The translations under genes and the position numbers were made by a program. A stretch of 64,000 nt of DNA from Sphingomonas cannabina. GTDB taxonomy: Bacteria > Pseudomonadota > Alphaproteobacteria > Sphingomonadales > Sphingomonadaceae. Location of the stretch: NCBI RefSeq assembly GCF_021391395.1, contig NZ_CP090059.1, positions 1,287,001-1,351,000 on the forward strand, given 5' to 3'. Below, piece after piece: positions 1 through 64,000 of the stretch. A model generated the notes under the pieces. That model ran no database searches. It worked only from the letters and a program-made list of their open reading frames with translations, and was not told where the DNA came from. The first letter of the stretch is position 1; each line of letters opens with the position of its first letter.

Positions 1-451
1 CGGTATGGACGACGATGCGGCCGCTGACGACGAAGATGAACTCCTCGCCGCTGTGGTGGACGAGGTCGCCGAACTCCTCGGCCGACTTGGCGCGCACGCG
101 GGTCAGCACCGGGATCATGCGCTTCCGGCGCAGCTCGGTGCAGAGATAGTAGTAATCGTAGTTGCGCGTGTTGACGCGCACCGCGCGATCGAGATCGCCG
201 ATGCTGCGGCGCGCGGTCACCGCCACCTCCGGCGTCGCCGCATTCTCGGCGAACAGCTCGGACATGCGGATGTTGAGCCGCTGGCTGAGCTGCAGCAGCT
301 TGTCGTAGGTGAGGGTGAGCCGGTCGTGCTCGACCTTGGACAGCGTCGACACCGGAATGCCGCTGCGCTCGCTCATTTCCTTGAGCGTCCAGTCGTTGCG
401 CGCACGCAGACCCTTGAGCAGCGTGCCGAGCGTAGGGTGCGCCTGCTTCAT
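1..451 (-). CDS. XRE-family regulator with C-terminal cupin domain (partial)
   Basis: DNA-binding regulator, probably sensing a small ligand through its cupin half and controlling the divergent D-amino-acid/peptide cluster. Reading leftwards from the ATG at 451, residues 1-65 form a Cro/C1-type helix-turn-helix (LKEMSERSGIPVSTLSKVE is the classic core), and from about residue 115 a cupin begins (VHHSGEEFIFVVSGRI). Only about 150 codons are inside the window; the C-terminal end is cut off. The ribosome site is weak. A conserved composite element at 483-523 lies 32-72 bases upstream of its start and is shared with a second promoter at 3650, so autoregulation plus control of both downstream units is a reasonable inference. 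The XRE-cupin family is certain; the regulon is inferred from position and the shared element. Confidence 0.88.
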   Translation of the reverse strand, partial: MKQAHPTLGTLLKGLRARNDWTLKEMSERSGIPVSTLSKVEHDRLTLTYDKLLQLSQRLNIRMSELFAENAATPEVAVTARRSIGDLDRAVRVNTRNYDYYYLCTELRRKRMIPVLTRVRAKSAEEFGDLVHHSGEEFIFVVSGRIVVHT

Positions 452-482
452 ATCGCCCGACCCCGCGCCTGTTCGCGACCGT

Positions 483-523
483 TTGACAATTTTCTAAATA
501 GGATCATGATGTCCCAATCAGGA
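483..523. promoter_or_regulatory. Conserved composite promoter/operator element, copy 1
   Basis: Intergenic AT-rich stretch between the divergent XRE regulator and the serine hydrolase gene. It reads TTGACA, then TTTTCT, TAGGAT, TCC and TCAG in fixed order, and matches the element at 3650-3688 almost block for block. TAGGAT and TCC are separated by 7 bases here and 6 in copy 2. An imperfect dyad GGA-N8-TCC is centred near 507. TTGACA starts 138 bases before the ATG at 621. No good -10 lies 17 bases after TTGACA, so part of the element may be operator rather than core promoter. Confidence 0.6.
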
Positions 524-620
524 CGAGAATGTTTCATGTCAGGCGCCAGACTAGTCGTTCCCGCCTGACGACGCAATCGACCGCAGGCCGCACGGCCAAA
601 GCGAAGGGGGTTCGCGATCC

Positions 621-2603
621 ATGTGGAAGCACGCGCTCAAACTCGGACTGGCGGGGCTGCTCGGCCTCGCTGCCGCCGTTCCCGCGTTCACGCAGCAGTC
701 GCCGTCATTGGTTCCGGAGCCTGCGCCCAAGGCGGCTGCAGCCCCGGCGTTGCCGCCGGCTCCCGCGGGGGCCGGGACGTTGACCAAGGCCGATGTCGAT
801 GCCTGGCTCGACGGCTACATGCCCTATGCGCTCGCCCGCGGTGACGTCGCCGGCGCGGTGGTCGTGGTGGTCAAGGACGGGCAGGTGCTCACCCAGCGCG
901 GCTTCGGCTATGCCGATGTCGCGGCGCGGAAGCCCGTCGATCCGGAGCGGACGCTGTTCCGGCCCGGCTCGACCTCGAAGCTGTTCACCTGGACCGCGGT
1001 GATGCAGCAGGTCGAGGCCGGCAAGCTCGACCTCGACGCCGACGTGAACCGCTATCTCGATTTCAGGATCCCGCCCTATCGCGGCAAGCCGCTGACGCTG
1101 CGCGAGATCATGACCCACACTTCGGGGTTCGAGGAGATCATCAAGGGGCTGCTCGCCTTCGACAAGCCGGTCAAGCCGCTGGGCGACGTGCTCAAGGAGC
1201 GTATACCGGAACGGATCTTCGCGCCCGGGTCGACGCCGGCCTATTCCAACTATGCCACCGCGCTGGCCGGCTATATCGTCGAGCGCGTCTCCGGGATGAA
1301 GTTCGACGATTATGTCGAGCGCAACATCTTCCAGCGGCTCGGCATGGCGCACACCAGCTTCCGCCAGCCGCTGCCGGCCAAGCTGAGGCCGCTGATGTCG
1401 CAGGGCTATGAGCTGGGCTCGGGCAAGGCGCAGCGCTACGAGCTGATCGGCCTCGCCCCCGCCGGCGCCGCCGCATCGAGCGGGGCGGACATGGCGAAGT
1501 TCATGATCGCGCACCTCAACGACGGCGGCCCGCTGCTGAAGCCCGAGACGGCGCGGCTGATGCACACAGCGCAGAACAAGAGCGTGCCGGGCAACAACCA
1601 GATGGCGCTCGGCTTCTACGAGCAGTGGATCGACGGCCACCGCGCGATCGGCCACGGCGGCGACACCGTCTATTTCCATACCGAACTGATGATCTTCCCG
1701 GCGGAGAAGGTCGGCGTGTTCATCTCGATGAACAGCGCGGGCAAGGACGGCGCCCCCAACGGGATTCGCGGCGCGCTGATGGACGAGTTCGTCGACCGGT
1801 ACCTCGCCTCCGGCCCTCGCAAGCCGCCGGTCGAACTGGCGACCGCCAAGGAACACGCCAGGATGCTGGCGGGCAACTGGACCGTCAGCCGGCGGATCGA
1901 ATCGAGCTTCGCCTCGATCGTCAGCCTGCTCGGCGAGATGAAGGTGGGCCTCGATGACGACGGGCGGCCGCTGATCGCCGGCGTTCCCGCGCTCGGCGGG
2001 GCGCCGCGCAAGTGGATCGAGGTCGCGCCCTTCATCTGGGAGGACGCCTATGGCCATGAGCGGCTCGCCGCCCAGGTCAAGGACGGCAAGGTGGTGCGCT
2101 GGACCTTCGCGATGGTCTCGCCGTTCATGGTGTGGGACCGCACGCCCTGGTACGCGAGCGGCAGCTGGCTGATCCCGGCGCTGATCTTTGCGCTGGCGGT
2201 GATCCTGGTGACCGCGGTCTCCTGGCCCGCCGGCTGGATCGCGCGGCGGCGCTATGGTGCGGCGCTGGCGCTGGAGGGTAACGCGCGCAAGGCCTATCGC
2301 CTCACGCGCGGCGTCTCGTGGCTGGTGCTGCTGGTGCTGGCCGGCTGGGCGGTCGTCATTTCGGGGATCGAGAATTTCGATACCCACGGCAAGACCGACT
2401 GGCTGATCCTGCTGCTCCAGGTCGTCGGCACGATCGGCTTCCTCGGCCTATTCGGCCTCGCCGCGTGGAACCTGTGGCTCGCCTTCCGGGGCAGGCGCGG
2501 ATGGTTCGCGACGCTGTGGGCGGTATTGCTGCTGCTCGGCGCCTTCTTCGTCCTGTGGACGGCGCTGGTGTTCAAGCTGATCAGCTTCGGCACAGCCTTC
2601 TGA
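621..2603 (+). CDS. Serine hydrolase (beta-lactamase/D-peptidase fold) with C-terminal membrane domain
   Basis: Exported penicillin-binding-protein-like hydrolase, plausibly acting on D-amino-acid peptides. A signal peptide occupies residues 1-25, followed by a Pro/Ala-rich linker to about 52. The catalytic triad of the class C/S12 fold is visible: SxxK at S117-K120 (STSK), YxN at 208-210 (YSN) and the HGG box at 345-347. After about residue 510 come four hydrophobic segments (roughly 515-540, 565-585, 600-622 and 632-655), so the enzyme is probably anchored in the inner membrane with its catalytic domain in the periplasm. It is first in a two-gene unit; the racemase gene follows after 3 bases. 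The substrate is not visible from sequence; D-aminopeptidase, esterase or carboxypeptidase are all possible. Confidence 0.85.
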   Translation: MWKHALKLGLAGLLGLAAAVPAFTQQSPSLVPEPAPKAAAAPALPPAPAGAGTLTKADVDAWLDGYMPYALARGDVAGAVVVVVKDGQVLTQRGFGYADVAARKPVDPERTLFRPGSTSKLFTWTAVMQQVEAGKLDLDADVNRYLDFRIPPYRGKPLTLREIMTHTSGFEEIIKGLLAFDKPVKPLGDVLKERIPERIFAPGSTPAYSNYATALAGYIVERVSGMKFDDYVERNIFQRLGMAHTSFRQPLPAKLRPLMSQGYELGSGKAQRYELIGLAPAGAAASSGADMAKFMIAHLNDGGPLLKPETARLMHTAQNKSVPGNNQMALGFYEQWIDGHRAIGHGGDTVYFHTELMIFPAEKVGVFISMNSAGKDGAPNGIRGALMDEFVDRYLASGPRKPPVELATAKEHARMLAGNWTVSRRIESSFASIVSLLGEMKVGLDDDGRPLIAGVPALGGAPRKWIEVAPFIWEDAYGHERLAAQVKDGKVVRWTFAMVSPFMVWDRTPWYASGSWLIPALIFALAVILVTAVSWPAGWIARRRYGAALALEGNARKAYRLTRGVSWLVLLVLAGWAVVISGIENFDTHGKTDWLILLLQVVGTIGFLGLFGLAAWNLWLAFRGRRGWFATLWAVLLLLGAFFVLWTALVFKLISFGTAF

Positions 2604-2606
2604 GCC

Positions 2607-3614
2607 ATGGCGCAGCGGCGCTCGGTCGACGTGCGGGTGGAGCGGTTCGCCTATGCCAAGCCGTTCCGCATCGCCGGCCATGTCTTCACCGAATCCTCGG
2701 TGGTGGTGGTCGAGGTCTCCGACGGCGTCCATGCCGGCCGCGGGGAGGGCGGGGGCGTCTTCTATCTGGGGGACGACGTCGCCGCGATGACCGCCACGAT
2801 CGAGAGCGTGCGTGAGCCGCTCACGCGGGGGATGACGCGGGAGGATCTGCAGGCCGCGCTGCCGCCGTGCGGGGGGCGCAATGCGATCGACTGCGCGCTG
2901 TGGGAGCTGGAGGCGAAGGCGAGCGGCACGCCGGTCTGGGCGCTGGCCGGACTGCCGGAGCCCGAACCGTTGCTCACCACCTTCACACTGGGCGCCGACG
3001 AGCCGGCGGTGATGGCCGAGGCGGCGGTGCGGGATTTCCCGGAGGCGCGCGCGCTCAAGCTCAAGCTGACCGGGGAGCTTGATCTCGATCTCGCCCGCGT
3101 GAGGGCAGTGCGCGCGGTGCGGCCGGAATGCTGGATCGGTGTCGACGCCAACCAGGGCTATGCGGTCGCCGACCTCGCGCGGCTGGTGGAGGGACTGGCC
3201 GATCTCGACGTCCGGCTGGTCGAGCAGCCGCTGGCGCGCGGGCGCGAGGCGGATCTCGACGGGTTCGACTCGCCCATTCCGATCGCGGCCGACGAGAGCG
3301 TGCTCGGCCTCGCCGACGTCGAGGCCATGGCCGGGCGGTTCGACACGATCAACATCAAGCTCGACAAGTGCGGCGGCCTGACCGAGGCGCTGGCGATGGC
3401 GCGGCGGGCGCAGGAACTCGGGCTCGGCGTGATGGTCGGCAACATGATGGGGACGAGCCTGGCGATGGCGCCGTCGTTCCTGGTTGGCCAGCTCTGCGAC
3501 GTGGTCGACCTCGACGGCCCGACCTTCCTTGCTCGCGATCGCGTGCCGGGGATCGCCTACCGCGCCGGCCATATCCATTGCGACGACAGCGTCTGGGGAC
3601 CGCTCGCCGCGTGA
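2607..3614 (+). CDS. dgcA: Enolase-superfamily racemase/epimerase, DgcA-like (N-acetyl-D-glutamate racemase or dipeptide epimerase)
   Basis: Member of the muconate-lactonizing/dipeptide-epimerase branch of the enolase superfamily, 335 residues (usual length about 320-350). Visible active-site set: the KxK base pair K151/K153, metal ligands D180 (GVDANQGY), E206 (EQPL) and D229 (ADES), and the second base in IKLDK at K251/K254. Members of this family were long annotated as L-Ala-D/L-Glu epimerases; DgcA enzymes instead racemize N-acetyl-D-glutamate to N-acetyl-L-glutamate, working with the DUF1611 acetyltransferase DgcN. A DUF1611 gene is three genes away at 5993, which favours the DgcA reading. 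TGA of the preceding gene and this ATG are separated by 3 bases with no obvious ribosome site, so translation is probably coupled. Epimerase of peptidoglycan dipeptides remains the alternative. Confidence 0.8.
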   Translation: MAQRRSVDVRVERFAYAKPFRIAGHVFTESSVVVVEVSDGVHAGRGEGGGVFYLGDDVAAMTATIESVREPLTRGMTREDLQAALPPCGGRNAIDCALWELEAKASGTPVWALAGLPEPEPLLTTFTLGADEPAVMAEAAVRDFPEARALKLKLTGELDLDLARVRAVRAVRPECWIGVDANQGYAVADLARLVEGLADLDVRLVEQPLARGREADLDGFDSPIPIAADESVLGLADVEAMAGRFDTINIKLDKCGGLTEALAMARRAQELGLGVMVGNMMGTSLAMAPSFLVGQLCDVVDLDGPTFLARDRVPGIAYRAGHIHCDDSVWGPLAA

Positions 3615-3649
3615 GCCGGATGCGGCGAGAAATAGATTTGCAATATAGG

Positions 3650-3688
3650 TTGACATTTTTCTGATTAGGATAAAACATCCTGATCAGA
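3650..3688. promoter_or_regulatory. Conserved composite promoter/operator element, copy 2
   Basis: Second copy of the element seen at 483: TTGACA, TTTTCT, TAGGAT, TCC and TCAG in the same order, with a perfect inverted repeat AGGAT-AAAAC-ATCCT at 3667-3681. TTGACA begins 139 bases before the ATG at 3789, against 138 bases for copy 1, which supports both shared regulation and the 3789 start. The short gap 3615-3788 otherwise contains no gene. Confidence 0.6.
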
Positions 3689-3788
3689 TAACACGATCAG
3701 GGAGGCGGCAATGGCGTCATTGCCCCGGTTCCCGCGTCGCCGGTCATTCGGCGGCGTGGCTGCGGTCGCCGATGTCAGGGGGAGGCGG

Positions 3789-5975
3789 ATGGTGAATCAG
3801 CATGTCGCAATTCGTGCGATGCTCGCGCTTTCGGCGGCGGTCGGCGCGCTTGCGCTGCCCGGCGTCGCGGCTGCGCAGGATGCGCAGGCCGACGCTACCG
3901 TCCGCGATCCCAACGACATCGTCGTCACCGCCCAGAAGCGCGACGAGCGGCTGCAGGACGTCCCGATCTCGATCAGCGTCGTCGGCGGCGAGCAGATGCA
4001 GCGCAGCGGCGGCTCGCAGCTGACCGATTATGCGGCCTATGTGCCGGGGCTGCAGGTCGACAACGCCGGTTCGCCCGGCCGCTCCACGCTGTCGCTGCGC
4101 GGCGTCGCGCCGATCGGGCCGAGCGCGACGGTCGGCATGTACCTCGACGACGCGCCGATCGGATCGAGCGGCATCTACAATCGCGCGCAGACCTTCTCGC
4201 TCGACCTGCTGCCCTACGACATCGAGCGGCTGGAGGTGCTGCGGGGGCCGCAGGGCACGCTCTATGGCGCCAGCTCGATCGGCGGCCTGCTCAAATATGT
4301 GACCGTTCAGCCCGACCTCCAGAACCTGTCGGTCCGCGCCAGCGGCGAGGCCTTCACCATCGCGCATGGCGAGGATCTCGGCTGGGCGGCGAGCGCGATG
4401 GTGAACGTGCCGATCATCGCGGACCAGCTGGCGATCAGCGGCAGCTACTCGCGGCGCGACACGCCGGGTTACGTCGACAACATCCAGACCGGCGAGAAGG
4501 ACGTGAACGACGCCGTCCAGCAGGGCGGCCGCGTGGCGCTGCTGTGGCGGCCCGATCCCGCGCTGACGATCAAGCTCAGCGGATTGTGGCAGTCGGTCGA
4601 TTCGGACAATTTCAGCATTCTCTACGAAGGCATGGGCAACCAGCCGCTGGCGCCCGGCGCGCGTTTCCTCAGCACCAATGCGCAGCTGCCCGAGCCCTTC
4701 ACCAGCGACTTCCAATTCTATTCGGGCACGGTCGGCTATGACTTCGGCTTCGCGGAGCTGAGCTCGACCACCTCGTACAGCGAGCTCAAGATCCTCGAGA
4801 CCAGCGACGCCTCTCGCGTCTACGGCGTGATCTGGGGCGGGCTGGCGATCTACCCGGCACGGCTGCACCAGAAGAAATGGACCGAGGAGGTGCGGCTCAC
4901 CTCGGCGTCGAGCGACAAGCTCGAATGGATGCTCGGCTTCTTCTACACCGACGAGGACAATACGCACGACCAGGTCGTCCGCGCGCTCGACGCTTCGGGC
5001 GAGGTGCTGCCGGCGTTTGATCCGTTCGCGATCGTCGCGCTGCCCAACACCTACAAGGAATATGCGGTCTTCGGGAACGCGACGTGGAAGATCAGCGAGA
5101 AGTTCCACATCAGCGGCGGGCTCCGGTGGGCGCGCAACGAGCAGACCTTCACCCAGGTGACGCAGATTCCGCTGCTCGGGCTGGATTCGGGCGGGTCGGG
5201 CACCTCGGAGGAGGAGATCGTCACCTACAGCGTCAGCCCGCAGTTCAACGTCAATCCCGACACGATGATCTACGCCCGCGTCGCCAGCGGCTATCGTCCG
5301 GGCGGGCCGAACATCGCGCTGCCGGGCTTTCCCTCCACCGTCGATTCCGAGAAGGTGACGAGCTACGAGGCGGGCATCAAGGCGCGTTTCCTCGATCGCG
5401 CCGTCGCCTTCGACGCCGCGGTGTTCCTGCTCGACTGGAACGACCTGCAGACCTCCGCCCCCTTCGCCGAGGGCATCAACGGCCTGGTCAACGCCGGCAC
5501 CGCGCGGAGCAAGGGCGTCGAGGCGTCGCTGCTGATCCAGCCGGTCGCCGGCCTCAGCGTGGGTGCGAACTTCGCCTACACCGACGCCAAGTGCACCGAG
5601 ACGACCAGCAACTGTACCGACGGCGACCAGCTGCCCAACGTGCCCAAGATCGCGGCGGCGATGACGGCGGACTATGGCTTCGCGCTCGGCGGCTCGGCGC
5701 GGGCGCGGATCGGCGGGGCTCTGCGTATCGTCGGCGACCGTATCTCCGCGGTCGAGAGCTCGCCGCTGGCGGTGCCGGTCGACGGCTATGCCACGCTCGA
5801 CCTCAATGCCGCGGTCACCTTCGACGGGAAGTGGACGCTGCGCGCCTATGCCCGCAACCTCACCGACGAGGAGGGGCGGATCACCAGCAACGTCGCGACC
5901 ACCAATCCCGGCTTCCTGTCGACCGTCCCGGTGCAGCCGCGCACGCTCGGCCTCGCGGTCGACCTGGCCTTTTGA
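3789..5975 (+). CDS. TonB-dependent outer-membrane receptor
   Basis: Outer-membrane active transporter, likely importing the substrate of this catabolic cluster (peptides or D-amino-acid compounds, inferred from neighbours). From ATG 3789 the protein is 728 residues: signal peptide ending near ALPGVAAAQ, TonB-box/plug start NDIVVTAQKRDERLQDVPIS, plug motif GPQGTLYGASSIGG, and a long barrel ending in an aromatic residue (LAVDLAF). An in-frame ATG at 3711 has a GGGAGG ribosome site, but would put 26 arginine-rich residues before the signal peptide. ATG 3789 also has a GGGGGAGG site 3-4 bases upstream and matches the spacing from the regulatory element to the other unit's start. The DUF1611 gene follows 17 bases after the stop. 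Confidence 0.93.
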   Translation: MVNQHVAIRAMLALSAAVGALALPGVAAAQDAQADATVRDPNDIVVTAQKRDERLQDVPISISVVGGEQMQRSGGSQLTDYAAYVPGLQVDNAGSPGRSTLSLRGVAPIGPSATVGMYLDDAPIGSSGIYNRAQTFSLDLLPYDIERLEVLRGPQGTLYGASSIGGLLKYVTVQPDLQNLSVRASGEAFTIAHGEDLGWAASAMVNVPIIADQLAISGSYSRRDTPGYVDNIQTGEKDVNDAVQQGGRVALLWRPDPALTIKLSGLWQSVDSDNFSILYEGMGNQPLAPGARFLSTNAQLPEPFTSDFQFYSGTVGYDFGFAELSSTTSYSELKILETSDASRVYGVIWGGLAIYPARLHQKKWTEEVRLTSASSDKLEWMLGFFYTDEDNTHDQVVRALDASGEVLPAFDPFAIVALPNTYKEYAVFGNATWKISEKFHISGGLRWARNEQTFTQVTQIPLLGLDSGGSGTSEEEIVTYSVSPQFNVNPDTMIYARVASGYRPGGPNIALPGFPSTVDSEKVTSYEAGIKARFLDRAVAFDAAVFLLDWNDLQTSAPFAEGINGLVNAGTARSKGVEASLLIQPVAGLSVGANFAYTDAKCTETTSNCTDGDQLPNVPKIAAAMTADYGFALGGSARARIGGALRIVGDRISAVESSPLAVPVDGYATLDLNAAVTFDGKWTLRAYARNLTDEEGRITSNVATTNPGFLSTVPVQPRTLGLAVDLAF

Positions 5976-5992
5976 GGGTGGACGCGCGCGAA

Positions 5993-7039
5993 ATGAACGC
6001 ACCTGTCGCCTTGCGTACCGGAGGCCTCGCGCTGCCGCAGCCCTATCTCCTGTTCCTCGGCGACGTCGAGCACGCGGGCTTCGCCAAGACGGCGTTCGGC
6101 CTCAGGGACTGGGCGCCGGAGAAGTGCGTGGGGGAGCTCCGGCTGCCCGGCGCCACCGTGACCACCGGCCTGGAGGCGTTGACGCCCGCCGAAGCCCGGG
6201 CGCGGGGCGCGCGGGCGTTGGTGATCGGCGTGGCCAATCCGGGTGGGATCATCCCGGCGAGCTGGCGCGCCTCGCTGGTCGAGGCGCTGGAGGCGGGGCT
6301 GGACCTGGTCGCGGGCATGCACGTACGCCTCGCCGAGATTCCCGAACTGGCCGAGACGGCCCATCTGCTCGGGCGCCGGCTGATCGACGTGCGGGTGCCG
6401 CCGCCTCAAATCCCGGTGGCGACCGGGCGGAAGCGGAGCGGCAAGCGGCTGCTCACCGTCGGCACCGACTGCGCGCTGGGCAAGAAATACACCGCGCTGG
6501 CGCTGTGGCGCGCCTTCTCCCGGCGCGGCGTGGAGACGGATTTCCGCGCGACCGGCCAGACCGGCATCATGATCGCGGGCGGCGGGATGCCGATGGACGC
6601 GGTCGTCTCCGACTTCGAGGCGGGCGCCGCGGAGCTGCTCTCACCCGACGCGCCGGCCGATCATTGGGACGTGATCGAGGGGCAGGGGGCGCTTACTCAT
6701 CCGGCCTATGCGGCCGTGTCGCTCGGCCTGCTCCACGGCAGCCAGCCCGACGTGTTCGTGGTCTGCCATGAGCCGGGCCGCACGGAGATGCTGGGCACGG
6801 CCGGCTACAAGCTCACCGGCATCGAGGAGATCGTCGAACTGACGACGTTGCTCGGCCGGCGGACCAACCCGGCGATCCGCTGCGCCGGCTTCTCGTTCAA
6901 CACGTCCACGCTGGGGGAGGGGGAGGCGGCCGAGCTGATGGCGCGCGAGGGCCGTCGGCTCGGCCTGCCCGTCGCCGATCCGATCCGCGGCGGACCCGCG
7001 TTCGAGGCGCTGGTCGACTCCTGCCTGGCGGCCGCATGA
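5993..7039 (+). CDS. dgcN: DUF1611 family protein, DgcN-like D-glutamate N-acetyltransferase
   Basis: 348-residue member of the DUF1611 family. The N-terminal half is a Rossmann-like domain; the C-terminal half starts with a P-loop-like motif GTDCALGKKYT at residues 157-167, followed by a conserved EGQGALTHPAY segment and a CHEPGRTEM stretch. Family members named DgcN acetylate D-glutamate with acetyl-CoA, giving N-acetyl-D-glutamate for the DgcA racemase; the DgcA-like gene lies at 2607 in the same cluster. GTG 5978 is an in-frame alternative start five codons earlier. The stop overlaps the next gene by ATGA. No N-acetyl-L-glutamate deacetylase is visible in the cluster, so that step would have to be encoded elsewhere or the product enter arginine synthesis. 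Confidence 0.8.
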   Translation: MNAPVALRTGGLALPQPYLLFLGDVEHAGFAKTAFGLRDWAPEKCVGELRLPGATVTTGLEALTPAEARARGARALVIGVANPGGIIPASWRASLVEALEAGLDLVAGMHVRLAEIPELAETAHLLGRRLIDVRVPPPQIPVATGRKRSGKRLLTVGTDCALGKKYTALALWRAFSRRGVETDFRATGQTGIMIAGGGMPMDAVVSDFEAGAAELLSPDAPADHWDVIEGQGALTHPAYAAVSLGLLHGSQPDVFVVCHEPGRTEMLGTAGYKLTGIEEIVELTTLLGRRTNPAIRCAGFSFNTSTLGEGEAAELMAREGRRLGLPVADPIRGGPAFEALVDSCLAAA

Positions 7040-8169
7040 CCGCGCCGGCGGCAGGATCGAGCTGGTTCCAGCGCTTCCTGCTGCCGGGCTTCGCGCTCAA
7101 GGCGGTGATCATCGGCGGCGGCTACGCGACCGGACGCGAGCTCGCCGAATATTTCCTGTCGAGCGGCCCATGGGGTGGGCTCGCCGGCATGATGCTGGCG
7201 ATGCTGCTGTGGAGCGCGATCGCCACCGTCACCTTCGCCTATGCGCGGATGGTAGGGGCGCTCGACTATCGCGCCTTCTTCCGCTCGCTGCTGGGGCCGG
7301 GATGGATCGCGTTCGAGGCGGCCTACATCGTGTTCGTGGTGCTGATCCTCGCCGTGTTCGGAGCGAGTGCGGGGGCGATCGGCACGGCGATGTTCGGCTG
7401 GCCGGGCTATGCGGGGGCGCTGCTGCTGGCCGCCGGGATCGTCGTCACGACGGCGCTCGGCAGCGGCTCGGTCGAGCGCGTGTTCAAATATGTCTCGATC
7501 CTGCTCTACGGTGTCTACGCGCTGTTCCTGCTGCTTGGCCTGTGGAGCTTCGGCGAGCGCATCCCGCAGGGGTTCGCCGCGCAGGGTTCGGCCGAGGGAT
7601 GGGCGCTCGGCGGCGTCACCTATGCGAGCTACAACATCGTCGGCGCGGTCGTGATCCTGCCGGTGCTGCGCCACCTGACCAGCCGGCGCGATGCAGTGGT
7701 GGCGGGCCTGCTGGCGGGACCCCTGACGATGCTGCCGGCGATCCTGTTCTTCGTCTGCATGGCCGCCTTCTATCCGGCGATCGCATCGCAGACGCTGCCG
7801 TCGGACTTCCTGCTGCGCCAGATGCATGTCCCGGCCTTCCACTGGCTGTTCCAGACGATGATCTTCCTCGCCCTGCTCGAGAGCGGGTCGGGCGCGGTGC
7901 ATGCGATCAACGAGCGGATCGCGGGCGTGATGCGGGTGCGGCACGGGCAGGAACTGGGCGTGCGCGCCCGCGCGCTGATCGGCGGCGTCCTGCTGCTGCT
8001 GTGCATCTTCGTTGCCGACCGGATCGGGCTCGTCGCGCTGATCGCCGGGGGATACCGGCTGCTCGCTTATCTGATCCTGGCCGTCTTCGTCCTGCCGCTG
8101 ATGACGATCGGGCTCGCGCGCCTCCTCGGCCGCGGGCCTGCACAACCCCGGGGAGAAGTCGCCGCATGA
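7036..8169 (+). CDS. YkvI-like APC-superfamily membrane permease
   Basis: 377-residue integral inner-membrane protein with about ten hydrophobic segments spread along its whole length. The first transmembrane segment carries a glycine-rich unwound motif (VIIGGGYATGREL), a hallmark of APC/LeuT-fold transporters, and the sequence resembles the YkvI family. It overlaps the upstream DUF1611 gene and the downstream hydrolase gene by ATGA at each end, so it is tightly embedded in the operon. By context it is the likely inner-membrane importer for D-glutamate, another amino acid or a small peptide. The substrate is inferred only; the transporter fold is moderately sure. Confidence 0.72.
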   Translation: MTAPAAGSSWFQRFLLPGFALKAVIIGGGYATGRELAEYFLSSGPWGGLAGMMLAMLLWSAIATVTFAYARMVGALDYRAFFRSLLGPGWIAFEAAYIVFVVLILAVFGASAGAIGTAMFGWPGYAGALLLAAGIVVTTALGSGSVERVFKYVSILLYGVYALFLLLGLWSFGERIPQGFAAQGSAEGWALGGVTYASYNIVGAVVILPVLRHLTSRRDAVVAGLLAGPLTMLPAILFFVCMAAFYPAIASQTLPSDFLLRQMHVPAFHWLFQTMIFLALLESGSGAVHAINERIAGVMRVRHGQELGVRARALIGGVLLLLCIFVADRIGLVALIAGGYRLLAYLILAVFVLPLMTIGLARLLGRGPAQPRGEVAA

Positions 8170-9725
8170 ATCGCTTTCTCCGTTCGCTGCCCGCGCTGCT
8201 GCTCGTGCTCGCCGCGCCCGCGCGCGCCGACGTACCCCCCGGCTTCGACGCATGGGTGGAGGCGCTCCGCCAGAAGACCGGCGCGCCGGGCATCGCCGTG
8301 GCGGTCGTCGAGAAGGGCAGGACCACGCTGGCGCGCGGCTGGGGCGTGCGCAGGCTCGGCGATCCGGCCAAGGTCGATGCCGACACGATCTTCCAGACCG
8401 GATCGACCGGCAAGGCCTTCACCGCGGCGGCGCTCGCGATCCTGGTCGACCGGGGCGCGATCAAATGGGACGACCGGGTGATCGACCACATGCCCTGGTT
8501 CCGCATGTACGATCCCTGGGTCACGCGCGAGATGACGATCCGCGACCTGCTCGTCCACCACAGCGGCCTCGGACTCGGCGCGGGCGACCTGCTGTTCGTG
8601 CCGCGCGGCAGCCTGTCGCGCAAGGAGACGGTGAGGCGGCTGGCCTTCATCAAGCCGGCGACCAGCTTCCGTTCCGGCTATGCCTATGACAATATCCTCT
8701 ACACCGTCGCCGGCCAGCTGATCGAGGAGGTCACCGGCAAGACCTGGGAAGAGTTCATGACCCAGGAGGTGCTGAAGCGCGGCGGCATGAACGCGGCGAC
8801 CGCCACCTACGAGGCGCGCTGGTCGACGCCCGACCGCGCCTTCCCGCATGCCCGGATCGGCGGCGCAGTGCGCGGCGACGGGCCCAATTCGGTGCTCGAC
8901 GAGCGCGAGGAGCTGGGCCGTGCCGGGATGCCTGCCGGCGGGCTGGCGCTCAGCGCCAACGATCTCGCGCAATGGCTCAGGATCCAGCTCGGCCATGGCG
9001 TCTTGCCCGGCGGCGGGCGGCTGTTCAGCGAGGCGCAGGCGGCCGAGATGTGGAAGGGCGTGACGATCCAGCCGATCGCGCCCTATCCCGGTGCGCTCGC
9101 GCCGCTCACGCCCAAGTTCAGCACCTATGCGCTGGGCTGGGAGGTCGAGGATTATCGCGGCGCGCGGATCATCTCGCACGGCGGCGGCGTGTTCGGGTCG
9201 ATCACGCACGTCATCCTGCTGCCCGACCAGGACGTGGGAATCGCGGTGGTGGTCAATTCCGAGGACATCGCCCTGCTGCGTGGCGTCGCGCACATGCTGG
9301 TCGACCATTATCTCGGCGTGTCCGACCAGGACTGGCCATCGCGTTTCGCGGCGTTCATGGAACAGCGCGTCGCCGGCGGGAAGGCCGCGCCGGCCAAGGT
9401 CGGCCCCTCGCTGCCGCTCGAGCGCTATGCGGGGACCTATCGCGATCCCTGGTACGGCGACGTGGCCGTCACCAGCGGTGCGGATGGCCTCCGCATCGAC
9501 TTCAGGACCACGCCACGCATGGCCGGCAGGCTGGTGCACTGGCAGTACGATACCTTCGTCACCCGGTTCGACGACAAGGCGATCGAGCCGGCCTATGTCA
9601 CCTTCGCGCTCGACGCGGAGGGCAAGGTCGCGCGGGTGTCGATGAAGGCGGAGAGCCCGATCGCCGACTTCAGCTACGACTATCAGGATCTCGACCTGCG
9701 TCCGGTGGCGGGGGCGGCCAAGTGA
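8166..9725 (+). CDS. Periplasmic serine hydrolase (beta-lactamase-related, DUF3471-type C-terminus)
   Basis: 519-residue exported hydrolase of the serine beta-lactamase/S12 fold. Signal peptide residues 1-21 (ends APARA), SxxK at S80-K83 (STGK), YxN at 174-176 (YDN) and the HGGG box in ISHGGGVFG. Residues after about 415 form a small lipocalin-like DUF3471-type domain (LERYAGTYRDPWYG). Unlike the first hydrolase of the cluster it has no membrane tail. Start overlaps the permease stop (ATGA), stop overlaps the dipeptidase start (GTGA). With the M19 dipeptidase it probably cleaves imported D-amino-acid peptides in the periplasm. Substrate not determined by sequence. Confidence 0.85.
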   Translation: MNRFLRSLPALLLVLAAPARADVPPGFDAWVEALRQKTGAPGIAVAVVEKGRTTLARGWGVRRLGDPAKVDADTIFQTGSTGKAFTAAALAILVDRGAIKWDDRVIDHMPWFRMYDPWVTREMTIRDLLVHHSGLGLGAGDLLFVPRGSLSRKETVRRLAFIKPATSFRSGYAYDNILYTVAGQLIEEVTGKTWEEFMTQEVLKRGGMNAATATYEARWSTPDRAFPHARIGGAVRGDGPNSVLDEREELGRAGMPAGGLALSANDLAQWLRIQLGHGVLPGGGRLFSEAQAAEMWKGVTIQPIAPYPGALAPLTPKFSTYALGWEVEDYRGARIISHGGGVFGSITHVILLPDQDVGIAVVVNSEDIALLRGVAHMLVDHYLGVSDQDWPSRFAAFMEQRVAGGKAAPAKVGPSLPLERYAGTYRDPWYGDVAVTSGADGLRIDFRTTPRMAGRLVHWQYDTFVTRFDDKAIEPAYVTFALDAEGKVARVSMKAESPIADFSYDYQDLDLRPVAGAAK

Positions 9726-10909
9726 GGCGCGCCACCCTCGCGGCGCTGCTGCTGCTCGGCGCCTGCGCCACCACCCCGCGGCCGGGCACGGACCCGCTGG
9801 CGCTCCACAAGAGCTTCCTCGTGCTCGACACGCATCTCGACACGCCGATGCATTTCGCGCGGCCGGGCTGGAGCTTCGGCGAGCGCCACGATCCCGCGAC
9901 CGATCTCGTGCAGGTCGATCTCAAGCGGATGGAGGACGGCGCGCTCGATGGCGGCTTCTTCGCCATCTATACCGACCAGGGGCCGCTCACCTCCGAAGGC
10001 TATGCCGCCGCGCTCGCCTTCGCGCGCGGACGGTCGGACCTGATCGACCGGACCATCGCCAGCTTCCCGGACCGCGTCGGCCCCGCGCTGACGGCCGCCG
10101 ACGCGAGGCGGCTGAATCGCGAAGGCCGCAAGATCGCCTTCAAGAGCATGGAGAACAGCTACCCGCTCGGCGAGGACCTCTCGCTGCTCGCCGAGTTCCG
10201 TCGCCGCGGCGTGCGGCTCGCCGGGCCGGTGCACGGCAAGAACAACCAGTTCGCCGATTCCGCCACCGACACCCCGCGATGGGGCGGCCTCAGCCCGCTC
10301 GGGCGGCGCTGGGTCGCGGAGATGAACCGGCTCGGCATGGTGATCGATGCGAGCCATGCCTCCGATGCCGCGTTCGACCAGATGCTCGAGCTGTCGAAGC
10401 GGCCGATCCTGCTGTCGCATTCCAGCGGCCGCTGGGCGTTCGACCATCCCCGCAATCTCGACGACGGCCGCATCCGCAAGCTGGCGGCCAAGGGCGGCGC
10501 GATCTGCGTCAGCACGATCTTCCTTTCCGACCTGAACCTCTCCGGCGAGCGTGGCGCGCTGTTCGCGCGCTACGAGCAGATCGCCACGCTCAGGCCGGAG
10601 GAGCAGGTCGCGCTCGCCCGCCGCTGGCGCGAGCTCGACCGGACGGCGCCGCTTTGGAACGCCGATTTCGAGCGCTACATGGCGATGGTGCTGCATGTCA
10701 TCGCGGTTGCCGGCGTCGACCATGTCTGCTTCGGCGCGGACTGGGACGGCGGCGGCGGCCTGCCGGGGATCGAGGACATCTCGGCCCTGCCGCGCGTCAC
10801 GGAGCGGTTGAAGCGCGCCGGCTATTCGGACGCAGATCTCGCGAAGATGTGGGGCGGGAACGTCCTGCGCATCCTCGAGCAACAGGGCGCCGACCTTAGC
10901 CGGCGGTGA
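9722..10909 (+). CDS. Membrane dipeptidase (M19, renal dipeptidase family), lipoprotein
   Basis: Zinc-dependent dipeptidase; family members hydrolyse L,D- and D,D-dipeptides. GTG start at 9722 gives a lipoprotein signal (lipobox LLGAC), so the enzyme is anchored on the periplasmic side. Metal and active-site residues of M19 are visible in order: HLD in DTHLDTPM, the bridging Glu in KSMENSYPLG, His in VIDASHAS, His in LLSHSSGR and the GADWDGGGG aspartate near the end. Length 395 residues is normal. GTGA overlap with the preceding gene shows it belongs to the operon and it is its last gene. Its activity fits breakdown of D-amino-acid dipeptides to feed the DgcN/DgcA branch. Confidence 0.9.
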   Translation: MRRATLAALLLLGACATTPRPGTDPLALHKSFLVLDTHLDTPMHFARPGWSFGERHDPATDLVQVDLKRMEDGALDGGFFAIYTDQGPLTSEGYAAALAFARGRSDLIDRTIASFPDRVGPALTAADARRLNREGRKIAFKSMENSYPLGEDLSLLAEFRRRGVRLAGPVHGKNNQFADSATDTPRWGGLSPLGRRWVAEMNRLGMVIDASHASDAAFDQMLELSKRPILLSHSSGRWAFDHPRNLDDGRIRKLAAKGGAICVSTIFLSDLNLSGERGALFARYEQIATLRPEEQVALARRWRELDRTAPLWNADFERYMAMVLHVIAVAGVDHVCFGADWDGGGGLPGIEDISALPRVTERLKRAGYSDADLAKMWGGNVLRILEQQGADLSRR

Positions 10910-10971
10910 CGCTCCGGATCGTCGCCTTGCCCTGAGCCAGATCGCGACACACCGCGGCCGTCCGCTCGTCG

Positions 10972-11355
10972 ATGGGGAAGCAGTATTCTGAGATTACATC
11001 GCTGAGAGCGATGCTAGAGCGTTCCGCGGGGCGTGCCCCGTTAGGGGCTCTCTCACTTCGCAAGCGCCCAACTCGCTTAGAGGCCGAGCTAGGCGAGATT
11101 GAAGAGCGCCCTCAGCACGTAGCTAACGTTGCTCTTGTGTTCGATGGGGAGCCGGTAAGAGGTTCCTTGGCGATCGAAGCAGATTTCGCCGGAAAGGCAT
11201 TGCAAGACTATAAAGAACTGATCGCCAAACATTTGGCCGCCGATAGCGGTCAAATGGCGGATCGTGGTCGGCTACCAGATCAAATTCACAAGCAAGCTCG
11301 CATGAATGTGACGGCGCTTGTGCACGGCTCTTTTGGTTCCGTTCTAGTGGTTTAG
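10972..11355 (+). CDS. Orphan hypothetical protein, low-GC
   Basis: 127-residue reading frame of unrecognised function. It opens with an amphipathic helix (SEITSLRAMLER) and a charged coiled-coil-like helix (RLEAELGEIEER), followed by a mixed alpha/beta stretch ending in ALVHGSFGSVLVV. Base composition is clearly lower in GC (about the mid-50s percent by eye) than both flanks, and codon choice differs (CTA, AGA, ATT, TTG are common). This suggests recent acquisition or a decaying remnant. The C-terminus stops abruptly after a beta strand, so truncation is possible. No mobile element is attached. There is no clear ribosome site before ATG 10972. Confidence 0.5.
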   Translation: MGKQYSEITSLRAMLERSAGRAPLGALSLRKRPTRLEAELGEIEERPQHVANVALVFDGEPVRGSLAIEADFAGKALQDYKELIAKHLAADSGQMADRGRLPDQIHKQARMNVTALVHGSFGSVLVV

Positions 11356-11488
11356 CCGCTCAGAGATCGGGGGCCAACCGCAACCCGATCAGCGCCACGA
11401 CCGGGAATGCATCCGGTTTACCCCCCAGCCCCTCGGAAGTCGTGCTCCGCGCTGTTGAGGCCACGCCGGGGGCATGGCCGATCCGGAA

Positions 11489-11513
11489 CTCTCTCCAATG
11501 CGAGAGGGGTTTT
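11489..11513 (+). terminator. Possible intrinsic terminator
   Basis: A 5-7 bp stem (CTCTC with GAGAG, flanked by wobble pairs) with a 6-base loop is followed by TTTT at 510-513. It would end transcription from the low-GC gene or the upstream operon, facing the convergent cupin gene. The stem is short and the U-tract is only four bases. The rest of 11356-11488 holds nothing recognisable. Confidence 0.35.
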
Positions 11514-11514
11514 C

Positions 11515-11931
11515 CTACTTCACCCGCTCGGCCAGCGGATAGCTGATGATCAGCACCAGCGGTTCGCTGCCCTGCTGGCGGATGCCCATCGTCTCGCCGG
11601 TGAAGAAATAGACCGCCTGCCCCGGCCCGACCTGTGCCTTGCGGTCGCCGGAGAAGGCTTCGCCGCGGCCGGAGACGACATAATAGACTTCGTCGTGGCT
11701 GAGCTTGTGCGCGCCGATCGCCGCGCCCGGATGCAGCGCGCGCTTGCGGAACTCCATGTTCCGGTCCGGCACCGCATCGCTGATCCGCCAGGCGGTGCTC
11801 ATGCCGATCTTCCCGTGCGGCGTCGGCTCGTCGCGCTTGACCGAGGTTTCGTCGACGACGGTCATCTGACCCTCCTGCGCGGCCGCCGTGGCGGGAAGGA
11901 GGCTCATCAGGAGAAGCAGGCTACCCCGCAT
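11515..11931 (-). CDS. Secreted small cupin-domain protein
   Basis: 138-residue protein with a signal peptide (residues 1-18, ends TAAAQ) and one cupin domain. The two cupin motifs are visible: HPGAAIGAHKLSHDEVYYVVSG and later GPGQAVYFFTGETMGI region. It overlaps the end of the pectate lyase gene by 11 bases and is the last gene of the minus-strand polysaccharide cluster. Small cupins near pectin genes can bind or isomerise uronate derivatives, but here the activity cannot be told from sequence. Periplasmic location is likely. Confidence 0.8.
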   Translation of the reverse strand: MRGSLLLLMSLLPATAAAQEGQMTVVDETSVKRDEPTPHGKIGMSTAWRISDAVPDRNMEFRKRALHPGAAIGAHKLSHDEVYYVVSGRGEAFSGDRKAQVGPGQAVYFFTGETMGIRQQGSEPLVLIISYPLAERVK

Positions 11932-13525
11932 GGCCGAGCTCCGCGATCAGCGTTTCCATGTTCTCGATATAAGCGCCCGTCGAGATGCCGATCGCCGGGT
12001 GCGGATCGATGTACGGCGAGGTGTCGGTGTCGTCGCCGACGCGGGTCGCGCCATAGTCGCCCGGCACCGGCGTCGGCGAGCCGTCACGGGTATAGCGATG
12101 GCTGGTGGTCTTGAGCTCGGTCGGCCACCAGCCCTCGGCATTGAGCGAGGCGACCAGCGCCTCCGCCGAGGGGCGCTTGCCGCCGAGGTTGCGATCCGAA
12201 TTCTTGCCGAGGTCGACGAGGAAATAGCGCGGCAGCGGCGCCCTGGTTCCGGCGCGGAGCGGTGAGTCCCTGGCGATCACGTCGCCGGGGATCGCTTTCA
12301 GCCGCTCATATTCGGCGCGCAGCTTCGGCACGTCGATGCTGCGGAAGGAGCTGTAGTGCTCGAGCGTGTGCTCGGGATTGCCGTCGACATAATATTCGCC
12401 GTTGACCACGTCGGAACCGCGGCGATGGACGAACAGCGGCTTGTTCGAGCCGATCTCGACGAAGGTCGGATAGGCCCTGCCGTTCTTGACGAGATTGTCG
12501 GGCAGCCGCACGGAATCGAGCCATGCCAGCGCCTCGGGCACACGTGCGAGGAATTTCGGATCGCCCGTCAGGCGATAGAATTCGAACAGCTGCTCGATAT
12601 TGGCCGCGGTGGTGTGGGTGACGAGCGCGGTCGGTTCGTAGGTGCGCGCGCCGGTCGGCTTCATGTCGAGCGTATACTGCAGCCCCCAGCCGGCCTGCGG
12701 CGCCGGCTGCTGCGCGGCGACGAACACGTCCATCGCGCGCCGGATCGCGTCTGGGATGCGCGGGTCGCCCAGCGTCTGCTGGTACATCAGCAGGAACTTG
12801 ATGTTCTCCGCCGCGACGTCGTCGTTGAAGGTGATGAAGCCGGTATAGTCGGGCTTGCCGTGATCGATGTACGGGCTCTTGGTCGCCGGATAGCGTTGCG
12901 GCCAACCGCCGTTCGGATACTGGCTCTCGAGGACGAAGCCCAGTGCCTTGTCGAGCGCCGGCTTGAGGTGCGGGTCGCGCTTCTCGAGGTAGAGCCTGAG
13001 CAGGAACTGCATCGACTCCGACGTTCCGGCGTCGTCGAAGGTGGCGTTGCCCCAGTCGTGCTGGAATTCCTCCAGCCGCCAGGCGTTCCTGCCGATCGTC
13101 GCGTACCAGCGCCTGGTCGAGTCCGGACCGCCATAGTCGATGAAATAATGCCAGCCGCCGCTCGGCAGCTGCCCTTCGATCAGCGCGTCCGCCGCCTTCA
13201 CCGCCGCCTGATAATAATAATCGTCGCCGGTCGCGTGATAAACGTCGAGGAACAAATGCCCCATCGTCGCGGTGCCGGGCGGCTGCACCCACACCATCGT
13301 CGGATAGGCCTCCATCTCCCCCCAGCGGCGCGAGAAGTCGGGCAGATAGGCCCAGACATAGCCGCCGTGGACCGATGCCTTGTCGACCATGAAGCGCGTC
13401 GCCCGCTTCATCGTGTCGAGCAGCTGCGCGCGGGGCGGAGCGGCGGAGCAGGCGACGGCGGGCACGGCTGCCATTATCGACCAGACGGTGCCGAGGCCGA
13501 GGATCAAAGCTGTGGCACGCCGCAT
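11921..13525 (-). CDS. Pectate lyase, PelA/Pel-15E (PL10) type
   Basis: 534-residue secreted polysaccharide lyase, expected to cleave polygalacturonate by beta-elimination. Signal peptide at residues 1-26. The (alpha/alpha)-barrel family signatures are visible as repeated glycine-tryptophan motifs, GQLPSGGWHYF, YPNGGWPQRYP and a TGFITFNDDV segment, as in family-10 pectate lyases. A long C-terminal extension after about residue 345 (YVDGNPEHTLEHYSS onward) ends at residue 534. It sits downstream of a TonB receptor gene with a hairpin between them, and overlaps the following cupin gene. It is the gene that most clearly points to pectin as the substrate of this cluster. Confidence 0.85.
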   Translation of the reverse strand: MRRATALILGLGTVWSIMAAVPAVACSAAPPRAQLLDTMKRATRFMVDKASVHGGYVWAYLPDFSRRWGEMEAYPTMVWVQPPGTATMGHLFLDVYHATGDDYYYQAAVKAADALIEGQLPSGGWHYFIDYGGPDSTRRWYATIGRNAWRLEEFQHDWGNATFDDAGTSESMQFLLRLYLEKRDPHLKPALDKALGFVLESQYPNGGWPQRYPATKSPYIDHGKPDYTGFITFNDDVAAENIKFLLMYQQTLGDPRIPDAIRRAMDVFVAAQQPAPQAGWGLQYTLDMKPTGARTYEPTALVTHTTAANIEQLFEFYRLTGDPKFLARVPEALAWLDSVRLPDNLVKNGRAYPTFVEIGSNKPLFVHRRGSDVVNGEYYVDGNPEHTLEHYSSFRSIDVPKLRAEYERLKAIPGDVIARDSPLRAGTRAPLPRYFLVDLGKNSDRNLGGKRPSAEALVASLNAEGWWPTELKTTSHRYTRDGSPTPVPGDYGATRVGDDTDTSPYIDPHPAIGISTGAYIENMETLIAELGHAG

Positions 13526-13548
13526 GCGATACTCCGAGACGGGAAAGG

Positions 13549-13578
13549 CCGGCGCAACCCTAGGGGATCGCGCCGGCA
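13549..13578 (-). other. Intercistronic hairpin between TonB receptor and pectate lyase genes
   Basis: Perfect 8-bp arms GCCGGCGC and GCGCCGGC enclose a loop that itself contains CCCTAGGG. No U-tract follows on the minus strand, so it looks more like an mRNA-stabilising or attenuating structure between two cistrons than a strong terminator. It would allow the receptor and lyase to be made at different levels. Confidence 0.4.
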
Positions 13579-13590
13579 GGTGAGGAGACG

Positions 13591-16497
13591 TCAGTAGTTG
13601 AAGCGCACGCCGACCAGGAACTCGCGGCCGGTGTGGTGATAGACCGACAGCAGGTTGCGCGAGTCGACATACTGGTCCTGATACTGGTCGGTGAGGTTGA
13701 CCCCCTCGAACGTCAGCTTGATCTGCTTGGTGACGTTGATCTGCACCGAGGCGTCGAGGTTGAACGTCTTGTTGGTGCCCTGGCTGTCGACGCCCTGGGT
13801 GCCGACCGCGTCGCTCATGTAGCCGCTGCGGTAGGCGCCGGAGACGCGGGCGCTGATCAGCTTGTCCTCGTAATAAAGGGTGGCGTTGGCCGAGTGGCGC
13901 GACAGGCCGGTCAGGTCGTCGATCTTCATCACCTGGCCCTGGGCGTTCAGATATTTGATGTTCGAGCTGACGTGCGTGTAGTTCAGCAGCACCCCGAAGT
14001 TGCCGAGGAAGCCCGGCAGGAAACGGAACGGCTGCTGGAAATTGATCTCATAGCCGCGCAGACGCCCGCCCGGCGTGTTGCGCGGCACGGAGAAGACCCA
14101 GTTGGTGAAGGCGGGATTGCAGGTCGCCGGATAGAGATTGCCGCATGCCGCGATCGCCAGGCTGTCGGGTAGGCCGAACGGGTTCTCGGAGAAGGCGCCC
14201 GACGACTGCACCGTCTGCACGAAGCTGTCGATGTCCTTCTGGAACAGCGCGACCGACAGCAGCGCCCCCGGCTGGTAATACCATTCGGCGGAGACGTCGT
14301 AGGTGGTGGCGCGGAACGGGTCGAGGTTGGGGTTGCCCGCCGACACCGTCCTGTTGGCGCCCGAGACGCCCACCGATGCCGAGGGCGGCAGGCTGCCCAG
14401 GTCCGGCCGCGCCATCACCCGCGCCGCGGCGAAGCGGAGCAGGAAGTCGCGGCTCGGCTCGATCACCAGGTTCATCGAGGGCAGCCAGTCCTCATAGGTG
14501 CGCGACGAGGTGATCGGCGTCGCCTGGCCGCCGAGGAACGAATAGCCCTGCGCGCGCTGGAAGGTCTGGACATAGCGCACGCCGCCGTTGCCGCGCAGAT
14601 TGAAGATGCCGAAGTCGTGGTTGAAGTTGAACTGGACGAAGCCGCCCTTGTCATGCTCCTCGACGCGGGTGTTGCCGGCGAGGCCCGGCTCGATGCCGAG
14701 GCGGAAGGCGCCGCCCCGAGCAGTCGGATCCTCCAGCCCGAAATAATCGCGCGCGGCGAAATAGTCGGGGGCGAAGAAGCTCTGGCCCTCGATCGACACG
14801 ACGTGGCCGAACTTGTCGAGCGTGTCGCCGGGCAGCGTGCAGCAGGCGAGGTTGGTGTCCTGCGCCGCCGTCGTGCCGTTGCTGCGGCGAAGGTCGATGC
14901 TGCGGAACTTGTACTCCTTGTAGGAGGCGCCCGCGTCGATCGAGAATTCGTCCGAGACCTTCCAGTTGAGGTTGAGCTGGGCGTTGTCGAACCGGTTCTT
15001 GACCCCCGCCGCGCGCAGGCGGAGCTGGCTCAGCACCCAGGCCTGCGGATTGTCGAGGTCGGCGGTGCCGAAGTCGAACACCGGATGCTTCCGGTCGGTA
15101 TAGTCGTAGCTATAGCCGTCGACGTTGAACTGGTCGAAGGTGACGGTGTTCTGGACCGGATTGTCGTGGTCCGACTGCGAATGGCCGGCGAGGAGGTTGA
15201 TCGACAGATTCTCGCCGAGCTGCTGATCGATCTTGACCGTGAGCTGCTTGAACTTGGTGTCGAGCCGGTCGAACCGGTTCTCGACGCGCAGGTCGACGTC
15301 GTTGAAGGTGCCGGCGATCAGCGCGCCGTTCTCGACCGTGGCGGCGGTGACGTCGACATCGGCGACGCCGCAATTGGTCGGCCGCGACGTTGCGGTGCAG
15401 GCGCCGGCGACGGAGAAGCCGTTGGCCTCGAGATAGCGCTCCTCGCGCGTGCCCTTGAACTGGGCATAGAGGCCGTCGACGGTGATCGTGGTGCTGTCGG
15501 TCGGCTTCCACTGCACCGATGCGGTGGCGCCGATGCGCTCCTGATCGGTGATGTAATAGTCGTAGCGCGGGAAGCGCGGGTGGAAGAGGTTGTTAGCCTC
15601 GATGCACTGCGGCGTGGTCGAGGGGCCGCTCGCGGTCGGATAGGCGCAGGTGGTGCCGAGATAGCTCTGGAAGCCCGGCGCGACGCCCGCGGTGTTGGTC
15701 GTCCAGCGCACCGTCGAATAGCCGCTCTCGACGATCTGGCGCTTGGTATAGGCGACCGAGGCGAGCACGCCGAAGGTCTCGTCGGCATTGCGCCACGAGA
15801 TCATGCCCGCGGCGCGCGGCGATACCTTCTCCGACAGGTCGTTGTATCCGGCCTGCGCGCCGCCGGCGATCGTCAGGCCCGCCTTGTAGTCGAACGGATG
15901 CGCGGTCTGCAGGTCGACGGTCGCGCCGAGCGAGCCCTCCTCGGTCACCGCATCGGCGGTCTTGCGGACGGTGATGCCGTTGAACAGGTCGGCGGCGAAC
16001 ACGTTGAAGTCGAACGCGCGGCCGCGATTGGTGCCGCCCGAGGCGTCCGAGCTGCCGGCGGTGGCCATCGCCTCCATGCCGTTGATGCGCACGCGCGTGA
16101 ACTGCGCGCCGAGGCCACGGACAGAGATCTGCCGGCCCTCGCCGCCGTCACGTGCCAGCGCGACGCCCGGGATGCGCTGGATGGACTCGGACAGGTTGAG
16201 GTCCGGGAACTTGCCGATGTCTTCGGCGAGGATCGAGTCGATCGCCGCCGCCGACTGGCGCTTCTCGTCGAGCGCGCGGGCGAGGCTGCCGCGGAAACCG
16301 GTGACAATGATGTCCTGGTTGGAGTCGGCGCCCTGATCCGGTGACGCCTGATCCTGCGGCACGGCGGTTGCTGCCGAAGTGTCGTTCGGTCCTGCCGCCT
16401 GGGCATGGGCTGCCGCCGAGAATGTCACCGCAAGCGCCAATGCCGCCACCGACGTGCCGCCGCGCATCCAATGCTTGAACTCAATCCCTTTGCTCAT
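13591..16497 (-). CDS. TonB-dependent receptor (carbohydrate type)
   Basis: 968-residue outer-membrane receptor, probably for oligogalacturonides or another plant polysaccharide released by the neighbouring lyase. Start ATG 16497 is chosen because it gives a clean signal peptide (ALALAVTFSAAAHAQ) and has a GGGAGAGAG ribosome site 4 bases upstream; an earlier in-frame ATG at 16641 would run through the preceding gene's tail. The plug carries the sphingomonad/xanthomonad signature DSILAEDIGKFPDLNLSES, then RIPGVALARDGGEGRQISVR; the barrel ends in a C-terminal VGVRFNY. The 52-base gap to the upstream DUF885 gene is unusually AT-rich and may hold an internal promoter. Confidence 0.92.
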   Translation of the reverse strand: MSKGIEFKHWMRGGTSVAALALAVTFSAAAHAQAAGPNDTSAATAVPQDQASPDQGADSNQDIIVTGFRGSLARALDEKRQSAAAIDSILAEDIGKFPDLNLSESIQRIPGVALARDGGEGRQISVRGLGAQFTRVRINGMEAMATAGSSDASGGTNRGRAFDFNVFAADLFNGITVRKTADAVTEEGSLGATVDLQTAHPFDYKAGLTIAGGAQAGYNDLSEKVSPRAAGMISWRNADETFGVLASVAYTKRQIVESGYSTVRWTTNTAGVAPGFQSYLGTTCAYPTASGPSTTPQCIEANNLFHPRFPRYDYYITDQERIGATASVQWKPTDSTTITVDGLYAQFKGTREERYLEANGFSVAGACTATSRPTNCGVADVDVTAATVENGALIAGTFNDVDLRVENRFDRLDTKFKQLTVKIDQQLGENLSINLLAGHSQSDHDNPVQNTVTFDQFNVDGYSYDYTDRKHPVFDFGTADLDNPQAWVLSQLRLRAAGVKNRFDNAQLNLNWKVSDEFSIDAGASYKEYKFRSIDLRRSNGTTAAQDTNLACCTLPGDTLDKFGHVVSIEGQSFFAPDYFAARDYFGLEDPTARGGAFRLGIEPGLAGNTRVEEHDKGGFVQFNFNHDFGIFNLRGNGGVRYVQTFQRAQGYSFLGGQATPITSSRTYEDWLPSMNLVIEPSRDFLLRFAAARVMARPDLGSLPPSASVGVSGANRTVSAGNPNLDPFRATTYDVSAEWYYQPGALLSVALFQKDIDSFVQTVQSSGAFSENPFGLPDSLAIAACGNLYPATCNPAFTNWVFSVPRNTPGGRLRGYEINFQQPFRFLPGFLGNFGVLLNYTHVSSNIKYLNAQGQVMKIDDLTGLSRHSANATLYYEDKLISARVSGAYRSGYMSDAVGTQGVDSQGTNKTFNLDASVQINVTKQIKLTFEGVNLTDQYQDQYVDSRNLLSVYHHTGREFLVGVRFNY

Positions 16498-16549
16498 ATC
16501 TCTCTCCCAGAATTTTCGTTTGTTTTGTGTTATTTGGTTATTGCGTGTC

Positions 16550-18067
16550 TCAGTCCGTGCCGAGCATGGACCTCCGTACCCGACCATGCGCCAGCACCGC
16601 CTGATGGAAGCGCCTGAGCGCTGTGCCGCCGCGTCCGGCACCGGTCTCGGCTAGGGCGAGCCACGCCGATGCCTCGCCCGCCCGCACGGCCGGCTCCAGG
16701 CAGACGCGATCGGCGTCCTGGTCGAACGTGGCGAAGAAAGCGGGTTCGCCTTGCATCATCCCCAGCTTCTGACGAGCTTCCGATGCTGACCATCGCTCAC
16801 TATGGACACCGGTGTCAATGACCGCTCGCGCAATTCGGAACAACAGCCAGTGAATGTGTCCCAAAAGCATCAGATCATTGCCGGCATGGGCGCCATCCGC
16901 GGCCATGAGCTGCTCGGCATAGACCGCCCAGCCCTCGGCGAAGGCGGAGGCATAGCGCAGCCGCAGCGGATGCGGCGCGGCGCGCGCCTCCATCGGGAGT
17001 TGGATCATGTGGCCGGGGATCAGCTCGTGATGGACGACGCTGCCGAGGCTCCAGGCGGGGCGGCGGCGGATGTCGCTGAGGTCGACGAAATAGCCGCCGG
17101 GCTTGCCGTCCGGCGTCGGCAGCTCGCGATAGCCGCTGCGGGCGGCGGCCTCGTCGGCCGGCGACATGCGGCGGACGGCGACGTTCAGGCATTCCGGCGG
17201 CACCGGGCCGATCAGCGCCGGTACCCGCGCCTTGGCGGAAGCAAGGAGGCGGTTCATGTCGGCGACCGCGCGGGTGCGCCCGGCATCGTCGTTGCCGTAG
17301 AGATGCGCGGGATCGCGGAAGGCGGCGACGATGCGCTCGCCGACCGTGCCCTCGCGGCGGCCGAGGCGCCGGAGCACCGCGTCGGCGGCGCGGATCAGCT
17401 CCTCCGCCTTGGCGAGGAACAGCCGATGCGCCGCCGTGCCGCCGCCCCTGAAGCCGAACTGCCGGTCGAGCAACAGGTCGTAGTATTCGGCCCCGTTCGG
17501 CAGCCGCCACATGCCCGGCGCATCGCCTGCCCGAGGTGCCAGCGATGCGAGGAGCGCTGCCTGCTCGCGCAGTGCGGTCGCGGTGCCGCCCTGGGCCTGC
17601 GCGGCTGCATTGGTCACGGCAGCGGCGGTGCGGTCGAGCAGCGTGCGCGGGAGGATGATTCCTGCCGCCGCTTCGGAGCTTATGGCGCGGGTGTCGGCGG
17701 CGATGCGGTCGGCGGCATCGGTGCGGCCGGGATCGCGCCAGGCGCCGCTCGTGGGGGTGAGGGTGTAGGGCGAGCGGCCGGGTTGCCCGAACGGCATGAT
17801 CTCGGCGATGCGCGCATCGATCGCGAGGCCCTCGCGGATGCACGTCAGGTCGAGCGCCGCCGAAGGCGACAGCCGGTCCCCCCGGAACGTCTCCAATCGC
17901 GCCAGCCGCGCGGAAGGCGAGGGGAGGGCGTCGAGCCCGTCGAGCAGGGCCCGCAGCCGCTGATCGTCGCTCTCCGCCGCCCCGCCGGGAACGGCGGCGG
18001 TCGCCAGCGCCGCTCCGGCGCCCGCCAGCAGCGCGCGGCGCGTCACCGGGACGCCGGCACCGCTCAT
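16550..18067 (-). CDS. DUF885 family metallopeptidase-like protein, Tat-exported
   Basis: 505-residue protein of the DUF885 family, which resembles zinc peptidases. A twin-arginine signal is seen at residues 9-30 (TRRALLAGAGAALATAAV). The zinc motif HHELIPGHM is followed about 30 residues later by AFAEGWAVYAEQL, the usual DUF885 pair. The ATG overlaps the stop of the upstream 1268-residue gene (ATGA), so they are co-translated. Its presence in a polysaccharide cluster is odd for a peptidase; it could act on glycopeptides, or be a hydrolase with another substrate. Near its 3' end lies a perfect GACACCGGTGTC palindrome (16805-16816). Confidence 0.8.
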   Translation of the reverse strand: MSGAGVPVTRRALLAGAGAALATAAVPGGAAESDDQRLRALLDGLDALPSPSARLARLETFRGDRLSPSAALDLTCIREGLAIDARIAEIMPFGQPGRSPYTLTPTSGAWRDPGRTDAADRIAADTRAISSEAAAGIILPRTLLDRTAAAVTNAAAQAQGGTATALREQAALLASLAPRAGDAPGMWRLPNGAEYYDLLLDRQFGFRGGGTAAHRLFLAKAEELIRAADAVLRRLGRREGTVGERIVAAFRDPAHLYGNDDAGRTRAVADMNRLLASAKARVPALIGPVPPECLNVAVRRMSPADEAAARSGYRELPTPDGKPGGYFVDLSDIRRRPAWSLGSVVHHELIPGHMIQLPMEARAAPHPLRLRYASAFAEGWAVYAEQLMAADGAHAGNDLMLLGHIHWLLFRIARAVIDTGVHSERWSASEARQKLGMMQGEPAFFATFDQDADRVCLEPAVRAGEASAWLALAETGAGRGGTALRRFHQAVLAHGRVRRSMLGTD

Positions 18068-21000
18068 TGGAGCGGCACCGCATTGTTGAGCCGGGTCACC
18101 TCCGGCGCCTCATCGGGCAGCGCGACGCGAACCCTGAGCCCTGCCGGGTGCACGCCGGCAGGGATCGTCAGGCGCACGGTCGCGGCCTTCGGCGTCAGGT
18201 CGAGCGGCGCGGCCAGCGTCGGCAGCGGCACGCTCGCCACCGGTTTGCCGGCTGCATCCTCCAGCATGGCCGTTCCGCCGGCCGCCTCGACCGCGCCGAG
18301 GCTGTGGACGGTGACGGAGACCGTCCGGCCCTGCCGCCGCACGTCGTCGGCGCCGATGCCGAGGTCCGGCCGGCTTTCCGGCGGCGTGCCGGGCGACTTG
18401 AGTGCGAACTCCAGCACGGTGGTGGTGCGTGGGGCGAAGGTCACCGCGACCGACGCGCTGCGCTCCAGCGTCACCTCGGTCGCGGTGGGCGGTCCGTCGG
18501 CGGTGTCGCCGTTGGCGGCGCTGGTTCCCGCCGTCATCGTCCAGCGGCCGGCGGCGACGTTCCACGCCGTCATCGTCGCCGGCTGGGCAACGTCGCTCAT
18601 ATTGTAGGCGATCACCTTGAACCGTTCGCGCGTCGCGCCCGGCACCAGGATCGCGACCTGCTCGGCCGCGCCCGGATTGGCGAAGCGCCAACTCACCGCG
18701 TTGCCGGGATAGGTCTGGTTGCGCTTCAGCGCGATCCCGCCGAGCCGCTCGCGCTGGAGGAATTCATTGGGCTGGTCGACGCGGTCGGACCACCAATGCC
18801 CCTCGGTATACATATATTCGTGCTGCGTCTTGTCCTCGATCGCGTCGGCGTGGAGCGTCTCGAGCAGGCGCTTGTCGCCGGTCGCATCCCAGCCGGCGAC
18901 GCGCGCGAAGTCGCCCGGCTGGCCCGCGAGCGCCTTGCCCCAGTCGTTCGTCCGTCCGAGCGCGGCGACGACGTTCTCGTTGAGATCGCCGAGCGATGCC
19001 GGCCCGCCCTTCGCCACGCGCGAGAGGATCGGCGCCAGATATCTGTCGTCCCCCGTGAAGCGCCACGCCGCCCATACGGACTGATAGGGCGTCGCCACTC
19101 CGCCGCCGTCGCCGGCGCGCTCGGCGTCGGTGCGCCAATTGATCTCGTTGGGGTAGCTCCAGGCCCCCTTGGCGTCCTGCTTCCCATGCGCCAGCCAGCC
19201 GTCGATCACGCCGGTGACGAGGCCCCGCGCGGTCGGGTTGCCGTTGTAGACGCCCATCAGGATCGGGGCGTGCATCACGACGAAGCTGTAGGGCTTCTGC
19301 CACTCCCACGGCCCTTCGCGATAAACCTTGGTGCCGCCGTACCAGTTGGAGGCGAAGTGCATGTGGCCGGCGGGATTGCGCTGGATGATGCCGGTCAGCG
19401 CCTTGGTCGTCGCCATCAGCCGCTCGACCGCTCTGGGCTCGCCCCAGTTGAGGTAGAGCCGCTCGGCGTCGCTGTTCATCCCCTCCTCATAGGCGTGAAG
19501 CTCGTCGGTGGTGATGGTGCCGAGCCCGCCCGTGTTCATGCCGTTCGCGTAGACGGCATCGGAGAGGGCACGCAGCGACGCGTTGATCTTGTCGGGCTCG
19601 ACGCCCATCAGCGCCAGGCCCGGCCATTGCTGGGTCAGGTCGGTGTCGTCGGAGATGCCGCCGCCGAAATCGCCGTAGGGCACCTGCCGGTTGTCGATCC
19701 ACCAGTCGACGAAGCGGCGCGTGAGCTTCAGGTCCTCGAGCTGCCGGAACGCCCACAGCGGCACGCCGGCGGGCGGTACCGGCTGGGTGAAGGGGGGCAT
19801 TCCCGTCGCGCCGTAGCTGATGTCGGCCCAGTAGCGCCGGCCCTCGAGATTGTCGGGATCGACGCGGAGCAGGTCGGTGATATCGGCCTTCACCCGGCGG
19901 TACATCGCCTCGCGGGCAGAGGCGGTATGCTCCTCGACCAGGAAGCCCCAATTGTCGCGGACCTGGTTGAAGCGGTCGGCGACATGCTCGGCCTTGGCGG
20001 CGGCACGGTCCTTGAACACCAGCCGGATCTTCATCCCATCGATCGAAGCAGGACCGAAATCGGGCGCCGCGCTGGCGATGGCGAGATAGAGGCTGTCCTC
20101 GGTCAGGATGCGGTCGCGCAGGTCCAGCCACAAAGTGCGCGCCTCGCCCGGGCGGACCGAGACCGAGACGTCGATCATGTCGCGCTCGGGCCAGATCGGG
20201 TCCTTGACGCGGATGTTGAGCGGGATGAGGCCGTCGCGGTTCGGCGCCACCTTGAGCGCCGGCATGTCGAGGGCGATGCCATCCAGCCCGTCATGCGCAT
20301 TCGCCCAGGTATAGTTCCATGCGCGCGCCAGCGGCCGGTCGGGTGCGGCGGCGCTGAAGCCGGACGGGATCAGGATATGGACGAGCGGCGCCGCATCCTC
20401 GATGCGCCGCGCCTCGCCAGCTGCGGCCGCACTGCCTGCGCCGACCGCTGCCCCCCCTCGGCTCGCCGGCAGCGCCACCACCGTCGCCCGCTCCGCCGGC
20501 GGATAGCGGCCGGCGATGAAGGCATTGAGCCCGGCGAGCGCGGCGAAGCCCGGCGCGGCCTTGCTGTCGACGGTGTAGCTGAGCTTAACCGTACCCTCGG
20601 GCTCTGCGCCCGGTTGGACATCATAGGCCCAGATTTCCTGGATCGGCGTTTCCTGCGCGATATTGGTGAAGCGCAGCCGCCCGCCGGTGCGCTCGGAGAA
20701 GCTGTGGATCGATTTCTCGATCCCCTGCGGCCGCCGGGCGAGCCGGGCGTAGCTTTTCCCGTCCGCCGCATAGTCGAGGCCGCCATAGGCGGCGCCGCGG
20801 ATCTCGACGCGATTGACCGCCTCGCCGGGCGGGATCGTCAGCTCATAGGCCTTGCCGCCTTCGACATAGGTATTCCAGTCGGGCAGGGTGAAATAGTCGT
20901 TGCGGCCGGGCAGGCGCGAGCGGTTGTAGACGCCGGGCCAGGTCGTCTCCGGGATTCCGTCGACGCCCTTCCACATCCATTGCTTGAGGTCCCTGGCGTC

Positions 21001-21870
21001 GGCGAACTCGACCTTGCGGATGCGCGTGCTGGCGGCGGTGAGCGCGGGCGGCGATTCCTTGTCGAAGCCATAGCGATGAAGAAAGGCGCGCCGCTCGCCC
21101 GCCGCGTCGAGCGGGGCCGCGCCTGACGGAGCGCCGCCGCCGGCGAGCGCGGCGATGTCCGCGGCCGGCAGCATCCGGTCGTAGACGCGGATGTCGTCCA
21201 GGTCCGAGCCACGCATGAAATTGTAGCGGCTCTGCACCTGATGCGGCGCGATCACCCGCCCGGCGAGGCCGAACTGGTCGAGGCCGCTGTCGAGCACCGC
21301 CTGCCCGTCCTTTCGAGCCACTTCCTTGCCGTCGACGTAGAGCCGCACCCCGACCGCCTCGTCCCAGACGAAGGCGATGTGGTGCCAGGTGTCGGGTGCG
21401 GGCAGCGCATCCATCCGGAACGACACCCGCTCGCGCGCGAGGTTGGTGTCGGTGACGAAGGCGTCGAAGCCGTGGCCGTTCCAGTCGATCCGCAGGAACG
21501 CCATGTCCCAGCTCGAATGATCGGCGAAGCCGACGCGGAACAGCACGAACGGCGCTTCGCCGACCGGGTAGCGCGACCGCCAGAAGAAGGCGAGCGTGCC
21601 GCGCCGGGCCTGGATGTTGCCCGGCGCGTTCCAGGTGACGTAGCCGTCGTCCTCCCACCGGATCGCGCCGCCCGTCTTGCCGGTGGGGTCGATCGCGACC
21701 TTGCTTGCGAAATTGGGGACGGCATCGCCACCGGCGCGGTCGGCGGTGAGGCTGGTATCCGCCGAGACGTGGAAGAGCAGCCCCGGCGCGTCGTCGGCGC
21801 GTGCCGGACCGGCCGTCAGCAACGCCGCAGCGCCGATCGTGAGCAGCATCGACCCGTGACGGCGCACCAT
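18064..21870 (-). CDS. Large exported LamG-domain protein, unknown activity
   Basis: 1268-residue secreted protein, first gene of the minus-strand cluster. Signal peptide residues 1-25. Residues about 30-235 form a LamG/concanavalin-like jelly roll (ARRGTLAFFWRSRYP, WHHIAFVWDEAVGVRLYVDG, DDIRVYDRMLP). Residues 280-450 look like a carbohydrate-binding beta domain. Residues 600-1050 are an alpha-helical region rich in tryptophan and glycine, with GDFGGGISDDTDLTQQWPG and ASNWYGGTKVYREGPWEW, reminiscent of an (alpha/alpha)-toroid glycosidase or lyase. A CARDB-like domain ends the protein (VTRLNNAVPLQ). Ribosome site AAGGAGGGG precedes ATG 21870. Catalytic activity is inferred, not shown; the family of the central domain is not one I can name. 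Confidence 0.75.
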   Translation of the reverse strand: MVRRHGSMLLTIGAAALLTAGPARADDAPGLLFHVSADTSLTADRAGGDAVPNFASKVAIDPTGKTGGAIRWEDDGYVTWNAPGNIQARRGTLAFFWRSRYPVGEAPFVLFRVGFADHSSWDMAFLRIDWNGHGFDAFVTDTNLARERVSFRMDALPAPDTWHHIAFVWDEAVGVRLYVDGKEVARKDGQAVLDSGLDQFGLAGRVIAPHQVQSRYNFMRGSDLDDIRVYDRMLPAADIAALAGGGAPSGAAPLDAAGERRAFLHRYGFDKESPPALTAASTRIRKVEFADARDLKQWMWKGVDGIPETTWPGVYNRSRLPGRNDYFTLPDWNTYVEGGKAYELTIPPGEAVNRVEIRGAAYGGLDYAADGKSYARLARRPQGIEKSIHSFSERTGGRLRFTNIAQETPIQEIWAYDVQPGAEPEGTVKLSYTVDSKAAPGFAALAGLNAFIAGRYPPAERATVVALPASRGGAAVGAGSAAAAGEARRIEDAAPLVHILIPSGFSAAAPDRPLARAWNYTWANAHDGLDGIALDMPALKVAPNRDGLIPLNIRVKDPIWPERDMIDVSVSVRPGEARTLWLDLRDRILTEDSLYLAIASAAPDFGPASIDGMKIRLVFKDRAAAKAEHVADRFNQVRDNWGFLVEEHTASAREAMYRRVKADITDLLRVDPDNLEGRRYWADISYGATGMPPFTQPVPPAGVPLWAFRQLEDLKLTRRFVDWWIDNRQVPYGDFGGGISDDTDLTQQWPGLALMGVEPDKINASLRALSDAVYANGMNTGGLGTITTDELHAYEEGMNSDAERLYLNWGEPRAVERLMATTKALTGIIQRNPAGHMHFASNWYGGTKVYREGPWEWQKPYSFVVMHAPILMGVYNGNPTARGLVTGVIDGWLAHGKQDAKGAWSYPNEINWRTDAERAGDGGGVATPYQSVWAAWRFTGDDRYLAPILSRVAKGGPASLGDLNENVVAALGRTNDWGKALAGQPGDFARVAGWDATGDKRLLETLHADAIEDKTQHEYMYTEGHWWSDRVDQPNEFLQRERLGGIALKRNQTYPGNAVSWRFANPGAAEQVAILVPGATRERFKVIAYNMSDVAQPATMTAWNVAAGRWTMTAGTSAANGDTADGPPTATEVTLERSASVAVTFAPRTTTVLEFALKSPGTPPESRPDLGIGADDVRRQGRTVSVTVHSLGAVEAAGGTAMLEDAAGKPVASVPLPTLAAPLDLTPKAATVRLTIPAGVHPAGLRVRVALPDEAPEVTRLNNAVPLQ

Positions 21871-21918
21871 CCACCCCTCCTTTGCTGATCGCTGCGTGGC
21901 GATCGATTCTGGTGCCGG

Positions 21919-21946
21919 GTCATACCGGCTTATGACACCGGTAGCA
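21919..21946 (-). promoter_or_regulatory. Operator-like dyads upstream of the polysaccharide operon
   Basis: Two overlapping dyads: GTCATA-N6-TATGAC (21919-21936) and the ACCGGT-centred TGACACCGGTAGCA (21933-21946). The second has the shape of LacI-family operators (TG-N2-ACCGGT-N2-CA). It lies 63-76 bases upstream of the 1268-residue gene, inside the gap that separates it from the LysR gene. Binding by a LacI-type regulator is an inference; none is encoded in the window. Confidence 0.45.
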
Positions 21947-21957
21947 ATCGGCCCTGA

Positions 21958-22890
21958 CTAAGTAGCCGACGCCACACATTCCAGGAAGGCCGCCGCCTCG
22001 GCGCGTGCGCGCTCCGCCTCGGCGCACAGCCAGTCGCGGAACCGGACGATCTTCCGGCTGTGCTGGCGGGAAAGGGGATAGGCGAGCCAGAAGGACCGCC
22101 CCGCCGCGGCGACTTTCGTGTGCGCCGGCACGAGCCGGCCGGAATCGATCTCACGGCTGAACAGGATCGGCGAGGCGATGACGACGCCATGCCCCGCGAG
22201 CGCCGCCGCGACGTCGAGATGCTCTGCCGAGAAGCTGGTGCCGAAGCGCGATGCCGGCGGCCCCTCCGCAAAGCCCAGCGACCGGTACCAGCTCGCCCAC
22301 CAGTCGGGCCGGCCGAGCAGCGGAACCTCGAGCGGGGCGCCGGGATCGCCGATGCCGGTGGCGGCATCCTTCAATCCGGGAACGCACAGCGGCATGAAGA
22401 TGCTGGGAAACAGCTCGATCGTGCGCAGCCCCGGCCAGCGGCCGTCGCCGTTGCGGATCGCCGCATCGAAGCGGCCGGCGGAGAGGTCCTCGGCCGCCTC
22501 TGACACGTCGAGCTCTACCGATATGTCGGGATGCTGCGCCCGGAACAGGCCCAGCCGCGGCGTCAGCCAGCTCGTGCCGAAGGTCGGAAGCGTGGTGAGC
22601 GACAGCCGCGCCTCGTCCATGTCGGCCGCGCGCGCGAAGCTCGCCCGGAGCGCGGCGAAGGCATTGGTCGCTTCCGCGGCGATCATCGCGCCGCCCTCGG
22701 TCAGCTCGACGCGATGCGGCCGGCGGCGGAACAGCGTGACCCCGATCTGCGCCTCGAGCTGTCGAACATGATAGCTGACCGAGGCCGAGGATGTGCCGAG
22801 CTCGCGTCCGGCCGCGGTGAAGCTCCCCAGCCGCGCCGCCGCTTCGAAGGCGCGGATCGCCGCAAGCGAGGGAAAGGGGCGGTCGAGCAT
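21958..22890 (-). CDS. LysR-family transcriptional regulator (GcvA-like)
   Basis: 310-residue LysR-type regulator. N-terminal winged HTH at residues 8-65 (AIRAFEAAARLGSFTAAGRE, then SSASVSYHVRQLEAQIGVTL), followed by the effector-binding domain typical of the GcvA/AmpR branch (LTTLPTFGTSWLTPRLGLF; AAIRNGDGRWPGL). It is on the same strand as, and upstream of, the polysaccharide cluster, with 87 bases between its stop and the next gene's start. On its other side it is divergent from the tandem-repeat protein at 22984, the classical LysR arrangement, so that gene is the likelier target. Confidence 0.9.
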   Translation of the reverse strand: MLDRPFPSLAAIRAFEAAARLGSFTAAGRELGTSSASVSYHVRQLEAQIGVTLFRRRPHRVELTEGGAMIAAEATNAFAALRASFARAADMDEARLSLTTLPTFGTSWLTPRLGLFRAQHPDISVELDVSEAAEDLSAGRFDAAIRNGDGRWPGLRTIELFPSIFMPLCVPGLKDAATGIGDPGAPLEVPLLGRPDWWASWYRSLGFAEGPPASRFGTSFSAEHLDVAAALAGHGVVIASPILFSREIDSGRLVPAHTKVAAAGRSFWLAYPLSRQHSRKIVRFRDWLCAEAERARAEAAAFLECVASAT

Positions 22891-22983
22891 AAGTGTGGCT
22901 TAGCCTCTCGGGCCAAGCTTCGCATAGCCAAAAGCGCATTGGCGATGTCATTCCCCCTGGAGAGGTAGTGCGGGAGATGCGCG

Positions 22984-24075
22984 GTGGAACAGGATACAGG
23001 CGGCGGAAAGGGGTTGCGGCGCAGGGACGTGATCGCCGGCGTCGCGTTGGCTGGCGGAATGCTTGGCCTCTCGGTGCCGACCCTTGCCCAAGGCCGCGAC
23101 CTCGATCTCTCCGCGCGAGCGCACGACTGGGACTGGCTGGTCGGCAATTGGGATGTCTGGCACCGCCGCCTCAAGGAGCGGCTGGCCGGCAGCAACGACT
23201 GGCAGGAGTTCGCGGGCAAGAGCGCGCTGTGGCCGACGCTCGGCGGGCTCGGCACGATCGACGACAATATCGTCGACATCCCGAGCGGCACCTATCGCGG
23301 CCTCACCGTCCGCGCCTTCGATCCGGTGCAGGGGCGGTGGTCGATCTGGTGGATCGACGGCCGCAATCCGACCGTGATCGATGCGCCGGTGCGCGGAGGC
23401 TTCGATGGCAATGCAGGCGTCTTCACCGGGCCCGACCTGTTCAAGGGGCGCCCGGTGATCGCGCGCTTCCGCTGGCTCGATATCCACAGCGCACGGCCGC
23501 ATTGGGAACAGGCGCTCTCGACCGACGGCGGCCGGAGCTGGGAGATCAATTGGGAGAATTTCTTCAGCCGCACCGCGCCGGTCGCGACGCCCTTGCCACT
23601 GCTGGCGGAGAGGAGCCGCGACTTCGATTTTCTCCATGGGCGCTGGTCGGTGCGGCATCGTCGCCTGCGGCAGCGGCTCGCCGGCAGCACGGACTGGGAG
23701 GAGTTCACCGGCACCCTGACCAACTGGCCGGTGCTCGGCGGCCACGGCAACGTCGGCGACAATCTTTTCGCGCGCGCCGACGGCGCCCATCGCGGGATCG
23801 GCCTCAGGACGTTCGATCCTGCGCGCGGCGAATGGCTGAGCTGGTGGCTGGACGGGCGCAACCCCGCCGGTTTCGCACCGCCGGTGCGGGGCCGATTCGC
23901 CGACGGTTTGGGAACCTTCACCGGCGAGGACCAGCTGAACGGCCGGCCCGTCCTGACGCGGACGCAATGGTCGCGGATCACATCCGGTTCGGCGCGCTGG
24001 GAACAGGCGATGTCCGGCGATGGAGGGGCGACCTGGGAGGTCAACTGGGTCAGCGATTTCGCGCGGCGCCCCTGA
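22984..24075 (+). CDS. Tat-exported protein with two tandem DUF1579-like domains
   Basis: 363-residue protein made of two homologous halves. A GTG start at 22984 follows a GGGAG ribosome site. A twin-arginine signal (LRRRDVIAGVALAGGMLG) covers residues 11-35. Repeat 1 runs about 47-190 and repeat 2 about 213-355. Matching blocks include HRRLKERLAGSNDW with HRRLRQRLAGSTDW, WSIWWIDGRNP with WLSWWLDGRNP, and WEQALSTDGGRSWEINW with WEQAMSGDGGATWEVNW. The fold resembles DUF1579/lipocalin-like beta barrels that bind small ligands. Function unknown. It is divergent from the LysR gene, its probable regulator, and convergent with the WYL gene. Confidence 0.7.
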   Translation: MEQDTGGGKGLRRRDVIAGVALAGGMLGLSVPTLAQGRDLDLSARAHDWDWLVGNWDVWHRRLKERLAGSNDWQEFAGKSALWPTLGGLGTIDDNIVDIPSGTYRGLTVRAFDPVQGRWSIWWIDGRNPTVIDAPVRGGFDGNAGVFTGPDLFKGRPVIARFRWLDIHSARPHWEQALSTDGGRSWEINWENFFSRTAPVATPLPLLAERSRDFDFLHGRWSVRHRRLRQRLAGSTDWEEFTGTLTNWPVLGGHGNVGDNLFARADGAHRGIGLRTFDPARGEWLSWWLDGRNPAGFAPPVRGRFADGLGTFTGEDQLNGRPVLTRTQWSRITSGSARWEQAMSGDGGATWEVNWVSDFARRP

Positions 24076-24082
24076 AGCGCGG

Positions 24083-24775
24083 CTACGCGCCCGGCGGCTG
24101 GTCCATCAGCGCAAGCCAGCGTGCGCGCAGCGCCGCCGGCCGGGCGGGATAACGCTCCGCAAGCGTCTCGCAGGCCACCATCCGATCGAGGCGGAAGCTG
24201 CGGAAATCCTGCCTCAGCTCGCACCAGGCGACGAGGATGCGCGCGGCGTCGAGATAGCCGATCAGCGCGGGCCAGACGGTGCGCTCGGTCGCCGCGCCCT
24301 TCTCGTCGCGATAGTCGAGGCGGATCTTGCGCCCCGCATGGATCGCCGCACGCAATGCGGTCACGTCGATCGTCTCGGGCGTGATCCGCCAGCCGGGCGT
24401 GGTGCGGGCGGTGGGATCGTCGATCAGCGTGCGCATCTCGGACGGGACGACTGCCGCGACCTTGGCGAGCAGGTCGCGGGCGGCACGGGCGAGCGCGGGA
24501 TCGGCATGACCCGCCACCCATTGCGCGCCGAGCACCGCAGCCTCCGCTTCGTCGGGCGTCAGCATCAGCGGCGGCAGGTCGAAGCCGGCATCGAGCACAT
24601 AGCCGATCCCCGCCTCGCCGCGGATCGGCACGCGCTGGCCGATCAGCGCGGAGACGTCGCGATAGACCGAGCGCTTCGAGGTCTCGAGTTCTTCAGCAAT
24701 GGCCTCCGCCGTCACCGGACGGTGCGAGCGGCGAAGGATCTGGACGATCTGGAACAGGCGGTCGGCGCGTCGCAT
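24083..24775 (-). CDS. YafY-type HTH/WYL-domain transcriptional regulator
   Basis: 230-residue regulator starting at ATG 24775, which is preceded by GGAGAGGAA. Residues 1-55 are a DeoR-like winged helix (RRADRLFQIVQILRRSHRPV; ETSKRSVYRDVSALIGQ). Residues about 125-205 form the ligand-binding WYL domain (RKIRLDYRDEKG; VWPALIGYLDAARILVAWCE). WYL/YafY regulators usually control the adjacent divergent gene. Here that is the GFA-domain gene at 24969, and the shared 193-base gap carries an inverted repeat at 24885-24900. Confidence 0.9.
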   Translation of the reverse strand: MRRADRLFQIVQILRRSHRPVTAEAIAEELETSKRSVYRDVSALIGQRVPIRGEAGIGYVLDAGFDLPPLMLTPDEAEAAVLGAQWVAGHADPALARAARDLLAKVAAVVPSEMRTLIDDPTARTTPGWRITPETIDVTALRAAIHAGRKIRLDYRDEKGAATERTVWPALIGYLDAARILVAWCELRQDFRSFRLDRMVACETLAERYPARPAALRARWLALMDQPPGA

Positions 24776-24884
24776 TTCCTCTCCTGGAGACCGGCACCGG
24801 CCCGCTCCCCCGCCGGGCAACCCATAAGATACTGCCGCTGGGTAGCCGGGTGGGGGGAGCGGGGCCGATGCCGCAAACACATAA

Positions 24885-24900
24885 TGTCACTATGCTGACA
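24885..24900. promoter_or_regulatory. Inverted repeat in WYL/GFA intergenic region
   Basis: TGTCA-N6-TGACA, a perfect 5-bp dyad, lies in an AT-richer patch between the divergent WYL regulator and GFA genes, 69 bases before the GFA start. It is the most likely binding site of the WYL regulator. CAGCATGG occurs twice just downstream (24899-24906 and 24913-24920), possibly extra half-sites. Confidence 0.45.
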
Positions 24901-24968
24901 GCATGGTGGCAGCAGCATGGCAGTAGGTGGCACCAGCATTCAAGCCTGGGCAATCAAGGGAGACGACG

Positions 24969-25373
24969 ATGCTCAAGACCTATCACGGCAGCTGCCACTG
25001 CGGCGCGGTCCGCTTCGAGGCGGACATCGATCTGTCGGCGGGGACGGGCAGGTGCAACTGCTCGATCTGCATGAAGCGTCGCAAATGGGGCGTGAACATC
25101 AAGCCCGAGCAGTTCCGGCTGCTGGCCGGCGCGGATGCGCTCACCGACTATCAGTTCGGCAACAAGCAGGGGCACCATTATTTCTGCAGCACCTGCGGCG
25201 CGGCACCGTTCGGCGACGGCTATGTCGAGGAGATCGGCGGCGATTTCGTCTCGATCAGCATCAGCTGCATCGACAATGCGAGCGACGAGGAACTCGCCGC
25301 GGTGCCGGTGAATTTCTTCAACGGACGCGACAATGCTTGGTGGAACAAGCCCGAGGTGACGGCGCACCTGTGA
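24969..25373 (+). CDS. GFA (CENP-V/GFA) domain zinc protein
   Basis: 134-residue single-domain protein of the glutathione-dependent formaldehyde-activating enzyme family. The zinc-binding cysteines are visible as CHCGAVRF (residues 9-16), CNCSICMKR (29-37) and CSTCGAAPFG near residue 76. Cytoplasmic. A GGGAG ribosome site lies 8 bases before ATG 24969. Members bind or act on small thiol adducts, but most have no proven substrate. It is divergent from a WYL regulator, a common pairing for stress-inducible small enzymes. Confidence 0.85.
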   Translation: MLKTYHGSCHCGAVRFEADIDLSAGTGRCNCSICMKRRKWGVNIKPEQFRLLAGADALTDYQFGNKQGHHYFCSTCGAAPFGDGYVEEIGGDFVSISISCIDNASDEELAAVPVNFFNGRDNAWWNKPEVTAHL

Positions 25374-25384
25374 TGATCGTCAAC

Positions 25385-25513
25385 TCCTCCCCGGCACGGG
25401 GAGGGGACCGCCGCGCAGCGCGGGGGTGGAGGGGCTCACCTCCCGGCCGTCACTTGTGGCCTGCCCCCTCCACCATCGCTATGCGATGGTCCCCCTCCCC
25501 GTGCCGGGGAGGA
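25385..25513. repeat. Long GC-rich inverted repeat (type A)
   Basis: About 129 bp with terminal arms of 22-23 nt (left 25385-25406, right 25491-25513) that are reverse complements and share the core TCCCCGGCACGGGGAG. Each arm can also fold alone, and a small hairpin (ACCATCGC/GCGATGGT) sits inside the right half. It separates the convergent GFA and aldo-keto reductase genes. It matches the element at 35270-35415. Confidence 0.7.
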
Positions 25514-25527
25514 TCTGAGTGTCGGAA

Positions 25528-26472
25528 TCACGCCCCCGCAGCGGTCAGCCGGTCGAGCTGGTCGGTGGTGAGCGTCACGTCCCACGCGCCCACCAGCTCG
25601 CGGAGCTGATCGACGCTGGTCGCGCTGGCGATCGGGGCGGTGACGCCGGGCTGCGCCATCAGCCAGGCGAGCGCGATCTGGGCGAGGGTGGCGCCGGTCT
25701 CTTCCGCGACCTGATCCATCGCCGCCAGCACGCCGGCCTTTTCCTTGAGAAGCCCGGACATGCGGCCGCCGCGCGGGCTTTTGCCGAGGTCGGCCTCGCT
25801 GCGGTACTTGCCGGTGAGGAAGCCCGAGGCGAGCCCGTAATAGGGCAGCACGCCGATGTTGTGCTCGACGCAATAATCCTGGAGCTCGCCCTCGAAGCGA
25901 TGGCGGCTGACGAGATTGTATTCGGGCTGCAGCACGCGGTAGCGCGGCAGGTCCTTCGCCGCCGCCGTCTCGTTCGCCGACTTGAGGCGGGCGGCGTGGA
26001 AGTTGGAGGCGCCGAGCACGTGGATCTTGCCGGCGTCGGCGAGCTTGCCGAACGCCTCCAGTACGTCCTCCTGCGGCACGCTCTCGTCGTCCTGGTGCGC
26101 ATAATAGAGGTCGATGCGCTCGACCCCCAGCCGCTCGAGCGAAGCGTCGCAGGCGGCGGCAATGCGCGCGGGGGCGAGCTTCTCGCCGCCCTCGCCCGGG
26201 AGCATCCCGACCTTGGTCGCGATCTGGACCTTGCCGCGCTTGCCCGACGCCTTGAGCCAGGCGCCGATCATGCTTTCGGATTCGCCGCCGCGATGCCCCG
26301 GCACCCAGGCCGAGTAGACGTCGGCGGTGTCGATCATCGTGCCGCCCGCGTCGACGAAGGCGTCGAGCACGGCGAAGCTCGCCTTCTCGTCCGCGGTCCA
26401 GCCGAACACGTTGCCGCCCAGCACCAGCGGCGCGATGTCGAGGTCGGTGGCTCCCAGGCGGCGCGGCTGCAT
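25528..26472 (-). CDS. Aldo/keto reductase
   Basis: 314-residue NADPH-dependent oxidoreductase with a TIM-barrel fold. The catalytic tetrad is visible: Asp and Tyr in DTADVYSAW, Lys in IATKVGML and His in YYAHQDD. The NADP-binding C-terminal region carries PIASATSVDQLRELVGA. The ATG at 26472 overlaps the stop of the small lipoprotein gene (TGATG), so translation is coupled. The substrate is unknown; members of this branch reduce aldehydes and keto sugars. Confidence 0.92.
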   Translation of the reverse strand: MQPRRLGATDLDIAPLVLGGNVFGWTADEKASFAVLDAFVDAGGTMIDTADVYSAWVPGHRGGESESMIGAWLKASGKRGKVQIATKVGMLPGEGGEKLAPARIAAACDASLERLGVERIDLYYAHQDDESVPQEDVLEAFGKLADAGKIHVLGASNFHAARLKSANETAAAKDLPRYRVLQPEYNLVSRHRFEGELQDYCVEHNIGVLPYYGLASGFLTGKYRSEADLGKSPRGGRMSGLLKEKAGVLAAMDQVAEETGATLAQIALAWLMAQPGVTAPIASATSVDQLRELVGAWDVTLTTDQLDRLTAAGA

Positions 26473-26642
26473 CAGTTCAGGTCCTCCGGCGCGATGTTGG
26501 CGGCGGCCGCCTGATTGGCATCGAGCGCGGCGGCGGCCTCGTTGAGCTCCTGCTCCTGGTCGGCGGTGAGCTGGCCGGGAGCCCTCTGGTCGTCTCCGCT
26601 GCCGCAGCCCACAAGCAGCAGCAGCGGAGCGACCGCGATCAA
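26472..26642 (-). CDS. Small lipoprotein, 56 residues
   Basis: Short reading frame between two other minus-strand genes. With a TTG start at 26642 it gives a lipoprotein signal with lipobox LLVGC, followed by a charged, Ala/Glu-rich mature part (TADQEQELNEAAAALDANQ). CTG 26654 is the other possible start; no ATG is available and no strong ribosome site is visible. Its TGA overlaps the aldo-keto reductase ATG. The lipoprotein features and coupling make it likely real. No function is recognised. Confidence 0.55.
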   Translation of the reverse strand: MIAVAPLLLLVGCGSGDDQRAPGQLTADQEQELNEAAAALDANQAAAANIAPEDLN

Positions 26643-26650
26643 TGGCCGGA

Positions 26651-26932
26651 TCAGTGCGCGATCTCGTTGCCGGCGGCGTGGAGCGCGTTGCCGGCCGTAT
26701 CGGCAGCATGGTCGGCCATGTTGGCGGCATGATCGGTCGCGTTCTCGGCCGCGCCGAACGCCTGGTCGGCGGCGGCATCGACGTCGTTGACGGCCTCGCT
26801 CATCGTGGCATTGGCGTCGGCGGCCACCGCATCGGCGGCATTGCCGACCGCGGTCTGGCTATTGTCCGAGCAGGCGGCGAGGCCGAGGGCGGTCGCGGCA
26901 ACGGCGAGCGGCAGGATCAGTCGCTTGGTCAT
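26651..26932 (-). CDS. Small alanine-rich lipoprotein
   Basis: 93-residue lipoprotein. Signal peptide with lipobox LAAC (residues 18-21), then a mature helix rich in Ala, Asp and Asn with spaced repeats of NA-AD (GNAADAVAADANATMSEA, later ENATDHAANMADHAADTAGN), resembling entericidin-like or apolipophorin-like amphipathic helices. ATG 26932 is preceded by GGGGGAG. It ends 8 bases before the next small lipoprotein gene. It faces the divergent methionine regulator gene. Probably an envelope-associated protein of unknown role. Confidence 0.75.
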   Translation of the reverse strand: MTKRLILPLAVAATALGLAACSDNSQTAVGNAADAVAADANATMSEAVNDVDAAADQAFGAAENATDHAANMADHAADTAGNALHAAGNEIAH

Positions 26933-27021
26933 GTCTTTCTCCCCCGTGGATTGGGACGTGAACGCTAACCGAGCCCGATTGGTGCCGCAACCCGCCGCAA
27001 TTCGATGCCGCAACGGCCGCG

Positions 27022-27050
27022 TTGACCTCATATAAAGATATCTTTATATC
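27022..27050 (+). promoter_or_regulatory. Promoter with perfect palindrome controlling the methionine-cycle operon
   Basis: TTGACC (27022-27027), a 17-base spacer and TATATC (27045-27050) form a good promoter. The spacer and -10 are covered by the perfect 20-bp palindrome ATATAAAGATATCTTTATAT (27030-27049). A dyad in this position is what an ArsR-type repressor would use, and the first gene of the operon encodes an ArsR domain. The -10 lies just before ATG 27054, so the mRNA may be leaderless. Confidence 0.7.
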
Positions 27051-27053
27051 TAT

Positions 27054-28013
27054 ATGGCTATGACCATGGTCCTCGACATCTTCCGTGCGCTGGCGGATGG
27101 GACGCGGCTGCGCATCCTGGCGCTGCTGCGCACGATGGAGTTGTCGGTCGGCGAGCTGGCGCAAGTGCTGGGGCAGAGCCAACCGCGCGTCAGTCGCCAC
27201 GTCAAGATCCTGTGCGACGCCGGCCTCGCCGAGCGGCGCAAGGAAGGGAGCTGGGTGTTCGTCGCGCTGGGCAAGGCCGGCCGGGTCGGACCCGTGCTGA
27301 CGGCGCTCGACGAATGGAACAGGGAAGCGCCCGACCATTGGGCGGTGGCGGACAGCGCGCGGCTGGCGGCGGTGCGCGCCGATCGCGCCGCGGCGGCGGC
27401 CGAGTGGTTCGAGGCACATGCCGGCGAATGGGACGCGATCCGATCGCTCCACGTCGCCGACAGCGAGGTCGAGGCGGCGATGGCCCGCGTGGTCGGGGAC
27501 GCGCCGCTCGGCCGGCTGATCGACATCGGCACCGGCACCGGGCGGATGCTCGAGCTGTTCGCGCCCCGGGCGGAGACGGCGCTCGGCATCGACCGCTCGT
27601 CGGAAATGCTGCGGCTGGCACGGGCCAAGCTCGCCGGCGCCGCCAATACCGAGCTGCGCCAGGCCGACCTCTACGCGCTGCCGATGGTGGACGATGCGGC
27701 GGACCTCGCGATCATCCACCACGTTCTCCATTTCGCGCAGCAGCCGGGCGCGGCGATCGCCGAGGCGGCGCGGGTACTCGCGCCCGGCGGCCGGCTGCTG
27801 ATCGCCGATTTCGCGCCGCACGATCGCGAGGAGCTGCGCAGCCGCGAGGGGCACACGCGGCTCGGCTTTTCGGACGAGCAGATGCTCGGCTGGTTCGAGA
27901 GCGCCGGGCTGGCGCCGGTGCAGGTCGAGACGCTGGAGGGCGGCGAGCTCACGGTGAAATTGTGGCTGGCGAGGAAAACCGGCACGGACATGAAGGAGGT
28001 GAAAGCGGCATGA
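27054..28013 (+). CDS. ArsR-family regulator fused to SAM-dependent methyltransferase
   Basis: 319-residue two-domain protein. Residues 5-95 are an ArsR winged helix (ALADGTRLRILALLRTMELS; GQSQPRVSRHVKILCDAGL). Residues 140-305 form a class I methyltransferase with the SAM motif LIDIGTGTGRMLEL and a motif VLAPGGRLLIADF. It heads an operon with metF and split metH, so it is probably the sensor-repressor of the methionine cycle, binding SAM or S-adenosylhomocysteine; ArsR regulators of this cycle are known in Proteobacteria. ATGs at 27054, 27060 and 27066 are all possible starts and none has a ribosome site. Stop overlaps metF by ATGA. Confidence 0.88.
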   Translation: MAMTMVLDIFRALADGTRLRILALLRTMELSVGELAQVLGQSQPRVSRHVKILCDAGLAERRKEGSWVFVALGKAGRVGPVLTALDEWNREAPDHWAVADSARLAAVRADRAAAAAEWFEAHAGEWDAIRSLHVADSEVEAAMARVVGDAPLGRLIDIGTGTGRMLELFAPRAETALGIDRSSEMLRLARAKLAGAANTELRQADLYALPMVDDAADLAIIHHVLHFAQQPGAAIAEAARVLAPGGRLLIADFAPHDREELRSREGHTRLGFSDEQMLGWFESAGLAPVQVETLEGGELTVKLWLARKTGTDMKEVKAA

Positions 28014-28942
28014 CCCGGCAGGACGAGGAAGCGCGGCGCGCGACGGCGGGGCCGCTCTATGCCGATCTCGCCGGCGATATCGGCGTGTCGTTCGAGTTCT
28101 TCCCGCCCAAGACGGAGAAGATGGAGGAGACGCTGTGGGAGTCGGTCAAGACGCTCGAGCCGCTCGGCCCCCGCTTCGTCTCGGTGACCTATGGCGCGGG
28201 CGGATCGACCCGCGAGCGCACCCATGCGACGGTGGCGCGGATCGAGCGCGAGACGTCGCTGGCGGCGGCGGCGCACCTCACCTGCGTCGAGGCGACGCGC
28301 GAGCAGATCGATGCGGTCGCGGAGGAATATTGGGCGGCGGGCGTGCGGCACATCGTCGCTTTGCGCGGCGATCCGCCGGTGGCGGGCGCCAAGTTCGTGT
28401 CGCCGGCGGGCGGATACGAGAATGCCGCGGCGCTGGTCGCGGGCCTCAGGAAGCTGCACCCGTTCGAGATCTCGGTGGCGGCCTATCCCGAATGCCATCC
28501 GGACTCGCCCGATCCCGCGGCCGACCTCGACAACCTCAAGCGCAAGCTCGACGCCGGCGCGACGCGGGCGATCACGCAATTCTTCTTCGAGGCGGAGACG
28601 TTCCTGCGCTACCGCGACGCCGTCGCGGCGGCGGGGATCGACGCGGAGATCGTGCCGGGGATCATGCCCGTCACCAACTTCGCCAGCATCCAGCGGATGG
28701 CGGGGATGTGCGGGACGGCGGTGCCCTCGTGGCTGGCGCGGCTGTTCGAGGGGCTCGACGACCATCCCGGCGCGCGCCAGCTCGTCGCGGCGACGGTGGC
28801 GGCGGAGCTGTGCCGCCGGCTCTATGCGGGCGGGGTACGCAACTTCCATTTCTACACGCTCAACCGCGCGGAGCTCAGCTACGCGATCTGCCACCTGCTG
28901 GGGCTGAGGCCGCAGGGCAAGGCGCGGGAGGCGGCGGCGTAG
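28010..28942 (+). CDS. metF: Methylenetetrahydrofolate reductase
   Basis: 310-residue flavoprotein that reduces 5,10-methylene-THF to 5-methyl-THF, the methyl donor for MetH. Family signatures are visible: SFEFFPPKT near residue 25, TYGAGGSTR, ALRGDPP, QFFFEAETFLRY and the VPGIMPV loop. It begins inside the regulator's stop (ATGA) with AAGGAGGTGA upstream, and is followed by a strong long inverted repeat before the homocysteine-binding half of MetH. Confidence 0.96.
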   Translation: MTRQDEEARRATAGPLYADLAGDIGVSFEFFPPKTEKMEETLWESVKTLEPLGPRFVSVTYGAGGSTRERTHATVARIERETSLAAAAHLTCVEATREQIDAVAEEYWAAGVRHIVALRGDPPVAGAKFVSPAGGYENAAALVAGLRKLHPFEISVAAYPECHPDSPDPAADLDNLKRKLDAGATRAITQFFFEAETFLRYRDAVAAAGIDAEIVPGIMPVTNFASIQRMAGMCGTAVPSWLARLFEGLDDHPGARQLVAATVAAELCRRLYAGGVRNFHFYTLNRAELSYAICHLLGLRPQGKAREAAA

Positions 28943-28959
28943 CAATATGTAGCAATATA

Positions 28960-29064
28960 AAGCCCCTCCCCTTCAGGGGAGGGGTTGGGGGTGGGGGAGT
29001 GCGGCAGGCCGTCCGGTTCGCGGACAGCCCCCACCCCAACCCCTCCCCTGAAGGGGAGGGGCTT
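28960..29064. repeat. Long GC-rich inverted repeat (type C) between metF and metH
   Basis: About 105 bp. Left arm 28960-28997 and right arm 29028-29064 are near-perfect reverse complements differing by one G. Each arm also contains its own perfect hairpin, CCCCTCCCCT-TC-AGGGGAGGGG. It may act as a terminator or attenuator between metF and the first metH gene. Purely intergenic. Confidence 0.7.
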
Positions 29065-29077
29065 AAGTAAGGACGGA

Positions 29078-30127
29078 ATGATGACTGCACGCGAGATACT
29101 GCTGGCCGAAGCCGCCAAGCGCATTCTGATGAACGACGGCGGGTTCGGCACCGAGATCCAGGCTTGGAAGCTGTCCGAGGCCGATTACGCCGGCACGCTC
29201 GGCCTCTCGCACGACCAGAAGGGCAACAACGACATCCTCGCGCTGACCAAGCCCGAGGTGCCGGGCTCGATCCACCGCGCCTATTTCGAGGCGGGGGCCG
29301 ACATCGCGTCGACCAACACCTTCTCCGCCAACCGGATCAGCCAGGCCGATTACGGCGCCGAGCATCTCGTCCGCGAGATCAACGTCGCGAGCGCGGGGCT
29401 CGCGCGATCGATCGCCGATGAATTCACCGCCAGGGACGGCCGCCCGCGCTTCGTTGCGGGCTCGCTCGGACCGACCAACAAGACGCTGTCGCTGTCGCCC
29501 GACGTCAACGACCCCGGCTATCGCGAGATCGACTTCGATTACCTGAAGGAGGTCTATCGCGAGCAGATCGACGCCTTGGTCGAGGGCGGGGCGGACTTCA
29601 TCCTGATCGAGACGGTGTTCGACACATTGAATGCCAAGGCTGGGGTGATGGCTGCGATCGAGGCCGCCGAGGCGCTCGGCCGCGACCTGCCGATCATGCT
29701 GTCGATGACGCTGACCGACCTTTCCGGCCGCAACCTTTCCGGTCACACGGTCGAGGCGTTCTGGCACGCGGTGCGGCACGCGAAGCCGCTGACGATCGGC
29801 CTCAACTGCTCGTTCGGCGCGGAGCAGCTCCGCCCGCACGTCGCATCGCTGGCCAAGATCGCCGACACGCTGATCATGGTCTATCCCAACGCCGGCCTGC
29901 CCAACGAACTCGGCGCCTATGACGAGCTGCCCGAGACGACGGCGGCGCTGGTCAAGGAATGGGCGGACCAGGGTCAGGTCAACATCCTCGGCGGCTGCTG
30001 CGGGTCGACCCCCGCGCACATCAAGGCGATCGCGGAAGCGGTGAAGGCACTGCCGCCGCGCGCGATCCCGACGCCGGAGGTGCGGACGCGGCTGGCGGGC
30101 CTCGAGCCGTTCACCATGGCGGCTTGA
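29078..30127 (+). CDS. metH: Methionine synthase, homocysteine-binding subunit (split MetH, N-terminal part)
   Basis: 349-residue homocysteine S-methyltransferase domain, corresponding to the first module of cobalamin-dependent MetH. Zinc ligands are visible as the Cys in GLNCSFGAEQ and the pair in GGCCGSTPAH. The N-terminal ILMNDGGFGTEIQ motif is typical. ATG 29078 is immediately followed by a second ATG (29081), with AAGGA upstream. The pterin, cobalamin and activation modules are in the next gene; such a split is known in several alphaproteobacteria, so the two proteins should work as a complex. A perfect hairpin separates the two halves. Confidence 0.94.
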   Translation: MMTAREILLAEAAKRILMNDGGFGTEIQAWKLSEADYAGTLGLSHDQKGNNDILALTKPEVPGSIHRAYFEAGADIASTNTFSANRISQADYGAEHLVREINVASAGLARSIADEFTARDGRPRFVAGSLGPTNKTLSLSPDVNDPGYREIDFDYLKEVYREQIDALVEGGADFILIETVFDTLNAKAGVMAAIEAAEALGRDLPIMLSMTLTDLSGRNLSGHTVEAFWHAVRHAKPLTIGLNCSFGAEQLRPHVASLAKIADTLIMVYPNAGLPNELGAYDELPETTAALVKEWADQGQVNILGGCCGSTPAHIKAIAEAVKALPPRAIPTPEVRTRLAGLEPFTMAA

Positions 30128-30130
30128 TCA

Positions 30131-30156
30131 GATCCTCCCCGCTTGCGGGGAGGATC
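30131..30156. repeat. Perfect hairpin between the two metH genes
   Basis: 12-bp arms GATCCTCCCCGC and GCGGGGAGGATC with a TT loop, directly after the first metH stop and 10 bases before the second start. It resembles a single arm of the longer intergenic repeats nearby. No U-tract follows. It may tune the ratio of the two subunits or be a minimal repeat insertion. Confidence 0.6.
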
Positions 30157-30166
30157 AGAGAAGACG

Positions 30167-32818
<2,652 letters not shown>

Positions 32819-32823
32819 AGCCT

Positions 32824-32964
32824 CATTCAAATCCTCCCCCGCCAGGGGGAGGTGGCACGCGAAGCGTGACGGAGGGGGCGGAAGCACACCGGCAGTAAGT
32901 CGCCATCCTCCCCCTCCGTCAGCCTGCAGCTGCCACCTCCCCCTGGCGGGGGAGGATTTGAATG
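32824..32964. repeat. Long GC-rich inverted repeat (type B)
   Basis: 141 bp with perfect 34-nt terminal arms (32824-32857 and 32931-32964), core TCCCCCGCCAGGGGGAGG. Located between metH and the convergent hypothetical gene at 32969. The same arms recur at 33753-33880, just beyond that gene, so one small gene is bracketed by two copies. Confidence 0.75.
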
Positions 32965-32968
32965 TGCG

Positions 32969-33661
32969 TCAGTCCGGTTGACCGTGTGCCGGCACCGTTT
33001 CCAAGGCGGCCAGCCGCGCGCGATAGTCCGCCAGCAGCGCGGGATCGGCATCCTCGGCGTGACGTACGACGAAGTCGGCGAGCGCTTGCCTCAACTCGTC
33101 GCGGAACTTCGCATTGTCCGGCGCCGCATCCAGTTTCGCCGACGCGGTCTCGACAGGTTCCCTGTCCCGCGCGATCAGGCGCCTGCGGCCATAGGGCGAT
33201 TGATCGACCATGATCGCGATGTTGCGAGGGAAGCCCGGGACATATTTGACGGCGAAGCGCTCGCCCTCCGGCGGGATCAGGATCTCGTTGCGCCACGGAT
33301 AGAGCGCCGCCGTCATGGTGTCGAAGCTGGTTTCGACGTCGCGCCCGTCCGCCGTCCGCACGACCGCCTCATAGTACCAGATGTTGTTGTCGTTCAGGGT
33401 GGAGCTGGTTTCCTCCGAATGGACGATCACCGCCGTGCCCGGCGTTCCGACAACGTTGAGGAACAGCGCGTTCACGGCCGAGCCGAAGAACGGGCTGAGC
33501 ACGCCCATGATGAATCCCGGGATTCCCAGGACCATCCATCCCGATCGTCGCGTCACCCGAGCCAGCAACGCCCCGATCGAGAAGGCGATCAGGGGATAGA
33601 GCGGCATTGCCAGGATGGGATGGTGGCCGAGGAAATAGAAGACCGCCGATATCGCCCCCAT
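32969..33661 (-). CDS. Hypothetical membrane-anchored protein
   Basis: 230-residue protein with two N-terminal transmembrane segments (about residues 5-35 and 43-70), then a soluble domain beginning near VIVHSEETSSTLNDNN that may be beta-rich (YYEAVVRTADGRDVETSF; YVPGFPRNIAIMVDQSPYG), and a charged helical tail. ATG 33661 has GGAGAAG 6 bases upstream; a GTG at 33676 is an alternative. No family recognised. It is bracketed by two type-B inverted repeats, which is suggestive of insertion by or around those elements but may be chance. Confidence 0.7.
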   Translation of the reverse strand: MGAISAVFYFLGHHPILAMPLYPLIAFSIGALLARVTRRSGWMVLGIPGFIMGVLSPFFGSAVNALFLNVVGTPGTAVIVHSEETSSTLNDNNIWYYEAVVRTADGRDVETSFDTMTAALYPWRNEILIPPEGERFAVKYVPGFPRNIAIMVDQSPYGRRRLIARDREPVETASAKLDAAPDNAKFRDELRQALADFVVRHAEDADPALLADYRARLAALETVPAHGQPD

Positions 33662-33752
33662 GCGCGTCTTCTCCACCCCTGGCGTGATGCCGGGCTATGG
33701 CGGGAGGGTTTGCACCGGTCAATCGTGGCGTTTCGGGAAACGCGCGTCCCTT

Positions 33753-33880
33753 TCAATCCTCCCCCGCCAGCGGGAGGTGTCAGCCTAAGGCTAACGGAGG
33801 GGGAGGACGGCGAACCGGTATGCTTCCTCCCCCTCCGTCGTGCTTCGCACGCCACCTCCCCCTGGCGGGGGAGGATTTGA
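33753..33880. repeat. Long GC-rich inverted repeat (type B), second copy
   Basis: 128 bp with arms 33753-33779 and 33852-33880 matching the arms of 32824-32964 apart from small changes. The interior also repeats the motif AACGGAGGGGGAGG and its complement. Lies between the hypothetical gene and the NmrA-type reductase gene. Confidence 0.72.
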
Positions 33881-33893
33881 GCGTCGCCTGATC

Positions 33894-34766
33894 CTATCCC
33901 TTGAGCGCCTCCGCAATCGTCGCAGCGAACGGCGTCGTCGGCCGGCCGATCAGGCGCGAAAGCGCGTGTCCGTCGTCGAACACGGCGCCGTCGGCGGTGG
34001 CGGCGCTGGAGTCCGCGATCAGCGCGGCATAGGGCTCGGGCAGCCCCGCGGTGACGAGCGCCGTGCGGTACTCCGCTTCCGGCATATCGACATAGGGAAT
34101 CTCGCGGCCGGCCTGGCGCGACAGTTCGGCGGCGAACTCGGCCATCGTGAAGGCTTCATCCCCGGCGAGTTCATGGACGGCGTCGGACGGCGCATCCTCG
34201 TCGAGCAGCGCCGCCGCCGCGGCCTCGGCATAGTCGGTCCGCGTGGCGCCGGAGATGCGGCCGTCCCTGGCACTGCCGATCACGGCGCCGTGCGTGAGCG
34301 CGGCGGGGATCGAGGCGGTGTAGTTCTCCGTATACCAGCCGTTGCGCAGCAGGGTGTAGGGAAGGCCGCTCGCCTTGATCAGCGCTTCGGTCTGGAGGTG
34401 CTCCTCGGCGAGGGCGAGCTTCGACGTGTCGGCGCGCAGCACGCTGGTATAGGCGATCCGCGCGACGCCGGCGCGCTTCGCCGCCTCGATCGCGTTGCGG
34501 TGCTGCGGGACGCGCTGGCCGACCGCGTTCGATGAGATCAGCAGCAGCCGCTCGGCACCGGCGAAGGCCGTGTCGAGCGTATCCGGCCGCTCATAGTCGC
34601 CCTGGCGGATCGTCACGCCGTCGGGAAAGAGCGAAGCAGCGCGAGCGGGATCGCGGACGATCGCCGCGACGGCGGCAGGTCCTGCGCGCCTGGCGAGCGC
34701 GGCGACAACGAGCAGGCCGAGCTGGCCGCTGGCGGCGGTGACGAAGAAACGAGGCTGTACGGTCAT
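33894..34766 (-). CDS. NmrA-type NAD(P)-binding protein (QorB-like quinone reductase)
   Basis: 290-residue atypical short-chain dehydrogenase. The N-terminal Rossmann motif is FFVTAASGQLGLLV (GxxGxxG variant), followed by RQGDYERPDTLDTAFAGAER and later YTLLRNGWYTENY. This pattern is typical of the QorB/NmrA group, which reduce quinones with NADPH. ATG 34766 has GGAG upstream. It diverges from an HxlR regulator gene whose single N-terminal cysteine suits a redox sensor, as in QorR/YodB systems. Function as a quinone-stress enzyme is therefore likely but inferred. Confidence 0.85.
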   Translation of the reverse strand: MTVQPRFFVTAASGQLGLLVVAALARRAGPAAVAAIVRDPARAASLFPDGVTIRQGDYERPDTLDTAFAGAERLLLISSNAVGQRVPQHRNAIEAAKRAGVARIAYTSVLRADTSKLALAEEHLQTEALIKASGLPYTLLRNGWYTENYTASIPAALTHGAVIGSARDGRISGATRTDYAEAAAAALLDEDAPSDAVHELAGDEAFTMAEFAAELSRQAGREIPYVDMPEAEYRTALVTAGLPEPYAALIADSSAATADGAVFDDGHALSRLIGRPTTPFAATIAEALKG

Positions 34767-34787
34767 TGCGGTCTCCGGTCTCGATGA

Positions 34788-34817
34788 TTGACCATGGTCT
34801 CAAATAGAGACTACAAA
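34788..34817 (+). promoter_or_regulatory. Promoter and HxlR-type operator
   Basis: TTGACC (34788-34793), an 18-base spacer and TACAAA (34812-34817) form a promoter for the HxlR gene. Within the spacer is a perfect dyad GTCTC-AAATA-GAGAC (34797-34811). Extra GGTCTC copies occur at 34770-34782, toward the divergent NmrA gene. A repressor bound here would control both genes. Confidence 0.55.
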
Positions 34818-34869
34818 TCGATCCGGAAGACGGCACTTTCCCGTCACCTGGTTACGCCGGAGATACCCG

Positions 34870-35262
34870 ATGGACGCGCATGAGACGCTGGGTGTGAAGT
34901 TCGAGCAATGGCTGGCGATGGGGTTCAACGAGACACGGTGCCCTGTGCGCAGCCTGCTCGACCGGATCGGCGATCGCTGGTCGATGCTGCTGCTCGGCGC
35001 GTTGGCAGGCGGGCCGAAGCGATTCAGCGCGCTCGCCCGCGCGGTGCCCGACATCTCGAAGCGGATGCTGACCCAGACGCTGCGCACGCTGGAGACCGAC
35101 GGGCTCGTCCACCGCGACGTCCGGCCGACCGTGCCGCCCAGCGTCACCTATTCGCTGACCCCGCTCGGGAAGAGCTTCGCCGCGCCGCTGCTGGGACTGG
35201 TCGAATGGGCGGAAGCCAATTTCGGCGCCGTGCTGGCGGCGCGGGAGCGGATGGCGGCGTAG
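34870..35262 (+). CDS. HxlR-family transcriptional regulator
   Basis: 130-residue winged-helix regulator. The HxlR core is complete: [39 protein letters not shown] and the wing [13 protein letters not shown]. The N-terminal Cys of ETRCPVRS is the position used for thiol-based sensing in QorR and YodB. GGAG lies 7 bases before ATG 34870. Divergent from the NmrA-type reductase, its likely target. Followed by a long inverted repeat that may end transcription. Confidence 0.92.
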
Positions 35263-35269
35263 ATGGGAC

Positions 35270-35415
35270 TCAAGCTCCTCCCCGGCACGGGGAGGGGGAC
35301 CAAGACGCGCAGCGGCTTGGTGGAGGGGGCCCTCAACGCCGGAATCCGTCTAGGCGGGCCCCTCCACCACTCGCTTCGCGAGCGGTCCCCCTCCCCGTGC
35401 CGGGGAGGAGCTTGA
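35270..35415. repeat. Long GC-rich inverted repeat (type A), second copy
   Basis: 146 bp with perfect 32-nt terminal arms (35270-35301 and 35384-35415) sharing the core TCCTCCCCGGCACGGGGAGG with the element at 25385-25513. Inside are CGCTTCGCGAGCG and other small hairpins. It sits between the HxlR and MFS genes. The 35416-35481 remainder contains only the MFS ribosome site. Confidence 0.75.
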
Positions 35416-35481
35416 AGACAAAGAATTCACTTCCCTAATGGGATCGGCTTTGCTTGGTTCCGCCGAGCAACGGAGGGGATG

Positions 35482-37080
35482 ATGGCGACCACCGCCGAGA
35501 ATGCGCCGACAAGCGAACCGAGCGCGAAGGACATGCGGCTGGTCATCTCGGCCTCGTCGCTGGGCACCGTGTTCGAATGGTATGATTTCTTCATCTACGG
35601 CACGCTCGCCGCGTCCGGGATCATCGGGCGCACCTTCTTCCCTGCCGGCAGCGAGATGGTGCAGACGTTGCTCGCCTGGGCGGGGTTCGCGGTCGGCTTC
35701 GGCTTTCGGCCGTTGGGGGCGGTGCTGTTCGGCTATCTCGGCGACAGGCTCGGGCGCAAATACACTTTCCTCATCACCATCACGCTGATGGGCATCGCCA
35801 CCGCCGGCGTCGGACTGGTGCCGTCGGCGGCGGCGATCGGGATGGCGGCGCCGGTGATCGTGCTGCTGCTGCGCGTCGCGCAGGGGCTCGCGCTCGGCGG
35901 CGAATATGGCGGCGCGGCGATCTATGTCGCCGAGCATTCGCCGCCCGGCCGCCGCGGCTTCTTCACCAGCTTCATCCAGGCGAGCGTCAGCGGCGGCTTC
36001 ATTCTCAGCCTGATCGTGGTGCTCTCCGCCAAGCTGACGATGACCGATGCGGTATGGCAGGCGTGGGGCTGGCGCGTGCCGTTCCTCTTCTCGATCGTGC
36101 TGCTGGCGGTGTCGCTCTACATGCGCCTCAAGCTGTCCGAGAGCCCGGTGTTCCAGGCGATCAAGGAAGCGGGCGAGACCGCGCGCAATCCCTTCGTCGA
36201 GAGCTTCACCTATCCCGGCAACTGCCGACGGCTGTTCGTCGCGCTGTTCGGCATCGCCGCGGGGCTGACGGTGATCTGGTACACCGCCCTGTTCACCACG
36301 CTGTCGTTCCTTCAGACGACGATGCGGGTCGAGGAGACCACCGCGCAGCTCATCACCGGCGCGGGCGCGGTGATGGGGTTGGTCTGGTTCCTCCTCGCCG
36401 GGCGGCTGTCCGACCGGGTCGGGCGGCGGCAGCCGATCGTGATCGGCTATATCGCGACGCTGGTGCTGCTGTTCCCGATCTTCTGGTACATGGGCGCCGC
36501 CGCCAATCCCCATCTCGCCCATGCCGCGCGCGAGGCACCGGTGATCGTGGCCGGGCCGCAATGCCACTATGCCCCCTTCGCGGCGAAGCAGAAGGACGAA
36601 TGCGGCCAGCTGCTCGACTATCTGTCGAAGAAGGGCATCGCCTACACCACCGCCGAGGCGCCGGCGGTGGCGGTGACGATCGGCGGCGTGCCGGTGGGCG
36701 GCGACAACAGCCCGGCTGCGATCGACGCCGCGCTGGCAGGGGCGGGCTATCAGCTCGACAAGGTGGTGCCGTCGCCCGGCAACATCGTGCGCATCCTCGT
36801 CGCGATCTTCCTGTTGGCGGCCTTGTCCGGGGCGACCTACGGACCGGTCGCGGCGCTGCTGACGGAGCTGTTCCCGCCGCGCATCCGCTACAGCTCGATG
36901 TCGATCCCCTATCATATCGGCACCGGCTATTTCGGCGGGTTCCTGCCGCTGATCAGCCAGTATATCGTTGCGCGGACGGGGGATCCTTTCGCGGGGTTGT
37001 GGTATACTTGGGGCGTGGTGGCGATGTCGCTCGTGGTGGTGATCGTATTTCTGCGCGAACGCGACCTGATCAAGGAGTAG
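35482..37080 (+). CDS. MFS transporter, metabolite:H+ symporter (MHS) family
   Basis: 532-residue, 12-helix proton symporter related to ProP/ShiA/KgtP. Signatures include FEWYDFFIYG in helix 1, GYLGDRLGRKYT between helices 2 and 3, and RVAQGLALGGEYGGAA in helix 4, then GRLSDRVGRRQP between helices 8 and 9. Residues about 355-440 are an extra soluble insert with two cysteines (AGPQCHYAPFAAKQKDECGQ) between late helices, as seen in sphingomonad members. Substrate likely a small organic acid or osmolyte. ATG 35482 is 5 bases from GGAGG; ATG 35479 is an alternative. Confidence 0.92.
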   Translation: MATTAENAPTSEPSAKDMRLVISASSLGTVFEWYDFFIYGTLAASGIIGRTFFPAGSEMVQTLLAWAGFAVGFGFRPLGAVLFGYLGDRLGRKYTFLITITLMGIATAGVGLVPSAAAIGMAAPVIVLLLRVAQGLALGGEYGGAAIYVAEHSPPGRRGFFTSFIQASVSGGFILSLIVVLSAKLTMTDAVWQAWGWRVPFLFSIVLLAVSLYMRLKLSESPVFQAIKEAGETARNPFVESFTYPGNCRRLFVALFGIAAGLTVIWYTALFTTLSFLQTTMRVEETTAQLITGAGAVMGLVWFLLAGRLSDRVGRRQPIVIGYIATLVLLFPIFWYMGAAANPHLAHAAREAPVIVAGPQCHYAPFAAKQKDECGQLLDYLSKKGIAYTTAEAPAVAVTIGGVPVGGDNSPAAIDAALAGAGYQLDKVVPSPGNIVRILVAIFLLAALSGATYGPVAALLTELFPPRIRYSSMSIPYHIGTGYFGGFLPLISQYIVARTGDPFAGLWYTWGVVAMSLVVVIVFLRERDLIKE

Positions 37081-37112
37081 CGTCCCCGCAACGGGGCGGC
37101 TAACCGGTCTGC

Positions 37113-38144
37113 ATGACTCCGTCCGCCCCGCATCGCCTGATCCTCGACGGTTCCGCCCTGGTCCACAACTGGCGGCTGCTCGCCCGGATGAGCGGCAGCG
37201 CGGCGTGCGGAGCGGCGGTGAAGGCCGATGCCTATGGCCTGGGCGCGGGCGAGGTCGTCCCACGGCTGGCGGAGGCAGGGTGCCGGGATTTCTTCGTCGC
37301 GACCTGGGCGGAGGCGCTGGCGCTCGCGGGGCAGGAGGTATCGATCGCGGTGCTCCACGGCGTGCGCGCGGAGGACATGGAACTCGCCGGCCTGCCGAAT
37401 ACGCGCCCGGTGCTCAGCACGGCCGAGCAGGTGAAACGCTGGCGCGAAGGCGGCGGGGGCATGTGCGACGTGATGGTCGACACCGGCATGAACCGGCTCG
37501 GCCTGTCGGTGGAGGAGGTGACGGGCGGGTTGCTCGACGGCCTCGCTGTCGACGTGCTGATGAGCCATCTCGCCTGCGCCGACGAGGATTCGCCGATGAA
37601 CGCGCGCCAGCAGGCCGCGCTGGCTGAGCTCAAGGGACGGACCAATGCGCGGCGGCTGAGCCTCGCGAACTCGGCGGGGATTGCGCTCGGCACCGACTAT
37701 GCGTTCGACCTGACTCGGCCGGGGCTGGCGCTCTACGGCGGCGTGCCGCGGGCGGAGCTGAGCGGGGTGCGGCAGGTCGTTTTTCCCGAGGCACAGATCC
37801 TCCAGCGCCGCCGCGTGCCGGCGGGCGGCACGGTCGGCTACAATGCCACTTGGACCGCGCCGGAGGAGACCGAGGTGGCGGTGATCAATCTTGGCTATGC
37901 CGATGGCTATTGGCGCGGCTTCTCCGGTCGCGGCATCGCGCAGGCGGGCGGGAAGCGGCTGCCGGTGCTGGGACGCGTGTCGATGGATTTGGCGGCGCTC
38001 GACGTCGACGCAGCGCCGGAGCTCGGCGAGGGGGATTGGGTGACGATCGATTATGCCCTGCCGGCGGCGGCAGAGGCCTCGGGCATGTCGCAGTATGAGC
38101 TACTGACGGGCCTGGGGAAGCGCTTCGAGCGGGTGATGCGCTAG
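37113..38144 (+). CDS. alr: Alanine racemase
   Basis: 343-residue PLP-dependent racemase interconverting L- and D-alanine for peptidoglycan. PLP lysine K37 in AAVKADAYGLG and the second catalytic residue Y243 in VGYNATW are present, as are MVDTGMNRLG, LSLANSAGI and GRVSMDL. Slightly shorter than E. coli Alr (about 360) but complete. Located 32 bases after the MFS gene. Its TAG stop lies inside the left arm of a 91-bp inverted repeat (38142-38232). Confidence 0.95.
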   Translation: MTPSAPHRLILDGSALVHNWRLLARMSGSAACGAAVKADAYGLGAGEVVPRLAEAGCRDFFVATWAEALALAGQEVSIAVLHGVRAEDMELAGLPNTRPVLSTAEQVKRWREGGGGMCDVMVDTGMNRLGLSVEEVTGGLLDGLAVDVLMSHLACADEDSPMNARQQAALAELKGRTNARRLSLANSAGIALGTDYAFDLTRPGLALYGGVPRAELSGVRQVVFPEAQILQRRRVPAGGTVGYNATWTAPEETEVAVINLGYADGYWRGFSGRGIAQAGGKRLPVLGRVSMDLAALDVDAAPELGEGDWVTIDYALPAAAEASGMSQYELLTGLGKRFERVMR

Positions 38145-38232
38145 GGTCTGAACTCAATTGAAATTCGGCCGCCGCTGCCCGGTCGCCCATGGGCGATCTC
38201 GATCCTCGTTCCAATTGAGTTCAGACCCTAGT
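38142..38232. repeat. 91-bp MITE-like inverted repeat
   Basis: Perfect 20-nt terminal arms, CTAGGGTCTGAACTCAATTG (38142-38161) and its complement (38213-38232), with an inner perfect palindrome TCGCCCATGGGCGA near the middle. The alr stop codon is formed by the first bases of the left arm. It lies between the convergent alr and ThDP-enzyme genes. The arms differ in sequence from the CCCC-rich repeats elsewhere in the window, so this is a separate family. Confidence 0.75.
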
Positions 38233-38254
38233 GAACCGACCCGCCGTCGCGCGA

Positions 38255-39913
38255 TCAGCGGGCCCTGATCGCGGAGATCGTTGTCGCAGGTGTGATCACT
38301 TCGACATCGGTCCTGAGATGGAGCAGCCGGACGCCGCGTCGTGCCCTGGCCCGCTCCAGCGCCGGCGCGAATTCCTCCGTCCGCTCCACCGTCTCCGCCC
38401 ATCCGCCATAGGCGCGCGCCAGCGCGGCGAAGTCCGGATTGCGGAGTCCGGTGCCGCTCACCCGTGTCGGATATTCCCGTTCCTGGTGCATCCGGATGGT
38501 GCCGTAGGCCCCGTTGTCGATCAGGATCACGATCAGGTTCGCGCCATGCTGGACCGCGGTCGCCAGTTCCTGACCGTTCATCAGGAAATCGCCGTCGCCC
38601 GCCACTGCCACCACCTGCCGCTCCGGGAAACGCAACGCCGCCGCCACCGCTGCCGGCACGCCATAGCCCATCGCGCCGGCGGTCGGGGCGAGCTGGGAGG
38701 GCTTGGCGGCGTAAGGCCAGTAGCGGTGCCACCAGCTCGAGAAATTGCCCGCGCCGTTGCAGATGATCGTATCGGCCGGCAGCAGCTCTCGCGCCGCTGC
38801 CACGCACTGCCCGAGGTCGAGTGCGACGCCCTCGCGCGGGCGCGGCGTCGACCAAGCCCGCCATTCCGCATTGGCGTCTGCACCCATAGGACGGGGCGGC
38901 CCGTCGAGCGCGGCGAGCGCCTCGGCGAACTCGGCCATGCCGGCGCAGATCGCGAGGTCGGCGCGATAGGTGCGGCCGAGCTCGTCCGGGTCGGGATGGA
39001 CGTGGACGAGCCGCTGGCCCGGATGCTCCGGCGTGATCAGCGTGTAGCCGTCGGTGGTCGCTTCGCCGAGCCGCGCGCCGACCACGAGCAGCAGGTCGGC
39101 CGCCTTGATCCGCTCGACCAGCTTCGGATTGGGGCCGTAGCCGAGGTTGCCGGCATAGACCGGGCAGTCGTTGGGGATCGCGTCCTGCCGGCGAAAGGCA
39201 GCGGCGACGGGGATGCCGGTGCGATCGGCCCAGGCGGCGAAATCCTGCCCGGCGACGTTGCTCCAGTCCGCGCCGCCCACGATCGCGATCGGATGCTCGG
39301 CGGTGGCGAGCAGGTCGGCGAGCCGGTCGATCGAGTCGGGGTCGCAACCCTGCGCGATCCTCTCCACGCGCGGCCGGTCCACGGTTTCGGCGGTCTCGAC
39401 CAGCATATCCTCGGGGATCGCCAGCACCACCGGCCCCGGCCGCCCGTTCATCGCGGTCGCATAGGCGCGCGCGACATATTCGGGGATGCGCTTCGGGTCC
39501 TCGATCCGGCTCGCCCATTTCGCCAGCGGCGCGAACATCGCGGGCAGGTCGATCTCCTGGAACGCCTCGCGGTCGCGCGTGCCGCGGTCGATGTCGCCGA
39601 CGAACAGGATCATCGGCACCGAATCTTGGCAAGCGACATGCACGCCGATCGAGGCGTTGGTTGCGCCGGGGCCCCGCGTCACGAAGGCGACGCCGGGCCG
39701 CCCCGTCATCGCGCCGTCCGCGCCTGCCATGAAGGTCACGCCGCCCTCCTGACGGCAGGTCACCACGTCGATCTGGGGCGTGTCGTGGAGCGCGTCGAGC
39801 ACCGCGAGGAAGCTCTCGCCCGGTACGTGGAAGATGCGGTCGCAGCCCTGCGCCACGAGGTTGTCGACCAGGATGCGGCCGCCGGTGCGATGCGCGATGT
39901 GTTGCGTCGTCAT
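38255..39913 (-). CDS. Thiamine diphosphate enzyme (acetolactate-synthase-like)
   Basis: 552-residue ThDP-dependent enzyme of the acetolactate synthase/benzoylformate decarboxylase group. The catalytic Glu is in CRQEGGVTFMAG (E56), the central domain has LLLVVGARLGEATTDGY, and the ThDP motif starts GDGDFLMNGQELA and ends in NG. FAD-binding features are not obvious. No small subunit is nearby, so an anabolic IlvB role is less likely; a catabolic decarboxylase or carboligase is possible. Convergent with alr, divergent from the CoA-transferase operon. Confidence 0.85.
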   Translation of the reverse strand: MTTQHIAHRTGGRILVDNLVAQGCDRIFHVPGESFLAVLDALHDTPQIDVVTCRQEGGVTFMAGADGAMTGRPGVAFVTRGPGATNASIGVHVACQDSVPMILFVGDIDRGTRDREAFQEIDLPAMFAPLAKWASRIEDPKRIPEYVARAYATAMNGRPGPVVLAIPEDMLVETAETVDRPRVERIAQGCDPDSIDRLADLLATAEHPIAIVGGADWSNVAGQDFAAWADRTGIPVAAAFRRQDAIPNDCPVYAGNLGYGPNPKLVERIKAADLLLVVGARLGEATTDGYTLITPEHPGQRLVHVHPDPDELGRTYRADLAICAGMAEFAEALAALDGPPRPMGADANAEWRAWSTPRPREGVALDLGQCVAAARELLPADTIICNGAGNFSSWWHRYWPYAAKPSQLAPTAGAMGYGVPAAVAAALRFPERQVVAVAGDGDFLMNGQELATAVQHGANLIVILIDNGAYGTIRMHQEREYPTRVSGTGLRNPDFAALARAYGGWAETVERTEEFAPALERARARRGVRLLHLRTDVEVITPATTISAIRAR

Positions 39914-39980
39914 GGCGTGGGTGTAACCGCGTCGGCGGAAAATGGGAGGGGGTGGAAGTTGAAAGTCGATTCAGGTTCGC

Positions 39981-40010
39981 TTGACCACCCCCGCGGCGGC
40001 CGCCTATCGC
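39981..40010 (+). promoter_or_regulatory. Candidate promoter of the CoA-transferase operon
   Basis: TTGACC (39981-39986), an 18-base spacer and TATCGC (40005-40010), 26 bases before the scoA start. The -35 is good and the -10 poor. GAAGGAGAG at 40017-40025 serves as ribosome site for ATG 40036. Confidence 0.4.
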
Positions 40011-40035
40011 CGCGGCGAAGGAGAGACTCGGGCCT

Positions 40036-40743
40036 ATGAAGAAGCTCTATCCCGACGCCGCCGCTGCTCTCGAGGGGCTGCTGTTCGACGGCATGACGAT
40101 CTGCGCGGGCGGCTTCGGCCTGTGCGGTATCCCGGAGCGGCTGATCGACGCGATCCAGGCCTCGGGGGTCAAGGACCTTACCATCGCCTCCAACAATGCC
40201 GGCATCGACAACGAGGGGCTCGGCAAGCTGCTCCGCTCGCGCCAGGTGAAGAAGATGATCTCGTCCTATGTCGGCGAGAACAAGGAGTTCGAGCGCCAGT
40301 ATCTTGCCGGTGAGCTCGAGGTCGAGTTCTGCCCCCAGGGCACGCTCGCCGAGCGCTGCCGCGCGGGCGGGGCGGGCATCCCGGGTTTCTACACCAAGAC
40401 CGGCGTCGGCACGCAGGTCGCCGAGGGCAAGGAAGTGAAGGTCTTCGACGGCGAGGACTATATCCTGGAGCGCGGCATCCGCGCCGATCTGTCGATCATC
40501 AAGGGCTGGAAGGCGGACGAGGCGGGCAACCTGGTCTTCCGCAAGACTGCGCGCAACTTCAACCAGCCGATGGCGACGGCGGGAAAGATCTGTGTCGCCG
40601 AGGTGGAGGAGGTGGTGCCGGTCGGCGCCCTCGATCCGGACGGCATCCATCTGCCCGGCATCTATGTGAAGCGGCTGATCGTGGGCAGCCCCTATGACAA
40701 GAAGATCGAGTTCGTGACCACCCGGGAGCGCGAAGCGGCGTGA
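40036..40743 (+). CDS. scoA: 3-oxoacid CoA-transferase subunit A
   Basis: 235-residue alpha subunit of succinyl-CoA:3-ketoacid (acetoacetate) CoA-transferase. Motifs [34 protein letters not shown] and [20 protein letters not shown] are characteristic. With subunit B it moves CoA from succinyl-CoA to acetoacetate, feeding ketone bodies or PHB breakdown products into acetyl-CoA. Its stop overlaps the GTG start of a HAD phosphatase, which separates it from its partner scoB. Confidence 0.95.
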
Positions 40744-41795
40744 TCCGCGCGGTCGCGGCCTTGATGCTGTCGCCGCTGGCGGGCGGCTGCGTCGCGGCCG
40801 CCGCGATCCCGGCGGTCGCCGGCTCGATGATCGTCAAGTCGCAGATGGACAAGAAGCGCGAGCGGCGCGTCGAGGTTCAGGCGGCCGCGCCGGCACAAAG
40901 TGTCGACACGCCTGAAGGACGCGTAACGGTCATCAAGGGTATGACTGCGCTGCCCCCGCCGACCGGTACGCCGCCGGCCGCGGCTGCCGCCGCAGCGGCG
41001 GGTGGAGCGGTGCCCGAGACGATGCAGTATCTCTACGGCTCGGGGGAAAGCGCCGGGCTCAGCATGCAGGCCTATCGTGCGCTGGCCGATTATCTCACCA
41101 AGAACGTCGTCTATCGCCGCAGGGAGACGCTGCGTCAGGTCGTGTTGAGCGACGGTTCCTCGCTCAACGCGCCGCTGTTCGAGCCGTGCGGGGCCAAGCC
41201 ACTCGCCGTCGTCCTCGACATCGACGAGACTGCGGTGCTCAACCTCGGTTATGAGGCCGACGCGGCTCGGCGCGGTGGCGGCTATGACGATGCCCGCTGG
41301 GGGCGCTGGGAGGCGAGCGGCGCCGACAAGGTCGTTGCGGTTCCCGGCGCTAAGGCGGCGCTCGACGCCGCTCGCAAGGCCGGCATCACCGTGATCTTCA
41401 ATTCCAACCGCAGCAACGCCAACGCCACTGCGACCGAAGCGGCGCTCGATCATGCCGGGCTCGGCCCCGCCAAGCACGGTGAGACCTTGTGGCTGAAGGG
41501 CGACGACGGCGGTGGTTCGGGCAAGGACGACCGCCGCTGGGCGATCGCCAGCGGCTATTGCGTGGTCGCGATGGTCGGCGACCAGCTCGGCGACTTCAGC
41601 GACCTGTTCAATGATCCGCGTATGACTCCCGCCGCCCGCCGCGCCTTCGCTGCCACATCGCCGGTCGCGGAGCTGTGGGGCAACGGCTGGTTCCTGCTGC
41701 CCAACCCGGTCTACGGCACCGGCCTCAAGGGTGGCTTCGACGATGTTTTCCCGACCGACAGGCGCTGGAGCGATCCGGCCGAAGGAGTGAAGTGA
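40740..41795 (+). CDS. HAD-superfamily acid phosphatase (class B/IIIB type), lipoprotein-like
   Basis: 351-residue phosphatase. GTG 40740 overlaps the scoA stop and gives an N-terminal signal with lipobox-like LAGGC, so it is probably exported. The HAD nucleophile motif [11 protein letters not shown] has D160 and D162. Motif II is IFNSNRS, and the late motif [11 protein letters not shown] supplies the acidic metal ligands. It resembles the OlpA/e(P4) 5'-nucleotidase-type acid phosphatases. Its stop overlaps the scoB start (TGATG). Its placement between two subunit genes of one enzyme is unusual; a functional link is not evident. Confidence 0.88.
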
Positions 41796-42451
41796 TGCCC
41801 TGGACCCGCGACGAAATGGCCGCCCGTGCCGCGAAGGAGCTTCGCGACGGCTTCTACGTCAATCTCGGCATCGGCATCCCGACGCTGGTGGCGAACCACA
41901 TCCCCGACGGCGTCGAGGTAACGCTCCAGTCGGAGAACGGGATGCTCGGCATCGGTCCATTCCCCTATCCGGACGAGGTCGATCCCGATCTGATCAACGC
42001 CGGCAAGCAGACGATCAGCGAGCTACCGCAGTCGGTCTATTTCAGCTCGGCGGACAGCTTCGCGATGATCCGCGGCGGGCATATCGACCTGACCGTGCTC
42101 GGCGCGATGGAGGTGTCGCAAGGCGGCGATATCGCCAACTGGATGATCCCCGGCAAGATGATCAAGGGCATGGGCGGCGCGATGGACCTGGTCGCCGGCG
42201 TCAAGAAGATCATCGTGGTGATGGAGCATGTCTCCAAGAACGGCGACCCCAAGTTCATCCCCGAATGCACGTTGCCGTTGACCGGCAGGAACGTGGTCGA
42301 CATGATCATCACCGACCTCGCCGTGTTCCAGCGCGCCGATCACCAGTCGCCGTTCCGTCTGATCGAGCTGGCGCCGGGCGTGACCGAGGAGGAGGTCGCG
42401 GCGAAGACGACCGCACAGTATGAACCTCTGTCGGCGGCCGTGAACGCCTGA
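41795..42451 (+). CDS. scoB: 3-oxoacid CoA-transferase subunit B
   Basis: 218-residue beta subunit carrying the CoA-thioester-forming glutamate E47 in QSENGMLG. Other signatures are [37 protein letters not shown] and [12 protein letters not shown] 41795 overlaps the HAD stop and has GAAGGAG upstream. Its stop overlaps the SulP gene start (TGATG), so the operon continues. Confidence 0.95.
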
Positions 42452-44091
42452 TGGCGGCGGAGGCCTTCACGCCGAAGGTCTTCACCACCTTCCGCGAAGG
42501 CTATGGCCCGGCGCGGCTGCGCGCCGATGTGCTCGCGGGCCTGACCGTCGCGATCGTCGCGTTGCCGCTCGCGATGGCGCTCGGCATCGCCAGCGGCGCA
42601 TCACCGCGCGAGGGGCTCGTCACCGCGATCGTCGCCGGCTTCCTGATCTCGGCGCTGGGCGGCTCCAGGGTGCAGATCGGCGGGCCGACCGGCGCCTTCG
42701 TCGTGATCGTCGCCGGTGTCATCGCCGCGCACGGCCTGTCTGGGCTGGTGCTGGCGACGCTGATCGCCGGCCTCGTCCTGATCGGTGCAGGCTATGCCGG
42801 GGTCGGGCGGCTGATGCGCTTCGTGCCGATGCCGGTGATCACCGGCTTCACCGCCGGCATCGCGGTGATCATCGCCTCCAGCCAGGTCGGCGATGTCCTG
42901 GGCCTGAGGGCGGGTGCGGTGCCGGCCGAGTTCGTCGAGAAGTGGATCGCCTATATCCGTGCGCTCGACACGGTGAATTGGGCGGCGCTGGGGATCGGTG
43001 TGGGTACGCTGGGACTCATTCTCCTTCTCCGGCGCTTCGCACCGCGCGTGCCGGCCTATCTTGCCGCGATCGTCGCGAGCGGCTTCATAGTCTGGGCATT
43101 CGGCCTGCCGGTCGAGACGGTGGGCAGTCGGTTCGGTCGGATGCCGGCCGGCCTGCCTTGGCCGCACCTGCCCGAGATGTCGCTCCAGGCGGTGCGCGAC
43201 GTGCTGCCGAGCGCCTTCACCATCGCCTTCCTCGCCGGCATCGAGGCTCTGCTTTCCGCCGCCGTGGCTGACGGCATGACCGGCTATCGCCACCGTCCGA
43301 ACCAGGAGCTGGTCGGCATGGGCGTCGCCAACATCGCCTCGAGCCTGTTCGGCGGATTGCCCGCCACCGGCGCGATCGCGCGTACAGCGACCAACATCCG
43401 CGCAGGCGCGCTGACGCCAATGGCGGGCATGTTCCACGCGCTGTTCCTGCTCCTCTTCCTGCTGCTGGCGAGCGTGCTGATCGGCTATGTGCCGATGGCG
43501 GCGCTGGCGGCGATCCTGCTGATGGTCGCCTGGGGGATGAGCGAATCGGAGCGCTTCGTCGCGCTCCTGCGCAGCGACCCCGGCGAGCGGGCGTTGCTGC
43601 TGCTCACCTTCGCCTTGACCGTGCTGGTCGATCTGACCGTCGCGATCGGCGTCGGCGTGACGCTGGCGGCGCTGCTGTTCATGCGCCGGATGAGCGAACA
43701 TGCCGGGCTGGTATCTGTCGATCCCGACGAGGATCCCGATCAGCGCGCCAATCTCCCCGAAGGCGTCGAGGTGTTCCGCTTCACCGGTCCGATCTTCTTC
43801 GGCGTAGCGAGCGAGATGCTGGAGGCGCTGCGCCGGATCGGCCGCAGCCCGCGCGCCGTGATCCTGCGCATGGAGCAGGTCCCCTACATCGACGCGACCG
43901 GTGCGGCGGCGTTGGAGACCTTTGTACGTCAGGCCGCCTGGTCGAATGTCGAAGTCTGGCTGTGCGGCCTCCAGCGCAAGCCGCTCGATTTCCTCATGCG
44001 CATGGAGCCGCGCTACGCCGGTGCGCACCGCGCACTGACTTATGAAGGCGCGCTCAAGCAGCTCGCCCGGGCATCGCACGACGTCGGGTGA
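42451..44091 (+). CDS. SulP-family anion transporter with STAS domain
   Basis: 546-residue transporter of the sulfate permease (SLC26/SulP) family. About 11-12 membrane segments fill residues 25-415, including LTVAIVALPLAMALGIASG and GGPTGAFVVIVAG in the anion-binding helices. A cytoplasmic STAS domain is at about 430-535 (VFRFTGPIFFGVASEML; PYIDATGAAALETF). Substrate may be sulfate, bicarbonate or a carboxylate. Translationally coupled to scoB, which could suggest a dicarboxylate, but that is inference. Confidence 0.92.
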   Translation: MAAEAFTPKVFTTFREGYGPARLRADVLAGLTVAIVALPLAMALGIASGASPREGLVTAIVAGFLISALGGSRVQIGGPTGAFVVIVAGVIAAHGLSGLVLATLIAGLVLIGAGYAGVGRLMRFVPMPVITGFTAGIAVIIASSQVGDVLGLRAGAVPAEFVEKWIAYIRALDTVNWAALGIGVGTLGLILLLRRFAPRVPAYLAAIVASGFIVWAFGLPVETVGSRFGRMPAGLPWPHLPEMSLQAVRDVLPSAFTIAFLAGIEALLSAAVADGMTGYRHRPNQELVGMGVANIASSLFGGLPATGAIARTATNIRAGALTPMAGMFHALFLLLFLLLASVLIGYVPMAALAAILLMVAWGMSESERFVALLRSDPGERALLLLTFALTVLVDLTVAIGVGVTLAALLFMRRMSEHAGLVSVDPDEDPDQRANLPEGVEVFRFTGPIFFGVASEMLEALRRIGRSPRAVILRMEQVPYIDATGAAALETFVRQAAWSNVEVWLCGLQRKPLDFLMRMEPRYAGAHRALTYEGALKQLARASHDVG

Positions 44092-44100
44092 CCTGCCACG

Positions 44101-44129
44101 TTGACGCTAGGTCCGCCGAGGCGTAGCGT
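44101..44129 (+). promoter_or_regulatory. Candidate promoter of the ferritin-like gene
   Basis: TTGACG (44101-44106), exactly 17 bases, then TAGCGT (44124-44129). Transcription would begin at about 44136, directly before ATG 44137. No ribosome site is present, so a leaderless mRNA is possible. Confidence 0.4.
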
Positions 44130-44136
44130 TCTCCCC

Positions 44137-44820
44137 ATGTTCGGCTGGTTCCGCCGCCGCTATCTCGACCTGCTGGGCTCGATCTACATCTACAACGAGC
44201 ACCGCGGGTACACGAGCATCGACCGTGTGCTCGAAGCCGTTCGCGCCCGCGCTCCGGACGACCATGCCCTGATCGCCGCGATCGAGAAGCATCGCGCCGA
44301 CGAGCGCAAACATTATGTGATGTTCAAGCGATGGTTCGAGCTTCAGGGCAGGATGCCGCTGATGGTCGACCGCACCTGCGGCCATATCGACCGCTTCGTC
44401 GAGATCATGTTCCGCCGCACGATCGACGAGCTCGACACCCAGGCGATCATCGCCGACGATGCCCAGTTCGAGAAGCTCTGCCGGGTGATCGCGCTCACCG
44501 AGCAGCGGGGCTTCAGGCAGGTCGAGATCCTGCTCAGGCACCCGATCGTGACGAAGGACCGGGCGCTCGTCCGCATTTTTCAGGTGATTGAGAAGGACGA
44601 GCCGAGCCATTGGGCGCCGTACGAAAGCTGGCTCAAGGCGCACGGCAAGCGCGATCCGCGCTGGTGGGAGCGTGCGATCGACAGCTTCATCCATTCCGAG
44701 CTGCTGCTCATCAAGCTGCCGGTGCTGTTCCTCAACCCGCGGCTTAAGCGCCGGACGGAATGGGCGGACGCGCGGGAATCCGCCGAGAGGCTTGCTTCGC
44801 CGATCCCCGCCATCGCATAG
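44137..44820 (+). CDS. Ferritin-like di-iron domain protein
   Basis: 227-residue mostly helical protein. Two ExxH-type iron-ligand motifs are visible, ERKHY (in EKHRADERKHYVMFKRWF) and EPSHW (in EKDEPSHWAPYE), spaced as in ferritin-like four-helix bundles; an early YNEHRGY and a middle LTEQRG may supply other ligands. It is likely a cytoplasmic di-iron oxidase or iron-binding protein. ATG 44137 has no ribosome site but a candidate promoter ends 7 bases before it. The epimerase gene follows 7 bases after the stop. Confidence 0.75.
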   Translation: MFGWFRRRYLDLLGSIYIYNEHRGYTSIDRVLEAVRARAPDDHALIAAIEKHRADERKHYVMFKRWFELQGRMPLMVDRTCGHIDRFVEIMFRRTIDELDTQAIIADDAQFEKLCRVIALTEQRGFRQVEILLRHPIVTKDRALVRIFQVIEKDEPSHWAPYESWLKAHGKRDPRWWERAIDSFIHSELLLIKLPVLFLNPRLKRRTEWADARESAERLASPIPAIA

Positions 44821-44827
44821 ATCGGCC

Positions 44828-45790
44828 ATGCGGATACTTCTGACGGGTTCCTCCGGCTGGCTCGGCCGTTTCCTCGCGCCGCTGCTCCGGAGCCAAGGGC
44901 ATGACCTGCTCGGCCTCGACGTCGCCGCTGGCGCCGACACCGACATCGTCGGCAGCGTCGCCGACCGCGCGCTGGTCGACCGGCTGTTCGGTGAGCATGG
45001 CTTCGACGGCGTGATCCACGCCGGCGCGCTGCACAAGCCCGACATCGCCCGCTACCCGCGCCAGGCGTTCGTCGATGTCAACGTCACCGGCACGCTCAAT
45101 CTGCTCGAAGCGGCGGTGGCGCATGGCGCGTCGCGGTTCGTCTTCACCTCGACCACCTCGCTGATGATTACCCAGGCGATCCGCGACGAGACTGCGAACG
45201 AGGCGGTATGGCTCGACGAGACGAGCGGGCCGCTCACTCCGCGCAACATCTACGGCGCCACCAAGCGCGCCGCCGAGGAGCTGTGCCGCCTGATCCACGC
45301 CGACCATGGCCTGCCGGTGGTGGTGCTCCGCACTGCGCGCTTCTTCCCCGAGGAGGACGATACTCATCGCGCGCTCTCAGGCGAGAACATGAAGGCCAAC
45401 GAGTTCCTCAACCGCCGCCTGACGGTCGAGGATTGCGCCCGTGCGCACCTGATCGCGCTGGAGAAGGCGCCGGAGGTCGGGTTCGGCCTCTACGTCGTCT
45501 CCGCGCCGACGCCGTTCGACCGCGACGAGGTCGCGGCGCTCAAGACCGACGCGCCGGCGGTGATCGCGCGCCACTTCCCCGACGCCGCCGCGCTCTACGC
45601 CCGGCGTGGCTGGTCGCTGCCGGCGAGCATCGGCCGCGTCTACGACGCCTCGGCGATCGAGCGCGACCTCGGTTTCCGCTGCGAGACCGATTTCGCCGCG
45701 GTGCTTGCGGCGCTGCGCGACGGCGCGCCGCTGCCGTTCGCGCACGATCCGGATTATATCTCGCCAAAGGAGCCGGCCGCCGCGTTGTGA
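44828..45790 (+). CDS. NAD-dependent epimerase/dehydratase (extended SDR)
   Basis: 320-residue extended short-chain dehydrogenase. NAD-binding motif ILLTGSSGWLGRFL at the N-terminus, active-site IYGATKRAAEELC (YxxxK) and FVDVNVTGTLNLLEAA. It probably acts on a nucleotide sugar or another keto/hydroxy substrate. Second gene after the ferritin-like gene, in close spacing, and followed after 48 bases by a cupin gene. Confidence 0.9.
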   Translation: MRILLTGSSGWLGRFLAPLLRSQGHDLLGLDVAAGADTDIVGSVADRALVDRLFGEHGFDGVIHAGALHKPDIARYPRQAFVDVNVTGTLNLLEAAVAHGASRFVFTSTTSLMITQAIRDETANEAVWLDETSGPLTPRNIYGATKRAAEELCRLIHADHGLPVVVLRTARFFPEEDDTHRALSGENMKANEFLNRRLTVEDCARAHLIALEKAPEVGFGLYVVSAPTPFDRDEVAALKTDAPAVIARHFPDAAALYARRGWSLPASIGRVYDASAIERDLGFRCETDFAAVLAALRDGAPLPFAHDPDYISPKEPAAAL

Positions 45791-45838
45791 GGCCAGGGCG
45801 AATCGGGTAGATTAGGTGACACCGGAAGGGGGATTCCG

Positions 45839-46411
45839 ATGCTGCGCCGCTCGATCCTTCAGCTGCCCTTGCTTGCCTGGTCGACCTCGTTGCTCGCGCA
45901 GACCCGCGCACCCGATGCGCCGCCGATCGGCCGCGTCCCGTCGGGCGCCGACCGCGAGGGGCAGAAGCGCGCCGTCGGTATCAGCGCGACGAGCTTCAAG
46001 GTGCTGTCGAACGAGACCGGCGGCGATCTGTTCGTGATGGAGCAGAGCAACACCCGCAAGGGCGGCCCTTCACGCCACCTCCACCACAATGAGGACGAGC
46101 TCTTCTTCGTGCTGGAGGGGGAGTATCTGGTCGAGATCGGCGACACCAAGTCGTGGCTGGGGCCGGGCGACTGCGTCCTCGGCCCGCGCGGCATTCCCCA
46201 TGCCTGGGCGTTCGTCGGAGACACCACCGGCCGACTGCTGATCTCCTTCGCCCCGGCGAACAAGATGGAGGCCTTCTTCCGCGAGCGCGAGGCGCGTGGG
46301 ATCAAGCCTGGCCACTATGCCCAGACGCGCGAGGACGCCGCGGTGCTGCGCGATTACGGGATGGAATGGATCGGCCCGCCGATCCCGCCGGAGGATTTCC
46401 GTCGTACCTAG
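45839..46411 (+). CDS. Exported cupin-domain protein
   Basis: 190-residue protein with a signal-like N-terminus (residues 1-21, ending LAQT) and one cupin. The metal site motif [17 protein letters not shown] supplies two His and a Glu, and [18 protein letters not shown] the last His. GAAGGGGG lies upstream of ATG 45839. It may be a dioxygenase, isomerase or sugar-binding protein; the substrate is not recognisable. Confidence 0.85.
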
Positions 46412-46471
46412 GCCGCGCAATACAATGTCGCGACGGGTTGTGCCCGCGCACGAAAGCGTTAAAGCGCGCAA

Positions 46472-47917
46472 ATGGCTAGCCGACCACTGACTTTGTACGA
46501 GAAGATCTGGGCCGATCACGTGATCGAGCGCCGGGACGATGGCACCTGCCTGATCTACATCGACCGCCACCTCGTCCACGAGGTGACCAGTCCGCAGGCC
46601 TTCGCCGGCCTTCGCGCGGCGGGGCGGCCGGTGCGCCGGCCCGAGCTTACGCTCGCCGTGCCGGACCACAACCTCCCGACCACGCCGCGCGTCGACGCGG
46701 CGGGGCATATGCTGCCGATCGCCGACCCGGAGAGCGCCAACCAGCTCGCCGCGCTGGAGGCGAACACGCGCGAGTTCGGCATCGACTATATCGGCGCCAC
46801 CGACCCCGCGCAGGGCATCGTCCATGTCGTCGGCCCCGAGCAGGGCTTCACCCTGCCCGGCACCACCCTGGTGTGCGGCGACAGCCACACCTCGGCGCAC
46901 GGCGCGCTGGGCGCGCTGGCGTTCGGCATCGGCACCAGCGAGGTCGAGCACGTGCTGGCGACGCAGACCCTGCTGCTCCAGCAGTCGAAGACGATGGAGG
47001 TGCGCGTCGACGGCACGCTCGGCTTCGGCGTGAGCCCGAAGGACGTCGTGCTGGCGATCATCGGCAGGATCGGCGCCGCGGGCGGCACCGGCCATGTCAT
47101 CGAATATACCGGCGGCGTGATCCGCGCGATGTCGGTCGAGGGACGCCTGACCGTCTCCAACATGTCGATCGAGGGCGGCGCCCGCGCCGGCCTGATCGCG
47201 CCGGACGAGACCACCTTCGCCTATATCAAGGGCCGCCCGATGGCGCCCAGCGGCGAGGATTGGGAGCGTGCGATCGAGGCGTGGCGGCGGCTGCCGACCG
47301 ATGCCGGCGCGGTCTATGACAAGACGGTAGTGCTCGACGCCACCGACATCGCGCCGTCGCTGACCTGGGGCACCAGCCCCGAGGACGTGGTGCCGATCAC
47401 CGGCGTCGTCCCCGATCCCGAGAGCTTCGCCGATCCCGCCAAGCGCGCCGCTGCGGCCAAGTCGCTCGACTATATGGGCCTCAAGCCAGGCACGCGGATG
47501 CAGGACGTGGCCGTAGAGCACATCTTCATCGGCAGCTGCACCAACAGCCGCATCGAGGACCTGCGCGCCGCCGCCGCGGTGGTGAAGGGCCGCCATGTCG
47601 CCGACCGCATCCGCCAGGCGCTGGTCGTCCCCGGCTCGGGGCTGGTCAAGCGCCAGGCCGAGGCGGAGGGGCTCGACCGCATCTTCGTCGAGGCGGGATT
47701 CCAGTGGCGCGAGCCGGGCTGCTCGATGTGCCTGGCGATGAACCCGGACAAGGTACCGGCGGGCGAGCGCTGCGCCTCGACGTCCAACCGCAATTTCGTC
47801 GGCCGCCAGGGACCGGGCGCGCGCACGCACCTAGTCTCGCCGGCGATGGCGGCGGCGGCGGCGGTGACCGGTCGGCTCGCCGATGTCCGCGAGCTCATGG
47901 GGGGAGGAACGGCATGA
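46472..47917 (+). CDS. leuC: 3-isopropylmalate dehydratase large subunit
   Basis: 481-residue [4Fe-4S] aconitase-family enzyme of leucine biosynthesis, isomerising 2- to 3-isopropylmalate together with LeuD. Cluster ligands are the Cys of [12 protein letters not shown] and the two of [11 protein letters not shown]. Other signatures are [20 protein letters not shown] and the opening [18 protein letters not shown] at 46421 could be a -10 but no clear -35 goes with it. The stop overlaps a 37-codon gene that precedes leuD. Confidence 0.97.
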
Positions 47918-48027
47918 AGAGGGTGATCGTGCTGCTGGTCGTCGGCACATTGGTGAGCGCCATCGGCGCGGTCTGGGCTTCGGCGCATTCGAAACCGGCG
48001 CAGGAGGCGGCGCGTCCGCATGGCTGA
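47914..48027 (+). CDS. 37-residue single-span membrane peptide between leuC and leuD
   Basis: Tiny gene that starts within the leuC stop (ATGA) and ends 8 bases inside leuD. It encodes a positively charged N-terminus, one hydrophobic segment ([19 protein letters not shown]) and a short polar tail. GGGGGAGG lies 8 bases upstream of its ATG. The leuD ribosome site GGAGGCGG is inside it. The coupling on both sides suggests it is translated. No known function; it could be a small membrane protein or a translational linker. Confidence 0.65.
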
Positions 48028-48652
48028 GCCGATCACCACGGTCGAGGGCACCGCCTATCCCTGGGGTGCCAAGAACATCGACACCGACATCATCATCCCC
48101 GCGCACTGGCTCAAGACCACGACGCGCGAGGGGCTGGGCAAGGGCGCGTTCGAGGCGGTCCGCGCCGAGCCCGGCAACGTGTTCGACGACCCCCGCTATG
48201 CCGGGTCGCCGATCCTGATCGCGGGCGAGAATTTCGGCTGCGGCTCCAGCCGCGAGCACGCCGCCTGGGCGCTTGCCGACATGGGCGTGAAGGCGGTGAT
48301 CGCGCCGAGCTATTCGGACATTTTCTCCGGCAACGCGGTCAAGAACGGCATCGTGCCGGTCGTGCTGCCGCAGGAGGCGGTCGACCGGCTGGTCGAGGTG
48401 GCGAAGGACCATCCGGTCACCGTCGACCTCGAGACGATGACCGTCACCACCCCCTTCCAGGATCGGTTTTCGTTCGACCTCGACCCGTTCCGCCGCATGT
48501 GCCTGATGCAGGGACTGGACGAGATCGGCTTGACGCTGGCGCAGGATACCGCGATTTCGAAATATGAATCGGGCATGGCGCAAAGCCGCCCGTGGATCGC
48601 GAGGAGAGCTGCTGATGCGGGCGTTGCTGTCGGAGGTGCCGGGCGGACCTGA
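48020..48652 (+). CDS. leuD: 3-isopropylmalate dehydratase small subunit
   Basis: 210-residue small subunit of isopropylmalate isomerase. Signatures are [31 protein letters not shown] and the [14 protein letters not shown] loop. It completes the active site contributed by LeuC. ATG 48020 overlaps the small gene by 8 bases, and its last 38 bases overlap the oxidoreductase gene. The C-terminal 15-20 residues ([16 protein letters not shown] region) are an extension in the overlap. Confidence 0.96.
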
Positions 48653-49616
48653 AACCCTGAAGCTGGCCGAGCTGCCCGATCCGGCGGCGGGGCCCGGCCA
48701 GGTGCTGGTCGCGGTCGAGGCGTGCTCGATCAATTATCCCGACGTCCTGATCATCGAGGACAAATACCAGTTCAAGCCGCCGCGCCCGTTCGCACCCGGC
48801 GGCGAAATCTCCGGCGTGGTCGAGGCAGTGGGCGAGGGCGTCGCCGGCTTCGCGCCGGGCGACCGCGTACTGGCGATGGTCGGCAACGGCGGGCTGGCCG
48901 AGAAGGTGGCGGTCGAGGCAGCCCGGCTCTACCGGTTGCCCGAGGGCCGCAGCTTCGAGGAGGGCGCGTCGCTGCTCCTCACCTACGCCACCACCATCCA
49001 CGCGCTGCTCGACCGGGGGCATCTGAAGCCGGGGCAGACATTGCTGATCCTCGGCGCGGCCGGCGGAGTCGGGCTGGCAGCGATCGAGCTCGGCAAGGCA
49101 TTCGGCGCGCGCGTGGTCGCCGCCGTCTCGTCCGAGGAGAAGGCCGCGGCGGCCAAGCAGGCCGGCGCCGACGTGACGTTGATCTACCCCCGCGCTCCGT
49201 TCGACAAGGAACAGTCGAGGGCACTCGCCGACGCCTTCAAGGCGGCGGTCGGACCGGACGGCGCCGACGTCATCTACGATCCCGTAGGCGGCGACTATGC
49301 CGAGCCGGCGCTGCGCGCGATCGGCTGGGAGGGGCGCTATCTCGTCGTCGGCTTTCCGGCGGGCATCCCCAAGCTGCCGCTCAACCTCACGCTGCTCAAG
49401 AGCTGCGACGTCTGCGGCGTGTTCTGGGGCGCCTTCGCCATGCGCGATCCCGCGGCCAACCAGGCGCATGTCGACCACCTCTTCCGTCTGTGGTCGGAGG
49501 GGAAGATCGCGCCCCGCGTCACCGAGACCTTCGCCTTCGCCGACGGCGGCAAGGCCATCGCCAAGATGGCTGCGCGTGGGGCGATCGGGAAGCTGGTGGT
49601 ACGGGTGGGAGCTTAA
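48615..49616 (+). CDS. NADPH:quinone oxidoreductase-like medium-chain dehydrogenase
   Basis: 333-residue member of the zinc-independent MDR group (Qor-like). The nucleotide-binding motif is [17 protein letters not shown], and [13 protein letters not shown] with [14 protein letters not shown] fit the family. ATG 48615 has GAGGAG upstream and lies inside the leuD end, so expression is coupled to leucine genes. Likely reduces quinones or enoyl compounds with NADPH. Confidence 0.9.
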
Positions 49617-49686
49617 GAGGGCTTAGCCGTTGCGCCCCTCGCGTCGCCCCCCTATCTCAGCCGGCGTAACAGTTCAGGGGCCAGGC

Positions 49687-50010
49687 ATGACCGATTTCGA
49701 GGACCGCAAGCGCGCGTTCGAGACCAAATTCGCCCGCGACGAGGAGATGGCGTTCCGCATCACCGCCCGTCGCAACCGGCTGGTCGGCCAGTGGGCGGCC
49801 GCCAAGATGGGGCTGACCCCGGAAGAGACCGACGCCTATGCCAAGGCGGTGGTCCAGGCCGACTTCGAGGAAGCCGGCGACGAGGACGTGGTCCGCAAGC
49901 TCGTCGGCGATCTCACCGCCGCCGGCATCGACACCGACGAGGCGGAGGTCCGCCGCGCGCTCGAGGAGGCGCTGGTCGACGCGCGCCGCCAGCTCTTGGA
50001 ATCCAAGTAA
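49687..50010 (+). CDS. ATPase inhibitor subunit zeta (DUF1476)
   Basis: 107-residue helical protein of the DUF1476 family. In Paracoccus and relatives this is the zeta subunit that blocks reverse rotation of F1Fo-ATP synthase. Typical features are FEDRKRAFETKFARDEEMAF at the N-terminus, which forms the inhibitory segment, and a C-terminal helical bundle (GIDTDEAEVRRALEEALVDA). It is followed after one base by a BolA gene. Confidence 0.9.
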   Translation: MTDFEDRKRAFETKFARDEEMAFRITARRNRLVGQWAAAKMGLTPEETDAYAKAVVQADFEEAGDEDVVRKLVGDLTAAGIDTDEAEVRRALEEALVDARRQLLESK

Positions 50011-50011
50011 C

Positions 50012-50251
50012 ATGCCGATGGACGCCGCCGAGATCGAGACGCTGATCCGTCAGGGCATCCCCGATGCCGTAGTGCGGATCGACGACCTTGCCGGCGACGG
50101 CGATCATTATGCCGCGCATGTGACCAGCGCGAGCTTCCGGGGCATGCCCCGCGTCCGCCAGCACCAGGCGGTCTATGCCGCGCTCGGCGGGCGAATGGGT
50201 GGCGTGCTCCATGCGCTCCAGCTCACCACCGCGGCCCCGCCCGAGGAGTAA
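50012..50251 (+). CDS. BolA/IbaG family protein
   Basis: 79-residue BolA-fold protein. The signature is around DGDHYAAHVTSASFRGMPRVR followed by HQAVYAALGGRMGGVLHAL; read in parts it shows the conserved H and R of the nucleic-acid-like loop. ATG 50012 starts one base after the zeta stop; ATG 50018 is an alternative. BolA proteins pair with CGFS glutaredoxins to handle [2Fe-2S] clusters, and such a gene is next. Confidence 0.92.
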   Translation: MPMDAAEIETLIRQGIPDAVVRIDDLAGDGDHYAAHVTSASFRGMPRVRQHQAVYAALGGRMGGVLHALQLTTAAPPEE

Positions 50252-50256
50252 TCGAA

Positions 50257-50586
50257 ATGACCGACATCAACACCCGCATCGACGGGATCGTGAAGGGCAG
50301 CGACGTGCTGCTGTTCATGAAGGGCACGCCGATGTTCCCGCAATGCGGCTTCTCCAGCCGCGCGGTGGCGATCCTCCAGCACCTCGGCGTCGAGTTCGAC
50401 AGCGTCGACGTGCTCCAGGACCAGGACGTCCGCCAGGGCATCAAGGCCTATAGCGACTGGCCGACCATCCCCCAGCTCTACGTCAAGGGCGAGTTCATCG
50501 GCGGATCGGACATCATGATGGAGATGTACGAAACCGGCGAGCTCAAGGAACTGCTGGCCGAAAAGGGAGTTGCGCACGCGGCATAA
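50257..50586 (+). CDS. grxD: Monothiol glutaredoxin (CGFS type, Grx4)
   Basis: 109-residue glutaredoxin with the CGFS active site in GTPMFPQCGFSSRAVAIL and the glutathione-binding WPTIPQLYVKGEFIGG. It carries or transfers [2Fe-2S] clusters, often as a heterodimer with BolA, whose gene ends 5 bases upstream. A GAGGAG ribosome site overlaps the end of bolA. Confidence 0.96.
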   Translation: MTDINTRIDGIVKGSDVLLFMKGTPMFPQCGFSSRAVAILQHLGVEFDSVDVLQDQDVRQGIKAYSDWPTIPQLYVKGEFIGGSDIMMEMYETGELKELLAEKGVAHAA

Positions 50587-50611
50587 CGACCGCGGACGAA
50601 GGGGATGAGCG

Positions 50612-51913
50612 GTGTTGAGGCAGACCGGCTCGTCCAGCGCCGCCGATACGACTGCGCCGCCGCGGTCTCCGCTGCTCGTCTGTGACCTGACCCAGAGCTA
50701 TACGCCGTCGGGCGGCGGCGGGATCAGCACCTATCTGCGCGAGAAGCGCGACTATGTGCTGACCCACACGCCCCATCACCTGCTGCAGATCGTACCGGGT
50801 CCGGAGGACAGGGTGACCGTCAACGGCCGCCATGTCTTCGTCGAGGTCGGCGCGCCCCCGGTGCGCGGCAGCCCCAACTACCGCTTCATCCTGCGCACGT
50901 CGAAGGTGCGCGAGGTGCTGGAGGAATACCGGCCCGACATCATCGAGTCGCTCTGCCCCTGGGTGCTGCCCTGGACGGCGATCCGCTACCGGCGCGCCTT
51001 TCCCGAGACGGCGCTGGTAGCGGGCTATCGTACCGATTTTCCCAACGCCCATGTCTATCGCGTCGGCCGCGACATGTTCGGCGAGGTCGCGGGCCGTTTC
51101 CTGCGTCTGGTGAGCTGGGGCTATGCCGAGGTCACCTATCGCGAGTTCGACCACGTCTACACGCTGAGCGAGGATGCGCGCACCCAGTTCGCGCGCAAGA
51201 AGATCACCCGCACCAGCGTGTTGCCGCTCGGCGTCGACGCCAATCTGTTCCATCCCGGCAAGCGCGACCCCGGCTACCGCGCCGAGCTTCGCCTGCCGTC
51301 CGGTGACGGGCCGCTGCTGATTTACGCCGGCCGTATCGATAACGAGAAGCGTGCCGACCGGCTGCTCGCGATGTTCAAGGCGCTTCCCCCCGATCTCGGC
51401 GCGGCGATGGTGATGGTCGGCGACGGCAAGCTGCGCGACCGTCTCGCCTCCGAGGCGGCCGGGCTGCCGATCGCCTTCCCCGGCTTCGAGAAGGATCGGG
51501 CCGAGCTCGCCCGCGCGCTCGCCTCGTCGGACATCTACGTCTCGGCGATGGCGGACGAGACCTTCGGCATCTCGGTGGTCGAGGCGCAGGCGTCGGGCCT
51601 GCCGGTGGTCGGCGTCGCCGGCGGGGCCATGCCCGATCGGGTGCCGCCCGGCACCGGCTATCTGGGGCCGGTCGACGATACCGCGGCGATGGCGCGCAAC
51701 GTCGTTCGCATCTGGCGCGAAGGCGCGGCGGCGATGGGGGTAAGGGCGCGCGCGACGGCGGCGTCCATCTATGACTGGCGCCGCACGTTCGAGCTGTTGT
51801 TCGATACCATCTATCCAGCCGCCCTGTCGCATACCGCGGTGCGACTCGAGGAGGACGCGGCGCTGCTGTTCCCGCCCAGGCGCGATCCGCGCTCGCGTAC
51901 TTATCGAGGCTGA
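50612..51913 (+). CDS. Glycosyltransferase family 4
   Basis: 433-residue GT-B glycosyltransferase. GTG 50612 follows GAAGGGGAT. N-terminal acceptor domain begins LLVCDLTQSYTPSGGGGIST; the nucleotide-sugar domain has LLIYAGRIDNEKRADRLL and the E-x7-E motif ETFGISVVE. It resembles sugar transferases acting on phosphatidylinositol or other lipids (Pim/MgtA-like), but the acceptor cannot be told. Last gene before a 399-base gap. Confidence 0.9.
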   Translation: MLRQTGSSSAADTTAPPRSPLLVCDLTQSYTPSGGGGISTYLREKRDYVLTHTPHHLLQIVPGPEDRVTVNGRHVFVEVGAPPVRGSPNYRFILRTSKVREVLEEYRPDIIESLCPWVLPWTAIRYRRAFPETALVAGYRTDFPNAHVYRVGRDMFGEVAGRFLRLVSWGYAEVTYREFDHVYTLSEDARTQFARKKITRTSVLPLGVDANLFHPGKRDPGYRAELRLPSGDGPLLIYAGRIDNEKRADRLLAMFKALPPDLGAAMVMVGDGKLRDRLASEAAGLPIAFPGFEKDRAELARALASSDIYVSAMADETFGISVVEAQASGLPVVGVAGGAMPDRVPPGTGYLGPVDDTAAMARNVVRIWREGAAAMGVRARATAASIYDWRRTFELLFDTIYPAALSHTAVRLEEDAALLFPPRRDPRSRTYRG

Positions 51914-52105
51914 GGAGGCCGGGTGCGGGCGGGTCGACCCGGAGACTGAGCGACCCGCCCGGCTAACTGAAGCGGAGAACCGCTCGGCCGCTGCCAGCGT
52001 TGCAGCGTGCGTGCCAAACAGTGCCAGTCAGCAATTTCCGCGAGATTCGCTGGTTAATGAAGTTCTACGTTGAACCGAAGTGTAAGCTGGGCCGACACTC
52101 CTGAC

Positions 52106-52193
52106 CGTCATGCCGGACTTGTTCCGGCATCCACTCATCAATGAGCCGCGGCGCCGGTGGCTCGGTGGACCCCGGAACAAGTCCGGGGTGACG
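52106..52193. repeat. REP-like inverted repeat
   Basis: 88 bp with 29-nt arms (52106-52134 and 52165-52193). The arms are complementary except at four positions, and those four differ in pairs so that each arm keeps its own hairpin: TGCCGGA/TCCGGCA on the left and CCCCGGA/TCCGGGG on the right. This is the pattern of REP elements maintained by selection on the arm hairpins. Confidence 0.7.
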
Positions 52194-52253
52194 CAGTGGG
52201 TGGGCAGGCATTGGTCGGACATCGGACATGCCATTCATCCTCCATTCACCCTC

Positions 52254-52270
52254 TTGACTACATTCGTAAT
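52254..52270 (+). promoter_or_regulatory. Candidate BlaI-type promoter/operator
   Basis: TTGACT (52254-52259) overlaps an imperfect dyad ACTACATTCGTAAT (52257-52270) with TAC-N4-GTA at its centre, similar to operators of BlaI/MecI/CopY repressors. It is 43 bases before the blaI-like start. No clear -10 was found. Autoregulation is the usual arrangement. Confidence 0.4.
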
Positions 52271-52312
52271 CACGCCGACAACGAACGGGGCTGACCGAGG
52301 GAGCGAGCGAAT

Positions 52313-52681
52313 ATGGCCGAGCGGATCAGTGATGCGGAACATGCGGTGATGGAGGTGCTCTGGGACGAGTCGCCGCTCACTGCGCAGGATGTCGCGGAGC
52401 GGGTGGCGCCCGTCCGCGGCTGGAGCGCCAATACCGTCAAGACCCTGCTCGGCCGGCTGCTCGCCAAGAAGGTGGTCGGGCATGAGGAGGTCGGCCGGCG
52501 CTATCTCTACCGGCCGCTGGTCGAGCGCGGCGATTATGTCTCGGGCGAGTCGCGCCGGCTGATCGACCGGCTGTTCGGCGGCAAGCTCACGCCGCTGGTG
52601 GCCCATATGGCCGAGCACGACCAGCTCACCGCCGAGGACATCGCCGAGATCGAGGCGCTGCTCAAGGACCTCAAGCAATGA
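52313..52681 (+). CDS. BlaI/MecI/CopY-family transcriptional repressor
   Basis: 122-residue winged-helix repressor. Typical N-terminus ISDAEHAVMEVLWDESPLTA, recognition helix region WSANTVKTLLGRLLAKK and C-terminal dimer helix. It overlaps the M56 protease gene by ATGA, the standard BlaI-BlaR1 pairing in which the protease cleaves the repressor on signal. There is no beta-lactamase gene adjacent, so the regulated function is open. Confidence 0.94.
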   Translation: MAERISDAEHAVMEVLWDESPLTAQDVAERVAPVRGWSANTVKTLLGRLLAKKVVGHEEVGRRYLYRPLVERGDYVSGESRRLIDRLFGGKLTPLVAHMAEHDQLTAEDIAEIEALLKDLKQ

Positions 52682-54321
52682 TCGCCTGGGCGATCGAGAC
52701 GCTGATCGCCACCACGCTACTGATGCTGCTGGTGCTCGCGATCCGCCAGCCGGTGCGCCGCGCCTTCGGGCCGGATGTCGCCTATGCGTTGTGGGCGCTG
52801 CCGGTGCTGCGGCTGCTGCTGCCGCCGCTGCCCGAAAGCTGGCGCGAGAGCACCATGAGCGCGCTCCCGGCGCTGCCTGCGCCGGAGGACATCACCATCT
52901 ATCTCGGCGAGCCGGTGATGACGCTGCCGGTGGAACCGGCGTCCGGCATCGGCTGGCCCAGCTGGGTGTTGATCGCCTGGGCGGTGGGAGCAGCCGCGTT
53001 CCTTGCCTATCATCTCATCACCCACAGCCGCTTCTGCGCGCGGGTTCGCGAGATGGCCGGCAGTGTGCGGGTGGTCGCCGCCGGCAACGTCGAAGTGATC
53101 GAGACGGGAGCCGCCACCGGTCCGCTCGCCTTCGGCATCAGGCGCAAGTATGTCGCGTTCCCGCGCGACTTCGCCGAACGCTACGACCCGCTCGAGCGCG
53201 ACCTCGCGCTGGCGCACGAGCTCGGCCACCACGCCCGCGGCGACCTGATCGCCAACTGGGTCGCGCTGGTGGTGCTCGGCATCCACTGGTTCAATCCGAT
53301 CGCCTGGCGGGCGTTCCGCGCCTTCCGCGCCGATCAGGAGATGGCGTGCGACGCGCTGGTGCTGTCCGGCCGCGCGCCGGAGCTGCGCCACGCCTATGGC
53401 CGCGCGATCGTCAAGTCTGCGCACGGCGGCGCGGTGTCCGCCGCCTGCCATCTCCACACCGTCAACGAGCTGAAGGGGAGGTTACGGATGCTGACCAAGC
53501 ATGAGAAGGCGTCGCGCGGGCGGCTGGCCGCCGGCACCGGCGCGCTAGCGGCGCTGACGCTGGCCGGCCTTGGCCTCACCGCGTCGGGCACCCAGGCCGC
53601 CGAGCGCGTCCGCTCGGGGATCGAGAGCACCACCGGGGTCGACATCGCCAGCCTCGAGCTGCCGCCGCTCCCGCAGGTTGCGCCGCCGGCTGCGCCTGCG
53701 CCCGCTCCGGAGCCGCAAGCCGCTCCAACCCCGCCGCTTCCGCCTGCTCCGCCAGAAGCGGCCAAGCACAAGCGCAAGCTGGTCGTGACGCGCGACAAGG
53801 ACGGCAAGGTCACGACGCACGAATTCTCGGACGACGATTTCGACGTCGATCTCGACGAGGACGGCAAGGGGCGCGGCTTTGCCTTCCGGCGAATGGACGA
53901 CAAGGATTTCCCCTGGAACGACAAGGAACGCGCCGAGTTCCGCCGGCAGATGAAGGCTATCCCCGAAGTCAGCTCGCGCAGCTGCGGCAACGGCTCCGGC
54001 AGCGCCAACCAGATGGTGATCCACACCAAGGAAGGCGAGAAGCGCAAGATCATCATCTGCACCGATCGTATCGAGCGCCAGGCGGACCTCGCCCGTGCCC
54101 AGGCGACGCTCGCTCGTAACCAGGCGGAGCTTGCCCGCACCCAGGCGCTGGCGCAGGTCGACGTCGCCAGCATCGAGCGCAACGCCAGGGCCCAGGCGCT
54201 CGCCGGCTTGCGTCGTGCCCGCGCCAGCGTCGAGCGCGCCGACATGGGCGACGACGCCCGCGCCCATGCACTCAAGGGTATCGACCAGGCGATCGCCGAC
54301 ATGGAGTCCGGCAAGGACTGA
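52678..54321 (+). CDS. M56-family (BlaR1-like) membrane metallopeptidase without penicillin-sensor domain
   Basis: 547-residue integral membrane protease. Hydrophobic segments near residues 3-20, 35-50, 95-115 and 195-210 frame the zinc site HELGH (H180-H184) and the downstream DQEMACDALVL glutamate. A further segment near 285-310 leads to the periplasm. In place of the BlaR1 penicillin-binding domain, the C-terminal 240 residues are a Pro/Ala-rich linker (340-365), an acidic segment (FSDDDFDVDLDEDGKG) and a Gln/Ala-rich coiled coil (480-530). It therefore senses something other than a beta-lactam, or senses differently. Confidence 0.9.
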   Translation: MIAWAIETLIATTLLMLLVLAIRQPVRRAFGPDVAYALWALPVLRLLLPPLPESWRESTMSALPALPAPEDITIYLGEPVMTLPVEPASGIGWPSWVLIAWAVGAAAFLAYHLITHSRFCARVREMAGSVRVVAAGNVEVIETGAATGPLAFGIRRKYVAFPRDFAERYDPLERDLALAHELGHHARGDLIANWVALVVLGIHWFNPIAWRAFRAFRADQEMACDALVLSGRAPELRHAYGRAIVKSAHGGAVSAACHLHTVNELKGRLRMLTKHEKASRGRLAAGTGALAALTLAGLGLTASGTQAAERVRSGIESTTGVDIASLELPPLPQVAPPAAPAPAPEPQAAPTPPLPPAPPEAAKHKRKLVVTRDKDGKVTTHEFSDDDFDVDLDEDGKGRGFAFRRMDDKDFPWNDKERAEFRRQMKAIPEVSSRSCGNGSGSANQMVIHTKEGEKRKIIICTDRIERQADLARAQATLARNQAELARTQALAQVDVASIERNARAQALAGLRRARASVERADMGDDARAHALKGIDQAIADMESGKD

Positions 54322-54426
54322 GTTGAGGGAGGAGGGCAGGGCCGCCCGGCGACCCTTCGTGCGCCGGGCCGCGCCGTCTTCCGCACGCGCGCGGCTCTTG
54401 TGAGCCGCGCGCGGAGCGGCCATCTG

Positions 54427-55293
54427 ATGGCGATGACCGACGTGCCGCACGACACGCCCGAGACGCTCGAGCCCGGCGTCGTCCGCCTGACCGCGAACAA
54501 TCCCTCGCCGTTCACCAAGGACGGCACCCAGAGCTACGTCGTCGGCACCCGCGACGTGGCGGTAATCGATCCGGGGCCGGTCGATGAGGCCCATCTCGCC
54601 GCGCTGCTCGACGTGATCGGCGGTCGGCCGGTCGTCGCGATCCTCTGCACCCATACGCACCGCGACCACAGCCCGCTCGCGGCGCCGCTCAAGGCCGCGA
54701 CCGGTGCCCCGGTCGTCGGCTGCGCGCCGCTCGCGCTCGACGATCTCGGCCCGCGCGCCGATGCGTCGTTCGACCCGGACTATACGCCCGACCGCGTGCT
54801 CGCCGACGGCGATACCGTCACCGGCGACGGCTGGACGCTGGAGGCGATCGCGACGCCGGGCCACACCTCGAACCATCTCTGCTTCGCGCTCGTCGAGAGC
54901 AAGGCGCTGTTCAGCGGCGATCATGTGATGGGCTGGTCGACCAGCATCGTCTCGCCGCCCGACGGCGACATGGGCGACTACATGCACAGCCTCGACAAGT
55001 TGCTGAGCCGCGACGACCGCATCTATTATCCCGGCCATGGTCCGGCCGTGGACAATCCCCAGCGGCTGGTGCGCGGGATGATGGGCCACCGCAAGCAGCG
55101 CGAGGGGCAAATCCTCCGCCTGCTCCAGCGCGGCACCGGCGACGTCGGCGCGATGGTCGAGGCGATGTACGTCGGGCTCGACCGGCGGATGCATCCGGCG
55201 GCGGCGCGATCGGTGCTCGCGCATCTCCTGGACCTGCGCCGGCGCGGCCTCGTCGCCGGCGACGAGGGCGAGCCATGGACGCTGGCAGCGTGA
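54427..55293 (+). CDS. MBL-fold metallo-hydrolase
   Basis: 288-residue metallo-beta-lactamase-fold hydrolase. The metal motif CTHTHRDHSPLAAPL (HxHxDH) is followed by ATPGHTSNHLCFAL, FSGDHVMGWS and YYPGHGP, and the C-terminus has a winged-helix-like domain (VLAHLLDLRRRGLV) as in LACTB2-type hydrolases or nucleases. ATG 54427 is chosen with GGAG 9 bases before; ATG 54433 and GTG 54400 are alternatives. Its end overlaps the DUF4230 gene by 19 bases. Confidence 0.9.
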   Translation: MAMTDVPHDTPETLEPGVVRLTANNPSPFTKDGTQSYVVGTRDVAVIDPGPVDEAHLAALLDVIGGRPVVAILCTHTHRDHSPLAAPLKAATGAPVVGCAPLALDDLGPRADASFDPDYTPDRVLADGDTVTGDGWTLEAIATPGHTSNHLCFALVESKALFSGDHVMGWSTSIVSPPDGDMGDYMHSLDKLLSRDDRIYYPGHGPAVDNPQRLVRGMMGHRKQREGQILRLLQRGTGDVGAMVEAMYVGLDRRMHPAAARSVLAHLLDLRRRGLVAGDEGEPWTLAA

Positions 55294-56024
55294 CCCCGCC
55301 GTCCCCGCCGGCCAAGGGCGGCTCGCGGACGCTCGGCTGCCCCATCGCGATCGGCGTCGCGGTCGGTGCGCTGGCGTTGATGGCGCTCGCGGCGGCCGGC
55401 GCCTTCTGGCTGGCGACGCGCTGGGTCGACAAGCAGCTCGATCCCGATCCGGTCACCGTCGCCAGCGCCAGCCTGCAGGGGCTGCGCGAGCAGAACCGCC
55501 TGTCCGCCTTCGCCGCGCGCTACGTCGCGGTCGTCACCTCGAGCCAGTCGCGCCTCGGCCTCACCGCCCAGAAGACGCTGATCATGCCCGGCATGGTCCG
55601 CTACGAGGTCGATCTCGGTAAGCTGAACCAGGGCGACGTGAAGTGGGACGCCGGCACCCGCACGCTTTCGGTCAAGCTGCCGCCGGTCGAGCTGGTCGGG
55701 CCGCAGGTCGATCTCACCGCGATCCGCGAATATGGCGGCGACGGGCTGCTCACCAAATTCACCGATGCCGAGGCACGGCTCGATACCGCCAACCGCCGCG
55801 CGGGCCAGGCCGAGCTCGTCCGCCAGGCGCGCGAGCCGGTGCCGATGCGGCTCGCCCGCGACGCCACCCGCCGCGCGATCGAGCGCAGCTTCGCGATGCC
55901 GCTGCGCGCCGCCGGGATCGACGCCAGGGTCGATGCCTGGTTCCCCGACGAGCGGCCGGGGATCGGCCTCGAACGCTGGGATACGACCCGCTCGGTCGAC
56001 GAGGTGCTCGGCAATCGGCGCTGA
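55275..56024 (+). CDS. DUF4230 membrane-anchored protein
   Basis: 249-residue protein with a short cytoplasmic N-terminus, one transmembrane segment at about residues 22-47, and a periplasmic DUF4230 domain (SRLGLTAQKTLIMPGMVRYE; VKLPPVELVGPQVD). Function of the family is unknown. The start overlaps the MBL gene, so they are probably co-expressed. Confidence 0.85.
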   Translation: MDAGSVTPPSPPAKGGSRTLGCPIAIGVAVGALALMALAAAGAFWLATRWVDKQLDPDPVTVASASLQGLREQNRLSAFAARYVAVVTSSQSRLGLTAQKTLIMPGMVRYEVDLGKLNQGDVKWDAGTRTLSVKLPPVELVGPQVDLTAIREYGGDGLLTKFTDAEARLDTANRRAGQAELVRQAREPVPMRLARDATRRAIERSFAMPLRAAGIDARVDAWFPDERPGIGLERWDTTRSVDEVLGNRR

Positions 56025-56086
56025 TTGGTCCCATGCCCGAACCGTGCTAGGATCGCCGCAGGGGTGGTTTCGTCGGGGGACGGAAC

Positions 56087-56887
56087 ATGGCAACCGTGAT
56101 TGCAGACGCGCCCGCGATGCGGCGCGACGAGCGTTTCTTCCTGATCACCGCGATCGCGATGGCGTTGACCGTCGTCGCCGGCTTCTCGCTGCAGCTCGCC
56201 GCGGGGCGCTCGACCTTCGCCTCGCCGCCGCTGCTCCATGCCCATGCGATCGTGTTCATGGGCTGGGTGGCGCTCTACGTCACGCAGAACGTGCTGGTGT
56301 CGCGCGACCTGATGCCGCTCCACCGCCGGCTGGGCTGGATCGGCGCGGTCTGGGTCGTCGCGATGGTCGTGCTGGGCTTCGCGGTGACGGTCGCGATGGT
56401 GCGGCGGGGCGGCGTGCCGTTCTTCTTCCGGCCGCTCCACTTCCTGGTGTTCGATCCTGCGACCGTGGTCACTTTCGCCGGGCTCACGGCAGCGGCGATC
56501 GCGCTCCGCCGGCACACCGACTGGCATCGCCGGCTGCACTATTGCGGCATGTCGCTGCTGCTCGGCCCCGCCTTCGGTCGCCTGCTGCCGCTGCCGTTCC
56601 TGATCCCCTGGGCCTTCCATGCCGCCTTCGCCGCCGCGATGATCTTCCCCGCGATCGGCGTCGCCGCCGATCTGCGCCGAAGCGGCCGCGTGCATCCCGC
56701 CTGGTGGTGGGGGATCGGCGCGATGGTCGCCTGCGTGATCGTGATCGAGGCGATCACCTACAGCCCGCTCGGGCTGACGCTCTATCGCGCGGTGACGGCG
56801 GGATCGCCCGGTGCCGCGATCGATCCGCTCGCGTTCCCGCCGCCGCCTCCCGGCCTCTTGATAACGGGGCGCAGCCCGTCCATCTGA
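56087..56887 (+). CDS. Polytopic membrane protein with conserved histidines
   Basis: 266-residue membrane protein with about seven hydrophobic segments. Histidine-rich positions recur at membrane edges: LLHAHAIVFMGW, PLHRRLGWIG, PLHFLVFD and DWHRRLHYCGM. The pattern resembles membrane heme or di-metal proteins, but I cannot assign a family with certainty. ATG 56087 follows GGGGGAC. nadA begins 35 bases after the stop. Confidence 0.7.
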   Translation: MATVIADAPAMRRDERFFLITAIAMALTVVAGFSLQLAAGRSTFASPPLLHAHAIVFMGWVALYVTQNVLVSRDLMPLHRRLGWIGAVWVVAMVVLGFAVTVAMVRRGGVPFFFRPLHFLVFDPATVVTFAGLTAAAIALRRHTDWHRRLHYCGMSLLLGPAFGRLLPLPFLIPWAFHAAFAAAMIFPAIGVAADLRRSGRVHPAWWWGIGAMVACVIVIEAITYSPLGLTLYRAVTAGSPGAAIDPLAFPPPPPGLLITGRSPSI

Positions 56888-56921
56888 CCGCCGGAAGGCG
56901 AAGAGGATCGGAACCGCATTC

Positions 56922-57932
56922 ATGGACGCACGCAACGGCATCGGCGGCACGCTGACGGGAGTCGACCTCCGCGCCGAGATCGACCGGCTGCGCAAGGAGC
57001 GCAACGCCGTCATCCTCGCGCACTACTATCAGAAGCCGGAGCTGCAGGACCTCGCCGATTTCGTCGGCGACAGCCTCGACCTGTCGAAGAAGGCGGCGGA
57101 GACCGACGCCGACGTCATCGCCTTCTGCGGCGTGCGCTTCATGGCGGAGGTCGCCAAGATCCTCTCGCCCGACAAGATCGTGGTGCTGCCCGACATGGAC
57201 GCCGGCTGCAGCCTGGAGGACAGCTGCCCGCCCGAGCAGTTCGCCGCCTTCCGCGCCCAGCACCCGGACCATATCGCGCTCACCTACATCAACAGCTCGA
57301 TCGAGGTGAAGGCGCTCAGCGACATCATCGTCACCTCCTCGTCCGCCGAGAAAATCCTCTCGCAGATCCCCGCCGACCAGAAGATCATCTTCGGGCCCGA
57401 CAAGCACCTCGGCGGCTACATGAACCGCAAGACCGGCCGCGACATGCTGCTGTGGCCGGGCGTGTGCATCGTGCACGAGGCGTTCAGCGAGACCGAGCTG
57501 CTGAAGCTCAAGGCGCAGCATCCGGATGCGCCGGTCGCCGCGCATCCGGAATGCCCGCCGCATGTGCTCGACCATGCCGATTACGTCGGCTCGACGAGCG
57601 GCATCCTCAATTTCGCCAAGACCTTTCCAGGCGACACGCTGATCGTCGCCACCGAGCCGCACATCATCCACCAGATGGAAAAGGCGGTGCCGGAGAAGAG
57701 TTTCATCGGCGCGCCCGGTGCGGACGGCAACTGCAACTGCAACATCTGCCCGTACATGGCGCTCAACACGATGGAGAAGCTCTACGTCGCGCTGCGCGAC
57801 CTCGAGCCGCGCATTGAGATCGAGGAGGGGCTGCGCCTGCGCGCCAAGACCAGCCTCGACCGGATGCTCGCGCTGGCGAGCGGCACGGTGGGGATGGGCG
57901 ATCTCGGGCCGATGAAGGTGACCGGCGACTGA
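56922..57932 (+). CDS. nadA: Quinolinate synthase A
   Basis: 336-residue [4Fe-4S] enzyme that condenses iminoaspartate with dihydroxyacetone phosphate to quinolinate in NAD synthesis. The cluster cysteines are in DMDAGCSLEDSCP, HPECPPHVLD and NCNCNICPYMALN. AHYYQKPELQDLADFVGDSL is the N-terminal signature. nadC is 2.3 kb downstream on the same strand (60281), but nadB is not in the window. Confidence 0.97.
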   Translation: MDARNGIGGTLTGVDLRAEIDRLRKERNAVILAHYYQKPELQDLADFVGDSLDLSKKAAETDADVIAFCGVRFMAEVAKILSPDKIVVLPDMDAGCSLEDSCPPEQFAAFRAQHPDHIALTYINSSIEVKALSDIIVTSSSAEKILSQIPADQKIIFGPDKHLGGYMNRKTGRDMLLWPGVCIVHEAFSETELLKLKAQHPDAPVAAHPECPPHVLDHADYVGSTSGILNFAKTFPGDTLIVATEPHIIHQMEKAVPEKSFIGAPGADGNCNCNICPYMALNTMEKLYVALRDLEPRIEIEEGLRLRAKTSLDRMLALASGTVGMGDLGPMKVTGD

Positions 57933-57947
57933 GGCCGGTCGAAAAGG

Positions 57948-57978
57948 CGGCTGCGGAGGACGATCGCCCCCGCAGCCG
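57948..57978. terminator. Bidirectional terminator between nadA and the OmpA-like gene
   Basis: 9-bp arms CGGCTGCGG and CCGCAGCCG with a 13-base loop. On the minus strand the stem is followed by CCTTTTCG, so it best ends the convergent OmpA-like gene; on the plus strand only TTGT follows. Confidence 0.55.
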
Positions 57979-57991
57979 TTGTCGTTGACGC

Positions 57992-59206
57992 TTACTGCTT
58001 GACCGTCACCTCGACCCGGCGGGCAGCGGCGCTGCTGCCGGCGGCGGCGGTCGTCTCGGCCGGCTTCTCGAGCACGACCGCGTCCTCGGGAATGCCCGCT
58101 GCCTTGAGCGCCGCGGCGACCGCTTGCGCGCGGTTCTTCGACAGCTCGGCGTTCAGCGCGGCATTGCCGGTGGCGTCGTTGAAGCCGGACACCGCCAGCT
58201 TGGCGCCCGGATGCGCGGCGACATAGGCCTTCACGTCCGCCGCCTTCTCCGCAAAGCCGCTCGCGACGTTCGACTTGCCCGTGTCGAAGTAGACGGTGAG
58301 CGCCGGCAGGCCGTTCCGTGCCTCCGCCAGCACCGCCGCGCCCGCAGGCTCGGCCGCCGCCGTGGCTGCGCCGGCCGCGTTGCCGCTGACGTTGCCGAGC
58401 TCCTCGCCGGCGGTGCCGCTCAGGTTGCCGTCGGTGACGTTGGCAAGGTCGGCATCGGAGACGATCCCGGCGTCGTTGCCGCTCAGGTTCTCGAGCGTCG
58501 TGTTCGAGGTCGCAAGACCGGCTTCTCTGTTCTGGCAGGACTTCAGCAGCAGGACGAGTGCGATCAGCGCCAGCGCCAGCAGCAGCCAGGGCCACCATTT
58601 GCCGAACCAGGAGCCGCCGCCCCGCCCGTCGGGCAGATCGCCGAGCGGCTGGCTGCCGCCGCCGCCCGATCCGCCGCCCGTGGATGCGCCACCGCCTCCG
58701 CTCCCACCGGTCGCCGCCGAAGCGGCACCGCTGCCGAGCGCTGCAAGCCCGGCCGCGCCCGCGGCGGCGGCACCGGTCGCGGTGCGGCCGATCCCCGCCG
58801 CGCCGGCGGCCGGAGCGTCGATCTTGTCGTCATCGTCGGCGAGCGCCGCCGCGCCGGCCGCACTCGCCGTACCCGCCGCCGCACCGCCGCCGAACAGGCC
58901 GAGCTTCCCGAAATGCTCGGCGAGCAGGTAGTAGACGGTGACGCGGTTCTTGGTCCGATCCTCCTTCATCCGGTCGCCGACGGCGGCGATCGCGCGGTCG
59001 AGCTCCTCGTCCGGATCGGTCAGCGCGAGCTTCTTCTTGAGAAAATTCTCGCGCACCCGCCCGGTCTCGGTGGCGTCGCTGAACGACACCAGCGACGAAT
59101 CGCGATTGCGTAAGGCTATACCGCAGTACCGGATGATGCCGGCAACGGCCGCCTCGTCCAGATTGGCAACATATCGTCTGACGTCTGCAATCCAATCTTC
59201 CGCCAT
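57992..59206 (-). CDS. DUF2853-transmembrane-OmpA fusion protein
   Basis: 404-residue protein with an unusual layout. Residues 1-105 are a DUF2853 domain (NLDEAAVAGIIRYCGIALRN; VTVYYLLAEHFGKLGLF), normally a small cytosolic protein on its own. Residues 105-200 are a Gly/Ala/Ser-rich linker, then one transmembrane segment at about 205-225 (WPWLLLALALIALVLLLKSC). Residues 290-404 are an OmpA-like peptidoglycan-binding domain (VYFDTGKSNVASGFAEKA; LSKNRAQAVAAALKAAGI). The topology is cytoplasmic DUF2853, inner-membrane span, periplasmic OmpA, tying the inner membrane to the cell wall. Function unknown. Confidence 0.85.
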   Translation of the reverse strand: MAEDWIADVRRYVANLDEAAVAGIIRYCGIALRNRDSSLVSFSDATETGRVRENFLKKKLALTDPDEELDRAIAAVGDRMKEDRTKNRVTVYYLLAEHFGKLGLFGGGAAAGTASAAGAAALADDDDKIDAPAAGAAGIGRTATGAAAAGAAGLAALGSGAASAATGGSGGGGASTGGGSGGGGSQPLGDLPDGRGGGSWFGKWWPWLLLALALIALVLLLKSCQNREAGLATSNTTLENLSGNDAGIVSDADLANVTDGNLSGTAGEELGNVSGNAAGAATAAAEPAGAAVLAEARNGLPALTVYFDTGKSNVASGFAEKAADVKAYVAAHPGAKLAVSGFNDATGNAALNAELSKNRAQAVAAALKAAGIPEDAVVLEKPAETTAAAGSSAAARRVEVTVKQ

Positions 59207-59432
59207 TACGACCTCCTCTCACGATGGGAGAAAGTCGATCGTAATACACTTGCCGATTGCCGGCAATCGACCGTTGGAAACGTCTTATGACGGAATTATG
59301 TCATTGCTCCAGGTGCCGTGGATCGTTCGTTGTCCGGACCGATCCATTTCGGTGATCAATCCTGCACGGGCGTCGGGAATTCGCAAGATTCCGCATCCGG
59401 CGCAGGCATGAAATTATGCCACCTCAGTGACG

Positions 59433-60197
59433 CTATCGGGCCAGTCGTCCGTCCTCGATCGCCGCCGGCTCGAACGTGAACAGCAGCTTCGGATCGGGCG
59501 CCGCCGTCTTCCTGGCGACCTTCGCCGGCGCGGCGGTGCGCAGGATATGGCGGATGATCGCCTTGCGTGCCGCCTTCTTGTCGTCCGCCAGCACACAGGT
59601 CCAGGGCGCGACCGGCGTATGGGTGTGCCGCAGCATCGCGTCGCGCGCCGCCGAATATTCCGTCCATTTCTTCTGCGCGACCGCATCGAGCGACGAGACC
59701 TTGAGCGCCTTCAGCGGATCGCTGCGCCTTTCCTTGAGCCGCTTGGCCTGCTCGTCCTTGCTGATGTCGAGCCAGAACTTGATCAGCCTGATCCCGCTCT
59801 CGACCAGCATCCGTTCGAAATCGGGGGCGTCGCGCAGGAACTGCGCCTGCTCCTCCGGCGTCGAGAAACCATTGACCACCTCGACCCCTGCGCGGTTGTA
59901 CCAGCTGCGGTTGAAGATCACGAGCTCGCCCGCGGCGGGAAGCTGCGCCGCATAGCGCTGGAAATACCATTGGCTGCGCTCGCGGTCGCTCGGCTTGGGC
60001 AGCGCCACCACGCGCGTGTTGCGGATCGAGAGATGCTCGGTGATCCGCTTGATCGATCCGTCCTTGCCCGCGGTGTCGCGCCCTTCCATCACGATCACCA
60101 CCCGGTCGCCGCTCTCGGCCGCCGCCTGCTGCATCCTCACCAGCCCGAGCTGCAGCGTCTCCAGCTCGTCGAGATCGTCGTCGCGGTGCTTGGCCAT
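59433..60197 (-). CDS. ppk2: Polyphosphate kinase 2
   Basis: 254-residue PPK2-family kinase transferring phosphate between polyphosphate and nucleoside diphosphates or monophosphates. Walker A EGRDTAGKDGSIKR at residues 38-51 (K45), Walker B and lid region IFNRSWYNRAGVEVVNGF, and RLKERRSDPLKALKVS. A basic C-terminal tail (APAKVARKTAAPDPK) extends it slightly. The 226-base gap to the upstream gene contains no recognised element. Confidence 0.93.
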   Translation of the reverse strand: MAKHRDDDLDELETLQLGLVRMQQAAAESGDRVVIVMEGRDTAGKDGSIKRITEHLSIRNTRVVALPKPSDRERSQWYFQRYAAQLPAAGELVIFNRSWYNRAGVEVVNGFSTPEEQAQFLRDAPDFERMLVESGIRLIKFWLDISKDEQAKRLKERRSDPLKALKVSSLDAVAQKKWTEYSAARDAMLRHTHTPVAPWTCVLADDKKAARKAIIRHILRTAAPAKVARKTAAPDPKLLFTFEPAAIEDGRLAR

Positions 60198-60280
60198 CGG
60201 CGCAATTCCCCTCTGCCTAACTCCGGTGGATTATGCCACAAGCGCGCCGGCTGACCAGCAACGGCGGGGAAGGACAGGCA

Positions 60281-61126
60281 ATGGGGGACTTCGACGTCGA
60301 CGCTTTCGTGCACGCGACGCTGGCGGAGGACCTGGGCGAGGCGGGGGACGTCACCTCCGCTGCGGTGATCCCGGAGGACGCGCTGTTCGACGGCGTGATG
60401 GACAGCCGCGACGCGATCGTCGTCGCCGGGCTGGAGATCGCCGCCGCCTTCTTCCGAGCGCTGGACCCCGACGTCGTCGTCGAGCCGCTCGTCGCCGACG
60501 GCGACAAGGTGGCGGCCGGCACCGATCTCATGCGCCTTTCCGGCAAGGCACGCGCCCTGCTCACCGCCGAGCGATCGGCGCTCAATACCGTCCAGCACCT
60601 GTCGGGCATCGCCACGCTGACCCGCAGCTATGTCGATCGCATCGCCGGCACCGGCGCGGTGCTGCTCGACACGCGCAAGACCATTCCGGGCCTCCGCCTC
60701 CTCGAGAAATATGCAACCCGCATGGGCGGCGCGCAGAACCATCGCATGGGATTGTGGGATGCGGCGATGATCAAGGACAATCACGTCGCCGTTGCCGGTT
60801 CGGTGGAGGAGGCGGTGCGCCGCGCGGTTGCCGCCGGCATCGGCGAGATCATCGTCGAGGTCGACCGCATCGACCAGATCGAGCCCGCGCTCGGTGCCGG
60901 CGCCACCCACCTCCTGCTCGACAACATGGACCCGCCGACCCTGCGCGGCGCGGTGACGCTGGTGAGGGGGCGGGTGCCGACCGAGGCGTCCGGCGGCGTC
61001 CGGCTGGAAACGATCCGCGCGATCGCCGAGACCGGCGTCACCTACATCAGCGTCGGCCGGCTCACCCAGTCGGCGCCCGCCGCCGACATCGGCCTCGACT
61101 TCGCACCACGCTTGCCCGGCGCGTGA
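60281..61126 (+). CDS. nadC: Nicotinate-nucleotide pyrophosphorylase (quinolinate phosphoribosyltransferase)
   Basis: 281-residue enzyme converting quinolinate and PRPP to nicotinate mononucleotide, the step after NadA. Signatures are LAEDLGEAGDVTS, LNTVQHLSGIATLT, DTRKTIPGLRLLEKYA and the NHRMGLWDAAMIKDNH block. ATG 60281 lies 7 bases after GGGGAAGGA. Divergent from ppk2. Confidence 0.96.
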   Translation: MGDFDVDAFVHATLAEDLGEAGDVTSAAVIPEDALFDGVMDSRDAIVVAGLEIAAAFFRALDPDVVVEPLVADGDKVAAGTDLMRLSGKARALLTAERSALNTVQHLSGIATLTRSYVDRIAGTGAVLLDTRKTIPGLRLLEKYATRMGGAQNHRMGLWDAAMIKDNHVAVAGSVEEAVRRAVAAGIGEIIVEVDRIDQIEPALGAGATHLLLDNMDPPTLRGAVTLVRGRVPTEASGGVRLETIRAIAETGVTYISVGRLTQSAPAADIGLDFAPRLPGA

Positions 61127-61164
61127 GCGGCGCTATCGTTCCGCACAGCAGAGGGGGAAGAGAG

Positions 61165-61611
61165 ATGACGCGACCGCTTTCGATCGTGCGCTTCGAGCAA
61201 TTCTACATCGGCTACTGGCTCGTCGGCCTCGTCAACACCGTGATGTCGTGGGACCGCTCGCTGAGCATCGCGATGCGCAATCCTGCGGTCGCGGCGATGG
61301 GGCCGGGGTTCCTCTACGCGACCACGGCGGTCGGGCTCGCGATCCCGCTGCTGCTGTGGTTCTTCATCGCCCGCCGTGGCAGCGCGATCGCCAAGTGGAT
61401 TCTGGTGGTCCTGTTCGGCATCGGCATCCTCGGCCTCGTCTTCACGGTCATGAGCGGGCGTTTCCCGAGCGGCCTGTCCGGCGTGCTCGCGGCGATCGCG
61501 CTGGTGCTGCAGGCGATCGCCGTCGCGATGCTGTTCCGCCCCGACACCGGGCCCTGGTTCGGCGAAAGCGAACCCGAGGCCGATGAGCGCGAGCCCGAGG
61601 CCGAGGCATGA
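61165..61611 (+). CDS. Small polytopic membrane protein
   Basis: 148-residue protein with four hydrophobic segments (about 13-28, 45-65, 74-95 and 103-122), and a highly acidic cytoplasmic tail (GESEPEADEREPEAEA). No family is recognised with confidence. ATG 61165 follows GGGGGAAGAG. Its stop overlaps the RNase T2 start (ATGA). Confidence 0.75.
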   Translation: MTRPLSIVRFEQFYIGYWLVGLVNTVMSWDRSLSIAMRNPAVAAMGPGFLYATTAVGLAIPLLLWFFIARRGSAIAKWILVVLFGIGILGLVFTVMSGRFPSGLSGVLAAIALVLQAIAVAMLFRPDTGPWFGESEPEADEREPEAEA

Positions 61612-62321
61612 TCCGCCTTGCGCTTGCAGCCGCCGCGCTGTTGACCCCGGTCGCCGCCTCGGCGCAGGCCTATCGCTGCGCCGTTCCCGGCGATCTGCCG
61701 CGCCCGCGCGCCGACGGGCCGGACACGCGCGAGCCGAAGCGCGTGGTACCGATCGGCGGCTACACGCTCGCGATCACCTGGGCCGCGCAGCATTGCCACG
61801 ACAACGCCCGCGAGGCGTCGGCGCGCTTCCAGTGCGCGAGCGGCAACCGCTTCGGCTTCACGCTGCATGGGCTGTGGCCGGACGGCACCGGACGGCAATG
61901 GCCGCAATATTGCCGCCCGGCGCCGCTGCTCGGCGAGGAGGTGCTGCGCCGCAACCTGTGCGCGACGCCCTCCGTCCAGCTCCTCCAGCATGAATATGCC
62001 AAGCACGGCACCTGCATGGGGCTGCCGCCGGCGCAATATTTCGCGCGTTCGACCGGCCTCTACGGGCGGCTGCGCTATCCGGACATGAACGCGCTGTCGC
62101 GGCGGCCGAACCTCACCGCCGGCCAGTTCGCGACGGCCTTCGCCCGCGCCAATCCCGGTTTGCGCGCGAACATGATGCGGATCACCGCCAACCGGCAGGG
62201 CTGGCTCGAGGAGGTATGGCTGTGCCTCGACAAGCGCTTCGCCTTCGCCGCCTGCCCGGCGCACCAGGGCGGGCTCAAGCCCTCCGCCCGGCTGAAGATC
62301 TGGCGGGGCGGAGGGGCCTGA
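61608..62321 (+). CDS. Ribonuclease T2 family protein
   Basis: 237-residue exported ribonuclease. Signal peptide residues 1-20. Both conserved active-site segments are present: FTLHGLWPDG (CAS I) and LQHEYAKHGTCM (CAS II), including the catalytic histidines, and several cysteines for disulfides. Acts in the periplasm on single-stranded RNA. Coupled to the upstream small membrane protein gene. Confidence 0.93.
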   Translation: MIRLALAAAALLTPVAASAQAYRCAVPGDLPRPRADGPDTREPKRVVPIGGYTLAITWAAQHCHDNAREASARFQCASGNRFGFTLHGLWPDGTGRQWPQYCRPAPLLGEEVLRRNLCATPSVQLLQHEYAKHGTCMGLPPAQYFARSTGLYGRLRYPDMNALSRRPNLTAGQFATAFARANPGLRANMMRITANRQGWLEEVWLCLDKRFAFAACPAHQGGLKPSARLKIWRGGGA

Positions 62322-62325
62322 TCGG

Positions 62326-62733
62326 TCAGCCCTCGATCACCACGCTCGACGGGTAATGCCGGTCGAGGTGCTTGCGGATGATCCTGAGGTTGCGCGTGTT
62401 CGAACGGAAGAAGAAGTCGGGAATCGCGCCCACCCACGGGATCATCCCGAGCGCCCAGTCGAAGCCGATGTTCCCCGCCATGCGCGCGATCTGCCCCTTG
62501 GACATGCCGAGGTTGCGCGCCTCCCACACCATATAGGCACCCATCGCCGCGGCAATGGTGGTGCCGCCGAACGGCAGCAGGTCCAGGATCACGTCGAGCC
62601 CGAACGCAGTCTTGAGTCCCGGAATCCGTATGCTGCGTTCGAGCAGCTTCTCCAGCGCCTCCACGCGCTGGCGCACCGATGCGGGATCGGTGCCGAGCGG
62701 GAAGGTCGGTGTCATGCGAGTCGGCTTGGCCAT
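62326..62733 (-). CDS. DUF4112 membrane protein
   Basis: 135-residue DUF4112 protein. Short N-terminus, then a hydrophobic region FGLDVILDLLPFGGTTIAAA and a second, FDWALGMIPWVGAIPDFFF, both of the DUF4112 pattern. Starts at ATG 62733; ATG 62715 is an alternative. Function unknown. It lies 5 bases downstream of the solute-binding protein gene on the same strand. Confidence 0.85.
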   Translation of the reverse strand: MAKPTRMTPTFPLGTDPASVRQRVEALEKLLERSIRIPGLKTAFGLDVILDLLPFGGTTIAAAMGAYMVWEARNLGMSKGQIARMAGNIGFDWALGMIPWVGAIPDFFFRSNTRNLRIIRKHLDRHYPSSVVIEG

Positions 62734-62738
62734 CGCAA

Positions 62739-64000
62739 TCAGTTGGGAACGCCGCGCAGATGGTTCAATGGATGGAAGGCGCGGGCATTGGGCGTCCAGG
62801 CGCGCAGCCGCTCCGCGACCAGCGACCAACGCAGCGGCTGGGCGAGCGGAATGAAGGCGACATCGGCGGCAAGCGCCGCATCGGCCTCCGCCAGCCGATC
62901 GGCCCGCGCGCGCAGCGTCGGCGCGTCGCGCGCGGCCTCGATCAGCCTCGCCGCGTCCCCGCCGCACGGCTGGCAGGCGGTGCGCAGATACCAGCGCGCG
63001 CTGTCGTAGGGCGCGACCGCGTCGACGAGCCGCAGGTCCGCCGCATCGCGCATCCCGACCCGCACGGCGCCGATGCCGATCTGTCCCAGCGACGCCGCCA
63101 GCCTCCCGTAGAGCAAAGTGCCGCCGGACCCGGCCGGAAGCGCGATGCGGAGCATGACCGGCCCGTGCACCTGCTTGTAGAGCGCCACCCGCGCCTGAGC
63201 CGTCGCCAGCCGGTCCTGAGGCGCCACGCTCGCCCAGCCGGGCACCGTGGGCGGTGCGGCCGAATCGAGCTGGGCCGGCAGCACCGTCTCGGCCGCCGGC
63301 CAATTCTCCCGGAACGCGGCCGTCACCGCCGCCCGGTCGATCGCCATCGCCAGCGCACCCCGACCCAGCGGATCGGCGAGGAAGCCGTTGCGGTTCGCCA
63401 CCGCCAGCCCGAACAGGCCGTTCGGGGCGTCGACGCGCAGGTTGATCGGCTCGATCGGCGCCTGGGCCAGGATCGGCCAGTCGGCGATGGTGCCGCCTTC
63501 GACCAGATCGATCTGCTTGCCCGCGAACCGCGCGATCGCCAGCGCCGCCCGCTCGCCGCGCAGCCGCACGAACTCCTCCGGCTTGGGCTCCTCGGGTTCG
63601 TCGTCGGGGCTGCGCACCGGATCGAATGCGGGGCGGAGCAGGATGCCCGGCCCTCGGTCGCGCTCGATGCGGAACGGCCCGCTGCCGCCCCGGCGGGCGA
63701 GGATCGCGAGCTCCGGCTGCGCGAAGAGCTTGAGGATGTCCGGCCGCGGCCGCGACAGCCGGACCTCGATCACCTGCGGCGTCATCGCGACGATCTCGTC
63801 GATCGCGCTGAGATAGGGGAGGAGGGGATTGCGGCTGCCGCGCGCGATCGCGCGGCGCAGGATCGTCACGACGTCGTCGGCGGTGATGGTCTCCCCATCG
63901 GGCCATTCGGCGTCGCGCAGGCGGAAGATCACGCTCTTGCCGTCGTCGATCACGATCCAGCGCTCGGCGAGCCCCGGCTCGATGCCGCCTGCGGCGTCGA
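62739..64000 (-). CDS. Extracellular solute-binding protein, family 5 (partial)
   Basis: C-terminal 420 residues of an ABC-type peptide/solute-binding protein of the SBP family 5 (DppA/OppA-like); the N-terminus lies beyond the right edge of the window. Visible motifs are GIEPGLAERWIVIDDGKSVI and FRLRDAEWPDGETITADDVV, the entry to the family's first lobe, and ALAMAIDRAAVTAAF in the second. Periplasmic by family. It ends just before the DUF4112 gene. The rest of the transporter is not in view. Confidence 0.88.
   Translation of the reverse strand, partial: DAAGGIEPGLAERWIVIDDGKSVIFRLRDAEWPDGETITADDVVTILRRAIARGSRNPLLPYLSAIDEIVAMTPQVIEVRLSRPRPDILKLFAQPELAILARRGGSGPFRIERDRGPGILLRPAFDPVRSPDDEPEEPKPEEFVRLRGERAALAIARFAGKQIDLVEGGTIADWPILAQAPIEPINLRVDAPNGLFGLAVANRNGFLADPLGRGALAMAIDRAAVTAAFRENWPAAETVLPAQLDSAAPPTVPGWASVAPQDRLATAQARVALYKQVHGPVMLRIALPAGSGGTLLYGRLAASLGQIGIGAVRVGMRDAADLRLVDAVAPYDSARWYLRTACQPCGGDAARLIEAARDAPTLRARADRLAEADAALAADVAFIPLAQPLRWSLVAERLRAWTPNARAFHPLNHLRGVPN

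Follow-up and report, generated by a model that had tools for sequence, protein, structure and literature searches.

Gene content of the block

The window, the whole stretch of 64,000 nucleotides from Sphingomonas cannabina that was analyzed, begins with a block of eight genes. The original prediction had listed all eight, and each is borne out by sequence, the permease through its fold only. The leftmost gene, R, lies on the minus strand and occupies positions 1 to 451 (HTH_3, 35.4 bits; Cupin_2, 38.3 bits). Its 3' end runs off the window edge, up to 197 bp upstream with the stop included; the whole gene, at 9804-10451 on the minus strand of locus L003, encodes an XRE-cupin regulator of 215 residues. 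The genes that follow lie on the plus strand. H1 (621 to 2603) encodes a secreted S12 peptidase with a membrane tail (PF00144, 213.5 bits), and A (2607 to 3614) a cytoplasmic, DgcA-like racemase of the MR_MLE enolase superfamily. T (3711 to 5975) is a TonB-dependent outer-membrane receptor (PF00593, 144 bits; PF07715, 81.8 bits) whose start is ambiguous, 3711 or 3789, with a purine-rich stretch before each. N (5993 to 7039) is a DgcN-like DUF1611 protein, a putative N-acyltransferase (PF07755, 232.3 bits). P (7036 to 8169) is an inner-membrane transporter of LeuT-type predicted fold, H2 (8166 to 9725) a secreted S12 peptidase with DUF3471 (PF00144, 206.2 bits; PF11954, 96.5 bits), and M (9722 to 10909) a lipoprotein of the M19, or renal-dipeptidase, type. 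The gap between H1 and A is 3 bp, and N-P, P-H2 and H2-M overlap by 4 bp each. The layout runs from surface to cytoplasm, as proposed, and suits peptides with D-residues. Base composition gives no clear sign of foreign origin when the block (68.9% G+C) is set against its surroundings (68.6% in the remaining window, 65.7% in the 9.8 kb upstream).

Both S12 peptidases exceed the PF00144 cut-off of 27 and carry the SxxK, YxN and HxG motifs, which read STSK, YSN and HGG in H1 and STGK, YDN and HGG in H2. The model of H1 (mean pLDDT 88) has a signal helix, the S12 domain, a beta domain and four C-terminal helices, and the Lip3 DL-peptidase 9sn1 is among the relatives it resembles. M starts at GTG 9722, overlapping the H2 stop. 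Its N-terminus, MRRATLAALLLLGAC, reads as a lipobox (LLLLGAC), its PF01244 score is 295 bits against a cut-off of 26, and its nearest solved relative is 2rag (E 5.1e-124). P has no sequence match in Pfam, NCBIfam or PDB. Foldseek, run on its AF2 model (mean pLDDT 89.2), returns the amino-acid and Nramp transporters BasC, AdiC, LAT, MhsT and Nramp (TMq 0.50-0.66, E about 1e-5 to 1e-4), so that the APC-type permease originally proposed stands as a LeuT-type predicted fold but matches no sequence family.

Since H1 is a secreted, membrane-tailed S12 enzyme, the block could also chiefly disarm peptide antibiotics with D-residues, nutrition being secondary. By sequence or structure, the relatives of H1 and H2 do include a DL-peptidase and ClbP, which carries a tail like that of H1. 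Such a resistance function is nevertheless very improbable: the block also encodes, behind its shared promoter element, a permease, a TonB receptor and two enzymes of the cytoplasm that belong to catabolic families, and none of the eight genes encodes an export pump.

A promoter element confined, in this genome, to the block

A conserved element of 46 bp, a candidate operator, lies at two places on the plus strand. The first copy (481 to 526) occupies the divergent gap between R and H1, scores 67.3 bits against a position weight matrix (PWM), and consists of a TTGACA box and, after it, CAATCAGGA-type repeats. The second (3648 to 3693) lies upstream of the TonB receptor gene as a 19.6-bit PWM site, with TTGACA followed by the inverted repeat TCTGATTAGGAT-N5-ATCCTGATCAGA; here the core is matched with zero mismatches. 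By PWM, the element is present in all 52 non-redundant regulator-hydrolase gaps; there were no matches in 31 canonical loci. Some of the conserved sequence is nothing more than promoter.

At up to three mismatches, the 22-base core has exactly two sites in the 4.39-Mb genome, both within the block, which rules out a genome-wide regulon here; a reversed-pattern control found no sites in the same genome. The scan was extended to 249 genomes of the family, 39 with and 210 without a block-type DgcN (defined below). A core site at up to two mismatches occurs in 28 of the 39, against five of the 210, and one of those five (G210) carries R, H1 and A at the end of a contig. The other 11 genomes with block-type DgcN have no core site at that threshold, and the reversed pattern matched once across all 249. 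Four loci without DgcN turned up with the core.

R, a single-copy gene in its genome, joins a helix-turn-helix to a cupin domain and has the conserved element in its adjoining promoter. With the same element at two places, a single-copy regulator and a conserved unit, the eight-gene block looks like one regulon, as had been supposed. R would bind the element and repress both promoters. PsdR and DbuR are similar in combining a helix-turn-helix with a cupin, adjoining their target genes and having a site over the core promoter, with two binding sites for PsdR. The likeness is one of description, the action of R being deduced, and the targets in the block differ in making up a whole pathway from surface to cytoplasm.

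Conservation and gene neighborhoods

The gene order R< H1> A> T> N> P> H2> M> was found again in many genomes, as a neighborhood survey proposed with the original prediction now shows; the block is therefore not a chance neighborhood. For comparison, DgcN genes scoring 380 bits or more to N were called block-type (134 distinct genes) and those at 200-340 bits canonical (30 genes), with rows at 340-380 or below 200 bits left outside both groups. Within 9.5 kb of the 134 block-type genes we found H1 near 125, R near 104, A near 98, P near 96, H2 near 82 and LysR near none. Near the 30 canonical genes, LysR occurs 23 times, A 27 times, and P and H2 once each. The block itself lacks the neighboring LysR gene of a canonical locus. 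Block-type loci are modular, and multi-copy in 12 of the 39 family genomes that carry them, and a few (L135-L140) have DgcN without a nearby racemase. Six other members of the genus have either a canonical-score DgcN alone (three) or no DgcN match (three).

A quickly built DgcN tree, made from the 108 of 186 rows that remained after removal of near-copies, places the LysR-type rows behind a fully supported fork that holds no block-type rows. Its rooting is unsafe because the root is a single very distant row (branch 4.5). The genes nearest to N in this tree come from loci without a nearby racemase.

Genes for D-aminoacylase-type proteins, a second M19 enzyme, Xaa-Pro-dipeptidase-like proteins and POT permeases recur as neighbors, and this recurrence points to a D-peptide theme. 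The D-aminoacylase-type genes do not separate the two groups, since they are common near canonical loci too (22 of 30, against 65 of 134 block-type), and they were dropped as a discriminator. A comparison of 33 D-aminoacylase-type genes near block-type DgcN, restricted to those above 600 bits to a block-type query, and 28 that accompany DgcN of lower score showed differences in putative metal ligands and no clear signal of specificity. A gene for a leucine-dehydrogenase-like protein, closest to leucine dehydrogenase 6acf, lies near 14 of the 134 distinct block-type DgcN genes and none of the 30 canonical ones, and an Lrp gene is present in all 18 dehydrogenase-bearing loci, duplicates included. 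These associations argue for a hydrophobic substrate. The linkage holds in only about a tenth of block-type loci; in the genome studied here the dehydrogenase is unlinked to the block, its one match lying about 1.8 Mb away.

Divergence of N and A from the D-glutamate enzymes

The best-matching NCBIfam models of N and A are those of DgcN and DgcA, but both proteins score below the equivalog cut-offs. N reaches 436.4 bits against NF041892 (cut-off 480) and A 369.4 bits against NF042940 (cut-off 400). A second pair elsewhere in the genome exceeds both (520.7 and 423.3 bits, respectively) and adjoins a LysR gene, as a canonical dgcN-dgcA pair. Arginines 41 and 267 of canonical DgcN, present in PDB 7xrj, are lost in N and in nearly all block-type rows.

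A belongs with the MLE and dipeptide-epimerase-like enzymes of the enolase superfamily, by MR_MLE matches over cut-off (PF13378, 102.3 bits; PF02746, 38.9 bits) and by conserved acids: D180, D229, D301 and D303 are invariant in 105 of 105 block-type racemase rows, and the catalytic lysines and third metal acid were judged by visual inspection. Its lid loop reads FRIAGHVF, against FRISRGxK in canonical DgcA. Position 27 is F in 102 of the 105 block-type rows and K or R in 25 of 28 canonical rows; E. coli YcjG and 4gfi have R there, and the Thermotoga epimerase has S. At position 24, 102 block-type rows and Thermotoga have G, against R in 27 canonical rows, YcjG and 4gfi. By a criterion of our own choosing, the equivalent of YcjG R24, which presumably binds the Glu carboxylate, the lid-loop cation is absent from A, where F27 replaces it. 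Position 53 (R to Y) was rejected as a glutamate marker because Thermotoga retains the arginine. The original prediction was to be abandoned if the racemase fell in a branch outside DgcA; A does so as judged solely from its profile score and its clade-diagnostic residues.

The block had been predicted to serve D-glutamate, in effect as a second pathway for D-glutamate, or for D-Glu, D-Gln and D-Asn, in which DgcN acetylates D-glutamate and DgcA racemizes N-acetyl-D-glutamate, fed by peptidoglycan stem peptides. Homology and the top-ranking models favor this, and enzymes of the M19 and S12 families are able to attack bonds like those in stem peptides. We regard it as quite unlikely and the case for D-glutamate as weak, given the scores below cut-off, the canonical copies in the same genome, and the replacement, in almost every block-type row, of both the lid-loop cation and the DgcN arginines; no muropeptide-specific family was found among the eight classified of 15 recurrent neighbor clusters. 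Peptidoglycan stem peptides are a possible source.

A may act directly on dipeptides, since both racemase clades keep the DxD motif (D301, D303), which we take to bind the dipeptide ammonium group. A would then be an epimerase of imported L-Xaa-D-Yaa, with N modifying another D-residue or a dipeptide and the acyl and dipeptide routes running in parallel. E. coli YcjG (1jpd) and the Thermotoga enzymes (2zad, 3deq), epimerases of L-Ala-D/L-Glu and hydrophobic dipeptides, share the superfamily and DxD with A. The Thermotoga epimerases also resemble A in lacking the YcjG arginines at two lid-loop positions, where A departs from DgcA towards 2zad; against the L-Ala-D/L-Glu epimerase model PRK15129, A scores 232.7 bits (cut-off 343), and R24 of YcjG is F in A. 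POT di/tripeptide permease genes near 22 of 134 block-type DgcN, and the loci with N but without A, would fit the same assignment. DxD, however, is equally invariant in 28 of 28 canonical DgcA-type rows, named for an N-acetyl substrate, and A accompanies N in most block-type loci, so that a dipeptide epimerase is unlikely.

Discussion

We favor, with a probability of about 0.58, a substrate-dedicated, XRE-cupin-controlled locus for surface-to-cytoplasm use of D-peptides, in which a neutral or hydrophobic D-amino acid is N-acylated and racemized. The TonB receptor would import oligopeptides with D-residues, which H1 (anchored in the inner membrane), H2 and the M19 lipoprotein would cut in the periplasm to dipeptides or free D-amino acid. 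P would carry the product into the cytoplasm, where N would N-acylate the D-amino acid and A racemize the N-acyl amino acid; a deacylase encoded outside the block would release the L-amino acid. Binding of a pathway metabolite to the cupin domain of R would lift its repression. The D-amino acid handled is probably a neutral or hydrophobic one (leucine-, valine- or phenylalanine-like, for example) rather than glutamate, because of the sub-cut-off scores, the above-cut-off pair elsewhere, and the lid-loop and arginine replacements.

Among the closest precedents is the DgcN-DgcA pathway for D-glutamate (Yu et al. 2023, ISME J, as cited in PMC12363236 and PMC10845958), which likewise pairs a DUF1611 acyltransferase with an enolase-superfamily racemase and suggests the same acylate-then-racemize logic. 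Its canonical loci hold dgcN-dgcA, mostly with LysR; the block instead has an XRE-cupin regulator, TonB receptor, two S12 peptidases, M19 enzyme and permease, and its enzymes differ in the lid-loop and other conserved residues. Sphingomonad degradation of microcystin, a D-residue peptide, by mlr genes uses a periplasmic serine hydrolase, MlrB, and a di/tripeptide permease, MlrD, and back-up proteins resembling both have been inferred, according to PMC12474180. The block shares this pairing of periplasmic serine hydrolase and permease by analogy only. Our searches of openly licensed PMC papers showed neither a DgcN/DgcA block linked to a TonB receptor and controlled by an XRE-cupin protein nor an N-acyl racemization route for neutral or hydrophobic D-amino acids.

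Polysaccharide utilization loci are modular and often multi-copy, and combine a TonB receptor and secreted hydrolases with a local regulator. The block-type loci share these traits but differ in target, peptide rather than glycan, and in their regulators and enzymes. Tentatively, and at slightly less than even odds, sphingomonads and some gammaproteobacteria may possess an analogous class of modular, often multi-copy D-peptide utilization loci, in which swappable secreted S12, M19, S15 and amidohydrolase enzymes and TonB receptors, under one shared XRE-cupin operator, converge on a neofunctionalized DgcN/DgcA pair that uses an N-acyl intermediate to racemize neutral or hydrophobic D-amino acids.

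Peptides with D-residues, such as peptidoglycan fragments, lipopeptides and cyanobacterial cyclic peptides, are hard to degrade, and a regulon joining surface capture to racemization would account for their use by sphingomonads. The 22-base element serves as a finder for more such loci, and surveys that go by DgcN/DgcA homology alone may overestimate how common D-glutamate catabolism is. Should the missing lid-loop cation have the meaning that it seems to have, this clade offers a test case for how an acylate-then-racemize pathway shifts its amino-acid specificity.

Conservation of the block and its promoter element

The gene block proposed at window 1-10909 holds up, and more strongly than claimed, as a conserved unit defined by a common promoter element. 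ORF reading together with Pfam and NCBIfam scans found all eight genes of the original prediction, with corrections to starts and edges. The XRE-cupin gene, truncated by the window edge, encodes 215 residues with HTH and Cupin_2 domains. DgcN-like proteins scoring at least 380 bits against that of the window are termed block-type, and those at 200-340 bits canonical.

Divergent gaps between the XRE-cupin gene (above 250 bits) and the first S12 hydrolase gene, H1 (above 400 bits), numbered 75, of which 52 were non-redundant. A 46-bp element, a TTGACA box with CAATCAGGA-type repeats, occurs in 52 of 52, scoring 24-74 bits (shuffled gaps at most -10.9) under a matrix trained on those same gaps; the independent tests are canonical loci, the organism's own genome, and scans of 249 family genomes. 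The matrix found no match above 15 bits in 31 canonical loci. The entire own genome, searched for a 22-base core with up to three mismatches allowed, contains exactly two sites, at window 483-504 and 3650-3671; control matches numbered zero in that genome, and 100 window shuffles gave zero. Allowing up to two mismatches gives sites in 33 of the 249 family genomes: block-type DgcN is present in 28 of these (39 genomes carry it in all) and absent from the other 5 (out of 210 without it). The reversed pattern matched once across all 249. Sites with zero or one mismatch occur in 28 genomes, and all of them except G210 have block-type DgcN. The G210 sites fall on a short contig where the regulator, H1 and racemase genes are in place and the receptor gene is severed by the contig end. 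The remaining four exceptions have two-mismatch sites only, and one, G129, shows none of the block families around its site (L228). Counting against a regulon reading, 11 of the 39 genomes with block-type DgcN have no core site at up to two mismatches.

The XRE-cupin regulator, single-copy in its own genome, would bind the 46-bp element. The published Pseudomonas XRE-cupin model is one of local repression released by a pathway metabolite, with one dipeptide regulator having two sites (PMC7901475). At loci L226, L227, L229 and L230, two-mismatch core sites adjoin H1-type hydrolase genes, and nearby genes encode a TonB receptor, M19 or beta-lactamase-like proteins. DgcN is absent from these loci and present elsewhere in the same genomes. 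All four are possible satellite members of the regulon.

Distribution and locus types

A search of the 249 genomes with the window's DgcN-like protein (E <= 1e-20) found matches in 66, up to seven per genome, and block-type copies in 39, up to five per genome (G215), with two or more in 12 of the 39. At E <= 1e-60, matches occurred in 68 of 398 genomes sampled across the phylum; outside the family, the block-type score was reached by G391 alone (409.5 bits). The best 80 of 553 DgcN relatives come chiefly from Sphingopyxis, Sphingomonas and allies, and include Sphingosinicella microcystinivorans, Sphingopyxis microcysteis and the gammaproteobacterial Rudaea, Steroidobacter and Peristeroidobacter. 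The species names of Sphingosinicella microcystinivorans (loci L101/L170; seven DgcN matches, four block-type) and Sphingopyxis microcysteis (L173; one block-type) point to microcystin, and both carry block-type loci. By analogy, those loci could house the MlrB-like and MlrD-like back-up proteins inferred in one report (PMC12474180).

The window's proteins and a LysR, joined later by ten accessory proteins, served to annotate neighborhoods spanning at most about 20 kb. The window's gene order recurs across genera. A second layout runs XRE-cupin, H1, DgcN, permease, D-aminoacylase-type amidohydrolase, racemase, Xaa-Pro-dipeptidase-like and H1, all in one direction; a third, without racemase, has an opposed TonB-receptor-type gene, in some cases CocE, then a second M19, DgcN and both S12 hydrolases. 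Canonical loci carry dgcN-dgcA, in most with an adjoining LysR gene. The closest relatives of the window's DgcN among the matches listed (about 83-85% identity; L135-L140) sit in a different, racemase-less locus type, so DgcN genes may have been exchanged between locus types. At L071, a close permease (527 bits) adjoins a DgcN of canonical score (309 bits), with a weak XRE-cupin match (78 bits); this is a possible hybrid locus.

Next to the block in the window lies a pectin-type set (11515-16641: cupin protein, pectic acid lyase, TonB receptor), and upstream of the window are GH127 and aspartyl-protease-like genes (L003 5248-8312).

Among the recurrent neighbors are an amidohydrolase of D-aminoacylase type, whose best solved relatives are N-acyl-D-glutamate deacylase 3gip and D-aminoacylase 1rjp, and a permease of the POT di/tripeptide family. 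A second M19 and a hydrolase of S15/CocE type also recur, as do a protein resembling Caulobacter Xaa-Pro dipeptidase (375.4 bits against a cut-off of 500) and an Lrp-type regulator accompanied by an amino-acid dehydrogenase. The dehydrogenase most resembles leucine dehydrogenases and, next, those for Trp and Phe; it is distant from glutamate dehydrogenases. Counted over distinct DgcN sequences (134 block-type, 30 canonical, rows between or below these ranges excluded), it lies near 14 of 134 versus 0 of 30; per locus, duplicates included, it occurs together with Lrp in 18 of 142 versus 0 of 31 canonical, in varying orientations. The own genome has one such gene, about 1.8 Mb from the block. 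Among 33 genes of the D-aminoacylase type close to block-type loci (for example L102 10577-12226), the HxH pair is almost always missing (first H in 0, second in 1), which suggests changed metal use; the pair is kept in 26 of 28 near lower-scoring DgcN.

Enzymes and substrate

The permease matched no sequence in Pfam, NCBIfam or PDB. Its model (mean pLDDT 89.2, 45-row alignment) has a predicted LeuT-type fold, and its best structural neighbors include BasC, AdiC, LAT, MhsT and Nramp transporters (TMq 0.50-0.66). Judged by secondary structure, the H1 model comprises a signal helix, S12 domain, beta domain and four C-terminal helices; its best neighbors include Pyrococcus PBP homologue 2qmi and esterase IS11, with Lip3 DL-peptidase 9sn1 at rank 5. 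Because the catalytic motifs (DxD, P-loop, S12, M19) appear intact as read in the sequences, the block enzymes look like working enzymes of altered specificity.

Assignment of the block to D-glutamate is probably wrong. Its DgcN-like (436.4 bits) and DgcA-like (369.4 bits) proteins fall below the equivalog cut-offs of 480 and 400, which second copies in the own genome pass (520.7 and 423.3). Those copies form a canonical pair with LysR (L004 9334-12291; G000:C1:2164333-2167290), separated by about 8 kb from a D-aminoacylase-type gene (G000:C1:2173311-2174849). Conserved arginines and a lid cation are replaced in the block enzymes. Racemase columns were compared first for 41 block-type and 28 canonical sequences of the family set, then for 105 block-type (duplicates between two collections retained), 28 canonical and 4 intermediate. 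Position 24 is G in 102 of 105 block-type versus R in 27 of 28 canonical, and position 27 is F in 102 of 105 versus K or R in 25 of 28; the intermediate rows are mixed. Both positions are R in 4gfi and in E. coli YcjG, whose R24, the equivalent of position 27, we take to bind the glutamate carboxylate; Thermotoga has G and S. A Thermotoga epimerase of this type is reported to accept dipeptides with hydrophobic C-terminal residues (PMC13338154). In DgcN, R41 (26 of 28 canonical) becomes A in 51 of 54 block-type, and R267 (26 of 28) becomes L, M, I or V in 54 of 54. Both arginines are retained in the solved relative 7xrj, presumably the characterized DgcN.

In the proposed pathway, the TonB receptor would capture the substrate, the two S12 enzymes and M19 would trim it in the periplasm, and the permease would take up the product. 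N-acylation would then be followed by racemization and by deacylation by an enzyme encoded outside the block, and the resulting L-amino acid would feed catabolism.
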